43,496 nucleotides of DNA from Gemmatimonadota bacterium (GTDB taxonomy: Bacteria > Gemmatimonadota > Gemmatimonadetes > Gemmatimonadales > Gemmatimonadaceae): the NCBI GenBank assembly GCA_016871895.1, contig VHBO01000015.1:1-43496 (forward strand), read 5' to 3'. A program made the position numbers and the translations under genes. Within the stretch, counting starts at the first letter, position 1. Each line of letters opens with the position of its first letter. The notes beneath the pieces were generated by a model. That model did no database searches, was not told the DNA's origin, and was given only the letters and a program-made list of their open reading frames with translations. This document shows, one piece after another, positions 1-43,496 of the stretch.

Positions 1-141
1 ATATGAGTAGGGATGCACCGACCGCGAACATCCGAGCGACCCCAGCCTCCAACTACTCGTTCTCGAATGCCCCTCTCACTGGACACAATAATTCACAAAT
101 GGAGATGATGAGCTAGCCACAGCAAGTCGCTGGGACAAGCC

Positions 142-720
142 TCACGTACCTTTGAAGACCTTTCGCTCAACCGAAAGCGAGCCAAGGCACATTTGCAGAA
201 CAACCTCGCCATTGAGATAGTCATCTGCACCTAGCAGATGCGGAACGATATACGCCTTGAACTTATCATCGAAAATGCACGATTCACCTGCGGGGTCCAA
301 GATATCTACACCCTGCAAATCAAACGCTGCCGCATCGTCCTTATGCATAGCGAACTGAACGACGAGCTGCGCTCCCTCTTGCTTGAACCTACGGAGGGAA
401 TTGTTGAAACCCTGCTCGCATGAACCGTCCCAGCATAGGGATGACTGATACAGCCTTCGGTCGGCTGCGCGCAGGGTGTCAACGGTCTTCTCCAATGACA
501 CCGCGCACCTGAACTCAACGATGTCCGCCCCCTGCTCCGATTCGAACTCCGACCAGGATGCCTTCGAACACAGCGGAGAAGCGTCGAATGCCTCCCCGAC
601 TACGACAGATGGGTAGTCTTCCATCACCCCACCTTTCACCGTCTCGAGATTGCTTGTAGAACAGCCCGAGAGGACGCCGCAAAGCAGCATCGTAAATGCC
701 AATCTGGAAGTGTTTTTCAT
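142..720 (-). CDS. Hypothetical Cys-containing lipoprotein on accessory DNA
   Basis: 192 residues from the ATG at 720. I chose this start because it opens directly into a lipoprotein signal: basic MKNTSR, a hydrophobic stretch, then LSGC with the acylated Cys at about residue 20. An upstream in-frame start at 756 would bury that signal. The mature part has about five further cysteines (in SPLCSK, FRCAV, SSLCWDGSCEQ, ESCIFD, LQMCLG), suggesting disulfides in an exported protein. I recognise no domain and assign no function. Base and codon use is clearly less GC-rich than the act genes beyond position 1159, in keeping with foreign DNA. It is the only gene seen on this side of the broken tRNA. 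A good promoter lies 43-72 bases upstream, so it may be transcribed alone. Confidence 0.7.
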   Translation of the reverse strand: MKNTSRLAFTMLLCGVLSGCSTSNLETVKGGVMEDYPSVVVGEAFDASPLCSKASWSEFESEQGADIVEFRCAVSLEKTVDTLRAADRRLYQSSLCWDGSCEQGFNNSLRRFKQEGAQLVVQFAMHKDDAAAFDLQGVDILDPAGESCIFDDKFKAYIVPHLLGADDYLNGEVVLQMCLGSLSVERKVFKGT

Positions 721-762
721 TGATTGGTCCGAGAATGTGGTTAAGTCGACCGACAACTCTGA

Positions 763-792
763 ATTGTACGTTTAGTTACATGTCAAGTGCAA
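763..792 (-). promoter_or_regulatory. Predicted sigma-70 promoter of the lipoprotein gene
   Basis: On the minus strand, TTGCAC (792 to 787) is followed after 18 bases by TACAAT (768 to 763). These match the -35 and -10 consensus at four and five of six positions. The start codon follows at 720, leaving a 5' leader of roughly 35 bases. It differs from the TAGATT-next-to-ATG promoters seen in the GC-rich part. The overlapping hexamer TTGACA at 782-777 would have too short a spacer to pair with this -10. Confidence 0.45.
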
Positions 793-1120
793 GAGAATCC
801 CGTATAGAAACCGAAGTACGTTCCCCTGGAGTTTTGGGATGTAGTTCAAGCACAACTGATAGCTGCTGGCGCGCCGGCATTGCCAAAACACGCCATCTTT
901 CTTGCCTAACTGACGTTCTGACGAAGTTTCTCGCCTGCCGTCGAGAACTGCCCTCTCCGCTGCACTGGCGTCTCGGATATCGCTGATTCGCGTCTCAGGA
1001 TTCCGAGACTTTTCGGCATCGAAAAAGCGTGATTTTCACACTTATTTCCACACTGATTTTGACTTATACAGACGTTTAAGTTGTTACTAGTTAGTAGCTT
1101 ATGTAAAGTTCAACTGATGA
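793..1120. other. Gene-free, AT-richer stretch next to the tRNA junction
   Basis: About 330 bases with no credible gene; the short open frames lack signals. It holds small dyads, GTCTCGG at 970-976 with CCGAGAC at 1003-1009 followed by TTTT. It also holds a short direct repeat CACACT at 1037-1042 and 1049-1054, spaced 12 bases apart. Such direct repeats near an attachment site can be integrase arm sites, but two six-base copies are weak evidence. The stretch ends where the tRNA fragment begins. Confidence 0.4.
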
Positions 1121-1158
1121 TTGCAAAGCAGGTGCTCTCCCAGCTGAGCTAACGCCCC
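1121..1158 (-). pseudogene. tRNA-Ala(UGC), 5' half only, cut at the anticodon loop
   Basis: The minus strand from 1158 reads as a canonical bacterial tRNA-Ala: acceptor strand GGGGCGT, TA, D arm GCTC...GAGC, A26, anticodon strand CCTGC and loop TTTGCAA with anticodon TGC. The next bases should be the complementary GCAGG, but the sequence is TCATC and then AT-rich DNA. No 3' half (T arm, CCA end) is visible anywhere in 1-1120. The break falls exactly at the end of the anticodon loop, a usual crossover point for tyrosine recombinases. As it stands the gene cannot make a tRNA. An assembly join at this point is the main alternative. Confidence 0.85.
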
Positions 1159-1230
1159 GCAAACCGAAATATATGGGGGTTCGACGCCGACGTGGCGCCA
1201 CGGGAGGTGGCGCGAATCCGGGGAACGAGA

Positions 1231-1260
1231 GAGGGGGCAGACGCGACGCGCCGCCCCCTC
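1231..1260 (-). terminator. Possible terminator hairpin after actF
   Basis: Inverted repeat GAGGGGGC (1231-1238) and GCCCCCTC (1253-1260) with a 14-base GC-rich loop, about 30 bases beyond the actF stop codon. It has no T-run, so its function as an intrinsic terminator is uncertain. It lies between the operon end and the tRNA fragment. Confidence 0.35.
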
Positions 1261-1288
1261 CCCAATGGACTGAGCGAACCGATACGCC

Positions 1289-2632
1289 CTATTCGTGCGC
1301 CGGCAGCGGCTCCATCGTCACCGGATCGCACGGAACCTGCACCTCGTCGCGGTACGGCGACGTCATCAGGAAGACCCGCGCCTTCGGGAAGGCGTCCATG
1401 AACTGGAAGTAGCTCCAGGCAAAGAGCCCGAGGAAGCCGAGGAATATCCCGAGCTCCCAGATCCCCAGCGGCGCCGACTCGACCCGCGTGCCGTAGACCG
1501 ACGGGTAGATCTCGGTGTAGCGCGAGAACCAGAGCCCGAGGAACGAGCAGCAGGCGAAGAGGATCATCGTCGGCGAGTACACCTTCGCCTTCACGGACAG
1601 CAGCCCGAAGAAGGGCACCACGAAGGTGAGAATCGCAGCGAGCATCGTCGTCGTGGTCCACGCCCCCGTCAGGCGGAGCGTGAAGAAGTGCGTCTCCTCC
1701 GCGAGGTTCCCGTACCAGATGATCAGGAACTGCGAGAAGGTCAGGTAGCCCCAGAACGCGGTGAAGGCGAAGCAGAGCTTCCCGACGTCGTGGTAGTGCT
1801 TCTCGGTGATCAGCTCCGGCAGCTCGGCGAACTGCCCCTTCCACCAACGGAGCAGGATGGCGAAGAGCATCAAGGACACGAGCCAGCCGCCCATGAAGAC
1901 CTGCCAGCCGTACATCGTGCTGAAGAAGTGGTAGTCGAGCGACATCGAGTGGTCCCACGCGAGGACGCACCAGCCGAACCCGAAGACCAACGCCATCGCC
2001 ACGGCGAGCTTCCCTTGGAGGGAGTGCGTGGAGTGCAGCTCACGCCGCTCCTCGCCGAACCCCGCGCGCATCTTCGCGCGGATCCCGGCCGCCCACGAGG
2101 CGCCGAACTCCGGCGTCACGCCGACGTCGAGCCGGAGCGAGGTGTACACGTACCAGATCTGCAGGGCGAGGATCGCGCCGAAGGCGATCACCGACCGGCT
2201 GTAGAAGAACCCGTGTGCGAACCAGGTCTCCTTCTCCGGGATCAACTCCCCGGTGCCGACGAGGTCCCACCACGGGTACAGGTGCGACTTGCCGCCGAAG
2301 GTGATGATCAGCAACCCGACCGCCGCGAACGGCAGGAAGGCGGCGAACCCCTCGAGGAACCGGATGACCCCGCGCGACCAGCGCGCGGTCACGATGCGCT
2401 GCACGGCGACGAACATCACGCCCGCCGAGGCGATCGTGGTGAAGAAGAGCCAGTTGACGAGGAAGGCGCGCCAGGCGCGCTCATTGCCCGTCGCGACGCC
2501 GGCGACGAAGAGGCCCATCCCGAAGACGGCGGCTCCGAGGGCCGCCTTCTTGAGGATATCGGAGATCGTCTTCGTCTTGAGGACGTTGACGAGCTGCTCG
2601 CGCGGCGGCGAGTAGTGATGCTGGCCGCTCAT
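1289..2632 (-). CDS. actF: Alternative complex III subunit ActF (integral membrane)
   Basis: 447 residues with about ten hydrophobic segments beginning near residue 30 (AALGAAVFGMGLFVAG). It resembles the second NrfD/PsrC-like quinone-pocket subunit of alternative complex III. In that complex two such subunits, ActC and ActF, sit in the membrane and the Fe-S and heme subunits dock on the periplasmic face. It is the last gene of actABCDEF. Its ATG overlaps the actE stop codon as ATGA (2629-2632), which suggests translational coupling. The position after the monoheme subunit and the length around 450 residues match the family. I see no frameshift. The exact quinone ligands cannot be assigned from sequence reading alone. 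Confidence 0.9.
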   Translation of the reverse strand: MSGQHHYSPPREQLVNVLKTKTISDILKKAALGAAVFGMGLFVAGVATGNERAWRAFLVNWLFFTTIASAGVMFVAVQRIVTARWSRGVIRFLEGFAAFLPFAAVGLLIITFGGKSHLYPWWDLVGTGELIPEKETWFAHGFFYSRSVIAFGAILALQIWYVYTSLRLDVGVTPEFGASWAAGIRAKMRAGFGEERRELHSTHSLQGKLAVAMALVFGFGWCVLAWDHSMSLDYHFFSTMYGWQVFMGGWLVSLMLFAILLRWWKGQFAELPELITEKHYHDVGKLCFAFTAFWGYLTFSQFLIIWYGNLAEETHFFTLRLTGAWTTTTMLAAILTFVVPFFGLLSVKAKVYSPTMILFACCSFLGLWFSRYTEIYPSVYGTRVESAPLGIWELGIFLGFLGLFAWSYFQFMDAFPKARVFLMTSPYRDEVQVPCDPVTMEPLPAHE

Positions 2633-3399
2633 TGATGACCTCCGTTGTGCCCACCCTCGGTCTTCGCCGGGGCCTCGTGCGACTCACCGTGAGACTCCGA
2701 CGACGCCGCCTTCGGCGTCATCCCCGACGTGCTCGGCTTCCGGAACGCGGCCGGGACCGTCGGCCCGACGACCGAGTGACCCGGCAGCGCGGTCCCCGTC
2801 TGGCCGGGGAACCCGACCGGGCCCGTCGCCACCGGGAATCGGCCCTGCAGGCCGCGGACGTAGTTGACCACGTCCCACCGCATCGCCTCGGGGATGCGGT
2901 TGGCCGACGGCATCAGGCCGCGGCCGTTGCGCAACATCCCGAAGAGGTAGCCGTCGGTGCGACCGCGCGCCGACTCCGTGAGGAGGCTCGGGGCGAACGC
3001 ATACGCCGGATTGAGCTGCGCGAGGCCGCCCTTCCCATCGCCGAGATCACCGTGGCAGACGGCGCAGTTGATCTGATAGAGCTTCTGGCCGTTCTCGAGG
3101 GACCGCGCGTCGGCGGCCGTCGGGTTCTGCAGCCCCGACATCGAGTCGATCACCTGCGGCAGCGGCTGGTACGAGACCTGCCACGAGGTGAGCGCGACGC
3201 CGGTGACGGGGACCGAGCCGGCGGGATTCCCTCGCGACGGGGTCTTCTCGGCGGTCGCGGTGTCGAACGTGGCGATCTGCCACGGCCCCACCGAGGGCTG
3301 CTGTTTCATATCGGTCAGCCACTCCTCCTGGGTACACGCCCCGAAGAGGAGGGGGAGGGCGGCGACGAGCGCCGCGCGACGGAGACGATCAGCGCTCAC
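2629..3399 (-). CDS. actE: Alternative complex III monoheme cytochrome c lipoprotein ActE
   Basis: 256 residues from a GTG start at 3399. I prefer this start over the longer open frame because a strong ribosome site, GGAGG, lies 6-10 bases before it inside actD. The product then begins with a clean lipoprotein signal: VSADRLRRAAL, a hydrophobic core, and LFGAC with the acylated Cys at residue 22. A single c-type heme motif CAVCH spans residues 112-116 (heme ligand H116), and a later LMPSANR segment could give the axial Met. The C-terminal 50 residues are rich in Ser, Glu, Gly and His (SHGESHE, GGHNGGH) and likely disordered. It overlaps actD by 11 bases and actF by 4 bases. It is the likely route for electrons to a terminal oxidase. 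Confidence 0.9.
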   Translation of the reverse strand: MSADRLRRAALVAALPLLFGACTQEEWLTDMKQQPSVGPWQIATFDTATAEKTPSRGNPAGSVPVTGVALTSWQVSYQPLPQVIDSMSGLQNPTAADARSLENGQKLYQINCAVCHGDLGDGKGGLAQLNPAYAFAPSLLTESARGRTDGYLFGMLRNGRGLMPSANRIPEAMRWDVVNYVRGLQGRFPVATGPVGFPGQTGTALPGHSVVGPTVPAAFRKPSTSGMTPKAASSESHGESHEAPAKTEGGHNGGHQ

Positions 3400-3889
3400 C
3401 GCGCACCTCCACCGCCCCGTGGCGGCGCAGGATGGCTTCCGCCTCGGCCTGACGCTCCGGGGTGCATTCGCAGAAGATGCCATAGCTGCCGTGGCTGAAG
3501 CGGGGATCGTAGCCGACGGTCATCGTCAGCCGCGGGATCCCCGCGAGAAAGAACATCCCGAAGACGGTCGAGAGGGCCCCGACCATCACCATCACCTCGA
3601 ACCCGAACACCACATACGGCAGCCAGGTCGAGATCGCCTTTCCGCCCACAACGAGCGGCCAGTAGTTCGAGCCCCAGATCGCGATCCAGAAGCCGAAGGT
3701 GACGCCCGAGAGCGCCCCGATCAGCGTGAACTTCCGCACCGCGCTCATCGGCGGGTGGACCGCGTGCTCGAGCTCGTGCCGCGGGGTCGGCGAGAAGACC
3801 GTGAGGTCGCCCACCTTCCCCTTCTTCAAATCTTCGATCGCGGCGACGGTGGCGTCGAGTTCAGCGAAGACTCCGAGCATCCCGCGCAT
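3389..3889 (-). CDS. actD: Alternative complex III small membrane subunit ActD (DUF3341 type)
   Basis: 166 residues. An N-terminal cytoplasmic part (AELDATVAAIEDLKK) is followed by two membrane spans at roughly residues 55-77 and 90-125, and a C-terminal tail with CECTPE. Length and layout fit the ActD/DUF3341 subunit, which has no cofactor and stabilises the membrane part of the complex. It starts one base after the actC stop codon (TGA G ATG) and overlaps the actE GTG start, so the whole run looks like one mRNA. Confidence 0.88.
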   Translation of the reverse strand: MRGMLGVFAELDATVAAIEDLKKGKVGDLTVFSPTPRHELEHAVHPPMSAVRKFTLIGALSGVTFGFWIAIWGSNYWPLVVGGKAISTWLPYVVFGFEVMVMVGALSTVFGMFFLAGIPRLTMTVGYDPRFSHGSYGIFCECTPERQAEAEAILRRHGAVEVRGER

Positions 3890-3890
3890 C

Positions 3891-5288
3891 TCAGTGCCCC
3901 CCGTGCCCGTGGGTGTGCTTCATCTTCGGCGGGATGATCTCCTTGATCTCCGCCAGCGCCATCACCGGCAGCTGCTTGATGAAGAGCAGGAACCACATGA
4001 AGAACCAGCCGAACGAGCCGATCAGGAGGCCGTAGTCGACCCAGGTCGGCACGTAGCTCGACCACTGCCAAGGCTCCACGTCGTGCGAGAGCGACGGCAC
4101 CACGATCACGAAGCGCTCGAACCACATCCCGATGTTGATGAAGATCGAGAGGATCCACAGCCACGTCGGGTTGCGCCGGAGCTTCTGCGAGAAGAGCGAG
4201 AGCGGGAGGATCATGTTGCAGGTGAGCATGATCCACGCGGCCCACCACCACTGGCCGAAGACGCGGTTCCAGAAGTAGTCCTGCTCGTACTGGACTCCGC
4301 CGTACCAAGCGATGAAGAACTCGATCAGGTACGCGAGCCCGACGGCGAGCGAGGTGAAGAGCACCAGCTTCGCCGAGGCGTCAAGGTGGTTCAGCGTCAC
4401 GTAGTGCCGGAGCCCGAACCAGCGGCGCATCGGGATGATGATCGTCCACACCATCGCGAAGCCCGAAAAGATCGCGCCGGCGACGAAGTAGGGCGGGAAG
4501 ATCGTCGTGTGCCAGCCCGGCACGATCCCCATCGCGAAGTCGAACGACACCACTGAGTGCACCGAGAGCACGAGGGGCGTCGAGAAGGCGGCGAGAAACA
4601 GGTAGGCGCGGGCGAAGTGGCGCCACTCACGCTCCGTGTTCCGCCACCCGAAGGAGAGGACGCCCAAGATGCGGCGCCGGATCGGGTTGGTCTCCCGGTC
4701 GCGCAGGACCGCGATGTCCGGGATGAGCCCGACGAAGAGGAAGGTCGTGGAGATCGTGAGGTACGTCGTGATCGCGAAGACGTCCCAGACGAGCGGCGAC
4801 TTGAAGTTCGGCCAGATCAGCCGCCAGTTCGGATACGGGATCAGCCAGAAGAACTTCCAGGGACGCCCGATGTGGATGATCGGGAAGAGCCCCGCCGTCA
4901 TCACCGCGAAGACCGTCATCGCCTCGGCGGCGCGATAGATCGTGGTGCGGAAGCCGGCGCGGAAGAGGTACAGCACCGCGGAGATCAGGGTGCCCGCGTG
5001 GCCGATACCGACCCAGAACACGAACGTGATGATGTAGACGCCCCACATTACCGGCGGGTTGTAGCCGGCGACGCCGAGCCCCTGATGGATCTGGTAGATC
5101 CAGGAGAAGGCGCCGAGTCCGAGGCAGGCGAGCGCGAGGAGCAGCGCGCCGAACCAGGCCTTGGTGGGCTGCAGAATCGACAGGATCTCGTTGTCGACCT
5201 GCTCGTAGCTGGTGACCGCGGGGAGCTGGATGTCCGCCGACGCGATGTTCGGGCGGCGCGGCTCGTCGGGGTGCGCGAGGGTGGCCAT
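3891..5288 (-). CDS. actC: Alternative complex III NrfD-like quinol-binding subunit ActC
   Basis: 465 residues with about ten membrane spans, including the NrfD/PsrC signature region around WGVYIITFVFWVGIGHAGTL. This is the subunit thought to bind the quinol next to the Fe-S chain of ActB. The N-terminus (residues 1-55) is hydrophilic, and the C-terminus ends in a His-rich tail (MKHTHGHGGH). The start is supported by a strong Shine-Dalgarno, AAGGAGG, just after the actB stop and 8 bases before the ATG. Two similar subunits in one operon (ActC and ActF) are normal for this complex. Confidence 0.93.
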   Translation of the reverse strand: MATLAHPDEPRRPNIASADIQLPAVTSYEQVDNEILSILQPTKAWFGALLLALACLGLGAFSWIYQIHQGLGVAGYNPPVMWGVYIITFVFWVGIGHAGTLISAVLYLFRAGFRTTIYRAAEAMTVFAVMTAGLFPIIHIGRPWKFFWLIPYPNWRLIWPNFKSPLVWDVFAITTYLTISTTFLFVGLIPDIAVLRDRETNPIRRRILGVLSFGWRNTEREWRHFARAYLFLAAFSTPLVLSVHSVVSFDFAMGIVPGWHTTIFPPYFVAGAIFSGFAMVWTIIIPMRRWFGLRHYVTLNHLDASAKLVLFTSLAVGLAYLIEFFIAWYGGVQYEQDYFWNRVFGQWWWAAWIMLTCNMILPLSLFSQKLRRNPTWLWILSIFINIGMWFERFVIVVPSLSHDVEPWQWSSYVPTWVDYGLLIGSFGWFFMWFLLFIKQLPVMALAEIKEIIPPKMKHTHGHGGH

Positions 5289-5301
5289 GGGTCGCGCCTC
5301 C

Positions 5302-8300
5302 TTATGCCGTGGCCGACGCCGTCGGCGCCGGATGGTTGACCTTCTGGAGGTACACCACCGCGGTGTACGTATTGAGCTCCTCGAACACGTGGTACGCGCG
5401 GCGATCCTTCACCCACTGCGCCACCGACCACTGGTCGTCGGCGGCGTCGCCGAAGACGATCGCCCGCGACGGGCAGGCCTGGGCGCAGGCGGTCGTGAAC
5501 TCGTCCGGGCGGAGCCCGTCGATCCGCACGCCGTCCTCGCCGACCGAGGCGCGCTGCTCGAGCGCGGCGCGGTGCTCGGCCTCCTTGATGCGCTGCACGC
5601 AGAACGTGCACTTCTCCATGATGCCCTTCTGCCGCACCGTCACGTCCGGATTGAGCTGCCAATGCAGCGGCTCCGGGAACGCGTACTGCGTCCGCGACGG
5701 GTCACCGTACCCGAACCAGTTGTAGTAGCGGACCTTGTACGGGCAGTTGTTCGAGCAGTAGCGCGTGCCGACGCAGCGGTTATAGACCTGGACGTTCAGC
5801 CCGTTCGGCGCGTGGTACGTGGCGTACACCGGGCAGACGGGCTCGCACGGCGCGTTGCCGCAGTGCTGGCACATCATCGGGATGAAGCGCGTCTCGAAAT
5901 CCGGATGCTCGGGATCGAACACCACGTCCTTCGGCTCGCGGTCGATCTCCCAGTACCGCTCGAGGCGGATCCAGGCCATCTCGCGGCTGCGCGTGATGTT
6001 CGCGCCGAAGCCGGTGCGGTCTGGGAGGATCTGCGGGCCCTGCCAGGCGCCGCCGACCGTCGGGATGTTGTTCTCGGCGTAGCAGGCGGTGACGCAGGCC
6101 GAGCAGCCCGTGCACTTGGCGAGGTCGATCGTCATCGCCCAGCGACGGCGCGCCGCGCCCGACCAGTGGTCGGGGTCGTACTGGCCCTTGTCCTTCGAAT
6201 TCGGGACACCCATGTCGCCCTGCGCATCGTTCGCCGTCGGCGAGCGGAGCCCGGGGAGGAACTCGGTGCTCGCCTGCCCCTCGAACGTGTGGTGGCCGTG
6301 CCCAGCCTCACCCGAGAGGAGTGCCGGGAGGGCAATCGCCTGTGCGATCCCGCGGCCGTGCTGCCGGCCCGAACCCTCGGTGGTCACGATGCGCTGACGC
6401 CCCTCGGCCTTCGCGACGTTCGCCTTCGTGCCGGCGAGCGCGGCCGCGCCCGCCCGGTCCTCGACCGTGGCGAGGAGCTGCCAAGCGTTCTCACCCGCGT
6501 CGGCGTAGCGACCGGCGCCGACGTGGCCACGACCGAGCGCGACCGCGACGGTGTCGGGGCGGAGACCGATATAGCCGAAGACCGGCGCGGTGAGGGTGCC
6601 CGCCGAGGTCGTGACCGTCACGATCTCGCCGTCCTCGACGCCCAGCGCCTTCAGGGCCTCGGGGTGCATCTCAACGACGGTCTGCCAGCAGATCTTGGTG
6701 ACCGGGTCCGGAAGCTCCTGGAGCCAGGGCTTGTTCGCGCCACGGCCGTCACCGAGCGACGGCGACGGGTAGGTCATCAGGAAGAAGGCACCGTCCTGCG
6801 CGGCACCCGCGCCGGCCGGGGTCGCCGACGCGCGCGAGGCGCTGCGAGTCGCCACGGAGCCACGCGCCATCGCCTTCGGCATCGCGTCCTTGAGGGCTGC
6901 GTTCCCACCCACACGGCCCGCGACATACGAGCGATAGTCCCCACCGCGCTTGGCGACCGCGAGGAGGACATCCCCCGTCGCACGCGAATCGAAGACCGGG
7001 TCCATCACCGGCTGCTGCAGCGAGAGGGTGCCGCGCACCGGCTCGGCATCGCCCCACGCCTCGAGCGCGTGATGATCCGGGAGGACGAGGTCGCACTTGC
7101 TCGTGGTCTCGTCGGGGACGCTGGAGAAGGAGACCTTGAACGGGACCTTGTCCATCGCCGCGGCGAAGCCGACGCCGGGCGCGCTGGTGTACGCGGGGTT
7201 CGCGTGGCGCACGATGAGGAGGGGGACCTCTCCCGCCGCCATCCGCGCGGCGGCCGCCCGGATCTCCGCGTGACCGGCGACGCCCTCGAAGGCGAGGTAG
7301 CCGTCCTGCGGCTTGATGGTCTTCCCGACGTTCCCGCGGGACTTATTGAGTTCCGCGACCGCCGAGGCGACGGCACCCGCCTCGGGGCCGTACCCGCCGG
7401 CGAGTAGCGCGCTGGCGCGCGCCGTCCGAATCTCCTGCGCGAGCCCCTCGAGGAGCCCCGCCCCGACGCCGGCCGCTTCGGCCGCCGCCGCGATGGCGCC
7501 CTTCCCGGCGATCGCGTTCACGACCGCGAGCTCCGAACCCGGCCGGACCGGGATCCACTGGTCGGCGTTGAGGCCGGTCAGCGAGCGGCGCGCGCCGACA
7601 TAGATGAACCGCGGCGCGCCCTCGACCTTGCCGCGGGCTTCCGCGAAGGCGAGCTGCTGCGGCACCGAGAGGCCCCACCCGTCGAGGAAGTCGGCGCCGA
7701 AGGAGACGATCAGCGAGGCGGCCGAGAAGTCGATAGCCGGCCAGGCCGCGCCATAGGCCGCACGGTTGGCCGCGGCGACCGCGAGCGGCGCCTCGGCGTC
7801 ATAGCTGAGATGCGGCGCGATGCCGTAGTCGCCAAGGATCCCATCAAGGAAAACCGGGAAGGAGCCCTGCTCGTGCTGGTTGATCACGACGGCACGGCTC
7901 CCGGTGCCCGCCGCGCGGACCTCGGCGAGCTTGCCGGCAAGGATGCCGATCGCGTCGTCCCAGGTGGTCGGGACGAGCGCATCGCCCTCGCGCTTCATCG
8001 GCTGGCGATAACGGTCGGGGTTGTAGAGGCCCTGGAGCGACGACTGCCCGCGGGCGCAGAGCGCCCCCTGATTCACCGGGTGGTCGGGGTTCCCTTCGAC
8101 CTTGATGGCGCGGCCGTCGCGGACCTCGACGATGATGCCGCACCCCGCCGCGCACTCGCGGCAGGTGGAGGCGTAGTAGTTGGAGACGCCCGGGACCGTC
8201 TGGTCGGGCGAGACGAGGTACGGAATCAGCTTCTCGACATCCCCGGTGGAGCACCCGGTGGCGGTGGCGGCGGCGCCGCCCACCCCGAGGACCTTGAGGA

Positions 8301-8340
8301 AGTCGCGGCGCTTGACGCCCTGCGTGGTGGTGTCAGTCAT
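5302..8340 (-). CDS. actB: Alternative complex III Fe-S/molybdopterin-like fusion subunit ActB
   Basis: 1012 residues. Tat signal RRDFLK at 11-16, then a Cys at 30 (TATGCSTG) that could be lipid-modified. Residues ~50-680 are a molybdopterin-oxidoreductase-like domain; in characterised complexes this part carries no Mo cofactor. Residues ~735-990 form a ferredoxin-like domain with four cysteine groups: CTGCSACVTAC, CQHCGNAPCEPVCP, CVGTRYCSNNCP, and CTFC paired with CAQACP. These suit the three 4Fe-4S clusters and one 3Fe-4S cluster known in this subunit. The N-terminal domain keeps a full C60-C63-C67-C95 set (CX2CX3CX27C). The subunit passes electrons from quinol at ActC towards the hemes of ActA and ActE on the periplasmic side. 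Confidence 0.95.
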   Translation of the reverse strand: MTDTTTQGVKRRDFLKVLGVGGAAATATGCSTGDVEKLIPYLVSPDQTVPGVSNYYASTCRECAAGCGIIVEVRDGRAIKVEGNPDHPVNQGALCARGQSSLQGLYNPDRYRQPMKREGDALVPTTWDDAIGILAGKLAEVRAAGTGSRAVVINQHEQGSFPVFLDGILGDYGIAPHLSYDAEAPLAVAAANRAAYGAAWPAIDFSAASLIVSFGADFLDGWGLSVPQQLAFAEARGKVEGAPRFIYVGARRSLTGLNADQWIPVRPGSELAVVNAIAGKGAIAAAAEAAGVGAGLLEGLAQEIRTARASALLAGGYGPEAGAVASAVAELNKSRGNVGKTIKPQDGYLAFEGVAGHAEIRAAAARMAAGEVPLLIVRHANPAYTSAPGVGFAAAMDKVPFKVSFSSVPDETTSKCDLVLPDHHALEAWGDAEPVRGTLSLQQPVMDPVFDSRATGDVLLAVAKRGGDYRSYVAGRVGGNAALKDAMPKAMARGSVATRSASRASATPAGAGAAQDGAFFLMTYPSPSLGDGRGANKPWLQELPDPVTKICWQTVVEMHPEALKALGVEDGEIVTVTTSAGTLTAPVFGYIGLRPDTVAVALGRGHVGAGRYADAGENAWQLLATVEDRAGAAALAGTKANVAKAEGRQRIVTTEGSGRQHGRGIAQAIALPALLSGEAGHGHHTFEGQASTEFLPGLRSPTANDAQGDMGVPNSKDKGQYDPDHWSGAARRRWAMTIDLAKCTGCSACVTACYAENNIPTVGGAWQGPQILPDRTGFGANITRSREMAWIRLERYWEIDREPKDVVFDPEHPDFETRFIPMMCQHCGNAPCEPVCPVYATYHAPNGLNVQVYNRCVGTRYCSNNCPYKVRYYNWFGYGDPSRTQYAFPEPLHWQLNPDVTVRQKGIMEKCTFCVQRIKEAEHRAALEQRASVGEDGVRIDGLRPDEFTTACAQACPSRAIVFGDAADDQWSVAQWVKDRRAYHVFEELNTYTAVVYLQKVNHPAPTASATA

Positions 8341-8349
8341 CGCGGGGTC

Positions 8350-9075
8350 CTAGTAGTGGCAGGTGGCGCAATCGTACGTCGCCTTCTTGCGCGGCAACGC
8401 GAGCGTCGCGGAATCGGGCTCGTAGCCGGCGGCGCGGACGCCCTCGGCCGGGCTGTACCCGTTCACGTGACACTGGACGCACCAGCCCATGTTGAGGCTC
8501 TGCGCCTGGAAGACCTGCGGCATGTTGTTCACCTGCCCGTGGCAGCTCTGGCAGGTCACGCCGGCGTTCACGTGCCGCATGTGCGGGAAGTGCACGTACT
8601 CCGGCACCTTGTGCACGCGGACCCACGGCACCGGCTGCTTGTTGTTCCAGTACTCCGTGAGCTTCACGATCTCGGGACGGCCCGCCGCGACGATCGTGTG
8701 GCACCCCATGCAGGTCCCGACCGCCGGCAGGCCCGGGTCGGGCGACTGGTTCGCCGCGTTGTGGCAGAACGCGCAGTTCATCTTCAGCGCGTTGACGTGC
8801 ACCGGGTGCGGGAACTTGACCGGCTGCTCCGGGGAGCGGCCGATGCCGCCACCGATATAGTTGGTGTACCCCGAGGCGCCGCTGTACGCCCAGGGCCCCG
8901 GCTTCGCCTTCCCGAAAGCCTCCTGATTGGCCTTGTAGGTAGCCGTCGTGGTATCGACGGGGGCGGGAGCGTCATCGGGGGCGGACTGCGAACCCGCGTA
9001 CGCGGACATCATCGTCGCCGTAAGGGCGATGGCGACGAGTCCCGGGATCATGACCCACTTCCTGCGACCGGACAT
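8350..9075 (-). CDS. actA: Alternative complex III pentaheme cytochrome c subunit ActA
   Basis: 241 residues. An N-terminal signal or anchor (WVMIPGLVAIALTATMMSAYAG) is followed by five CXXCH heme c motifs: CAFCH (H105), CMGCH (H126), CQSCH (H179), CVQCH (H203) and CATCH (H240). The last lies one residue from the C-terminus. Five hemes and this length match ActA. It is the first gene of actABCDEF, and the gap to actB is 9 bases. The 135 bases upstream hold a perfect Rex-type operator, so the operon is probably under redox control from here. Confidence 0.95.
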   Translation of the reverse strand: MSGRRKWVMIPGLVAIALTATMMSAYAGSQSAPDDAPAPVDTTTATYKANQEAFGKAKPGPWAYSGASGYTNYIGGGIGRSPEQPVKFPHPVHVNALKMNCAFCHNAANQSPDPGLPAVGTCMGCHTIVAAGRPEIVKLTEYWNNKQPVPWVRVHKVPEYVHFPHMRHVNAGVTCQSCHGQVNNMPQVFQAQSLNMGWCVQCHVNGYSPAEGVRAAGYEPDSATLALPRKKATYDCATCHY

Positions 9076-9119
9076 GCGCGTCTCGGATGAGAGGGAGAAA
9101 TCCGAATGAAACGTTCAAC

Positions 9120-9137
9120 TTGTGAACTTTTTCACAA
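9120..9137. promoter_or_regulatory. Rex-type operator upstream of the act operon
   Basis: TTGTGAACTTTTTCACAA is a perfect 7-4-7 palindrome, TTGTGAA-N4-TTCACAA, identical to the known consensus of Rex, the NADH/NAD+-sensing repressor of respiratory genes in many Gram-positive and other bacteria. It lies 45 bases before the actA start. On the minus strand the right arm reads TTCACA, followed after 17 bases by GGATTT. That could be the -35/-10 pair, so a bound repressor would cover the -35. The core also satisfies the CRP-family pattern TGTGA-N6-TCACA, so a CRP/FNR-type regulator is the alternative. Confidence 0.65.
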
Positions 9138-9210
9138 ACCGACCAGCCAAGAAAACAAAACGAGGGAAAACCCCCACGCAAGGATGCGGACCATCCGCAC
9201 CCTGCCCAGC

Positions 9211-9957
9211 TCACTCCAACCCGCGACGCACCCGGTCGATCGTCCGGAGCACTTCGATCGCCATCGCCCGCACGAGCGTGAGTTCCCGGGAGTCTGGACC
9301 CGCCCGGTTCAGCAATGAACGGACCGACCGCATGATGTGTTCCGGGTTCCGGGTCCGGTAGAACGCGATCGCTGCCAAGGAGCGGTCGATGTCCCCGAGC
9401 GCCCGTTCCCATTCCTCGTGCTTGGGGAGGGCCGCGTGGTGCTTGTGCCGCGCGATGGTCCGCGTGGCGTCGCCGGCCGAGAGGTGGAGCTCATACAGGG
9501 CCACCAACACCGCCTGGGCCACATTGAGCGAGGCGTGTTCCGTGGTCGGGATCGTCACCATCACGTGCGCGAGGTCGATCGCCTCGTTCGGGAGCCCGTG
9601 GTCCTCCTGCCCGAAGAGGAGGGCCACCCGTCCCTCGGCGGCCCGGTCCAGCATCACCGGCGCGAGCTCGCGGGGGGTCGTCATCGGCCACCGATGCGCC
9701 CGGCGCTTCGCACCGAAGGCGGCGACGTGCACGCAATCCGCGAGCGCCTCGGGGAGGGTCTCGTGATGCCGGATGCGCTCGACGATGTCGCGGGTGCCGT
9801 GCGCGACCCCTTCGATCCGCCACGGATCGTAGGCCACAGGCTGCACGAGTCGCAGGTCGCGGACGCCCATGTTCTTCATCACCCGGATCGTCCCGGCGAT
9901 GTTCACGGGGTCTTGAACCCGGTTGAGGACGACGACGACCTGATCGAGGATCGACAT
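9211..9957 (-). CDS. RNA 2'-O-methyltransferase, TrmJ/SpoU type
   Basis: 248 residues from the ATG at 9957 (an upstream in-frame start at 9999 would overlap the divergent DedA gene). It carries the SPOUT knot motifs in order: NIAGTIR near residue 20, LLFGQEDHGLPNEAI near 115-130, and IPTTEHASLNVAQAV followed by ALYEL near 138-160. This pattern (FGxExxGL, then SLNxxxAV) is that of TrmJ-like enzymes, which methylate the ribose at position 32 of tRNA with S-adenosylmethionine. Other TrmH-family RNA targets cannot be excluded. A C-terminal helical part of about 80 residues follows. It is divergent from DedA across 40 bases. Confidence 0.8.
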   Translation of the reverse strand: MSILDQVVVVLNRVQDPVNIAGTIRVMKNMGVRDLRLVQPVAYDPWRIEGVAHGTRDIVERIRHHETLPEALADCVHVAAFGAKRRAHRWPMTTPRELAPVMLDRAAEGRVALLFGQEDHGLPNEAIDLAHVMVTIPTTEHASLNVAQAVLVALYELHLSAGDATRTIARHKHHAALPKHEEWERALGDIDRSLAAIAFYRTRNPEHIMRSVRSLLNRAGPDSRELTLVRAMAIEVLRTIDRVRRGLE

Positions 9958-9983
9958 GACGCGTTGCAAGCTAGCGCGCCCGC

Positions 9984-9989
9984 TAGATT
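9984..9989 (+). promoter_or_regulatory. TAGATT -10-like hexamer 8 bases before the DedA start
   Basis: TAGATT ends 8 bases before the ATG at 9998, and no Shine-Dalgarno lies between. Transcription would begin at or next to the A of the ATG, so the mRNA would be leaderless. A TTGCAA at 9964-9969 is too close (14 bases) to be a good -35. The same layout recurs at several other genes of this window. Confidence 0.45.
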
Positions 9990-9997
9990 TCAGCGCC

Positions 9998-10615
9998 ATG
10001 GAGCTCGTCCACGCCTTCCTTGACCTCTTTCGCGACCTCGACGGTCTCGTCGCGACGGCCGGCTACCTCGGCATCACCGCCATCATCTTCATCGAGACGG
10101 GGCTGCTCTTCCCCTTCCTTCCCGGGGATTCGCTGCTGGTGACCGCGGGGCTCGTCTGCGTGACGGGCACGATGAACGTCTGGACCCTCGGCCTCCTCTG
10201 CTCGCTCGCGGCGATCACGGGGGATCAGATCGCCTACGGGATCGGACGTCGGGCCGGTACGGCGCTGTATTCCCGCCCCGACTCGCGCTGGTTCAAGCAG
10301 GAGCATCTGCGGGCCGCACAGGCGTTCTACGACCGGCACGGCGGCAAGGCGATCATCCTCGCCCGCTTCATGCCGTTCGCCCGCACCTTCGCCCCGGTCG
10401 TCGCGGGCGCGGCACGGATGCATTATCCCACGTTCATCTCCTACAACGTCATCGGCGGACTCGCCTGGATCTGGTCGATGCTCCTCACCGGGTATCTGAT
10501 CGTCGAACAGGTGCCGTGGTTGAAGGCGCACGTCGAGCAGGTCGTGATCGCGATCATCGTGATCTCGGTGCTGCCTGGGATCGTGGGGTGGTGGAAGACG
10601 AGGGGTGAGGGGTGA
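9998..10615 (+). CDS. DedA/SNARE-associated family membrane protein
   Basis: 205 residues from the ATG at 9998 (the open frame extends 14 codons upstream, but that part lacks features). Motifs typical of DedA proteins are FIETGLLFPFLPGDSLLV near residue 30, GDQIAYGIGRRAG near 75, and FYDRHGGKAIILARFMPFARTFAPVVAGAARM near 110-140, with hydrophobic spans between and a C-terminal span (IAIIVISVLPGIVGWW). DedA proteins are inner-membrane proteins linked to undecaprenyl-phosphate or lipid recycling and proton-motive force; which role applies here is not visible. The stop codon and last few residues (KTRGEG) lie inside a heptanucleotide repeat, so the repeat has set the C-terminus. Confidence 0.88.
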   Translation: MELVHAFLDLFRDLDGLVATAGYLGITAIIFIETGLLFPFLPGDSLLVTAGLVCVTGTMNVWTLGLLCSLAAITGDQIAYGIGRRAGTALYSRPDSRWFKQEHLRAAQAFYDRHGGKAIILARFMPFARTFAPVVAGAARMHYPTFISYNVIGGLAWIWSMLLTGYLIVEQVPWLKAHVEQVVIAIIVISVLPGIVGWWKTRGEG

Positions 10616-10630
10616 GGGGTCAGGGGAGAG
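10602..10630. repeat. Heptanucleotide repeat GGGGTSA at the DedA 3' end
   Basis: About four tandem 7-base units on the plus strand: GGGGTGA twice, GGGGTCA, then GGGGAGA. They cover the last codons and the stop of the DedA gene. The unit is the reverse complement of the TGACCCC unit in the array before the superoxide dismutase gene 56 bases downstream, so the two arrays face each other. Confidence 0.7.
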
Positions 10631-10686
10631 CGACGTCCGTGACCACGCCCCACCCAGCGCGCCAGAGCCCGCTCAATGCTGTTAGC

Positions 10687-10735
10687 TGATACCTGACCCC
10701 TGTGACCTGACCCCTGACCCCTCACCCCTCAAGAG
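10687..10735. repeat. Heptanucleotide repeat TGACCCC before the SOD start
   Basis: Seven consecutive 7-base units end immediately before the ATG at 10736. Three units are exactly TGACCCC; TGATACC, TGTGACC and TCACCCC are variants, and the last unit is TCAAGAG. The array forms the whole region directly upstream of the gene, so promoter or leader signals must lie in or before it. The same unit, in the same orientation relative to the gene, lies before the S9 peptidase at 20614. Confidence 0.75.
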
Positions 10736-11344
10736 ATGCCCTTCACCCTCCCCGCCCTCCCCTACGCCCCCGAAGCGCTCGAGCCGCATATCGACGCGCA
10801 GACGATGCAGATCCACCACGGGAAGCATCACAACGCGTATGTGACGAACCTGAATGCGGCGATCGAGAAGGCCCCCGAGCTCGCCTCGTGGAGCCTCGAC
10901 CAGCTCTGCCGTGAGATCGCGACGGTCCCGGAGAGCGTCCGGACCGCAGTGCGCAACAACGGCGGTGGTCATTGGAATCATTCGCTCTTCTGGGAGCTGA
11001 TGGCCCCGAACGCGGGCGGGGCGCCCGGCGGCGCCGTCGGCGCGGCGATCGACGCGGCGTTCGGCGACTTCGCGAAGTTCCGTGACCTCTTCAAGGCGGC
11101 AGCGGTCGGCCGGTTCGGCTCCGGCTGGGCCTGGCTCGTCGCCGCGAAGGACGGCTCGGTCTCGATCGAGAGCTCGCCGAACCAGGACAACCCGCTGATG
11201 GAGGGGCGCCACGCGATCCTCGGCCTCGACGTCTGGGAGCACGCCTACTATCTCCGCTACCAGAACCGCCGCCCGGATTACATCGATGCCTGGTGGAACG
11301 TCGTGCACTGGGGGGCGGTCGACGCCCGCTACGCGGCGCGCTGA
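10736..11344 (+). CDS. sodA: Superoxide dismutase, Fe/Mn family (Mn type by sequence)
   Basis: 202 residues, the normal length, with no signal peptide, so cytoplasmic. The four metal ligands are H27 (QIHHGKHH), H82 (WNHSLFW), D165 and H169 (DVWEHAYYL). The second-shell residues GG before HWNH (residues 77-78) and the Gln in SPNQDNPL (Q150) are the pattern of Mn enzymes rather than Fe enzymes, though cambialistic use is possible. It converts superoxide to peroxide and oxygen. It starts directly after a heptanucleotide repeat and ends before a strong hairpin shared with the convergent speA gene. Confidence 0.95.
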
Positions 11345-11362
11345 GCCGCTTCGCCCGAACGA

Positions 11363-11399
11363 ACGAGGGGCCCCCACCGATCCGGTGGGGGCCCCTCGT
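11363..11399. terminator. Bidirectional hairpin between SOD and speA
   Basis: Perfect 17-bp stem, ACGAGGGGCCCCCACCG (11363-11379) with its complement at 11383-11399, and a loop of three bases. It lies between two convergent genes and could end transcription from both sides. No T-run follows on either strand. The stem base ACGA-GGGGC recurs in the hairpins at 18376 and 35833. Confidence 0.7.
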
Positions 11400-11478
11400 G
11401 TGTTCTCGGATCACCGGTACGGCTCACTCCACCCCACCCTCGGGAGGGATCGAGCGCCGGCCCCGCCCGGCCCGGGCG

Positions 11479-13476
11479 CTAGCGCGCCGCTTCGCCCTCG
11501 AGATACGTGTACCCCTCGAGCCCCGCGACGTATTCGGCGATGAACATATTCGCCTGCTCGCGCGAGATGTGCGACGCCGACTGGACCTTCCGCCGGAAGG
11601 TCGCGAGCAGATCCGAGGCCTGGAACTGCACGTAGTTGAGCACCTCGGTGACGGTGTCGCCGTGGACGAGGTGCGTGAGGTCGTAGCCGCCGTCATTGAG
11701 CCGCACGTGCACGGCGTTCGTATCGCCGAACAGGTTGTGCAGATCGCCGAGGATCTCCTGGTACGCGCCGGTCAGGAAGATGCCGAGGATGTAGGCCTCC
11801 CCATCGCGGAAGACGTGCAGCGGGAGCGAGGGGAGCCCCGTCTTGCCGCCGATGAACCGGTCGATCTTCCCGTCGGAGTCGCAGGTGACGTCCTGGATCG
11901 TCCCCTGGCGCGTCGGCGCCTCATCGAGCCGATGCACGGGCATGATCGGAAAGAGCTGGTCGATCGCCCACGTATCCGGGAGGGACTGGAAGAGCGAGAA
12001 GTTCGCGAAGTAGCGGTCGATCAGGGCGGTGTCGAGGTCGCCGACGATGTCCTCGAAGCGATCGCGCCGTCCCTCCGCCAAGCGCGCGACGGCGTTCAGC
12101 GTACAGAGGTAGAGCGTCTCGGCGAGCGCGCGCTCCCGGAGCGTGAGCACCCCGGAGTTGAAGAGCTGCTGCGCCCGTTCCTTATCGAAGGTGGCGTCGT
12201 GGAAGATCTCGCGGATGCGCCGCATCGCGACGTTCTTCCGCGAGACCGTCTTGAGGTCCTCCGCCATCTCGTGCAGCAGCGCGTGGTCCTCCTCACCGAT
12301 TGCCGGCGGCGCGGGCTCCGCGTGCGACTCGACGTCGATGACGCTGAGGAGCAGCAAAGCGTGGTGCGCGGTGAGGGCCCGGCCCGACTCGGAGATGATG
12401 TCGGGCATCGGGAGCTCCTCCTCCCGGCAAGTCTCCGCGAGCGTGTACACGACGTCGTTGGCGTACTCCTGCGCGGAGTAGTTCATCGACGCCTGCGCGG
12501 TCGACTGCGTGCCATCATAGTCGACGCCCAGCCCGCCGCCGACGTCGACCCAGCGGATACCGAGCCCGAGGCGGCGCAGCTCCACGTAGAAGCGGCTGAC
12601 CTCCTGGAGCCCGCGCTTGATGAAGCGGATGTCGGTGATCTGGGAGCCGAGGTGGAAGTGGATCAGCCGGAGCCACTCGGTGCGTCCCGCCCCCTTCAAC
12701 CGGTCGATGACCTGCATCAGCTGGGCGGCGGTGAGCCCGAACTTCGACTTCTCACCCCCCGACTGCGCCCAGCGCCCGGAGCCCTCGCTCGAGAGCTTGA
12801 TGCGCACACCAAGGGTCGGCGTGACCCCCATCTCCTCGGCGACCTTCTCGAGCACATCAAGCTCGCTGACCTGCTCGATGACGATGATGACGGTGTGGCC
12901 GAGCTGCTGCCCCATCAGGGCGAGCCGCATGAACTCCTCGTCCTTGTAGCCGTTGCAGACGATGAGGTGATCGGTGCGCTCGGTGAGGGCGAGGACGGCC
13001 TGCAGCTCCGGCTTCGAGCCACACTCGAGGCCCACCCCGGTGGCACGGCCGAAGTCGACGATCTCCTCGACGACGTGCCGCTGCTGGTTCACCTTGATCG
13101 GGTAGACCGTGGTGTACTGCCCCTCGTACTGGAACTCGGCGATCGCGCTCGCGAACCGCGCGTGCAGCGCCTCGATGCGCGACTTGAGGATGTCCGAGAA
13201 GCGCAGCAACACCGGAAGGGCGACCCCCTGCGCCTCGAGGTCGTGGGCGAGCTCGTAGAGATCGACCGTCCGCTGTGGGTGGTCCTTGTCGGGCCGGACC
13301 ACGACCCGCCCTGCGGCGTTGATATCGAAGTGTCCGTCGCCCCAACCCTCGATGTTATACAGGGTCTTCGCCGCCTCGATGCTCCAGGCGGCGGGCACGG
13401 GAACGGCCTCCGGCGCGCCCGGCTCGATGGGAGCGGGCACCGCGGCGGCGGAGTCGGGCTGCGAGGTCGTGGACAT
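11479..13476 (-). CDS. speA: Biosynthetic arginine decarboxylase
   Basis: 665 residues, the usual size of the SpeA class. PLP-binding Lys128 in VYPIKVNQQ matches the known active-site Lys of this fold type III family. Further family motifs are HLGSQITD, DVGGGLGVDYDGT and the substrate/PLP segment SESGRALTAHHA. The enzyme makes agmatine and CO2 from arginine, the first step of putrescine and spermidine synthesis by the agmatine route. The enzymes after it (agmatinase or agmatine deiminase) are not in this window. The N-terminal 30 residues are Ala/Pro-rich and unlikely to be structured. A TAGCTT hexamer lies 9 bases before the ATG. Confidence 0.95.
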   Translation of the reverse strand: MSTTSQPDSAAAVPAPIEPGAPEAVPVPAAWSIEAAKTLYNIEGWGDGHFDINAAGRVVVRPDKDHPQRTVDLYELAHDLEAQGVALPVLLRFSDILKSRIEALHARFASAIAEFQYEGQYTTVYPIKVNQQRHVVEEIVDFGRATGVGLECGSKPELQAVLALTERTDHLIVCNGYKDEEFMRLALMGQQLGHTVIIVIEQVSELDVLEKVAEEMGVTPTLGVRIKLSSEGSGRWAQSGGEKSKFGLTAAQLMQVIDRLKGAGRTEWLRLIHFHLGSQITDIRFIKRGLQEVSRFYVELRRLGLGIRWVDVGGGLGVDYDGTQSTAQASMNYSAQEYANDVVYTLAETCREEELPMPDIISESGRALTAHHALLLLSVIDVESHAEPAPPAIGEEDHALLHEMAEDLKTVSRKNVAMRRIREIFHDATFDKERAQQLFNSGVLTLRERALAETLYLCTLNAVARLAEGRRDRFEDIVGDLDTALIDRYFANFSLFQSLPDTWAIDQLFPIMPVHRLDEAPTRQGTIQDVTCDSDGKIDRFIGGKTGLPSLPLHVFRDGEAYILGIFLTGAYQEILGDLHNLFGDTNAVHVRLNDGGYDLTHLVHGDTVTEVLNYVQFQASDLLATFRRKVQSASHISREQANMFIAEYVAGLEGYTYLEGEAAR

Positions 13477-13485
13477 GGGTCGGGA

Positions 13486-13491
13486 AAGCTA
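13486..13491 (-). promoter_or_regulatory. TAGCTT -10-like hexamer before speA
   Basis: On the minus strand TAGCTT is followed by nine bases and the ATG at 13476, in the 20-base gap behind the upstream S9 peptidase gene. It fits the leaderless or near-leaderless pattern of this window, with one base changed from TAGATT and a slightly longer spacing. Confidence 0.3.
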
Positions 13492-13496
13492 ACGGG

Positions 13497-16346
13497 TCAC
13501 GGCCGCGGGAACTGGTCCCGGCCGCGCTCCAGGTACGGGATCCCCCGGCGCATCCACTCCGGCTCCGGTGCCCCGAGGAGCTTGGCCGCGAAGAACTCCT
13601 GCATCCGGCGGTCGATGTCCTTCTGGTTCGCCCACTTCCGCGGATTGTGGGCATCGCCGTTGTAGTTGATCATGTACGCCTCCTTCCCGAGCCGCCGCAT
13701 CGCGACGAAGAACTCGATGCCCTGGTACCACGGCACGGCCCCATCGGCGTCATTCGCCATGAAGAGCACCGGCGTGCGCACACGATCCAGCTTGAAGAGG
13801 GGGGAGTTCTCGAGATAGCGTTCAGGATACTCCCAGAGCGATCCCCCGATGCGGCTCTGCCCGCGCTCATAGTTGACGATGGCGCGCTCCACCCCGCTCT
13901 CCCACCGGATCCCGCCGTACGCCGACGTCATATTCACGACGGTGGCGTTCGGCACGGCGGCGGCGAAGAGATTCGTCTCGGTGATCAGATACGCCGTCTG
14001 GTACCCACCCCACGACTGTCCGGTCACGCCGAGCCGCTGCGGGTCGGCGATGCCGCGCGCGATGAGCGACTGCACCCCGGGCACGATCGACTTGACGGCG
14101 CTCGGGCCGGGATAGCCGGGCGTGTAGTGGATGTTCGGCATGAAGACGAGGTAGCCGAGCGAGGTGTAGACCGGCGCGTTCACCACGTTCCGCCCCGCGG
14201 GCCGGACGTAGTTGTAGAGGCCGTCGCTCAGCTGCTCGTAGAAGAAGGTGATCATCGGATACCGCTTCGAGGGGTCGAATCCCTCGGGTGTGTAGAGCAG
14301 CCCCTCCATCGGCACGCCGTCGGCGTTGGCCCAGGTGACGAGCTCCACGTTCCCCCACCGGTAGCGCGCCTGCTCCGGCATCGCGTCGGAGATACGCGTG
14401 AGCTGGTCGAAGCTCGTGCCGGTCCAGAGATCGGGGAACTCCCGGTAGTCGGCGCGTGTCACGAGGAGCTGCTCCGCGCGGCGCGCCTTCACCAGCAGGG
14501 GCCACGACTTCGGCGCCATCACCAGCCGCTCCGGGGCGATGGTCGCGCCCACGCGGTCGCGATAGAAGCCCGCCGCCTTGGAGACGTTGTCGAAGGCCCG
14601 GAGGAGGAGCGGCTCGCGGGGATCGATCGCGCGGGTCTCGGGATCGAGGTCGACGACCCGGAACGTGAGCCGCCCCGTCCGCCCGGCGCCATCGGTGAGA
14701 TTCCGCGGCGCCACCGCGCCCGTCGGGTCGACCTCCCAGACGTCATATCGGTCGTAGACGAGGACGCGCGCGTCGTCGGTGGTCCATCCCCCGAGGCCGT
14801 AGGGCCCCGGTTCACCCGGGGTGTCGTGAGTCTCATCATCGAAGCGGACGCCGGTGATGCCGACGGTGAGGTCACGTGTCCGCCCCGAAGCGACGTCGTG
14901 CACCTTCCACCCGCCATCCCACCAGGTGACATACCGTGCCGCCGGCGAGAGTTGCGCGCCCGCGCGTACCCGTGTCGCGATCCGACGGATCGCGCCCGTC
15001 GCCGTCGTGATGAGGTAGACGTCGGCGCCATCGCGGCCGGCGATGGCCTCGAGCTCGTAGGGCACATCGGTCACCGCGAGACCGAGGCGGCCATCGTCGG
15101 AGAGCGTCACCGTCGGAAGCGAATCGTTCCCGAGCCGGCGCATCTGACGCGTCGCGACCGTATAGATCGCGGGGACGCTGCGGTTCCGGTCCTGCGCGAG
15201 CTGCAGCTTCTGCATCGGCTGCGGACGCGTGTCACGCCAGTGCCAGAGCTCGAAGATCGCCTTGTCGGCGAGCGAGTCGGCGGGGATTGAGTCAGGGAGG
15301 ACGGCGGCGACGCCGAACCGGACCACACCACCGCCTCGCACGAACTCGACGCCGCGCTCGCTGATCCGCTGCCCCTCGCCGACCGCCCCGGCGGCGACGG
15401 CGAGCGTCATCAGCGCGGGCTTGGTCGCTGCGAGGGCGGCGTGGTAGAGCGCGAGCCGCGGCTTCTCCGTCGACCACTCGTCGGCGTCGGTCAGGAAGGC
15501 GAGCTGCGACCCCGACTCATCAAAGGCGAGCGCGCGGTAATTCCCTGCCGCGCGCTTGAGCGGCGTAGTGGCCCCGGTGGCGAGCCGACGGAGATACACG
15601 CCATCGACGCCGAGCGAGTCGGCGCCCGCCTGCACGTACGCGAGCCACTGCTCGCCACGGTCGAGCGCATACTCGGTGACCCCCTCGATGCGCGTCTCCG
15701 CGCCGGTCGCAAGTTCGCGGAGGACGAGCGGCGCCCCCGTCTCCTTCTTCTTCGTGGACGGTTTCGCCGTCGAAGAATCGGCGCCGGCCGCGCGCGCGGC
15801 CGGACGCGCGGCCGCGGTGTCCGCCTCGAGCTGATAGGCGAGGAATCGTCCGCCATCGCGGGCGAGCTGGAAGCCGCGCACCTTCTCGATCGTCGTGACG
15901 CGACCCGTCGCCAGCTCCAGTAGCCCGAGGGCGGGCTTCGGCTGCTCGGCCGGCTTCGCCCGGCGTGCCCGGGCGGAGTCGAGCGCGCCCTTGGTGGGAT
16001 AGCGCAGGAAGGCGACGAATCGCGCGTCGGCGGTCGCTTGCGCCGCCTGCGGGGTGAAACCCGAGCCGGTCACGCTCGTGAGCGGACGCCCCGTCCATCC
16101 GCGCGACACGCGATGCTCGACGCTCCCACTCGTGGCGCGCACGACGAGCTCCCCATCTCCCACGGTCGGCGTCAGCGTGTAGAACGCCCACCGCCCATCG
16201 CTGGTGAGCGCGGGCTGCAGGATCGACCGCCAGAGGTCATACGTATCCTGCGTGAGCGGGAGGCGCTCGCCGGCCTGCGCGCCGAGGAGACGCGGGGCGA
16301 GGAGGACGATGAGGAGGCGAGCGAGCGACCGGGAGCGCAGCGGCAT
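13497..16346 (-). CDS. Secreted S9-family (prolyl oligopeptidase-type) serine peptidase
   Basis: 949 residues from the ATG at 16346. I prefer this start because it gives a signal peptide (RSRSLARLLIVLLAPRLLGAQA); the open frame runs further upstream without features. Residues ~30-690 are beta-propeller-like with several WD/PD40 stretches. The C-terminal alpha/beta-hydrolase domain carries the triad: Ser778 in GVTGQSWGGYQ, an Asp near 867 in MANDADGAVPW, and His900 in NGDAHNPRKW. Residues ~170-200 (PAARAAGADSSTAKPSTKKK) form a low-complexity insert. It probably degrades peptides in the periplasm or outside. The DUF502 gene is divergent from it, and the next gene on the same strand, speA, follows after 20 bases. 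Confidence 0.9.
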   Translation of the reverse strand: MPLRSRSLARLLIVLLAPRLLGAQAGERLPLTQDTYDLWRSILQPALTSDGRWAFYTLTPTVGDGELVVRATSGSVEHRVSRGWTGRPLTSVTGSGFTPQAAQATADARFVAFLRYPTKGALDSARARRAKPAEQPKPALGLLELATGRVTTIEKVRGFQLARDGGRFLAYQLEADTAAARPAARAAGADSSTAKPSTKKKETGAPLVLRELATGAETRIEGVTEYALDRGEQWLAYVQAGADSLGVDGVYLRRLATGATTPLKRAAGNYRALAFDESGSQLAFLTDADEWSTEKPRLALYHAALAATKPALMTLAVAAGAVGEGQRISERGVEFVRGGGVVRFGVAAVLPDSIPADSLADKAIFELWHWRDTRPQPMQKLQLAQDRNRSVPAIYTVATRQMRRLGNDSLPTVTLSDDGRLGLAVTDVPYELEAIAGRDGADVYLITTATGAIRRIATRVRAGAQLSPAARYVTWWDGGWKVHDVASGRTRDLTVGITGVRFDDETHDTPGEPGPYGLGGWTTDDARVLVYDRYDVWEVDPTGAVAPRNLTDGAGRTGRLTFRVVDLDPETRAIDPREPLLLRAFDNVSKAAGFYRDRVGATIAPERLVMAPKSWPLLVKARRAEQLLVTRADYREFPDLWTGTSFDQLTRISDAMPEQARYRWGNVELVTWANADGVPMEGLLYTPEGFDPSKRYPMITFFYEQLSDGLYNYVRPAGRNVVNAPVYTSLGYLVFMPNIHYTPGYPGPSAVKSIVPGVQSLIARGIADPQRLGVTGQSWGGYQTAYLITETNLFAAAVPNATVVNMTSAYGGIRWESGVERAIVNYERGQSRIGGSLWEYPERYLENSPLFKLDRVRTPVLFMANDADGAVPWYQGIEFFVAMRRLGKEAYMINYNGDAHNPRKWANQKDIDRRMQEFFAAKLLGAPEPEWMRRGIPYLERGRDQFPRP

Positions 16347-16437
16347 CGGGAGGCGGGGTTCGGGGGTATCTTCCGCAGGGATCAACGACGGTCCCAATGT
16401 ACGCGCGCTCCGCTCCCCCCGCTGTGAGGTTCCCTCT

Positions 16438-17004
16438 GTGAAGCGGCTTCTCACCTACTTCCTCCGCGGCCTGGTCCTGACGGTGCCGCTCGCCGTCACG
16501 ATCGCGGTCTGTCTCTGGGTCCTCCGCCGGGTGGACGGGCTCCTCGGACTCGGGATCCCGGGGCTCGGCCTCGTCGTCACGCTGGCCGGCATCACGCTCG
16601 TCGGCTTCCTCGGCTCGACCTTTCTCGCGCAGCAGGCGGAGCAGTGGTTCGACGCGATCCTCGATCGCCTCCCGTTCGTCCGGTTGCTCTATTCCTCCAC
16701 GAAGGACCTGCTCAACGCCTTCGTCGGGGAGCAACGCCGCTTCGACTCCCCCGTGATGGTGACGCTCTCCACCGACGGCGCGATCCGCACCTTCGGCTTC
16801 ATCACCCAAGCCTCGATGGCGCGGCTCGGGATGCCGGGTGACATCGCGGTGTACTTCCCGCAGTCGTACAACTTCGCGGGCCAGGTGCTCGTGGTCCCCG
16901 CGGCTCGCGTCCAGCGACTCACGGCGCCGAGCTCCGAGGTCCTCGCGTTCATCGTGTCGGGCGGCGTCTCGGACGTCCCGACGCCCCGTGCGGAGGGGAT
17001 GTGA
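16438..17004 (+). CDS. DUF502-family integral membrane protein
   Basis: 188 residues from a GTG at 16438, preceded 8-12 bases upstream by GAGG. The start is chosen because the product begins VKRLLTYFLRGLVLTVPLAV, the usual N-terminus of the family; the longer open frame overlaps the divergent peptidase gene. Two membrane spans lie at about residues 8-28 and 40-60, followed by a soluble domain with the conserved LPFVRLLYSSTKDLLNAF and GFITQASMARLG. DUF502 proteins have no firm biochemical role. The gene overlaps the next one as GTGA (17001-17004). Confidence 0.88.
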   Translation: MKRLLTYFLRGLVLTVPLAVTIAVCLWVLRRVDGLLGLGIPGLGLVVTLAGITLVGFLGSTFLAQQAEQWFDAILDRLPFVRLLYSSTKDLLNAFVGEQRRFDSPVMVTLSTDGAIRTFGFITQASMARLGMPGDIAVYFPQSYNFAGQVLVVPAARVQRLTAPSSEVLAFIVSGGVSDVPTPRAEGM

Positions 17005-18356
17005 GACCGGTCCGAACGCTCCACCGCCGAGCATCGGCGGCCCTGACGGCGATGGTGGCCTCGGCCGCGACGGTCGCGTCAGCCGGCGCACCGGCGGCAC
17101 GCCTCCACGCGCAGGACGCGCCGGCTGCCCCTGCCACGTCGATCCTACTGCTCCTCCCCGACCGCGTCTTCATCGGCACGGAAGATTCCGCGCGCACGGG
17201 GTGGGCGGTGCTCGTCACCGGCGACCGGATCACGGCGGTCGGTCCGCGAGCCGAACTCCGTGCGCCGACCGGCACGCGGACGATCGCACTTCCCGGCACG
17301 ACGCTCCTCCCGGGCTTCATCGAAGGTCACACGCACCTCTTCCTGCACCCGTACGACGAGACGAGCTGGAACGACCAGGTGTTGCGCGAGCCGCTGAGTC
17401 TGCGCACGGCGCGAGCCGTCGCCCACGCGCGCGCGACGCTCGAGGCGGGGTTCACCACGGCGCGCGACCTCGGCACCGAGGGGGCGGGCTACGCGGACGC
17501 GGGACTGAAGCAGGCGATCGCGCTGGGGATCATCCCGGGGCCGCGACTGCAGATCGCCTCGAAGGCGATCGTGGCGAGCGGCTCGTACGGGCCGAAGGGG
17601 TTCGCCGATGAGTGGGTCATCCCGCAGGGCGCCGAAGAGGCGGATGGGGTCGAGGGGCTGACCCGCGCTGCGCGCTCGCAGATCGGGCACGGCGCCGACT
17701 GGGTGAAGGTCTACGCCGACTATCGCTGGGGCCCCGCGGGAGAGGCACGCCCGACCTTTTCGGAGGCGGAGCTCCGCACCCTCGTGGAGGTCGCGGCCTC
17801 GAGCGGGCGGCACGTCGTCGCGCACGCCGCGACCGCTGAGGGGATGCGCCGCGCGGTGCTCGCCGGCGTGGCGATGATCGAGCACGGGGACGGCGGCACG
17901 CCGGAGGTGTTCCAGCTGATGGCGCAGCGCGGCGTGACCTTCTGCCCGACGCTCGCGGCGACTGAGGCGACGTCGCGCTACGCCGGGTGGCGCGAGGGGA
18001 TGCCGCCGACGGAGCGAATGGCGCAGAAGCGCGCCGCCTTCACCGCCGCGCGGAACGCCGGTGTCTCGATCTGTATGGGCGGCGATGCCGGGGTGTACGC
18101 GCACGGCACGAACGCGTGGGAGATGGAGCTGCTTGTGCAGTACGGGATGCCCGCCCCCGCTGCGCTCCGTGCGGCGACCAGCGGGAACGCCCGCGCGCTC
18201 GGACTGGCTGAGCGCCTCGGCACCGTGCACCCCGGCCAGCTCGCGGACCTCGTCGCCGTGCGTGGGGACCCGACATGCGAGATCGGCGCGGTGCGCCGCG
18301 TGGAGCTCGTGATGCAGGGTGGGCGCATCGTGCGCGGGGGCGACGCGACGCGATAG
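17001..18356 (+). CDS. Secreted metal-dependent amidohydrolase
   Basis: 451 residues from the GTG at 17001, with ribosome site GGAGGGG just upstream inside the previous gene. An N-terminal signal (about residues 1-40, ending in an Ala-rich stretch near LHAQ) is followed by an imidazolonepropionase/prolidase-type amidohydrolase fold. Metal ligands and active site: H110 and H112 (GHTHLF), carboxylated-Lys candidate K236 (DWVKVYAD), H275 (VVAHAAT), H295 (MIEHGDG) and D362 (MGGDAGVYAHG). The closest characterised types include Xaa-Pro or Xaa-Lys dipeptidases and cyclic-amide hydrolases. The substrate cannot be read from sequence, but a peptide or lactam fits the surrounding exported peptidases. 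Confidence 0.9.
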   Translation: MRPVRTLHRRASAALTAMVASAATVASAGAPAARLHAQDAPAAPATSILLLLPDRVFIGTEDSARTGWAVLVTGDRITAVGPRAELRAPTGTRTIALPGTTLLPGFIEGHTHLFLHPYDETSWNDQVLREPLSLRTARAVAHARATLEAGFTTARDLGTEGAGYADAGLKQAIALGIIPGPRLQIASKAIVASGSYGPKGFADEWVIPQGAEEADGVEGLTRAARSQIGHGADWVKVYADYRWGPAGEARPTFSEAELRTLVEVAASSGRHVVAHAATAEGMRRAVLAGVAMIEHGDGGTPEVFQLMAQRGVTFCPTLAATEATSRYAGWREGMPPTERMAQKRAAFTAARNAGVSICMGGDAGVYAHGTNAWEMELLVQYGMPAPAALRAATSGNARALGLAERLGTVHPGQLADLVAVRGDPTCEIGAVRRVELVMQGGRIVRGGDATR

Positions 18357-18375
18357 GCTCACGATGGGGTGCAGC

Positions 18376-18414
18376 GACGAAGGGGCCGGGCGCTGCGCGC
18401 CCGGCCCCTTCGTC
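18376..18414. terminator. Bidirectional hairpin between amidohydrolase and S9 peptidase
   Basis: Perfect 18-bp stem, GACGAAGGGGCCGGGCGC (18376-18393) with its complement at 18397-18414, and a three-base loop. It sits between the 3' ends of two convergent genes, about 20 bases from each stop. There is no downstream T-run. It shares the ACGA/GGGGC stem base with the hairpins at 11363 and 35833. Confidence 0.7.
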
Positions 18415-18433
18415 TCACCTCACACCATCGGCC

Positions 18434-20614
18434 CTACTTCAACCAGTGACCGAACCAGTCGCGAAGCCGACCGAGCCGGTCGACCAGCAGCCAAGGCTCA
18501 CCGGTCCGCGAGAGATCGTGCGTGGAGCGAGGATAGCGGACGAACTCCACCGGCGTCCCTTGCCGCTTGAGCGCCGCGAACCACTGCTCGGCGTCGGTCA
18601 TCGGGGTGCGGTGATCCTCCTCGCTCTGGAGGATGAAGGTCGGCGTGGTCACCCGCCGCACGTTGCGGATCGGCGAGAGCGAGTCGTACATCGCCGGATT
18701 GTCCCACGGGCGACCGTAGAACTCGAACTCGGTGAGCCCCTGCGCATCGCTCGTCCCGTACCACGACCACCAGTTGGCGATCATCCGGTCGGCCTGCGCC
18801 GCCTTGAAGCGGTTCGTCTGCGTCGTCACCCAGGCGGTCATCACGCCGCCGTACGACCCGCCCGTGACGCCCATCCGCGTGGAGTCCACATCGGGACGCG
18901 CCGCTGCGAGGTCGACGGCCTTCATCAGGTCGAGATAGTCCTCGGCGAACCACCGACCGCGGGTGTCATAGGTGAACTCCGCGCCGTAGCCGCTGGATCC
19001 GCGGGGGTTGGTGTAGAGCACCATGAACCCGGCCGCGGCGAGGTTCTGCGTCTCGTCGAACCACTGCTCGCCGTACTGGCTGTGCGGACCGCCGTGGATA
19101 TAGAGCACGAGGGGGTACTTCCGGCCAGCCTGATAGCCGAAGGGCTTCATCAGCCACCCCTCGATCTCGAGGCTGTCGCGGGATCCTGCACGGCGCGGCA
19201 TCCGGTAGATGAGCTGCTCTGCATCGGACCAGGCGATCTCCCGGTTCACGGCATCGTTGAACGACGTCAGCCGGCGCTCGGGGCGACCGTCCGTGCCGGC
19301 GACGAAGAGTTCGGTCGGCTTCGTGACGCTCGACGAGACGTAGGCGACCTGCTTTCCCGCCGCGTCATAGGCGAAGCCGTTCATCTTGCGGCGGCCGCCG
19401 AGGAGTTCGCGACGCGCGCCCGTCGTGGCGTTCACGAGGTAGAGCGCGCTCGACCCGCCGATGTCGGCCGACATCGCGATCTCGCCGCTCGGGAGCCAAT
19501 CCATCCCCCCCGGCTCGTAGCGCCACCCCTCGGTCAGCACCTTCACCGCGCCGGTCGCGACGTCGGCCACGGCGAGCACCGCCTGCTTCACCCGCCCCGG
19601 GCGCGAGACGAAGGCGATCCGCTTGCCATCCGGCGACCAGGTGAGATCGCTCTCGGCGCCCATCACCGTCGCGACCTTGCGCGGCGAGCCGCCGGCGACC
19701 GGGAGCACATAGATGTCGGACTCGTTACGATCCGCCTCGTCGCGCACGGCGTCATACGGCAGCTCGGCAATCGAGTCGTTGTACGCCGTCACCGCGCTGT
19801 CGGACTTGAGTGCGACATCGGCCGTGAAGGCGATCCACTTGCCGTCGGGGGAGACCACCGGGGCCCGGTGCGAGTAGCTGGTGCTGGTCAGCTGGACGCG
19901 CTTGGCGCCCGGCGTCTGCGTGAATAGCTGCTGCGGCCGGATGACACGCGCTTGGCGCGGACCGGGAAGGAACCCCTGCCCGTTCGCCTTGTAGCGCGCC
20001 TCGGTGATGTGACGGCCGTCGAAGCGCGCCGGATCGACCGGCTTCGTGATCGCCCCGAAGGGCGGGCGCGCCATCGGCTGCATCCGGCCAAACGGGTCGT
20101 TCGCCGCCGCAGGACCACCGCGACCAGCGGCCCCGTTCGGTGCGCCACTCGGCGCGGCGGTGTTCGCGCTGTCTTCGCTGGCCGGCGACGCGAAGACGGC
20201 GAACTTCCCGTCGCGCGGCCACGAGCCGGTGGGATAGTCGGCGACCTGCGCGGCCTCGCCACCCGGCGCGTCCATCCGGATCGCCCAGCTGTTCCCCGTC
20301 CCGCCCGGGCGCGTCGAGGAGAAGAAGAGGTACTTCCCATCTGGGGAGAAGCGCGGGCTGGAGCTCTCGTATCCCGGCGCGGTGTAGCGAACCGCATCGC
20401 CGCCGGCCGTCGGCACCATCCAGACCTCTTGGTGGCGCTTGTTGTCGCGCTCGTTCACCGTCGTCACCGTGAAGGCGACCTGACGCCCATCGGGCGACAT
20501 CGCCGGCTGGGAGACGGTGGTGAGGCGGTACCAGTCGTTCGGCTGCATCGCGCGCGGCGTCTGCGCGGCGAGCGCGGCTGGGAGGAGCACAGCGAGGGGT
20601 AGGAGACGGGGCAT
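18434..20614 (-). CDS. Secreted S9-family prolyl oligopeptidase-type peptidase
   Basis: 726 residues with signal peptide MPRLLPLAVLLPAALAAQ. Residues ~20-470 form a PD40/TolB-type beta-propeller, with repeats such as SPDGKYLFF, SPDGKWIAF and SPDGKRIAF. Residues ~480-726 form the alpha/beta hydrolase with Ser587 (GVTGGSYGGVM), Asp667 (SEEDHRTP) and His699 (RSTHDLSR), the usual spacing of acylaminoacyl-peptidase/dipeptidyl-peptidase relatives. A low-complexity segment rich in Ala, Gly and Pro lies near residues 135-175. It is clearly different from the S9 protein at 13497, so the two are not a recent duplication. Upstream of the ATG is a heptanucleotide repeat array. Confidence 0.92.
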   Translation of the reverse strand: MPRLLPLAVLLPAALAAQTPRAMQPNDWYRLTTVSQPAMSPDGRQVAFTVTTVNERDNKRHQEVWMVPTAGGDAVRYTAPGYESSSPRFSPDGKYLFFSSTRPGGTGNSWAIRMDAPGGEAAQVADYPTGSWPRDGKFAVFASPASEDSANTAAPSGAPNGAAGRGGPAAANDPFGRMQPMARPPFGAITKPVDPARFDGRHITEARYKANGQGFLPGPRQARVIRPQQLFTQTPGAKRVQLTSTSYSHRAPVVSPDGKWIAFTADVALKSDSAVTAYNDSIAELPYDAVRDEADRNESDIYVLPVAGGSPRKVATVMGAESDLTWSPDGKRIAFVSRPGRVKQAVLAVADVATGAVKVLTEGWRYEPGGMDWLPSGEIAMSADIGGSSALYLVNATTGARRELLGGRRKMNGFAYDAAGKQVAYVSSSVTKPTELFVAGTDGRPERRLTSFNDAVNREIAWSDAEQLIYRMPRRAGSRDSLEIEGWLMKPFGYQAGRKYPLVLYIHGGPHSQYGEQWFDETQNLAAAGFMVLYTNPRGSSGYGAEFTYDTRGRWFAEDYLDLMKAVDLAAARPDVDSTRMGVTGGSYGGVMTAWVTTQTNRFKAAQADRMIANWWSWYGTSDAQGLTEFEFYGRPWDNPAMYDSLSPIRNVRRVTTPTFILQSEEDHRTPMTDAEQWFAALKRQGTPVEFVRYPRSTHDLSRTGEPWLLVDRLGRLRDWFGHWLK

Positions 20615-20615
20615 T

Positions 20616-20656
20616 GGGGCAGGGGTCAGGGATTAGGGGTCAGGTCACAGGTATCA
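20616..20656. repeat. Heptanucleotide repeat before the S9 peptidase start
   Basis: Six units with period 7 on the plus strand, two exactly GGGGTCA, with variants GGGATTA, GGTCACA, GGTATCA and a six-base GGGGCA. They end one base before the start codon at 20614. Read towards the gene the unit is TGACCCC, the same unit and orientation as in the array directly before the superoxide dismutase start. The first two units on the gene's strand, TGATACC and TGTGACC, are also shared. Confidence 0.75.
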
Positions 20657-20682
20657 GAAAACACCGGAGCGTCCCGCCAACA

Positions 20683-22302
20683 TTACGAGCGTGCGGGGAA
20701 CTCCGTTGCGAGGGCCGCCGCGGTGCGGAGCCCGAGCGCGGCGAAGGTGAGGGTCCCGTTGCAGCAGCTCGCCGTCACGTGCGTCGGCGCGCCGGCCACC
20801 CACAGGTTCTCGTGCTGATGCGTGCGCCCGTGGCGATCGACGACGCTCGACGACGGGTCGTCGCCCATCCGACAGCCGCCACCGGGATGCTCCTGTCCGA
20901 TATCTCCCGCCGCTGAGGCGCCGGAGATGATCGTCCCATTCCCCGCGCGGGCCATCCGCGCGAAGAGCGCACGGATCTCCTCCTCCTGCCACCCGCGGAG
21001 TGCTTCGGACTCGGGGGCGTCACGGAACGCCAGCCGCGGCATCGGATCACCCCAGGCGTTGCGCGTGCCGGCGTCCAACGCGATCGCGCTCTCCCGGTCA
21101 GGGAGCACGTCGTAGTACGCCCGGATGCGCGCGACCCCGGTCTTCGCGCGGCGCCGCCAATCCGCCAGCAGCGCATCGCCGACCAGCAGCCCACCGGCCT
21201 CGTCGCGGAGCCGCGGGGCGTGCCCGAACGACGATTCCCACACGCGCAGATCGTGCCGGAGATACCGATCCGCGTGCCCGCGCCGCATGAACTGTTTCGT
21301 CACGAGCGAGTGCTGGACGTTCACCCCGGGCAGGAGATCGAGCGGGAGCTGGATCTGCGCGGCCACGTTGCGATGCCCGCAGAGGTACTTGCCGACGAGC
21401 CCGGAGCGATTCGCCAGCCCGTCTGGGTGCGCCGCGTCCGCCGAGAGGAGGAGCAGGTGCGGCGCCCAGGTGAAGCCACCGGTCAGCACGAAGCTCTTCG
21501 CGCGCACGACGACCGCCTGCGCGTGCTGCCGCGTGGAGTTCCCGGTGGCCTGCGTGACGCGCCCCGTGCGCGGGTCGGCGTGCAGCCGCCGGATCAGCGT
21601 GTCCGTCACGAGCCGGATGCGTCCCGACCGGACGAGCGCGTCGTAGGTGAAGTCCGGCGAGTACTTCGCCCCCGTCGGACAGATGGGATAGCAGGTATCG
21701 CAGCGCTGGCAGACGCCCCGTCCCCCGTGTGCGACCGAATTCTTCGCGCTCGGCTGGCTCCACATCGTCACGCCGGCCGCAGCGGCCCAGCCGCGCAGCT
21801 GCCGCAGGTTGTCGCTCAGCGGAAGCGGGGGGAGCGGGAAGGGCTGACCGCGCGGATCCATCGCCGGAGGCCCCTGCTCGCCGGCGATCCCCATCCGCTC
21901 CTCCGCCTCCTGATAGAAGGGATCGAGTTCCTCGTAGGTGATCGGCCAATCGTCCCCGATGCCGAAGAGGCTCCGCACCTTGAAATCCTCGGGCGCGTAG
22001 CGCGGGGTCACGCCGCCCCAGTGCATCGCGAGCCCGCCGACGTGCATCGACGGCGAGAAGCCATAGGCCGTGCCGAGCGCGTTCTGGTCGTCGACGTGGT
22101 CCTTTGTCCACGGGGACTCACCATAGTCCTTCCAGCGTTGCCGACGTGCATAGCGGTCGCGCAGGGTCGTGGTGTGTGTGCCGGCCTCGATCACGGTGAT
22201 GTGCGCGGTCGTCCGCGCGGCCAGCGATTCCGCCATCATCGCGGCGGTGATCCCCGCGCCGATGAGGCAGATGTCGGTCTCGATCACGCGCGGGGCGGTC
22301 AT
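20683..22302 (-). CDS. GMC-family FAD oxidoreductase (gluconate 2-dehydrogenase type, large subunit)
   Basis: 539 residues from the ATG at 22302, which overlaps the stop of the small-subunit gene as ATGA. An FAD-binding Rossmann segment (ICLIGAGITAAMMAESLA) lies near residue 10 with the acidic VIEAG after it. A cysteine cluster CQRCDTCYPICPTGAKY lies near residue 210, as in GMC dehydrogenases that carry an Fe-S centre between FAD and the electron acceptor. The C-terminal GMC part has HPGGGCRMG and ASCCNGTLTFAALGLR. This type oxidises sugars, sugar acids or alcohols in the periplasm and passes electrons to cytochrome c or quinone. It has no signal of its own, so it is likely exported in complex with the Tat-signal small subunit. 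No cytochrome partner gene is adjacent. Confidence 0.88.
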   Translation of the reverse strand: MTAPRVIETDICLIGAGITAAMMAESLAARTTAHITVIEAGTHTTTLRDRYARRQRWKDYGESPWTKDHVDDQNALGTAYGFSPSMHVGGLAMHWGGVTPRYAPEDFKVRSLFGIGDDWPITYEELDPFYQEAEERMGIAGEQGPPAMDPRGQPFPLPPLPLSDNLRQLRGWAAAAGVTMWSQPSAKNSVAHGGRGVCQRCDTCYPICPTGAKYSPDFTYDALVRSGRIRLVTDTLIRRLHADPRTGRVTQATGNSTRQHAQAVVVRAKSFVLTGGFTWAPHLLLLSADAAHPDGLANRSGLVGKYLCGHRNVAAQIQLPLDLLPGVNVQHSLVTKQFMRRGHADRYLRHDLRVWESSFGHAPRLRDEAGGLLVGDALLADWRRRAKTGVARIRAYYDVLPDRESAIALDAGTRNAWGDPMPRLAFRDAPESEALRGWQEEEIRALFARMARAGNGTIISGASAAGDIGQEHPGGGCRMGDDPSSSVVDRHGRTHQHENLWVAGAPTHVTASCCNGTLTFAALGLRTAAALATEFPARS

Positions 22303-22928
22303 CGGCGCTTCTCCCCGGCGAGCGGGAGCGGACGCCGCGCCGCCTCGGCGAGGGAGCGGCACTGCCCCGCCCCGATGCGCGCGCCGTACGCGAGGTCCTG
22401 CGCGTCGCTGGTCGCGACCCAGTGGGCGAGGAGCGCGACCGCGACGTGGTCGGCCTGCAGCGGGGACGATGGGATCGTGCCGTTGCCCGCGCTGCGCAGT
22501 GCAGCATCGAGCACCGAACGGCGACCGACGAGATCGAGCTGGGCGAAGCCGCGTCGCCGGGTGCGTCGCGCGAGCAGGTCGAGCGCCTGCAGCTGCGCGC
22601 GCCAACCGGGCGCCGGATCGGGCGGCGTGTACGTGAACTCGGCGTAGCCGTAGCCGTGCATCTCCTCGGCCACCGGCGCGTACGCGGCGAGCCACGCGGC
22701 GAACCCCGCGACCGCGGCGGCGCGCCCGGCGGCGCCGAGCGACTCAGGGAGCACCGCGTCGCCGAGGGCTGCAAGCATCGCGGGGTCGAGCGTGCGCGGC
22801 GGTGGCTGTGGAGCCGGCCCCCGAACTGCGGGCGGCTGGGCCGCCTCCGCGTCCGCTGAGGCGGGGAGCGCGGCGGCGGCCGCGCCGAGCACGGTGCTGC
22901 GCAGGAACGTGCGCCGGTCGTGTGTCAT
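22299..22928 (-). CDS. Gluconate 2-dehydrogenase subunit 3 family protein (Tat signal)
   Basis: 209 residues. It begins with a twin-arginine signal, DRRTFLRSTVLGAAAAALPA, then a Pro/Ala-rich linker and a helical domain that starts LDPAMLAALGDAVLPES and includes the family's typical GFAAWLAAY and VALLAHWVATSD regions. In known FAD dehydrogenases (gluconate, fructose, glucose) the small subunit of this family is the escort that carries the flavoprotein across the membrane by Tat. The 4-base overlap with the GMC gene supports a stable pair. A TAGTAT hexamer lies 6 bases before the ATG. Confidence 0.85.
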   Translation of the reverse strand: MTHDRRTFLRSTVLGAAAAALPASADAEAAQPPAVRGPAPQPPPRTLDPAMLAALGDAVLPESLGAAGRAAAVAGFAAWLAAYAPVAEEMHGYGYAEFTYTPPDPAPGWRAQLQALDLLARRTRRRGFAQLDLVGRRSVLDAALRSAGNGTIPSSPLQADHVAVALLAHWVATSDAQDLAYGARIGAGQCRSLAEAARRPLPLAGEKRR

Positions 22929-22934
22929 TTGGGG

Positions 22935-22940
22935 ATACTA
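22935..22940 (-). promoter_or_regulatory. TAGTAT -10-like hexamer 6 bases before the small-subunit start
   Basis: On the minus strand TAGTAT (22940 to 22935) is followed by six bases and the ATG at 22928. No Shine-Dalgarno fits in that space, so the transcript is predicted to be leaderless. It lies in the 85-base region shared with the divergent fusion gene. Confidence 0.45.
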
Positions 22941-23013
22941 CGACCGACGCCTGCTGGCCGCGACCATCCGAAGCCCGCACATTTTCCCGCCTCCGTTCAG
23001 CCCCGAGGCACCC

Positions 23014-26000
23014 GTGCGGTCGTTCCTCCCCCAGTGGCGCATCGCCGCCGCCCTGCTGCTCCCAATCCTGCTCGTCGGCGCGATCCGCGACCCCGAGCCT
23101 CCGGTCCGTATCCGCGTCGGCGCCCTGCTCGACGGCCGCGGCGGGTCCCGCCGCGATGTGGTGGTCACCGTGCGCGACGGCCGGATCACGTCGATCGATC
23201 CCTTCCGCGCGGGCACCGTCGTCACGTGGGACCTCTCCACGCTGACGATGCTGCCCGGGCTGATCGATACGCACGTGCACATCGACGGGCACTTCGGGCC
23301 CGACGGCCGCGCGGATTCCCGGAGTGAGACGCCGGAGGAGCGACTCCGCGCGACGGCAGAGAATGCCCAGCGCACGCTGCGTGCCGGGTTCACCACCGTC
23401 CAGAGCCTCGGCGCGCCGATCGACCTCGAACTCCGGCGCGAGATCCAAGCGGGCCGATTCGAGGGGCCGCGCGTCCTCACGAGCGCTGGGCAGTGGAGTG
23501 ACGCCTCGCGCCCGCCCGAGGCCATCCGCGCCTGGGTCCGCGCCCGGGTCGCCGACGGCGCCGACGTCATCAAGATTTTCGCTTCCAAGAGCATCCGCGA
23601 AGGGGGCGGGCAGACCCTCTCCGACGAGCAGATTCTCGCCGCCTGCGACGAGGCCCGGCGGCTCGGTCGCCGCAGCTGGGTGCACGCGCACGCCGCCTCG
23701 GCCATCCGCGCCGCCGCCGTCGCGGGATGCACCGGCGTGACGCACGGCACCCAGGCCACACCGGCGGAGCTCACCCTGATGGCGGAGCGCGGCACGTTCT
23801 TCGAGCCGAACATCGGTCTCGTCATCCAGAACTACCTCGAACAGAAGGCCCGCTTCCTCGGCATCGGCAACTACACCGAGGAGGGGTTCGCCTTCATGGA
23901 GGATGCGCTCCCCGGCAACCGCGCGCTCTACCGCGCCGCGATCGCCACACCGGGGCTCCGCGTGGTGATGGGGACCGATGCGGTCGCCGGGGCGCACGGC
24001 CAGAACGCCCGCGAGCTCCTCGCACGCATCGGGGAGGCTGGCCAACCGGCGATGGACGCGATTGTCGGCGCCACCTCACTCGCCGCGGCGTCGTTGGGCA
24101 TCGCCGACAGCGTGGGGAGCGTCGCACCGGGGATGCTCGCGGATCTGATCGCGGTCGAAGGCGACCCGCTCACCGATCCGACCGCGTTGCAGCGGGTGCG
24201 CTTCGTGTTGCAGCGCGGTGCGCCGATCGTGGCCCCGCCGCGTCGGGACCGTCCGCGCGGGCGGAGCGTCGGGTGGGCGACCTACGGGGGCGACCCGGGC
24301 GGGATGAAGTACAGCCCGCTCCAGGACATCGACCGCTCGACGGTGTCGCTCCTGCGCGTGGCGTACACGTGGGACGCGAAGGAGGCGCCGATCCCGGCGG
24401 GACCCGACCAGCGCCCGGCACGCCCCGGAAACTTCCAGGCGACACCGCTCGCGTTCGGGGATACGCTCATCTTCCCCACGCCGTACAACCGCGTCATCGC
24501 ACTCGACGGGCGGACCGGGCGGGAGCTCTGGTCGTTCGATCCCAAGCCGTGGCTGCGCTTCGGCCAGCCGAGCAACGGCACGGGGTTCGTGCATCGCGGG
24601 ATCGCGACCTGGACCGACGGACGGTCTCGACGGGTCTTCCTGAATTCGCGGTGGCGACTCATCGCACTCGACGCCACCACCGGCATCCCCATCCCGAGTT
24701 TCGGCACGAACGGCGAGATCGACCTCACGGCTGGGCTCGACCGCGCCGTGCGAAAGGAGCATTACACGAACACGTCGCCCCCGGTGGTGTGGGGGAACCT
24801 CGTGATCCTCGGCAATGGCGTGGGCGACCGGCTCGTGTATCGCGGTGATCCGCCGGGCGACGTGCAGGCCTTCGACGTGCGGACGGGGCGCCGCGTGTGG
24901 CGCTTCGGGACCGTGCCGCGTGCCGGGGAGTTCGGAGCGGAGACGTGGGGCGATTCGTCAGCCCGGACGACCGGCCACACGAACGTCTGGGCCCCCTTCA
25001 GCGTGGACAGCGCGCGCGGGCTCGTCTTCCTCCCCGTTGGTACTCCGAGCAACGACTGGTACGGCGGCACCCGACCGGGCGACAACCTGTTCGGCGAATC
25101 GCTGGTCTGCCTCGACGCGCGCACCGGGATCCGCGTCTGGCACTTCCAGGTCGCGCATCACGGTCTCTGGGATTACGACCTTCCCGCGCCCCCCAACCTG
25201 ATGACGGTGACGCACGAGCGCCGGCGCACCGACATCGTGGTCGTCCCGACCAAGCAGGGCTTCGTCTTCGCGTTCGAGCGGGCGACCGGTCGCCCGCTCT
25301 GGCCAATCGACGAGCGTGCGGTGCCGGCGAGCGATGTGCCCGGGGAGCGCGCGTCGCCGACCCAGCCGATCCCCACCCGCCCCGCCCCCTTCTCCCGGCA
25401 GGGGTTCTCGACCGGCGACGTGCTCGCCTTCACGCCGGCGCTCCGACAGGCGGCGCTCGACGAGATCGCACCATTCCGCCTCGGTCCGATCTATACGCCG
25501 CCCTCCCTCCAGGGGACGGTCGCGATGCCCGGGGTGATCGGTGGGGCGGGATGGGGCGGGGCCGCCGCCGACCCAGCGAGTGGCTGGGTCTTCATCAAGG
25601 CGACCAACTCGCCGGCGCTCTTCCGCCTGCAGCGGCGCGACGTAGCCAGTGACACGGTGGACGCGCCGTATATGCTCGATCTCCCGAACTCGACGCTCGG
25701 CGTGTCGCAACGCGACAACGCGGAGGGGGCGGTGCGCGACGCGGCGCGATTGCCCATCAACGCGCCGCCGTACGGCACGCTCACCGCGATCGATCTGGGG
25801 CGCGGGGAGATCCGCTGGCAGGTCCCGCTGGGAGACACGCCGGAGGTCCGGAGCCATCCCGCGCTCCGGAGCGCCGTGCTCCCGGAGCGGCTCGGCGTCG
25901 CGGGCTCGCCGGGCGGGCTCGTGACCGCCGGTGGATTGGTCTTCGTCGCCGGAGGCGGACGGACGCTGTACGCCATCGACACGCGGACGGGTACGGTGCT

Positions 26001-26133
26001 CTGGGAGCATCCGCTCGGCGACATCGGGTACGCCAACCCGATGACCTGGCGCGGGACCGACGGGGTGCAACGCGTCGCGATCGCGACCGGCAGCGGGACG
26101 ACGTCGCGGCTCGTGGTGTTCGCCCTTCCTTAA
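23014..26133 (+). CDS. Secreted fusion: amidohydrolase + PQQ-dependent quinoprotein dehydrogenase
   Basis: 1039 residues from the GTG at 23014 (GAGG 5-8 bases upstream); this start gives a signal peptide, VRSFLPQWRIAAALLLPILL. Residues ~30-405 are a metal-dependent amidohydrolase: HXH near 87 (IDTHVHIDGH), Lys near 186 (ADVIKIFASK), then WVHAHAAS, GVTHGTQA and Asp near 321 (MGTDAVAGAHG). Residues ~420-1039 are an eight-bladed PQQ propeller opening with WATYGGDPGGMKYSPL. Glucose-dehydrogenase-type active-site segments follow: HFQVAHHGLWDYDLPAPP near 710-727 (catalytic Asp) and VVPTKQGFVFAFE near 743-755 (Lys). The join is in frame, with a short basic linker (APPRRDRPRGRS). No heme or membrane domain follows. 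Both halves keep key residues, so both may be active. Confidence 0.88.
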   Translation: MRSFLPQWRIAAALLLPILLVGAIRDPEPPVRIRVGALLDGRGGSRRDVVVTVRDGRITSIDPFRAGTVVTWDLSTLTMLPGLIDTHVHIDGHFGPDGRADSRSETPEERLRATAENAQRTLRAGFTTVQSLGAPIDLELRREIQAGRFEGPRVLTSAGQWSDASRPPEAIRAWVRARVADGADVIKIFASKSIREGGGQTLSDEQILAACDEARRLGRRSWVHAHAASAIRAAAVAGCTGVTHGTQATPAELTLMAERGTFFEPNIGLVIQNYLEQKARFLGIGNYTEEGFAFMEDALPGNRALYRAAIATPGLRVVMGTDAVAGAHGQNARELLARIGEAGQPAMDAIVGATSLAAASLGIADSVGSVAPGMLADLIAVEGDPLTDPTALQRVRFVLQRGAPIVAPPRRDRPRGRSVGWATYGGDPGGMKYSPLQDIDRSTVSLLRVAYTWDAKEAPIPAGPDQRPARPGNFQATPLAFGDTLIFPTPYNRVIALDGRTGRELWSFDPKPWLRFGQPSNGTGFVHRGIATWTDGRSRRVFLNSRWRLIALDATTGIPIPSFGTNGEIDLTAGLDRAVRKEHYTNTSPPVVWGNLVILGNGVGDRLVYRGDPPGDVQAFDVRTGRRVWRFGTVPRAGEFGAETWGDSSARTTGHTNVWAPFSVDSARGLVFLPVGTPSNDWYGGTRPGDNLFGESLVCLDARTGIRVWHFQVAHHGLWDYDLPAPPNLMTVTHERRRTDIVVVPTKQGFVFAFERATGRPLWPIDERAVPASDVPGERASPTQPIPTRPAPFSRQGFSTGDVLAFTPALRQAALDEIAPFRLGPIYTPPSLQGTVAMPGVIGGAGWGGAAADPASGWVFIKATNSPALFRLQRRDVASDTVDAPYMLDLPNSTLGVSQRDNAEGAVRDAARLPINAPPYGTLTAIDLGRGEIRWQVPLGDTPEVRSHPALRSAVLPERLGVAGSPGGLVTAGGLVFVAGGGRTLYAIDTRTGTVLWEHPLGDIGYANPMTWRGTDGVQRVAIATGSGTTSRLVVFALP

Positions 26134-26141
26134 AGGCGGCG

Positions 26142-27320
26142 CTACCGAGCGCTGAACGACCGGAGCACCTTCCCCGCCCGTGCCGCCGCCTCGGCGATGC
26201 GCTCCGGGCTCGTGATGAAGGAGATCCGGAAGAATCCCTCGCCGCCGGCCCCCAGCGCCGCCCCGGCGAGGACGATCACCCCCTCCTCCTCCATCAGGCG
26301 CTCGTGGAAGGCCATCGAAGAGACGCCGGCCGGCAGCGGCACCCAGAGATACATCGACGCCCTCGGCGCCTCCGCAATCTCGAAACCGTTCGCGCGGAAC
26401 GCGGCGACCGCCGCATCACGCCGCTCGCGGAAGATCGCGACGTTCCCCGGCACCCACTCGGCCCACGACTCGAGTGCGGCAATCCCCGCGCGCTGCACGG
26501 CCATGAACTGCCCCGTGTCGAGGAAGCTCTTCACCTTGGCGAGCGCCCCGACGATCGTCGGGTTGCCGCAGGCCCACGCGCAGCGCCACCCGGTCATGTT
26601 GTAGGTCTTGGACAGCGAGTGGAACTCGATCGCGCAGTCGCGCGCGCCGGGCACATCGAAGATGCTCGGCGCCACATACCCGTCGAAGGTCATCTCCGAG
26701 TACGCGTTGTCGTAGACGAGCACGATCCCCCGCCGATTGCAGACCTCGACGACCTTCGTGAGGTAGTCGAGCGGTGCGATCGCCGAGGTCGGGTTGTTCG
26801 GGTAATTCAGGTAGAGGAGCTTCGTCCGCGCGAGCACCTCCTCGGGAATCTCATCGAGGTCGACGAGGAAGTTCGTGCGCGGCGTGATCGGATAGAGGTA
26901 CGGCTCCGCTTCACTGAGTAACGTCCCGCCGAGGTAGGCGAGGTAGCCGGGATCGGGGATGATGACCGCATCACCCGGCTGCGCGAAGGCGAAGGCGAGA
27001 TGCGCGAGCCCTTCCTTGCTGCCGATGAGCGGGACGATCTCCTTGAGCGGATCGAAGCGGTGCCCGAAGCGCCGCTCCATCCAGGCGCTCACCGCCTCGC
27101 GGAAGGCCGGGAGTCCGAGCCCGAAACCGTAGCGGCTGAGCCCGGGCTCGTGCGCGGCCTGGGCGAGCGCCTCCACCGCCGCCGGCGGCGCGGGGAGGTC
27201 GGCATCACCGGCGCCGAGGTCGATGACGTCCATCCCGCGCGCGATGAGATCGCGCTTCTTCTGCGGGATGGTGGCGAGCAGGTAGACGGGGAGCGAGTTG
27301 AAGCGGCGGGTGGTACGCAT
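26142..27320 (-). CDS. Class I/II PLP aminotransferase, probably in tyrosine breakdown
   Basis: 392 residues, fold type I. PLP Lys238 lies in SLSKTYNMTGWRCAW; other family motifs are YLNYPNNPTSAIAPL, VYDNAYSEMTFDG and the C-terminal FFRISFITS. The sequence resembles the LL-diaminopimelate/alanine aminotransferase (DapL/AlaC) branch. Its position after hmgA and hpd makes aromatic (tyrosine) transamination to 4-hydroxyphenylpyruvate a reasonable inference, but lysine or alanine metabolism is possible. It has its own TAGATT motif in the 29-base gap, so it may also be transcribed alone. It ends 8 bases from the convergent fusion gene, with no hairpin between. Confidence 0.85.
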   Translation of the reverse strand: MRTTRRFNSLPVYLLATIPQKKRDLIARGMDVIDLGAGDADLPAPPAAVEALAQAAHEPGLSRYGFGLGLPAFREAVSAWMERRFGHRFDPLKEIVPLIGSKEGLAHLAFAFAQPGDAVIIPDPGYLAYLGGTLLSEAEPYLYPITPRTNFLVDLDEIPEEVLARTKLLYLNYPNNPTSAIAPLDYLTKVVEVCNRRGIVLVYDNAYSEMTFDGYVAPSIFDVPGARDCAIEFHSLSKTYNMTGWRCAWACGNPTIVGALAKVKSFLDTGQFMAVQRAGIAALESWAEWVPGNVAIFRERRDAAVAAFRANGFEIAEAPRASMYLWVPLPAGVSSMAFHERLMEEEGVIVLAGAALGAGGEGFFRISFITSPERIAEAAARAGKVLRSFSAR

Positions 27321-27326
27321 CCAAGA

Positions 27327-27332
27327 AATCTA
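27327..27332 (-). promoter_or_regulatory. TAGATT -10-like hexamer 6 bases before the aminotransferase start
   Basis: On the minus strand TAGATT is followed by TCTTGG and the ATG at 27320. It lies wholly within the 29-base gap after hmgA. A weak GCTGAC 16 bases upstream could act as -35. It indicates an internal, leaderless transcript start for the last gene of the cluster. Confidence 0.45.
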
Positions 27333-27349
27333 GCGCCGCCCCGCGCGCG

Positions 27350-28531
27350 TCAGCTCGTCGGCGGCGAGAAGCCCGACCCGCCCTCGACCCAGCTGTACAT
27401 GTACTTCGGGTCCTCGTAGGGTAGGATCGCCTGCGCGACCTTCAGCGGGCGGAACGAGTCCATCATCACGGCGAGCTCGTTCGTGTGCGTCATCCCGATG
27501 CTCCCCTCGTACCGGCCCGGATGCGGCCCGTGCGGGATGCCGTCCGGATGGTGCGTGATGGAGCCGTATTCGATCCCCTTCCGGCTCATGAACTCGCTCG
27601 AGGCGTAGAAGAGCACCTCGTCGGAGTCCACGTTGCTGTGGTTGTACGGCGCCGGGATCGCCTCGGGATGGAAGTCGTACGGGCGCGGGCAGAAGGAGCA
27701 GATGACGAAGCCGTCGCCCTGGAAGGTCTGGTGCACCGGCGGCGGCTGATGGACGCGCCCCACGATCGGCTCAAAGTCGTGGATGTTGAACGCCCACGGG
27801 TAGAACTGGCCGTCCCACCCCACCACGTCGAGCGGGTGGTGATCGAGGACGATCTCATTGAGGCCGTTGTACTGCTTGATGACGATGGGGAACGCCCCCT
27901 TCTCGTCGTGCGTGCGCAGCTCGCGCGGGATGCGGATATCGCGCTCGCTGTACGGCGCCCCCTCGACGAGCTGGCCCACCGCATTCAGGTAGCGCTTCGG
28001 CGGCCGCACGTGCCCACGACTCTCCATCACCAGGAGCTTCGCCGGCTTGGTGAAGCGATAGCGGTGCAGGATGTGCCGATGGATGACGAGATAATCCCCG
28101 GGGATGAACGGGAGGTCGCCGTACTGGGTCTCGAGGTGCCCCTCCCCCTCGGCCACGTAGACGACCTCGTCCCCCTGCGCGTTCCGATAGAAATGCTCGT
28201 CCTCGCGGTCCGGCGCGACGTAGAGCATCGCGATGTCGTTGTTGAACAGCATCGGCACGCGGTCGAGCGTCGGGCTCCCGCCGCGGGCGACCCCGGCGGT
28301 CCGGAAGTGCCGGTGCTTGAGCGTCTTGTCGTCGCTCGCGAGGTAGGGCGTCTCACGGAGGCGCCGGACCGAGGTGACCGTCGTGGGCGGATGGATGTGG
28401 TACAGGAGCGCCGCCGGGCCGGTGAAGCCCTCGATGCCGACCAACTGCTCGTGGTAGACCGAACCGTCCGGCTTCCGGAAGGCGATGTGCCGCTTGCGCG
28501 GGATCGTGCCCAGCGTGTGGTAGTACGGCAT
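27350..28531 (-). CDS. hmgA: Homogentisate 1,2-dioxygenase
   Basis: 393 residues, cupin-type Fe(II) dioxygenase. The iron-site region is visible towards the C-terminus: PAPYNHSNVDSDEVLFY gives the first His and the Glu a few residues later, and ITHHPDGIPHGPHPGRYEGS gives the next His residues. It opens the ring of homogentisate to maleylacetoacetate in tyrosine catabolism. It is translationally coupled to hpd, whose stop overlaps its start as TGATG. The neighbouring gene order supports the assignment. Confidence 0.94.
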   Translation of the reverse strand: MPYYHTLGTIPRKRHIAFRKPDGSVYHEQLVGIEGFTGPAALLYHIHPPTTVTSVRRLRETPYLASDDKTLKHRHFRTAGVARGGSPTLDRVPMLFNNDIAMLYVAPDREDEHFYRNAQGDEVVYVAEGEGHLETQYGDLPFIPGDYLVIHRHILHRYRFTKPAKLLVMESRGHVRPPKRYLNAVGQLVEGAPYSERDIRIPRELRTHDEKGAFPIVIKQYNGLNEIVLDHHPLDVVGWDGQFYPWAFNIHDFEPIVGRVHQPPPVHQTFQGDGFVICSFCPRPYDFHPEAIPAPYNHSNVDSDEVLFYASSEFMSRKGIEYGSITHHPDGIPHGPHPGRYEGSIGMTHTNELAVMMDSFRPLKVAQAILPYEDPKYMYSWVEGGSGFSPPTS

Positions 28532-29655
28532 CAGAGGTTCCCGCGGAGCGCCTGCTCCCGCTCGATGCTCTCAAAGAGCGCCTTGAAGTTGCCGGCGCCG
28601 AAGCTCTTGGCGCCCTTCCGCTGGATGATCTCGAAGAAGAGCGTCGGGCGGTCCTGCACCGGCTTCGTGAAGATCTGGAGCAGATATCCCTCGTCGTCGC
28701 GGTCCACGAGGATCCCGAGCTCGGCGAGCGGAGCGATGTCCTCGTCGATCGTCCCGACCCGGTCGAGCACCGTCTCGTAGTACGTGCGCGGGATGGAGAG
28801 GAACTCGACGCCACGCGCCTTCAGCGCCCGGACGGTCGTGATGATGTCGTCCGTCGCCACGGCGATGTGCTGCACGCCGGGCCCGCGGTAGAAGTCGAGG
28901 TATTCCTCGATCTGCGACTTCTTCTTCCCCTGCGCCGGCTCGTTGATCGGGAACTTGATGCGTCCGTTCCCATTGCTCATCACCTTCGACATCAGCGCCG
29001 AGTACTCGGTCGAGATCGTCTTGTCGTCGAAGGAGAGGAGGTTGTAGAAGCCGAGAACCCGCGAGTAGAACTCGACCCAGTGGTTCATCTGGCCGAGCTC
29101 GACGTTCCCGACGCAGTGGTCGACGTACTTGAGGCCGACCGGCTCGGGCTGATACGGGTTCTCCGCGGCACGGAAGCCCGGGAGGAAGACGCCCGTGTAG
29201 CCGGAGCGCTGGACGATCGAGTGGATGGTGTCGCCGTAGGTCCGGATGGCGGCGATCACGACAGTGCCGTGTTCATCGCGGAGCTCCGTCGGCTCCTGCA
29301 CCGAGGTGGCACCCCGCTCCACGGCCTTAGCCCAGGCGTCGCGGGCGTCATCGACCCAGAAGGCCATATCGCGCACACCATCGCCGTGCCTGACGACGTG
29401 CGCCGCGACCTCGCCCTCGGGACCCATCGGCGTGGTGAGGACGAGCCGGATCTTCCCCTGCTCGAGCACGTAGCTCGCGCGGTCGCGCGTCCCCGTCTCG
29501 GGGCCGCGGTACGCCACCAGCCGGAAGCCGAAGGCGGCACGGTAGAAGAGCTGGGATTGCTTCGCATTGCCGACCCAGAACTCGATGTAATCGGTCCCGT
29601 TGATCGGGAAGGTGTCGTGGGCGGTCTCGACGTTTGGCGCGGTGGACGTGGCCAT
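28531..29655 (-). CDS. hpd: 4-Hydroxyphenylpyruvate dioxygenase
   Basis: 374 residues from the ATG at 29655 (MATSTAPNVE); the open frame extends far upstream but overlaps the next gene and has no family sequence. Two vicinal-oxygen-chelate halves are present. Fe(II) ligands are H180 (KYVDHCVGN), H263 (GVQHIAVA) and E342 (LFFEIIQRKG), and the C-terminal helix carries FKALFESIE. It converts 4-hydroxyphenylpyruvate to homogentisate, the substrate of the next gene. The 86-base gap upstream has no clear Shine-Dalgarno. Confidence 0.95.
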   Translation of the reverse strand: MATSTAPNVETAHDTFPINGTDYIEFWVGNAKQSQLFYRAAFGFRLVAYRGPETGTRDRASYVLEQGKIRLVLTTPMGPEGEVAAHVVRHGDGVRDMAFWVDDARDAWAKAVERGATSVQEPTELRDEHGTVVIAAIRTYGDTIHSIVQRSGYTGVFLPGFRAAENPYQPEPVGLKYVDHCVGNVELGQMNHWVEFYSRVLGFYNLLSFDDKTISTEYSALMSKVMSNGNGRIKFPINEPAQGKKKSQIEEYLDFYRGPGVQHIAVATDDIITTVRALKARGVEFLSIPRTYYETVLDRVGTIDEDIAPLAELGILVDRDDEGYLLQIFTKPVQDRPTLFFEIIQRKGAKSFGAGNFKALFESIEREQALRGNL

Positions 29656-29741
29656 GGCGACGAACGAGCTGGAGGGTGAAGGACGGGCGACGCCGCAGCG
29701 CCCCCGGGAACCTCGGCGCCCACCGAATCCGCCGGCGGCGC

Positions 29742-31802
29742 CTACCCTGCCAATATATCCCGGTACTCGTCTAGGGACCCCGGATTGGCGAGGGCGTCGG
29801 TGTTCCGGACGGGGCGCCCGTGGATCGTCTCGCGAACGGCGATCTCGGAGATCTTCCCGCTGATCGTCCGCGGGATGTCGCGCACCGCTCGGATCACCTT
29901 CGGGACGTGGTGCGGGCTCGTGGCCGCACGAATCGCCGCGCGGACCTTGGCCTCGAGCGCCGCGTCGAGCGTCGCGCCGGGCTGGAGCCGTACGAAGAGG
30001 ACGATCCGCACGTCGCGGTCGGCGCCCTCCCCCACCTCCTGCCCCACGACGACGCTCTCGAGGAGCTCCGGGAGCTGGTCCACCACGCGGTAGATCTCTG
30101 CCGTCCCGATCCGCACGCCCCCAGGGTTGAGCGTGGCGTCGCTTCGGCCGTGGATGATCATCCCGCCGTGCGCCGTCAGCTCCGCCCAGTCCCCGTGGCG
30201 CCACGCGCCATCGAAGTGCTCGAAGTACGCCGCGCGGTACTTCGCGCCATCGGGGTCGTTCCAGAAGGCGACGGGCATCGACGGGAAGGGCCGCGTGCAG
30301 ACGAGCTCGCCCGCCTCCCCGCGCACCGGCCGCCCCTCCGCATCCCACACGTCCACCGCCATCCCGAGCCCGAGGCACTGCAGCTCGCCGCGCCAGACGG
30401 GGATCATCGGGTTGCCGAGAGCGAAGCAGCTGATGAGATCGGTGCCGCCTGAGATGCTCGCGAGCTGAACGCCCGGCTTCACATCCCGCATCACGAAGTC
30501 GTAGCTGTGCTCCGCGAGCGGGCTGCCGGTGGAGCAGATGGCGCGGAGCGCCGAGAGGTCGTGCGTGCGCGCGGGGGCGAGCCTCATCTTCTCCGCCATC
30601 GCGAGGTATTTGGCGCTCGTCCCGAAGACCGCCACCTGCTCCTCTGCGGCGAGGTCCCAGAGGATCCCCGGCCGCGCGTCAGGGAGGGGCGCGCCGTCGT
30701 AGAGCACGATCGCCGCCCCACTCGCGAGCGCCGTCACGAGCCAGTTCCACATCATCCACCCACAGGTGGTGAAGTAGAAGAGCCGATCCCCTGGATGCAG
30801 GTCGACGTGGAGCTGATGCTCCTTGAGGTGCTGCAGCAGCGTGCCACCGGCGCCGTGCACCATACACTTCGGGAGTCCGGTCGTCCCCGAGCTGTACATG
30901 ATGTAGAGCGGATGATCGAACGGGAGCGGCGCGAACCGCTCCGGCGCGTCGGCGCCGCGCGCCAGATAGTCGTCCCAGCGCACCGCGGTCGGCAGCGCGC
31001 GCGCCAGATCCGCAGCGGCGGTCTCGTCCCCGAGGAAAGGCACCACGACCAGCCTCTCGAGGCTCGGCAACGCCGCGACGATCTCCGCCGTGCGCGCCAC
31101 GCAGTCGATCCGCTTCCCCGCGTAGTGATAGCCGTCGGCGGCGAGGAGGACCTTCGGGGCGATCTGCCCGAACCGATCGAGCACTCCCCCGACGCCGAAA
31201 TCGGGGGAGCAGGAGGACCAGACCGCGCCGAGGCTCGATGCCGCGAGCGCACCGATGACCGCTTCGGGGATGTTCGGCAGGAAGCCGACGACGCGATCCC
31301 CTGGCCCGACCCCCTCCTCGCGCAGCGCCCCCGCGAGTCGCCGGACCGCATCGGCGAGGGCGACGGCGCTGAACTCGCGCCGCCCGCCGCGCTCGTCGCG
31401 CGCGATGATCGCCGGCCGATCATCCCGCCGGCGCAGGAGGTTCTCGGCGAAGTTCAGCCGCGCACCGGGGAACCAACGCGGCCCACCCGTCGCGGTCGGC
31501 GGCGCCATCCAGTCGCCATCGACGAGCACCGCGTCCCACGCCGCGCGCGTCGCGATCGTGGTGGTGCCCGCGCCGGAGTCCGCGGCGGTGCTCGTGCTCG
31601 CGAGCACCCCACACTGGCGCCACACCTGCGCCCAGAAGCGCGACGGCTCGCGGACCGACCAGGCGTGCCACTCGGCGTAGGGCGCCGTCGGCCCCGGCGC
31701 CGTCTCGTCGAGTGCGGCGACGGTGAACTGGAAGCGCGCGAGATGGGTCCGGGCAGCCTGCAGCGGGTCCGGCGTCCAGAGCGGGAGGCGGTCGTCGGCC
31801 AT
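29742..31802 (-). CDS. Acetoacetyl-CoA synthetase (acetoacetate--CoA ligase)
   Basis: 686 residues, longer than acetyl-CoA synthetase and of the size of acetoacetyl-CoA synthetases. ANL-superfamily motifs: P-loop MYSSGTTGLPKCMVHGAGG near residue 290, SGGTDLIS near 450, WRHGDWAEL near 530, and the C-terminal catalytic Lys in PRTISGKISEI. The N-terminal part (YAEWHAWSVREPSRFWAQVW) is typical of the acetoacetate branch. Acetoacetate is an end product of tyrosine breakdown, so its place at the head of the hpd-hmgA cluster makes chemical sense. A TAGATT hexamer precedes the ATG by 6 bases. Confidence 0.9.
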   Translation of the reverse strand: MADDRLPLWTPDPLQAARTHLARFQFTVAALDETAPGPTAPYAEWHAWSVREPSRFWAQVWRQCGVLASTSTAADSGAGTTTIATRAAWDAVLVDGDWMAPPTATGGPRWFPGARLNFAENLLRRRDDRPAIIARDERGGRREFSAVALADAVRRLAGALREEGVGPGDRVVGFLPNIPEAVIGALAASSLGAVWSSCSPDFGVGGVLDRFGQIAPKVLLAADGYHYAGKRIDCVARTAEIVAALPSLERLVVVPFLGDETAAADLARALPTAVRWDDYLARGADAPERFAPLPFDHPLYIMYSSGTTGLPKCMVHGAGGTLLQHLKEHQLHVDLHPGDRLFYFTTCGWMMWNWLVTALASGAAIVLYDGAPLPDARPGILWDLAAEEQVAVFGTSAKYLAMAEKMRLAPARTHDLSALRAICSTGSPLAEHSYDFVMRDVKPGVQLASISGGTDLISCFALGNPMIPVWRGELQCLGLGMAVDVWDAEGRPVRGEAGELVCTRPFPSMPVAFWNDPDGAKYRAAYFEHFDGAWRHGDWAELTAHGGMIIHGRSDATLNPGGVRIGTAEIYRVVDQLPELLESVVVGQEVGEGADRDVRIVLFVRLQPGATLDAALEAKVRAAIRAATSPHHVPKVIRAVRDIPRTISGKISEIAVRETIHGRPVRNTDALANPGSLDEYRDILAG

Positions 31803-31808
31803 CCGCGG

Positions 31809-31814
31809 AATCTA
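31809..31814 (-). promoter_or_regulatory. TAGATT -10-like hexamer 6 bases before the acetoacetyl-CoA synthetase start
   Basis: On the minus strand TAGATT is followed by the palindrome CCGCGG and then the ATG at 31802. There is no room for a Shine-Dalgarno, so a leaderless mRNA is predicted. This is probably the main promoter of the tyrosine-catabolism cluster. Confidence 0.5.
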
Positions 31815-31845
31815 GGGCGGCCTCGCGAGGGGACGGAATCGGGCA

Positions 31846-31851
31846 TAGACT
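31846..31851 (+). promoter_or_regulatory. TAGACT -10-like hexamer before dinB
   Basis: TAGACT ends 13 bases before the ATG at 31865. It is a weaker member of the TAGATT group, with longer spacing, in the 62-base region shared with the divergent acetoacetyl-CoA synthetase gene. I see no LexA-type operator there. Confidence 0.25.
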
Positions 31852-31864
31852 TGCCACCCCTGCT

Positions 31865-33097
31865 ATGTCGACGCCCCGCCGCATCCTCCTCGCCGACGCC
31901 GACGCCTTCTTCGTCGCCGTGGCGCGTATGGTGGACCCGGAGGGCGCGGGCCGCACCCCGCTGCTCATCGTCGGGGGGAAACCGGGGTCGCGCGGCGTGG
32001 TCTGCTCCGCCTCGTACGAGACGCGCGCCTACGGCGTACGCTCGGCGATGCCCATCGCCCAGGCGCTCCGGCTCTGTCCCGATGCGCTCTGTGTCCCCGT
32101 GCCGCGTGGCGCCTGTACCGCGACCTCCCGGGCGATCGGCGCCGTCCTCCACCGTTTCACGCCGGTGGTGCAGGCCGCGAGCATCGATGAGTGGTACCTC
32201 GACCTCTCCGGCACCGAGACGCTCTATGCGCCCGAGACCTTCGAGGCGACCGCGCGTCGCATCCGCGAGACGGTGCATCGCGAGACGGGGATCCATCTCT
32301 CCTTCGGTGGGGGGACCTCGAAGTTCGTCGCGAAGCTCGCGGCGGAGCGCGCGAAGCCGCGCGCCGACGTCGGCGGGGACGGCGTGCGCATCATCGCACC
32401 CGGCGACGAGGGCACCTTCCTCCGCGAGTTCACCCTTGGCGACCTCCCCGGCGTCGGCCCGAAGCTGAGGGCCAAGCTCGCGACCCTCGGACTCCAGCGC
32501 GTCGACGACGTGCTCCCCCACGACCGCGCGACCCTCGCCCGATGGATCGGTCGCCGACCGGCCGAGTGGCTCTGGGCGCGCGTGCGCGGCATCCACGACG
32601 CCCCCGTCGAGGGGCGTGCGCCGGCGAAGCAGGTGAGCCGGGAGACGACCTTCCGCGAGGATCTCGCCGAGACCGCGGCGATTGCCGGGCAGCTCCGGGG
32701 CTTGGTCGCGACGGTGGCGAGCGAGCTGCGGCGCGACCGCACCTCGGCGCGGACCGTGACGGTGAAGCTCAAGGACCGCGACTTCACCACCCGCCTTGCG
32801 AGCCGGACGGTGCCCGAGCCGTTGGAGAGCGACCGCGCGATCGGGGAGATCGCGCTCGCGCTGCTGACGCGCCTCCGGAGCGCGCGTCGCGTGCCCGCCC
32901 GGCTGGTGGGGGTCGCCGTCTCGGGGCTCGCCCCCGCCCGCGACGCTGAGCAGCTCGCCCTCTTCGGCGGCGGCCCGGCGGTCGAGCGGCCCGAGGACCG
33001 GGCCGTCTCGCGCGCGGTGGACCGGGTCCGCGAGCGCTTCGGCAGCGCCGCGATCGCCTTCGGCGTAGACGGCGCGCCGGCCCCCCGGGCCCGGTAG
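31865..33097 (+). CDS. dinB: DNA polymerase IV / Y-family translesion polymerase
   Basis: 410 residues. Catalytic acidic residues are D11 (ADADAFF) and D108-E109 in SIDEWYLD. After the palm come the thumb/helix-hairpin-helix segment FTLGDLPGVGPKLRAKLATLG and the little-finger domain (TVTVKLKDRDFTT). A C-terminal beta-clamp-binding peptide, EQLALF, lies near residue 362. The first motif reads DADAFFVAVARM where most relatives have Glu after the Val, so it is a somewhat divergent member. It copies damaged DNA with low fidelity. Confidence 0.93.
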   Translation: MSTPRRILLADADAFFVAVARMVDPEGAGRTPLLIVGGKPGSRGVVCSASYETRAYGVRSAMPIAQALRLCPDALCVPVPRGACTATSRAIGAVLHRFTPVVQAASIDEWYLDLSGTETLYAPETFEATARRIRETVHRETGIHLSFGGGTSKFVAKLAAERAKPRADVGGDGVRIIAPGDEGTFLREFTLGDLPGVGPKLRAKLATLGLQRVDDVLPHDRATLARWIGRRPAEWLWARVRGIHDAPVEGRAPAKQVSRETTFREDLAETAAIAGQLRGLVATVASELRRDRTSARTVTVKLKDRDFTTRLASRTVPEPLESDRAIGEIALALLTRLRSARRVPARLVGVAVSGLAPARDAEQLALFGGGPAVERPEDRAVSRAVDRVRERFGSAAIAFGVDGAPAPRAR

Positions 33098-33111
33098 CCC
33101 CGCGCGCGGGG
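33098..33111. terminator. Short GC palindrome after dinB
   Basis: CCCCGCGCGCGGGG begins right after the dinB stop codon. It is perfectly self-complementary and could form a small hairpin, without a T-run. The remaining 80 bases to the next gene presumably hold its promoter, which I cannot pick out. Confidence 0.3.
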
Positions 33112-33193
33112 GCCGATAGCGTCGCTCCGGTCCTCGCCGCATCTTGTCCGTCCGGCGTCACGCGCCGGTCTCGTTCCCTCACCCCACTCCGTG

Positions 33194-35797
33194 ATGACGA
33201 CCCTTCGTCCGACCCTCGTCCTCGGTGGCCTCACCGTGCTGGCACTTGCCTGCCAGCCGACGGCGCCCTCGACCTCGCCCGCGCCGACCGGTGGCGCCGC
33301 GAACGCGCCCGCTGCGGCGCCCTCCACCACCGCCCCGGCGGCCGGCGGCCAGGCCGGCGCACAGGCGGGTGGCCCTGGCGGGCCCGGTGGCGCCTCCGGT
33401 GCGAGTGATCCGGCGCCTCGTCCCTATGCGCAGGTGATCCGCGGCGAGGTGAAGACCAAGGCCGGTCTCTTCAAGACGCACCAGATCGGGAGCCAGCTCT
33501 ACTACGAGATCCCCGCGAGCGAGATGGGGAAGGATCTGCTCCTCGTCACGCAGATCGCCAAGACCAACGAAGGCGACGGCTACGGCGGCCAGGCGCTCGA
33601 CGAGCGCGTCGTCCGCTGGGAGCGACGCGGGAACCGCGTGCTGCTCCGCAGCGTCTCGTACGCGATCGTCTCCGATCCCTCGGCCCCGATCGCCGAGGCG
33701 GTGCGGAACGCGAACTATGACGCGATCCTCGCCACGTTTAACGTGGCGGCCTATGGGCCCGACTCGGCGGCGGTGATCGAGGTCTCGCGCATCTACACGA
33801 ACCCGCCGTCCGAGATCAGCGTGGTGCAGCGCTACCGCGGGTCGGTCGACGCCGCGCGCAGCTTCCTCGAGCGTGTCGCGACGTATCCGCGCAACATCGA
33901 GGTCGAGGCGACCCTCACCATCAGCGCACAGCCGACGCCGCAGTCGTTCCTCCCCGGCCTCCCGCCGTCGCAGCCCGCGCCCGGCACGCCGCCGACCACG
34001 AAGTCGTTCGTGGTGCACTGGTCGATGGTCCGCCTCCCCGACCAGCCGATGATGCCGCGCCTCCGCGACTCGCGCATCGGCTACTTCTTCACCTCGACCG
34101 TCGACTTCAGCCGCCCGGAACAGCGGGCCCAGCAGCGCAACTACATCTCGCGCTGGCGGCTCGAGAAGAAGGACCCGAGCGCCGCGCTCTCCGAGCCCGT
34201 GCAGCCGATCGTCTACTACGTCGACCCCGCGACCCCGACCTGGCTCGTCCCCTTCGTGAAGAAGGGGATCGAGGAGTGGCAGGGGGCGTTCGAGGCGGCG
34301 GGCTTCAAGAACGCGATCATCGCCAAGGAGGCGCCGTCCAAGACCGAGGATCCCGATTGGTCGCCCGAGGATGCGCGCTACTCCGTGGTCCGGTGGCTCC
34401 CGTCAACCATCGAGAACGCGGTGGGCCCGAGCGTCGTCGACCCGCGCTCCGGTGAGATCCTCGAGGCCGACGTGCAGATGTATCACAACATCATGAACCT
34501 GCAGACCTGGTGGTACTGGACGCAGGTCGGGCCGCTGGACCCGCGCGCGGCCACGCTCCCGCTCCCTGATTCGCTCCAGGGGCGGCTCGTGCAGTTCGTC
34601 GTCGCGCACGAGGTGGGGCACACGCTCGGCCTCCCGCACAACCAGAACGCGTCGGGGATGTACCCGGCGGACTCCGTGCGCTCCAAGACGTGGGTGGCGC
34701 GGATGGGCCACTCGCCGACGATCATGGACTACGCGCGCTTCAACTACGTCGCGCAGCCGGAGGACGGGATCGCCCTCGAGGACCTGATCCCGAAGGTCGG
34801 CGTCTACGACCGCTACGCCATCCGGTGGGGCTACTCCCCCGTGCCGGGCGCGCGCAGCGCCGATGCCGAGCGTCCCGCGCTCGACGCCATCGCGCGCGAG
34901 CAGGACACGACCCCGTGGTACCGCTATGGCCTCCCCGACGACTTCGGCGCGATCCCGTACACCTCCTACTCCGAGGCGGTGGGTGACCAGGACGCGGTGA
35001 AGAGCACCACGATGGGGCTGCGCAACCTGAAGCGGCTCGTCCCGATGCTCCTCCCCGCGACGACGCAGGCGACCGAGGACGTCTCCTACACGCGTGAGGG
35101 CTACAGCCGGATCGTCGGGCAGTTCACCACCGAGCTGCGGCACGTGGCGGCGATCCCGGGCTCATCGACGGGTCAGGAGAAGTACGGCTCGCAGCCGGGC
35201 CCGCGCTTCACCCCGATCCCGCGCGAGCGGCAGCGGGCGGCGGTGCAGTTCCTGCAGGACAACCTCTTCACCACCCCGACCTGGCTCCTCGACCCGGCGA
35301 TCCTTCGTCGGCTCGAGCCAGACGGCTCGGTGGCCCGCATCAACAGCGCGCAGCGCGGGATCCTCTCCTCGCTGATGTCGGACGATCGGATGGCGCGGCT
35401 CGTCGAGTATGAGGCGCTCCCCGGGGCGACCAACACCTACGCGCTCGGTGAGTACCTCGGTGACCTCCGCAGCGGGATCTGGAGCGAGCTGCGGGCGTCG
35501 TCGGTGCGGATCGACGCGTATCGCCGCGGGCTGCAGCGGTCGTACGTCGAGCTGGTCGCCGCGAAGCTCGCGGCCCCGGCCCCGACGACGCCGCGGGTCT
35601 CGAGCAGCGCGCAGACGGGGCAGGCGATCACCGCGCCGTCGCGCGGTAGCACCGACGTGAAGGCGATGCTCCGGATGGAACTGCGGACGCTCGACCGCGA
35701 TCTCGCGGCGGCGCAGGGGAAGGCGACCGATGCGATGACGCGCGCGCATCTCGCCGAGGCCCGGTGGCAGATCGAGCGGGCGCTGGACCCGAAGTAA
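33194..35797 (+). CDS. Zinc-dependent metalloprotease lipoprotein (DUF5117/DUF4953 type)
   Basis: 867 residues from the ATG at 33194 (a GTG at 33191 is an equal alternative). Lipoprotein signal LVLGGLTVLALAC, then a 50-residue Pro/Ala/Gly/Ser-rich linker that likely spans the distance from the membrane. The catalytic zinc site is H472-E473-V-G-H476-TLGLP-H482, the HEXXHXXGXXH metzincin pattern, with a downstream Met in HSPTIMDYA as the expected Met-turn. The preceding domain (TKAGLFKTHQIGSQLYYEIP) matches the DUF5117 region of TonB-system-associated proteases of Bacteroidota and Gemmatimonadota. It is an exported peptidase at the outer or inner membrane; the substrate is unknown. Confidence 0.9.
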   Translation: MTTLRPTLVLGGLTVLALACQPTAPSTSPAPTGGAANAPAAAPSTTAPAAGGQAGAQAGGPGGPGGASGASDPAPRPYAQVIRGEVKTKAGLFKTHQIGSQLYYEIPASEMGKDLLLVTQIAKTNEGDGYGGQALDERVVRWERRGNRVLLRSVSYAIVSDPSAPIAEAVRNANYDAILATFNVAAYGPDSAAVIEVSRIYTNPPSEISVVQRYRGSVDAARSFLERVATYPRNIEVEATLTISAQPTPQSFLPGLPPSQPAPGTPPTTKSFVVHWSMVRLPDQPMMPRLRDSRIGYFFTSTVDFSRPEQRAQQRNYISRWRLEKKDPSAALSEPVQPIVYYVDPATPTWLVPFVKKGIEEWQGAFEAAGFKNAIIAKEAPSKTEDPDWSPEDARYSVVRWLPSTIENAVGPSVVDPRSGEILEADVQMYHNIMNLQTWWYWTQVGPLDPRAATLPLPDSLQGRLVQFVVAHEVGHTLGLPHNQNASGMYPADSVRSKTWVARMGHSPTIMDYARFNYVAQPEDGIALEDLIPKVGVYDRYAIRWGYSPVPGARSADAERPALDAIAREQDTTPWYRYGLPDDFGAIPYTSYSEAVGDQDAVKSTTMGLRNLKRLVPMLLPATTQATEDVSYTREGYSRIVGQFTTELRHVAAIPGSSTGQEKYGSQPGPRFTPIPRERQRAAVQFLQDNLFTTPTWLLDPAILRRLEPDGSVARINSAQRGILSSLMSDDRMARLVEYEALPGATNTYALGEYLGDLRSGIWSELRASSVRIDAYRRGLQRSYVELVAAKLAAPAPTTPRVSSSAQTGQAITAPSRGSTDVKAMLRMELRTLDRDLAAAQGKATDAMTRAHLAEARWQIERALDPK

Positions 35798-35809
35798 GAC
35801 ACCGACCTT

Positions 35810-35827
35810 CCGGGGGTGCGCCCCCGG
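35810..35827. terminator. Hairpin directly after the metalloprotease gene
   Basis: CCGGGGG (35810-35816), loop TGCG, CCCCCGG (35821-35827), 13 bases after the stop codon. It is a compact 7-bp GC stem with a tetraloop and no T-run, the first of three hairpins in this 175-base convergent gap. Confidence 0.5.
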
Positions 35828-35832
35828 GAGCG

Positions 35833-35870
35833 ACGACGGGGCGGACGGCATCAGCCGTCCGCCCCGTCGT
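35833..35870. terminator. Bidirectional hairpin between metalloprotease and M16 gene
   Basis: Perfect 17-bp stem, ACGACGGGGCGGACGGC (35833-35849) and its complement at 35854-35870, with loop ATCA. It shares the stem base ACGA/GGGGC with the hairpins at 11363 and 18376 and has no T-run. Confidence 0.7.
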
Positions 35871-35934
35871 GCATCGTCCCCTACGCGGCTCACCTTCCAC
35901 GGCCGAGGTGATCCGCGTCACCTGCACCGCGTCG

Positions 35935-35967
35935 GCGTGGTCGCGCACCGCCGGTGCGCGACCACGC
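35935..35967 (-). terminator. Hairpin just downstream of the M16-family gene end
   Basis: GCGTGGTCGCGCACCG (35935-35950) and its complement at 35952-35967, a nearly continuous palindrome that would fold with a three-base loop. It ends 5 bases beyond the stop codon of the minus-strand M16 gene at 35973 and is well placed to stop that operon. Confidence 0.6.
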
Positions 35968-35972
35968 GCCAC

Positions 35973-38060
35973 TCACCGCACACGCACGAACTCGATCGGC
36001 TGGCCCACCGGGCCGATCTTGAGCACACGGTGCGACGCGACCTTCTCGATCCACATCACGACCGGTGCCTCGCCCCCCGAGACGCTCACCTTGAACGCCG
36101 GGACCGGCGCCCCGGCGATTGTCACCGCCTCCTCGCCGGTCACCGCGTAAGTCCGCGGCTGCACCGCGCCCTTCGACGTGAGCACGTTGATCGTGTGTCG
36201 CGCATCGGGCGCCCAAGCGAGGTACGGGAGCAGGACGCTCGCGATGTTCTCATCGACGACGCCCGCCGGCACCGCCACGTCGGCGAACCGCACCGGCTCC
36301 ATCCCCTGCGCCCCGGGCACCTGCCCTTCCCCACTCGCCTTGCCGCCAGCGTACGTGATGCGGACGCCCATCTCCTGCCCCTGCAGGCGGCCGCTTTGCT
36401 CGACCCGACGCATCGTGAGGTCGGCGCCGAAGGTGGCGGTCGTCGTCTGCTGGATGATCGTCGCGAGCTGCGAGCGCTCCGTGTAGGTCCACCCATCGTC
36501 CGAGCGGGTCAGCGTCGAGGCCTGATACCCGAACACCTGCCCCTGCACGAGGACCGCGAAGGAATCGCTCGCGGGGACGAGCTTCGACGCATCGATGGCC
36601 GGACCGCCGGCGCGCACGGTGAGTGCCGCCACATCGACCGGCCTGCCATCGACATCGACGATGGTGAGCGGTGCGATCGGCGCCAGCGTCTCCCGCAGCG
36701 CCGTCGCATCACCGACCACGACGATGTACGTCGCGTCGGCACGGATCGCCGCACGGGCCGCCGCCTGCGCCTGCACCGCCGTCACCGCCGCGAGCCGCTG
36801 GCGGTACGTCTGCACGTAGTCGGTCGGGAGTCCGAGGAGGCGCGCGTTGGCCACCTGACTCGCCACCGCGTCCGCCGTCTCCACCTGCAACGGGAACCGC
36901 CCGACCAGCGTCTGCTTCTTCCGGTCGAACTCCACCTCGGTCATCGGCTCGGCGCCCATCCGCCGCATCTGCACCAGCAACTCGCGAAGTGCCGAATCGG
37001 CCACCGCATTGCGGACCTCGGCGGTCGCGGAGAAGCTGCCGATCCCACGCCGACGGCTCACCGACGAATACGCGCCATAGGTCCAGCCCTTCTGCTCGCG
37101 CAGGATGTCGAACAGGCGCGAGTCAGAGCCGCCGCCGAGCACCTCGTTCGCGAGGGCCAGCGCGTAGCCGCGCGTGTCGCTCGGGAGCCAGGTGGTGTTC
37201 CCCGCCACGATGTTGGCCTGCACCGACCCTGGGCGATGGACGAGGAGGATCTCGGTGCGGGTGCGCTGCGGGATGGCCCGCGCCGCGGCCGCGGCGGGCG
37301 CCGTGCCGGTCCAGCCGCCGAACGCGCGCTCGGCGAGTCGACGCGCCTCCGCGGCGTCGATCGCTCCGGCAACGACCAGCAGCGCTCCGGCGGGACGCAT
37401 CCGCTGCGCGTGGAAGGCCACAATCTCCTCGCGCGTGATCGCCCCGACGGAGCCCTCATCCGCAGAGCGGCCGTACGGATGCTCCCCGTAGAGCCCACGC
37501 GCGAAGGCGCGCGACGCGATCGCACCCGGCTGTGACTTCTGGAGAGCGAGCCCCGAGAGCGTCTGCTTCCGCAGGAGGTCGACCTCGGTGGCCGGGAAGG
37601 TCGGCCGGAGCACCACATCGGCGAGCAGGTCGAACGCGAGCTCCCGGTCATTCACCAGGACCGTGCTGCTCACCGTGAGGAAGTCGGCGCCCGCCGACGC
37701 ACCGATGGAGCCACCGACCCCCTCGATGGCGGCGGAGATCTCATCAGCGCTGCGCGTGCCCGCGCCCTTGGTCAGAAGCCCTGCCATCAGCTCGGCGAGC
37801 CCCGAGCGGCCCGTGGGGTCGTACGTATTCCCGGCGGGGAGGGCGAGCGTCACCGAGAGCACCGGCTGCTTCGTGCTCGGGACGACGAGGAGGCGCAGGC
37901 CGTTGGGAAGCGTCGCCTCGGCGAACGGGGGGAACTGCGCCGGCGTGAGCGGCATCGGCGCTGGGGGCCGCGTGGGCCCCTGGGCCTCGGCGATCGGCGA
38001 CCAGAGCGAGAGCACCGCCGCGGCGGACGCGACGACGGCGAGCGGACGAAGCACGCGCAT
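35973..38060 (-). CDS. M16-family protein with lost zinc site and an extra C-terminal domain
   Basis: 695 residues with signal peptide (LRPLAVVASAAAVLSLWSPIAEAQ). Residues ~40-470 are M16 peptidase-like. Where the active partner has RTGFAHLFEH, this protein has RSGLAELMAG, so all three HXXEH residues are replaced and it cannot bind zinc there. Paired active and inactive M16 chains are known in mitochondrial processing peptidase and in bacterial two-chain M16B enzymes, so this is probably the substrate-binding partner of the upstream gene. Residues ~480-695 form an additional beta-rich domain ending APVVMWIEKVASHRVLKIG, whose end pattern recalls DUF3108 proteins. Its start overlaps the stop of the active M16 gene as TGATG. 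Confidence 0.87.
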   Translation of the reverse strand: MRVLRPLAVVASAAAVLSLWSPIAEAQGPTRPPAPMPLTPAQFPPFAEATLPNGLRLLVVPSTKQPVLSVTLALPAGNTYDPTGRSGLAELMAGLLTKGAGTRSADEISAAIEGVGGSIGASAGADFLTVSSTVLVNDRELAFDLLADVVLRPTFPATEVDLLRKQTLSGLALQKSQPGAIASRAFARGLYGEHPYGRSADEGSVGAITREEIVAFHAQRMRPAGALLVVAGAIDAAEARRLAERAFGGWTGTAPAAAAARAIPQRTRTEILLVHRPGSVQANIVAGNTTWLPSDTRGYALALANEVLGGGSDSRLFDILREQKGWTYGAYSSVSRRRGIGSFSATAEVRNAVADSALRELLVQMRRMGAEPMTEVEFDRKKQTLVGRFPLQVETADAVASQVANARLLGLPTDYVQTYRQRLAAVTAVQAQAAARAAIRADATYIVVVGDATALRETLAPIAPLTIVDVDGRPVDVAALTVRAGGPAIDASKLVPASDSFAVLVQGQVFGYQASTLTRSDDGWTYTERSQLATIIQQTTTATFGADLTMRRVEQSGRLQGQEMGVRITYAGGKASGEGQVPGAQGMEPVRFADVAVPAGVVDENIASVLLPYLAWAPDARHTINVLTSKGAVQPRTYAVTGEEAVTIAGAPVPAFKVSVSGGEAPVVMWIEKVASHRVLKIGPVGQPIEFVRVR

Positions 38061-39454
38061 CAGCGGGCCTCCGGCGAGATGATGATGGTGAGCGCCCGGT
38101 CGGAGCGCAGATAGGTGCGAGCCACCCGCTGCAGATCCGCGACGGTCACCGCCTCGTAGCGGGCCGCATCGGTGTTCACTGCGGCGGGGCTGCCGAGATA
38201 GAGCGTGGCGTAGTGCACGGCCTCGGAGAGGCTCAGCGCCGTCTGCCGGCCGAGGATGGTGGCGGCGCGCCAGCTGTTCTTCGCCTTCGTCAGCTCGGCG
38301 TCGGTGATCCCATCGGCGGCCCGACGCAGCTCGTCCGTGACCGTCGCGGCGAGGCTGTCGGCGGTGACGCCCTGATTGGCGATCGCGAGGACGCCGAAGA
38401 TCCCGGCCGCGCGCATGGGGCCGAAGGGATTGAAGAGCGCCTGCGTGCCGGCCGCCACCCGCCGCTCGCGGACGAGGGCGCGGTTGAGCCGCGAACTCTC
38501 GCCACTCCCGAGGATCGTCGAGAGGAGCTCGAGGGCCGGATGGTCGGCGTGGGCCGGCGGCACCGTGCGGACCGCCGAGAGGACGGCGGGCAGCGTGGCG
38601 TTCTTGTCGGTCACGCGCTCGACGCGTCCCGCCGCGCCACCTTCCCCACAGGTCACCCCCGGCGGCACCGACGCGCCGCGCGGGATCGATCCGAAGTACT
38701 CCGTCACGAGGCGCCGCACCGTCGCGGGGGTGACGTCACCCGTCACGACGAGGGTCGCGTTGTTCGGGGCATAGTACAGATCGAAGAAGCCTTGCACGTC
38801 CGCGACCGTCGCGGCGTTGAGGTCGTCCATCGAGCCGATGATCGAGTGCGCGTAGGCGAAGCAGGCGGTCCGGTCGAAGAGGGCGGGCATCCCTTCGATG
38901 AAGGCGCCGGTATACGGCTGGTTGTCGACGCGCAGCCGCCGCTCCTCCTTCACCGCTTCCTGCTGGTTCTTGAGATTCTCGGCGGTCACTGCGAGCGACC
39001 GCATCCGATCCGCCTCGAGCCAGAGCGCGAGGTTGAGGCGGTTCGACGGGAGCGCCTCGTAGTAGTTCGTGCGATCCGGCTGCGTCGACCCATTCATCTC
39101 GCCGCCGGCGCGCTCGATGAACTGGAAGTGCTCGGCCTTCTTCACGTTCGCCGAGCCCTGAAACATCATGTGCTCGAAAAGGTGCGCGAAGCCGGTGCGC
39201 CCGGGGCGCTCGTTCCGCGACCCGACGTCATACCAGACGTTGACCGCCACCACCTGCGCGGAGTGGTCCTCGACCACGTGCACCGTGAGGCCGTTGGGAA
39301 GGGTGAAGGTCTCCACCTTGACCGGGGCCGGGGCCTGCGCCGCGAGAACCCCCGCACCGAGCGCCATCGCGCCGAGCACGCGCATCACCTGCGGTCGAAC
39401 CAGCCGTCGCACCTGCCGCATCCGAAATCTCCGTTGAAAGGTGTTCCAGTTCAT
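38060..39454 (-). CDS. Active M16-family zinc metallopeptidase, exported
   Basis: 464 residues from the ATG at 39454, which overlaps the dut stop as ATGA; in-frame ATGs 11 and 23 codons later are alternatives closer to the signal sequence (MRVLGAMALGAGVLAAQA). The inverted zinc motif is H91-L-F-E94-H95 in GRTGFAHLFEHMMFQGS. The third ligand is a Glu roughly 75 residues later, as is usual. Two M16 halves make up the chain. With the inactive chain encoded next it should form a heterodimeric peptidase in the periplasm that cuts peptides or misfolded segments. Confidence 0.9.
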   Translation of the reverse strand: MNWNTFQRRFRMRQVRRLVRPQVMRVLGAMALGAGVLAAQAPAPVKVETFTLPNGLTVHVVEDHSAQVVAVNVWYDVGSRNERPGRTGFAHLFEHMMFQGSANVKKAEHFQFIERAGGEMNGSTQPDRTNYYEALPSNRLNLALWLEADRMRSLAVTAENLKNQQEAVKEERRLRVDNQPYTGAFIEGMPALFDRTACFAYAHSIIGSMDDLNAATVADVQGFFDLYYAPNNATLVVTGDVTPATVRRLVTEYFGSIPRGASVPPGVTCGEGGAAGRVERVTDKNATLPAVLSAVRTVPPAHADHPALELLSTILGSGESSRLNRALVRERRVAAGTQALFNPFGPMRAAGIFGVLAIANQGVTADSLAATVTDELRRAADGITDAELTKAKNSWRAATILGRQTALSLSEAVHYATLYLGSPAAVNTDAARYEAVTVADLQRVARTYLRSDRALTIIISPEAR

Positions 39455-39954
39455 CGGCCCGTCGAGCCGAACCCACCCGTCCGCTCCGTCGTCGGCGAGA
39501 CGACCCCGTCGACGAACGGGAGCGTCTCGAACCGCGCCAGCACCATCTGCGCGATCCGCTCGCCGTGCGTCAGCACCAGCGGCATCGTCCCGCCGTTTCC
39601 CGCGGGGACGCACCACTCCTCGGGGTAATCGGCGTCGATCGTCCCGGGGCTGTTGACGATCACGAGGTCCGTCTTGAGGCTCGTCCCCGAGCGGGGCCGG
39701 ACCTGCGCTTCATACCCCACAGGGAGCCGCGCCTTGAACCCGAGCGGCAGGAGCGCCTTCTCGCGGGGCGCGAGGGTGATCATCCGGCGGCCGTCCCGTT
39801 CCTCGACCGCGCGCACGGTCGGCGCCCCCTCGAGGAAGACCTTCACCGTCGGGCCAGCGAGGCAGAGCACAAGATCGTGCCCCGCGCTCTGCGCCGTCGC
39901 CCGCGCCGGGGGCACCACACCGGGATGCAACGGTTCGAAGACGATGCCGCTCAC
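39451..39954 (-). CDS. dut: dUTPase (deoxyuridine 5'-triphosphate nucleotidohydrolase)
   Basis: 167 residues from a GTG at 39954. All five trimeric-dUTPase motifs are present: AGHDLVL (near 25), RPRSGTS (near 87), NSPGTIDADYPEEW (near 101-114), ERIAQMVL (near 132) and the C-terminal RTGGFGSTG. An insert of about 20 residues between motifs 1 and 2 (VEERDGRRMITLAPREKALL) makes it slightly longer than usual. It hydrolyses dUTP to dUMP and keeps uracil out of DNA. It is the only cytoplasmic protein in an overlapping run of exported proteases (4-base overlap on both sides). Confidence 0.95.
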   Translation of the reverse strand: MSGIVFEPLHPGVVPPARATAQSAGHDLVLCLAGPTVKVFLEGAPTVRAVEERDGRRMITLAPREKALLPLGFKARLPVGYEAQVRPRSGTSLKTDLVIVNSPGTIDADYPEEWCVPAGNGGTMPLVLTHGERIAQMVLARFETLPFVDGVVSPTTERTGGFGSTGR

Positions 39955-42884
39955 GGCGTCAGCACCAGCGTCGTGTAGAACACGGCATCACGCCGGCGCG
40001 GCCCATCGAGCGGCATCGCGAGCCCGGCCTTCGCGCGAAAGGCCGGGAAGCGCGCCGCGGGGAGCGGCGGCGTCGCGATCACCGTTTCGAAGCCGACGAG
40101 ACGACGCCCGGGGCCGAGGGCATCGACCCCGGCGTGATCGACCTGAAGGAACGCGCCGGCGAGCGAGACGCGAGCGCGGAAGGCCCGGGTGCCCGTGAGC
40201 GCGCCGAACCCCTGCCCCGGCGCCTCCCACCGTCCCTGCAGCAGCAGCGGATCGACGTACGGCGAGGCCGCGCCACCGAGCGCGAAGCGCTCGTACCCGG
40301 GGGCATCAGCGGACACCTGACCATACTGCGCCTGTAACTCGAGCCCACCAGCGGCCCAGCCGCCGACCCGCAACCCACCCTGCACCTGCGCGCGGCGCCA
40401 GGCGGTGCCGTCGGTACGACCGGCGGCGAGGTCGGCGGTGAAGGACGGCGCGATCCGCACCACCCCGCGCGGGGTGAAGGTCCGGTTCGCTGCGAACTGC
40501 CCGGCGACCACCGCGCGCGCACCCGCCGGGATCGGCGCCCAGCTGGCGAGGCAGGTGATGCACGGGGCGGCACGGCCCTGCAGCGACCCCTGACTCGCGG
40601 CGGCTCGCCAGCTGATGGCGCCGGTCGTGCCGGGATGTGTCCGCTCGGTCACGACGGCGATGCCGCGGTACTCCGCATCGAAGGATCCGTCGAGGAGCGG
40701 CTCATACCGCTGCTGCGACGGCAGGTGCCGCGTGGCGAACGCCTGCACGCCGAGGCTCGGGCGGAGCCCACGCCACGTGACCGCGAGGATCCCGCCACGC
40801 CAGACCGCGCGCTCGCCGTACCCGCCCTGCAGCACCGCGCCGAACCGCCCAACGACGTCGCTGACCACGACAGCACCGCCCTGGTCCTGCCCCTCCGCCG
40901 AGAAGTTCGCATTCGGCAACCAGGTCGCGCCGAGTCGCCCGATCCCGTAGGGGAGCGACCCGACCGCGGTCGTCGGGAAGGCCTTCGCGTCCGTGATCCG
41001 CTGCCGCGGGGCCACCGGCGCGAGCGAGTCAGCGAGCACCACACGCCCCGTGGAGGCCGCGCTGTCGAGCCGGATCGTGCGCAGATCCCACCCGCGTGCG
41101 TGCATCGCGAGGAAGAAGGTGCGCCCATCACGACTCACGTCGGGCAGCGACGTCAGACCGGCGAAGCGCGTGAGCGGCGTTGCCGCGCCGTCGAGCGCGA
41201 TGCGCTCGAGCTGCGGCGTCCCCGTCGCCTCAGAGACGACGACGAGACCGGAGCCGTCGGGGAGCCAGGTGGGCTCGTACCGGCTCGCCTCATCGCGCGG
41301 GAGGAGCGGACGGAGCGCGCCCGTCGCGACCTCCACGCGGACAACCTCCCACCGACCGTCGGCCTGCCGCGCGCTCGCGACCCACCGGCCGTCCGGCGAC
41401 ACGCGCACCCCGGAGTAATTCGCGTCGAACGCCCCGCGCGCGAGTTCGGCGACGGCCCCCGTCGTGAGATCGACGAGCACGAGGTCGCACTGTCCCGCGA
41501 GGCAACGCACCCCCGCCGCGCGTAGCCCGTCGGGGAAGGGGTCCGCCGACCGGATGGCCGCGCCGCGCGTCACGCGCCGCACGTCACCGGAATCGGCGTC
41601 CCAGACCCACAGGTCGGGCATCGAACGACCATCCGGCATCACCTCGGCGCGGATCACCGTGAGATGCCGACCGTCCGTCAGGAAGCGCGGCTCCTCCCAC
41701 CCCGCCCCGCCCTGCGGCGCGAGCACGGCCACCTCCTCGCGCGGTGCAGGGAGGAAGGGCCGATCCGGGACATCGAGCGAATCGATCTTCGCGACCCGAC
41801 GACGAGTCGACCGTGACGAATCGCCGCGGGCCGCCGAGTCCTTGTTCGCCTTCGGCTCCATCGACCAGACGAAGATCCGCGGCGGCTTCCCCGGCTGCGT
41901 CCGCTCCACCGCGACGCGCTTCCCATCGGGCGACACGGAGGGCGCCCCGGTGAACCAATCGAGTTGCTGGAAGAGCGTGCCGCGCGCCTCGCCGGCGCCC
42001 CGCATCACGCGATCGGCCGCGATCGCCTTCGCCGTGACCTCGGCCACGAAGCGACCATAAAGACGATCCGGATTCTCGCCATACAGCCCGCGAAAGGCCT
42101 GCTCGAAGTTCCGCTCGGTCCGCGCCGTCATCCGACGCCAGAGCTGCTGATGCGTCTCCCACCCGTCACGCTCGGCGAGCCACTCGAGGAACGCCGACCC
42201 CACGAGGTAGCGCATCGCGCCGCCGAGGAACGGGGTCGCATCATCGAGCGCGTCGTAGGTGGGGAGCTTCCCTTCGAGGGCGAGCTGTCGGAGGATCGCC
42301 GGCCGGAAGACGCCGTTCGGGCGCCCGGAGCCGGTGAGACGCCCTTCGATCACCGTGGCATAGCCTTCGAAGATCCACGCCGGCGCGTTCTCGACGATCG
42401 GGCTGACCACGATCGGCAGGAACGCCTCGATCAGCTGCTTGTCCGGGGCGCGGCTCGGCCGCAGCAGGTGGGCGAGGTGTGCGTACTCGTGGACGGCGAC
42501 GAGTTCGCCCCAGCCGCGGTAGTGCCCGAGCTGTCCCGGCGCCGGCGGCACCGGCCAGAGCCGGATCGTAGGGCCGCGCTGCAGCGGGAGCGCCGAACCG
42601 TTCGTCTGGTTGACGGGATCCTCGACGATGATCTCGATCACCTGCGGCGGCGTGTAGCCGACCATCTCCCCCACCGCGGTGCGGATCCCCTCCATCCGGC
42701 CCGCCACATCACGGGCCCAATCCCCGAGCTCCTTGGGGTGGTGGATGCGGAAGTGCGGCGTCGTGATCGTCATCCACTCCGCCTCCGGCGTCACGGCGAA
42801 TTGGGCGGCCGCGGGCTCAGTGACGAAGCAGAGGCCGGCGACGAGGGCGAGAAGACGGCGAACGGGCATCATTCGTGTGCGCAT
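39951..42884 (-). CDS. Exported metallopeptidase + TolB-like propeller + probable beta-barrel
   Basis: 977 residues from the ATG at 42884; a GTG one codon upstream and ATGs five and six codons in are alternatives. Signal peptide RRLLALVAGLCFVTEPAAAQ. Residues ~30-270 are a peptidase-MA-like domain: TPHFRIHHPKE, zinc motif H132-E-Y-A-H136 (VAVHEYAHLAHL) and WIFEGYATVIEG with the probable third-ligand Glu. Residues ~300-630 hold PD40/TolB propeller repeats (SVSPDGKRVAVE, RVSPDGRWVASA, LPDGSGLVVVSE). Residues ~660-977 alternate aromatic and polar residues with many Gly, like an outer-membrane barrel, although the last residue is Pro rather than the usual Phe. If so, it displays a protease and propeller from the outer membrane. 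Barrel identity is inference. Confidence 0.8.
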   Translation of the reverse strand: MRTRMMPVRRLLALVAGLCFVTEPAAAQFAVTPEAEWMTITTPHFRIHHPKELGDWARDVAGRMEGIRTAVGEMVGYTPPQVIEIIVEDPVNQTNGSALPLQRGPTIRLWPVPPAPGQLGHYRGWGELVAVHEYAHLAHLLRPSRAPDKQLIEAFLPIVVSPIVENAPAWIFEGYATVIEGRLTGSGRPNGVFRPAILRQLALEGKLPTYDALDDATPFLGGAMRYLVGSAFLEWLAERDGWETHQQLWRRMTARTERNFEQAFRGLYGENPDRLYGRFVAEVTAKAIAADRVMRGAGEARGTLFQQLDWFTGAPSVSPDGKRVAVERTQPGKPPRIFVWSMEPKANKDSAARGDSSRSTRRRVAKIDSLDVPDRPFLPAPREEVAVLAPQGGAGWEEPRFLTDGRHLTVIRAEVMPDGRSMPDLWVWDADSGDVRRVTRGAAIRSADPFPDGLRAAGVRCLAGQCDLVLVDLTTGAVAELARGAFDANYSGVRVSPDGRWVASARQADGRWEVVRVEVATGALRPLLPRDEASRYEPTWLPDGSGLVVVSEATGTPQLERIALDGAATPLTRFAGLTSLPDVSRDGRTFFLAMHARGWDLRTIRLDSAASTGRVVLADSLAPVAPRQRITDAKAFPTTAVGSLPYGIGRLGATWLPNANFSAEGQDQGGAVVVSDVVGRFGAVLQGGYGERAVWRGGILAVTWRGLRPSLGVQAFATRHLPSQQRYEPLLDGSFDAEYRGIAVVTERTHPGTTGAISWRAAASQGSLQGRAAPCITCLASWAPIPAGARAVVAGQFAANRTFTPRGVVRIAPSFTADLAAGRTDGTAWRRAQVQGGLRVGGWAAGGLELQAQYGQVSADAPGYERFALGGAASPYVDPLLLQGRWEAPGQGFGALTGTRAFRARVSLAGAFLQVDHAGVDALGPGRRLVGFETVIATPPLPAARFPAFRAKAGLAMPLDGPRRRDAVFYTTLVLTP

Positions 42885-42995
42885 CACGTCAGGGGATCAG
42901 GCGTCGGATGAGGGACGTCAGTGCGAGGGACCGTGGATTCCCCTACGAGAGATTCGGGATTCCCGTTTCGGGAAAGCTAGGGAGTGGACCAGCGG
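42885..42995. promoter_or_regulatory. Intergenic region before the peptidase-propeller gene
   Basis: About 110 bases. It holds the hairpin TTCCCG-TTT-CGGGAA (42960-42974), followed on the plus strand by AGCTAG; on the minus strand this reads TAGCTTTCCCG. The hairpin could end the upstream membrane-protein transcript or be an operator. TAGCTT at 42979-42974 could be a -10 for the operon that runs to 35973, with a leader of about 80 bases. Confidence 0.3.
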
Positions 42996-43496
42996 TCAGC
43001 CTTCGTCAGACTCCGCCCCGCGATCCCACCAGGCGAGGATCGCGGGCGGGAGGGCGAAGGTGGTGAAGAAGAGCACCACGAGGAAGTTCTCCACGACCCC
43101 CGTGGAGATGACCGCGGGGAAGTCGAGCGCCGACCCCGTCGCCGTCGGCACCTCGCGCGCCCCGGCCACCTCGAGGGCCACGAAGGTCAGGACGAAGACC
43201 CAGAGGACATAGTTCAGCGCGACCCGGTGCGCCCGGTCCCGCGCGGATCGTTCGCGCTCATCGATCTCGTGGTCCTCGCCGTACGCCTGGTTCAGGTATT
43301 GCGTGGCAAAAAGGATCATGCTCCCCCCCACACCGAGGAGGGCAAGTTCCCCCACGGCTCTCATGAGCCAGGTGGACTCGGCGGTCAGATAGAGCTTCAG
43401 GAAGAACCACGCCCAGAGCGATCCGATGCTGAGCACCGAGAGCACGCGGGCCACACGCGGGGAGATCGCCAGGGCGTAGCGATTGGTCTTGGTCGT
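42996..43496 (-). CDS. Unknown four-span membrane protein, 5' end cut by the window
   Basis: 166 codons visible. A GTG at 43454 could serve as start, but the frame stays open to the window edge, and the extra residues (TTKTNRYALAISPR) read naturally as the start of a cytoplasmic tail, so the true start probably lies just outside. About four hydrophobic spans: LSVLSIGSLWAWFFLKLYL, ELALLGVGGSMILFATQYL, YVLWVFVLTFVALEVAG and NFLVVLFFTTFALPPAILAW. Between spans two and three is a charged loop (GEDHEIDERERSARDRAHR). I do not recognise the family. It is separated by 110 bases from the peptidase operon. Confidence 0.65.
   Translation of the reverse strand, partial: TTKTNRYALAISPRVARVLSVLSIGSLWAWFFLKLYLTAESTWLMRAVGELALLGVGGSMILFATQYLNQAYGEDHEIDERERSARDRAHRVALNYVLWVFVLTFVALEVAGAREVPTATGSALDFPAVISTGVVENFLVVLFFTTFALPPAILAWWDRGAESDEG

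Follow-up and report, generated by a model that had tools for sequence, protein, structure and literature searches.

Does one reading frame in a Gemmatimonadaceae genome really encode two enzymes, and if so, what might a protein that carries both of them do? The window, which is the entire 43,496-nucleotide stretch of contig VHBO01000015.1 that we analysed, contains a stop-free frame on the forward strand at 23014-26133. Its product, of 1,039 amino acids, has an Amidohydro_1 domain joined by a short linker to a complete PQQ propeller. The GTG start at 23014 is backed by a GAGG ribosome-binding site 5 nt before it (23005-23008), and translation terminates with the stop at 26133. The five other fused orthologues have an ATG at the position equivalent to this GTG, mostly with a similar GAGG before it. 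Residues 1-27 (23014-23094, +; MRSFLPQWRIAAALLLPILLVGAIRDP, with the GTG read as M) form a hydrophobic leader, likely a Sec signal peptide. The N-termini of the orthologues differ in sequence yet stay hydrophobic, and AlphaFold returns low pLDDT for residues 1-25. The sequence-only reading of this locus had described the product as secreted; the hydrophobic N-terminus makes export plausible.

The amidohydrolase domain spans residues 31-404 (23104-24225, +), the linker residues 405-420 (24226-24273, +) and the PQQ beta-propeller dehydrogenase domain residues 421-1039 (24274-26130, +). These edges coincide with those of free-standing family members, in agreement with the sequence-only reading. 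The linker is the least conserved segment of the whole protein, with 47-88% identity between pairs of orthologues. The AlphaFold model consists of two confident domains (mean pLDDT 88) separated by a low-confidence linker with pLDDT < 50 at residues 410-416, and its pTM of 0.64 means that the mutual placement of the two domains and their active sites is not reliable.

Joining of two separate genes by an assembly, frameshift or annotation error deserves consideration for this locus, as the source is a draft assembly of 129 contigs. A homologue spanning both domains had been proposed as the check, and the fusion survives it. Full-length, stop-free orthologues with 73-83% identity are present in six genomes from three genera of one family, Gemmatimonadaceae: the source genome (G000), G109 (83%), and G014, G132, G009 and G010 (74-76%). 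Three of these genomes correspond to the records JALHNZ01, JAGWYS01 and CAMBNV01. The six proteins align end to end. Values of dN/dS between 0.07 and 0.26 in the hydrolase half and the propeller half (Nei-Gojobori, five pairs) establish that both halves are under purifying selection. With the same join found stop-free in six independent genomes, the linker in frame and selection acting across the join, an artefact or chance join is refuted, and we regard its probability as vanishingly small. Distribution of the fusion is patchy, with 6 of 179 family genomes carrying it at the depth searched. Two further candidates, L080 (Gemmatimonadaceae) and L087 (Bryobacterales), had the appearance of full-length fusions in the scan but were rejected, each consisting of two genes in different frames. 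A search for viral relatives of the linker region found none, and fold matches to viral proteins were set aside as generic propellers and hydrolases only.

The front half can be assigned with some detail. Pfam Amidohydro_1 matches residues 78-394 with an E-value of 5e-33 and 115 bits against a cut-off of 25. The top PDB sequence match is 3mtw (Cc2672; E 1.6e-43), which is also a fold match (E 2e-35, TM 0.86 on the target), pointing to a TIM-barrel amidohydrolase fold. Foldseek retrieves Cc2672 together with Xaa-Pro dipeptidase and ochratoxin amidohydrolases. The metal site is invariant across the six fused proteins, with residues H87, H89, K187, H224, H244 and D322. They comprise the HxH motif, the bridging Lys, two His and the Asp, that is, the complete ligand set of the binuclear type I (COG1228-like) amidohydrolase superfamily, and the ligand set of the homologue ochratoxinase fits the same residues (PMC11342369). 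The front half is thus likely a binuclear-metal amidohydrolase of the Cc2672 / Xaa-Arg-dipeptidase / ochratoxinase group, its activity being predicted from these similarities. The window contains a second, free-standing amidohydrolase at 17001-18353 (+), with 34% identity to the fused one.

Pfam PF01011 covers residues 421-1020 of the back half with an E-value of 1e-186, matching 594 of 595 profile positions. The TIGR03074 match begins at profile position 151 and reaches 403 bits, under the cut-off of 833. Neither the membrane domain of Gcd nor a haem domain is present. Since the membrane domain is absent and the score falls under the family cut-off, the back half is filed by sequence as Gcd-like and not as a TIGR03074 member. 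In alignment with E. coli Gcd, residues H262, R266, D354, W404, D466 and K493 correspond to H527, R528, D605, W659, D720 and K747 of the fused protein, while Gcd N355 and N607 are replaced by R606 and K862. The sequence-only reading had held both catalytic sets to be complete; this stands for the metal site, where every residue is invariant, and for the main Gcd-type active-site residues, with the two asparagine replacements as a qualification. Foldseek matches of the back half are quinoprotein alcohol and methanol dehydrogenases. Together, these features suggest a Gcd-type PQQ dehydrogenase for sugars, polyols or related alcohols. The segment D720-Y-D722 (window 25171-25179) places a DxD at the PQQ metal site, reminiscent of the additional Asp found in lanthanide-dependent alcohol dehydrogenases; E. 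coli Gcd has DMD at the same site, so the motif does not decide between Ca and a lanthanide.

Supply of the cofactor appears to depend on the surroundings. The genome search returned no match to PqqC or PqqD, and its PqqE-like matches stayed below the cut-off, as they did in every control genome; synthesis of PQQ in this genome was rejected on these grounds. The fused relatives G009, G010 and G014 likewise lack PqqC. Because nothing in the genome matches PqqC, PqqD or PqqE above the cut-off, PQQ would have to be scavenged from outside the cell. Import of PQQ by PqqU has been reported as widespread in Gemmatimonadetes (PMC12124388), which makes an apo-enzyme loaded with imported PQQ the simplest reading.

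Two genes that diverge from the fusion may encode a second oxidising system. The nearer one (22299-22928, -) encodes a small subunit resembling gluconate 2-dehydrogenase subunit 3, with the twin-arginine motif DRRTFLRS. Its PF13618 score of 22.0 bits lies just below the cut-off of 23.4, which its G021 orthologue exceeds with 25.0 bits. It is followed by a GMC flavoprotein gene (20683-22314, -) of the FAD glucose / fructose dehydrogenase catalytic-subunit type, carrying GMC_oxred_N and GMC_oxred_C. Its product matches PDB 6a2u (E 1e-59) and the fructose dehydrogenase large subunit (E 3e-58) over nearly its full length. The two genes thereby supply the GMC catalytic subunit and the Tat-exported small subunit that characterise the FAD-GDH / gluconate 2-dehydrogenase complexes. 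Both genes adjoin the fusion in five of the six fused genomes and were not found on the contig of the sixth (G109). The same pair recurs in Gemmatimonadota and Acidobacteriota beside unfused PQQ genes, PQQ-less hydrolase genes, or both. At the G021 locus, the order on one strand is small subunit, GMC, hydrolase and PQQ dehydrogenase. Most unfused PQQ loci have neither the hydrolase nor the FAD pair, and the link between hydrolase, PQQ and FAD-dehydrogenase genes is frequent, not obligatory. A Pfam scan of the neighbours detected no multi-haem cytochrome c subunit.

The remaining surroundings include several recognisable groups. At 26142-30400 (-), aminotransferase, homogentisate-dioxygenase-like and 4-hydroxyphenylpyruvate-dioxygenase-like genes stand in a row, a probable tyrosine catabolism cluster that is conserved in relatives. 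Cytochrome c, NrfD-like, molybdopterin/FeS and multihaem cytochrome genes at 2629-9075 (-) look like an alternative complex III cluster. The window is also rich in peptidases, with two S9 prolyl-oligopeptidase-type, one Met-zincin and two M16 genes (13497-16454, -; 18434-20614, -; 33191-35797, +; 35973-39616, -).

Phylogenies of the two halves offer a view of how the fusion came about. The six fused propellers are monophyletic in the PQQ tree and nest within unfused Gemmatimonadaceae orthologues. The six fused hydrolases likewise make up a single clade in the hydrolase tree (support 100/99), and this clade groups (99/97) with hydrolases joined to a different propeller, of the FG-GAP / UnbV_ASPIC type, in proteins of ~890 residues. 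These nearest kin of the fused hydrolase represent a second fusion class in Gemmatimonadaceae, encoded at loci L064-L071 (e.g. L071, 5570-8221, +), with the amidohydrolase preceding the propeller. Both trees indicate that the hydrolase-PQQ fusion arose once.

A straightforward route to such a protein would be read-through of a neighbouring gene pair. At 12 loci in Gemmatimonadota and Acidobacteriota, an unfused PQQ orthologue is immediately preceded by a hydrolase gene on the same strand, and six of the ten junctions examined have a 4-nt ATGA/GTGA overlap. Read-through of such pairs, as found in sister genera, was nevertheless rejected as the origin, since the fused hydrolase groups with the FG-GAP-fused ones and an AU test rejects forcing the fused hydrolases together with the adjacent-gene hydrolases (p 6.4e-5). 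The same result implies that the association of hydrolase and PQQ dehydrogenase is not one inherited event. At L087, from Bryobacterales (Acidobacteriota), the hydrolase is placed elsewhere in the tree. The link has thus been made more than once, in the fused protein, among the adjacent-gene hydrolases of Gemmatimonadaceae and at L087, and this repetition argues for a shared task. In the alphaproteobacterium Sphingomonas sp. dw_22 (L101), a PQQ dehydrogenase gene also has two related amidohydrolase genes within 5 kb. About three quarters of the 43 unfused PQQ loci in the phylum lack an adjoining hydrolase, which suggests that the dehydrogenase can work without one.

Within the source genus, the fusion is carried by 4 of 17 genomes, and two close relatives illustrate its absence. 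G008 and G013 keep the GMC gene (94% and 90%), the small-subunit gene and the flanking aminotransferase gene. Where the fusion would lie in G013 (L199, 5840-5945), there is a gap of ~75 nt. It contains a 45-nt relic whose translation matches the C-terminal end of the PQQ half (GTTSRLVVFTL) and whose alignment score is 45, compared with at most 25 in 500 shuffles. This remnant of the 3' end indicates deletion of the fused gene in G013. G008 has an unrelated 1.3-kb stretch with a 433-codon frame in place of the fusion (L198, 4541-5840). Missing from two close relatives, the fusion is dispensable.

We propose, with slightly better than even confidence, an exported two-headed enzyme whose halves are both active on the same compound, within a catabolic module of the cell envelope that includes the FAD pair. 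The short flexible linker would ensure that both halves are exported together in a 1:1 ratio. The back half would be a Gcd-type dehydrogenase that has lost the membrane anchor of E. coli Gcd, and the neighbouring GMC protein with its small subunit would oxidise the same class of substrate. Amide or ester hydrolysis before oxidation is slightly more likely than the opposite order, as the characterised relatives of the hydrolase group cut amide bonds. The complete scheme remains tentative, a little short of an even chance: hydrolysis and PQQ-dependent oxidation of one substrate, in sequence, by one exported protein, which together with the FAD pair would constitute a previously undescribed catabolic module of the envelope, put together repeatedly from hydrolase, quinoprotein and flavoprotein in Gemmatimonadota and Acidobacteriota. 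Conservation, selection, complete catalytic residues and the repeated association of hydrolase, PQQ and FAD genes speak for a module with a shared substrate, whereas the hydrolase-less PQQ loci, the FG-GAP fusions, the losses in G013 and G008 and the pTM of 0.64 speak against it.

The halves might also act in the reverse order. The PQQ half would then oxidise an aldose or cyclic hemiacetal to a lactone, the hydrolase half would open the lactone and pull the reaction forward, and the FAD pair would oxidise the resulting acid, as in the periplasmic route from glucose via gluconolactone and gluconate to ketogluconate. The Gcd-type PQQ domain and the neighbours resembling gluconate 2-dehydrogenase subunit 3 and FAD glucose dehydrogenase bring together three genes with the gene content of the glucose - gluconate - ketogluconate route, and this likeness makes it a serious rival; lactonases are moreover known within the amidohydrolase superfamily. 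However, sequence and structure comparisons alike give the front half only amide hydrolases as close characterised relatives (Cc2672, Xaa-Pro dipeptidase and the ochratoxin amidohydrolases), and the residue equivalent to Gcd N607 is not conserved; we consider the reverse order unlikely. A further explanation dispenses with metabolic coupling and treats the fusion as an accident, neutral or structural: one half would serve as scaffold, anchor or stability partner of the other, and the hydrolase lineage would simply acquire beta-propellers. The FG-GAP fusions of the same lineage may indeed mean that propeller partners are tolerated for structural reasons, and the loss of the fused gene in two close relatives along with its patchy occurrence in the family would fit as well. 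Such an accident is harder to reconcile with invariant catalytic residues in both halves, with independent hydrolase-PQQ gene pairs, often overlapping at their ends, and with neighbours shared with other sugar oxidoreductase genes; we judge it improbable.

Action of both halves on one compound remains our preferred reading. The parts of the protein are of known kinds in a new domain architecture. The pairing had been put forward as undescribed, and the literature searched, which misses most subscription journals, yielded no relevant paper on a hydrolase joined to a PQQ dehydrogenase. As far as this literature shows, no bifunctional enzyme combining a hydrolase with a quinoprotein has been described before, and the fused protein would be the first. 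When enzymes that usually occur separately are fused, they often turn out to be partners in a pathway. The PQQ dehydrogenase family concerned lacks an assigned function and is common in uncultured Gemmatimonadota, bacteria that probably depend on scavenged PQQ; the fusion, the independent hydrolase-PQQ pairs and the shared FAD neighbours together offer a concrete lead to its substrate.

Comparison with known systems places each part of the locus. The front half shares its fold and metal-site residues with Cc2672 (3MTW) and the Xaa-Arg/Xaa-Pro dipeptidase - ochratoxinase group, at 33% identity in the structural alignment, but those enzymes are free-standing and none carries a PQQ propeller. The sister proteins of L064-L071 have a hydrolase domain 59-63% identical to the fused one and likewise a C-terminal beta-propeller, which in their case is of the FG-GAP / UnbV_ASPIC type and gives no quinoprotein match. 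The GMC flavoprotein resembles the catalytic subunit of FAD glucose / fructose dehydrogenase complexes (6A2U, 7W2J), and the small subunit is probably the counterpart of their export partner; here, however, this system neighbours the fused protein instead of forming part of it, and no adjoining cytochrome subunit gene was identified. The catalytic region of E. coli Gcd, the membrane-bound PQQ glucose dehydrogenase of TIGR03074, aligns with the back half at 31% identity and shares its main PQQ-site residues, while the fused protein differs in its missing membrane domain, its sub-cut-off score, the replacement of N355 and N607 and the hydrolase in front. The unfused PQQ dehydrogenases of Gemmatimonadota (e.g. 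G093, G065 and G021) have an orthologous propeller with 55-73% identity and a signal-like N-terminus of their own; in them, the hydrolase is not part of the same chain but is encoded directly upstream in the 12 loci described above.
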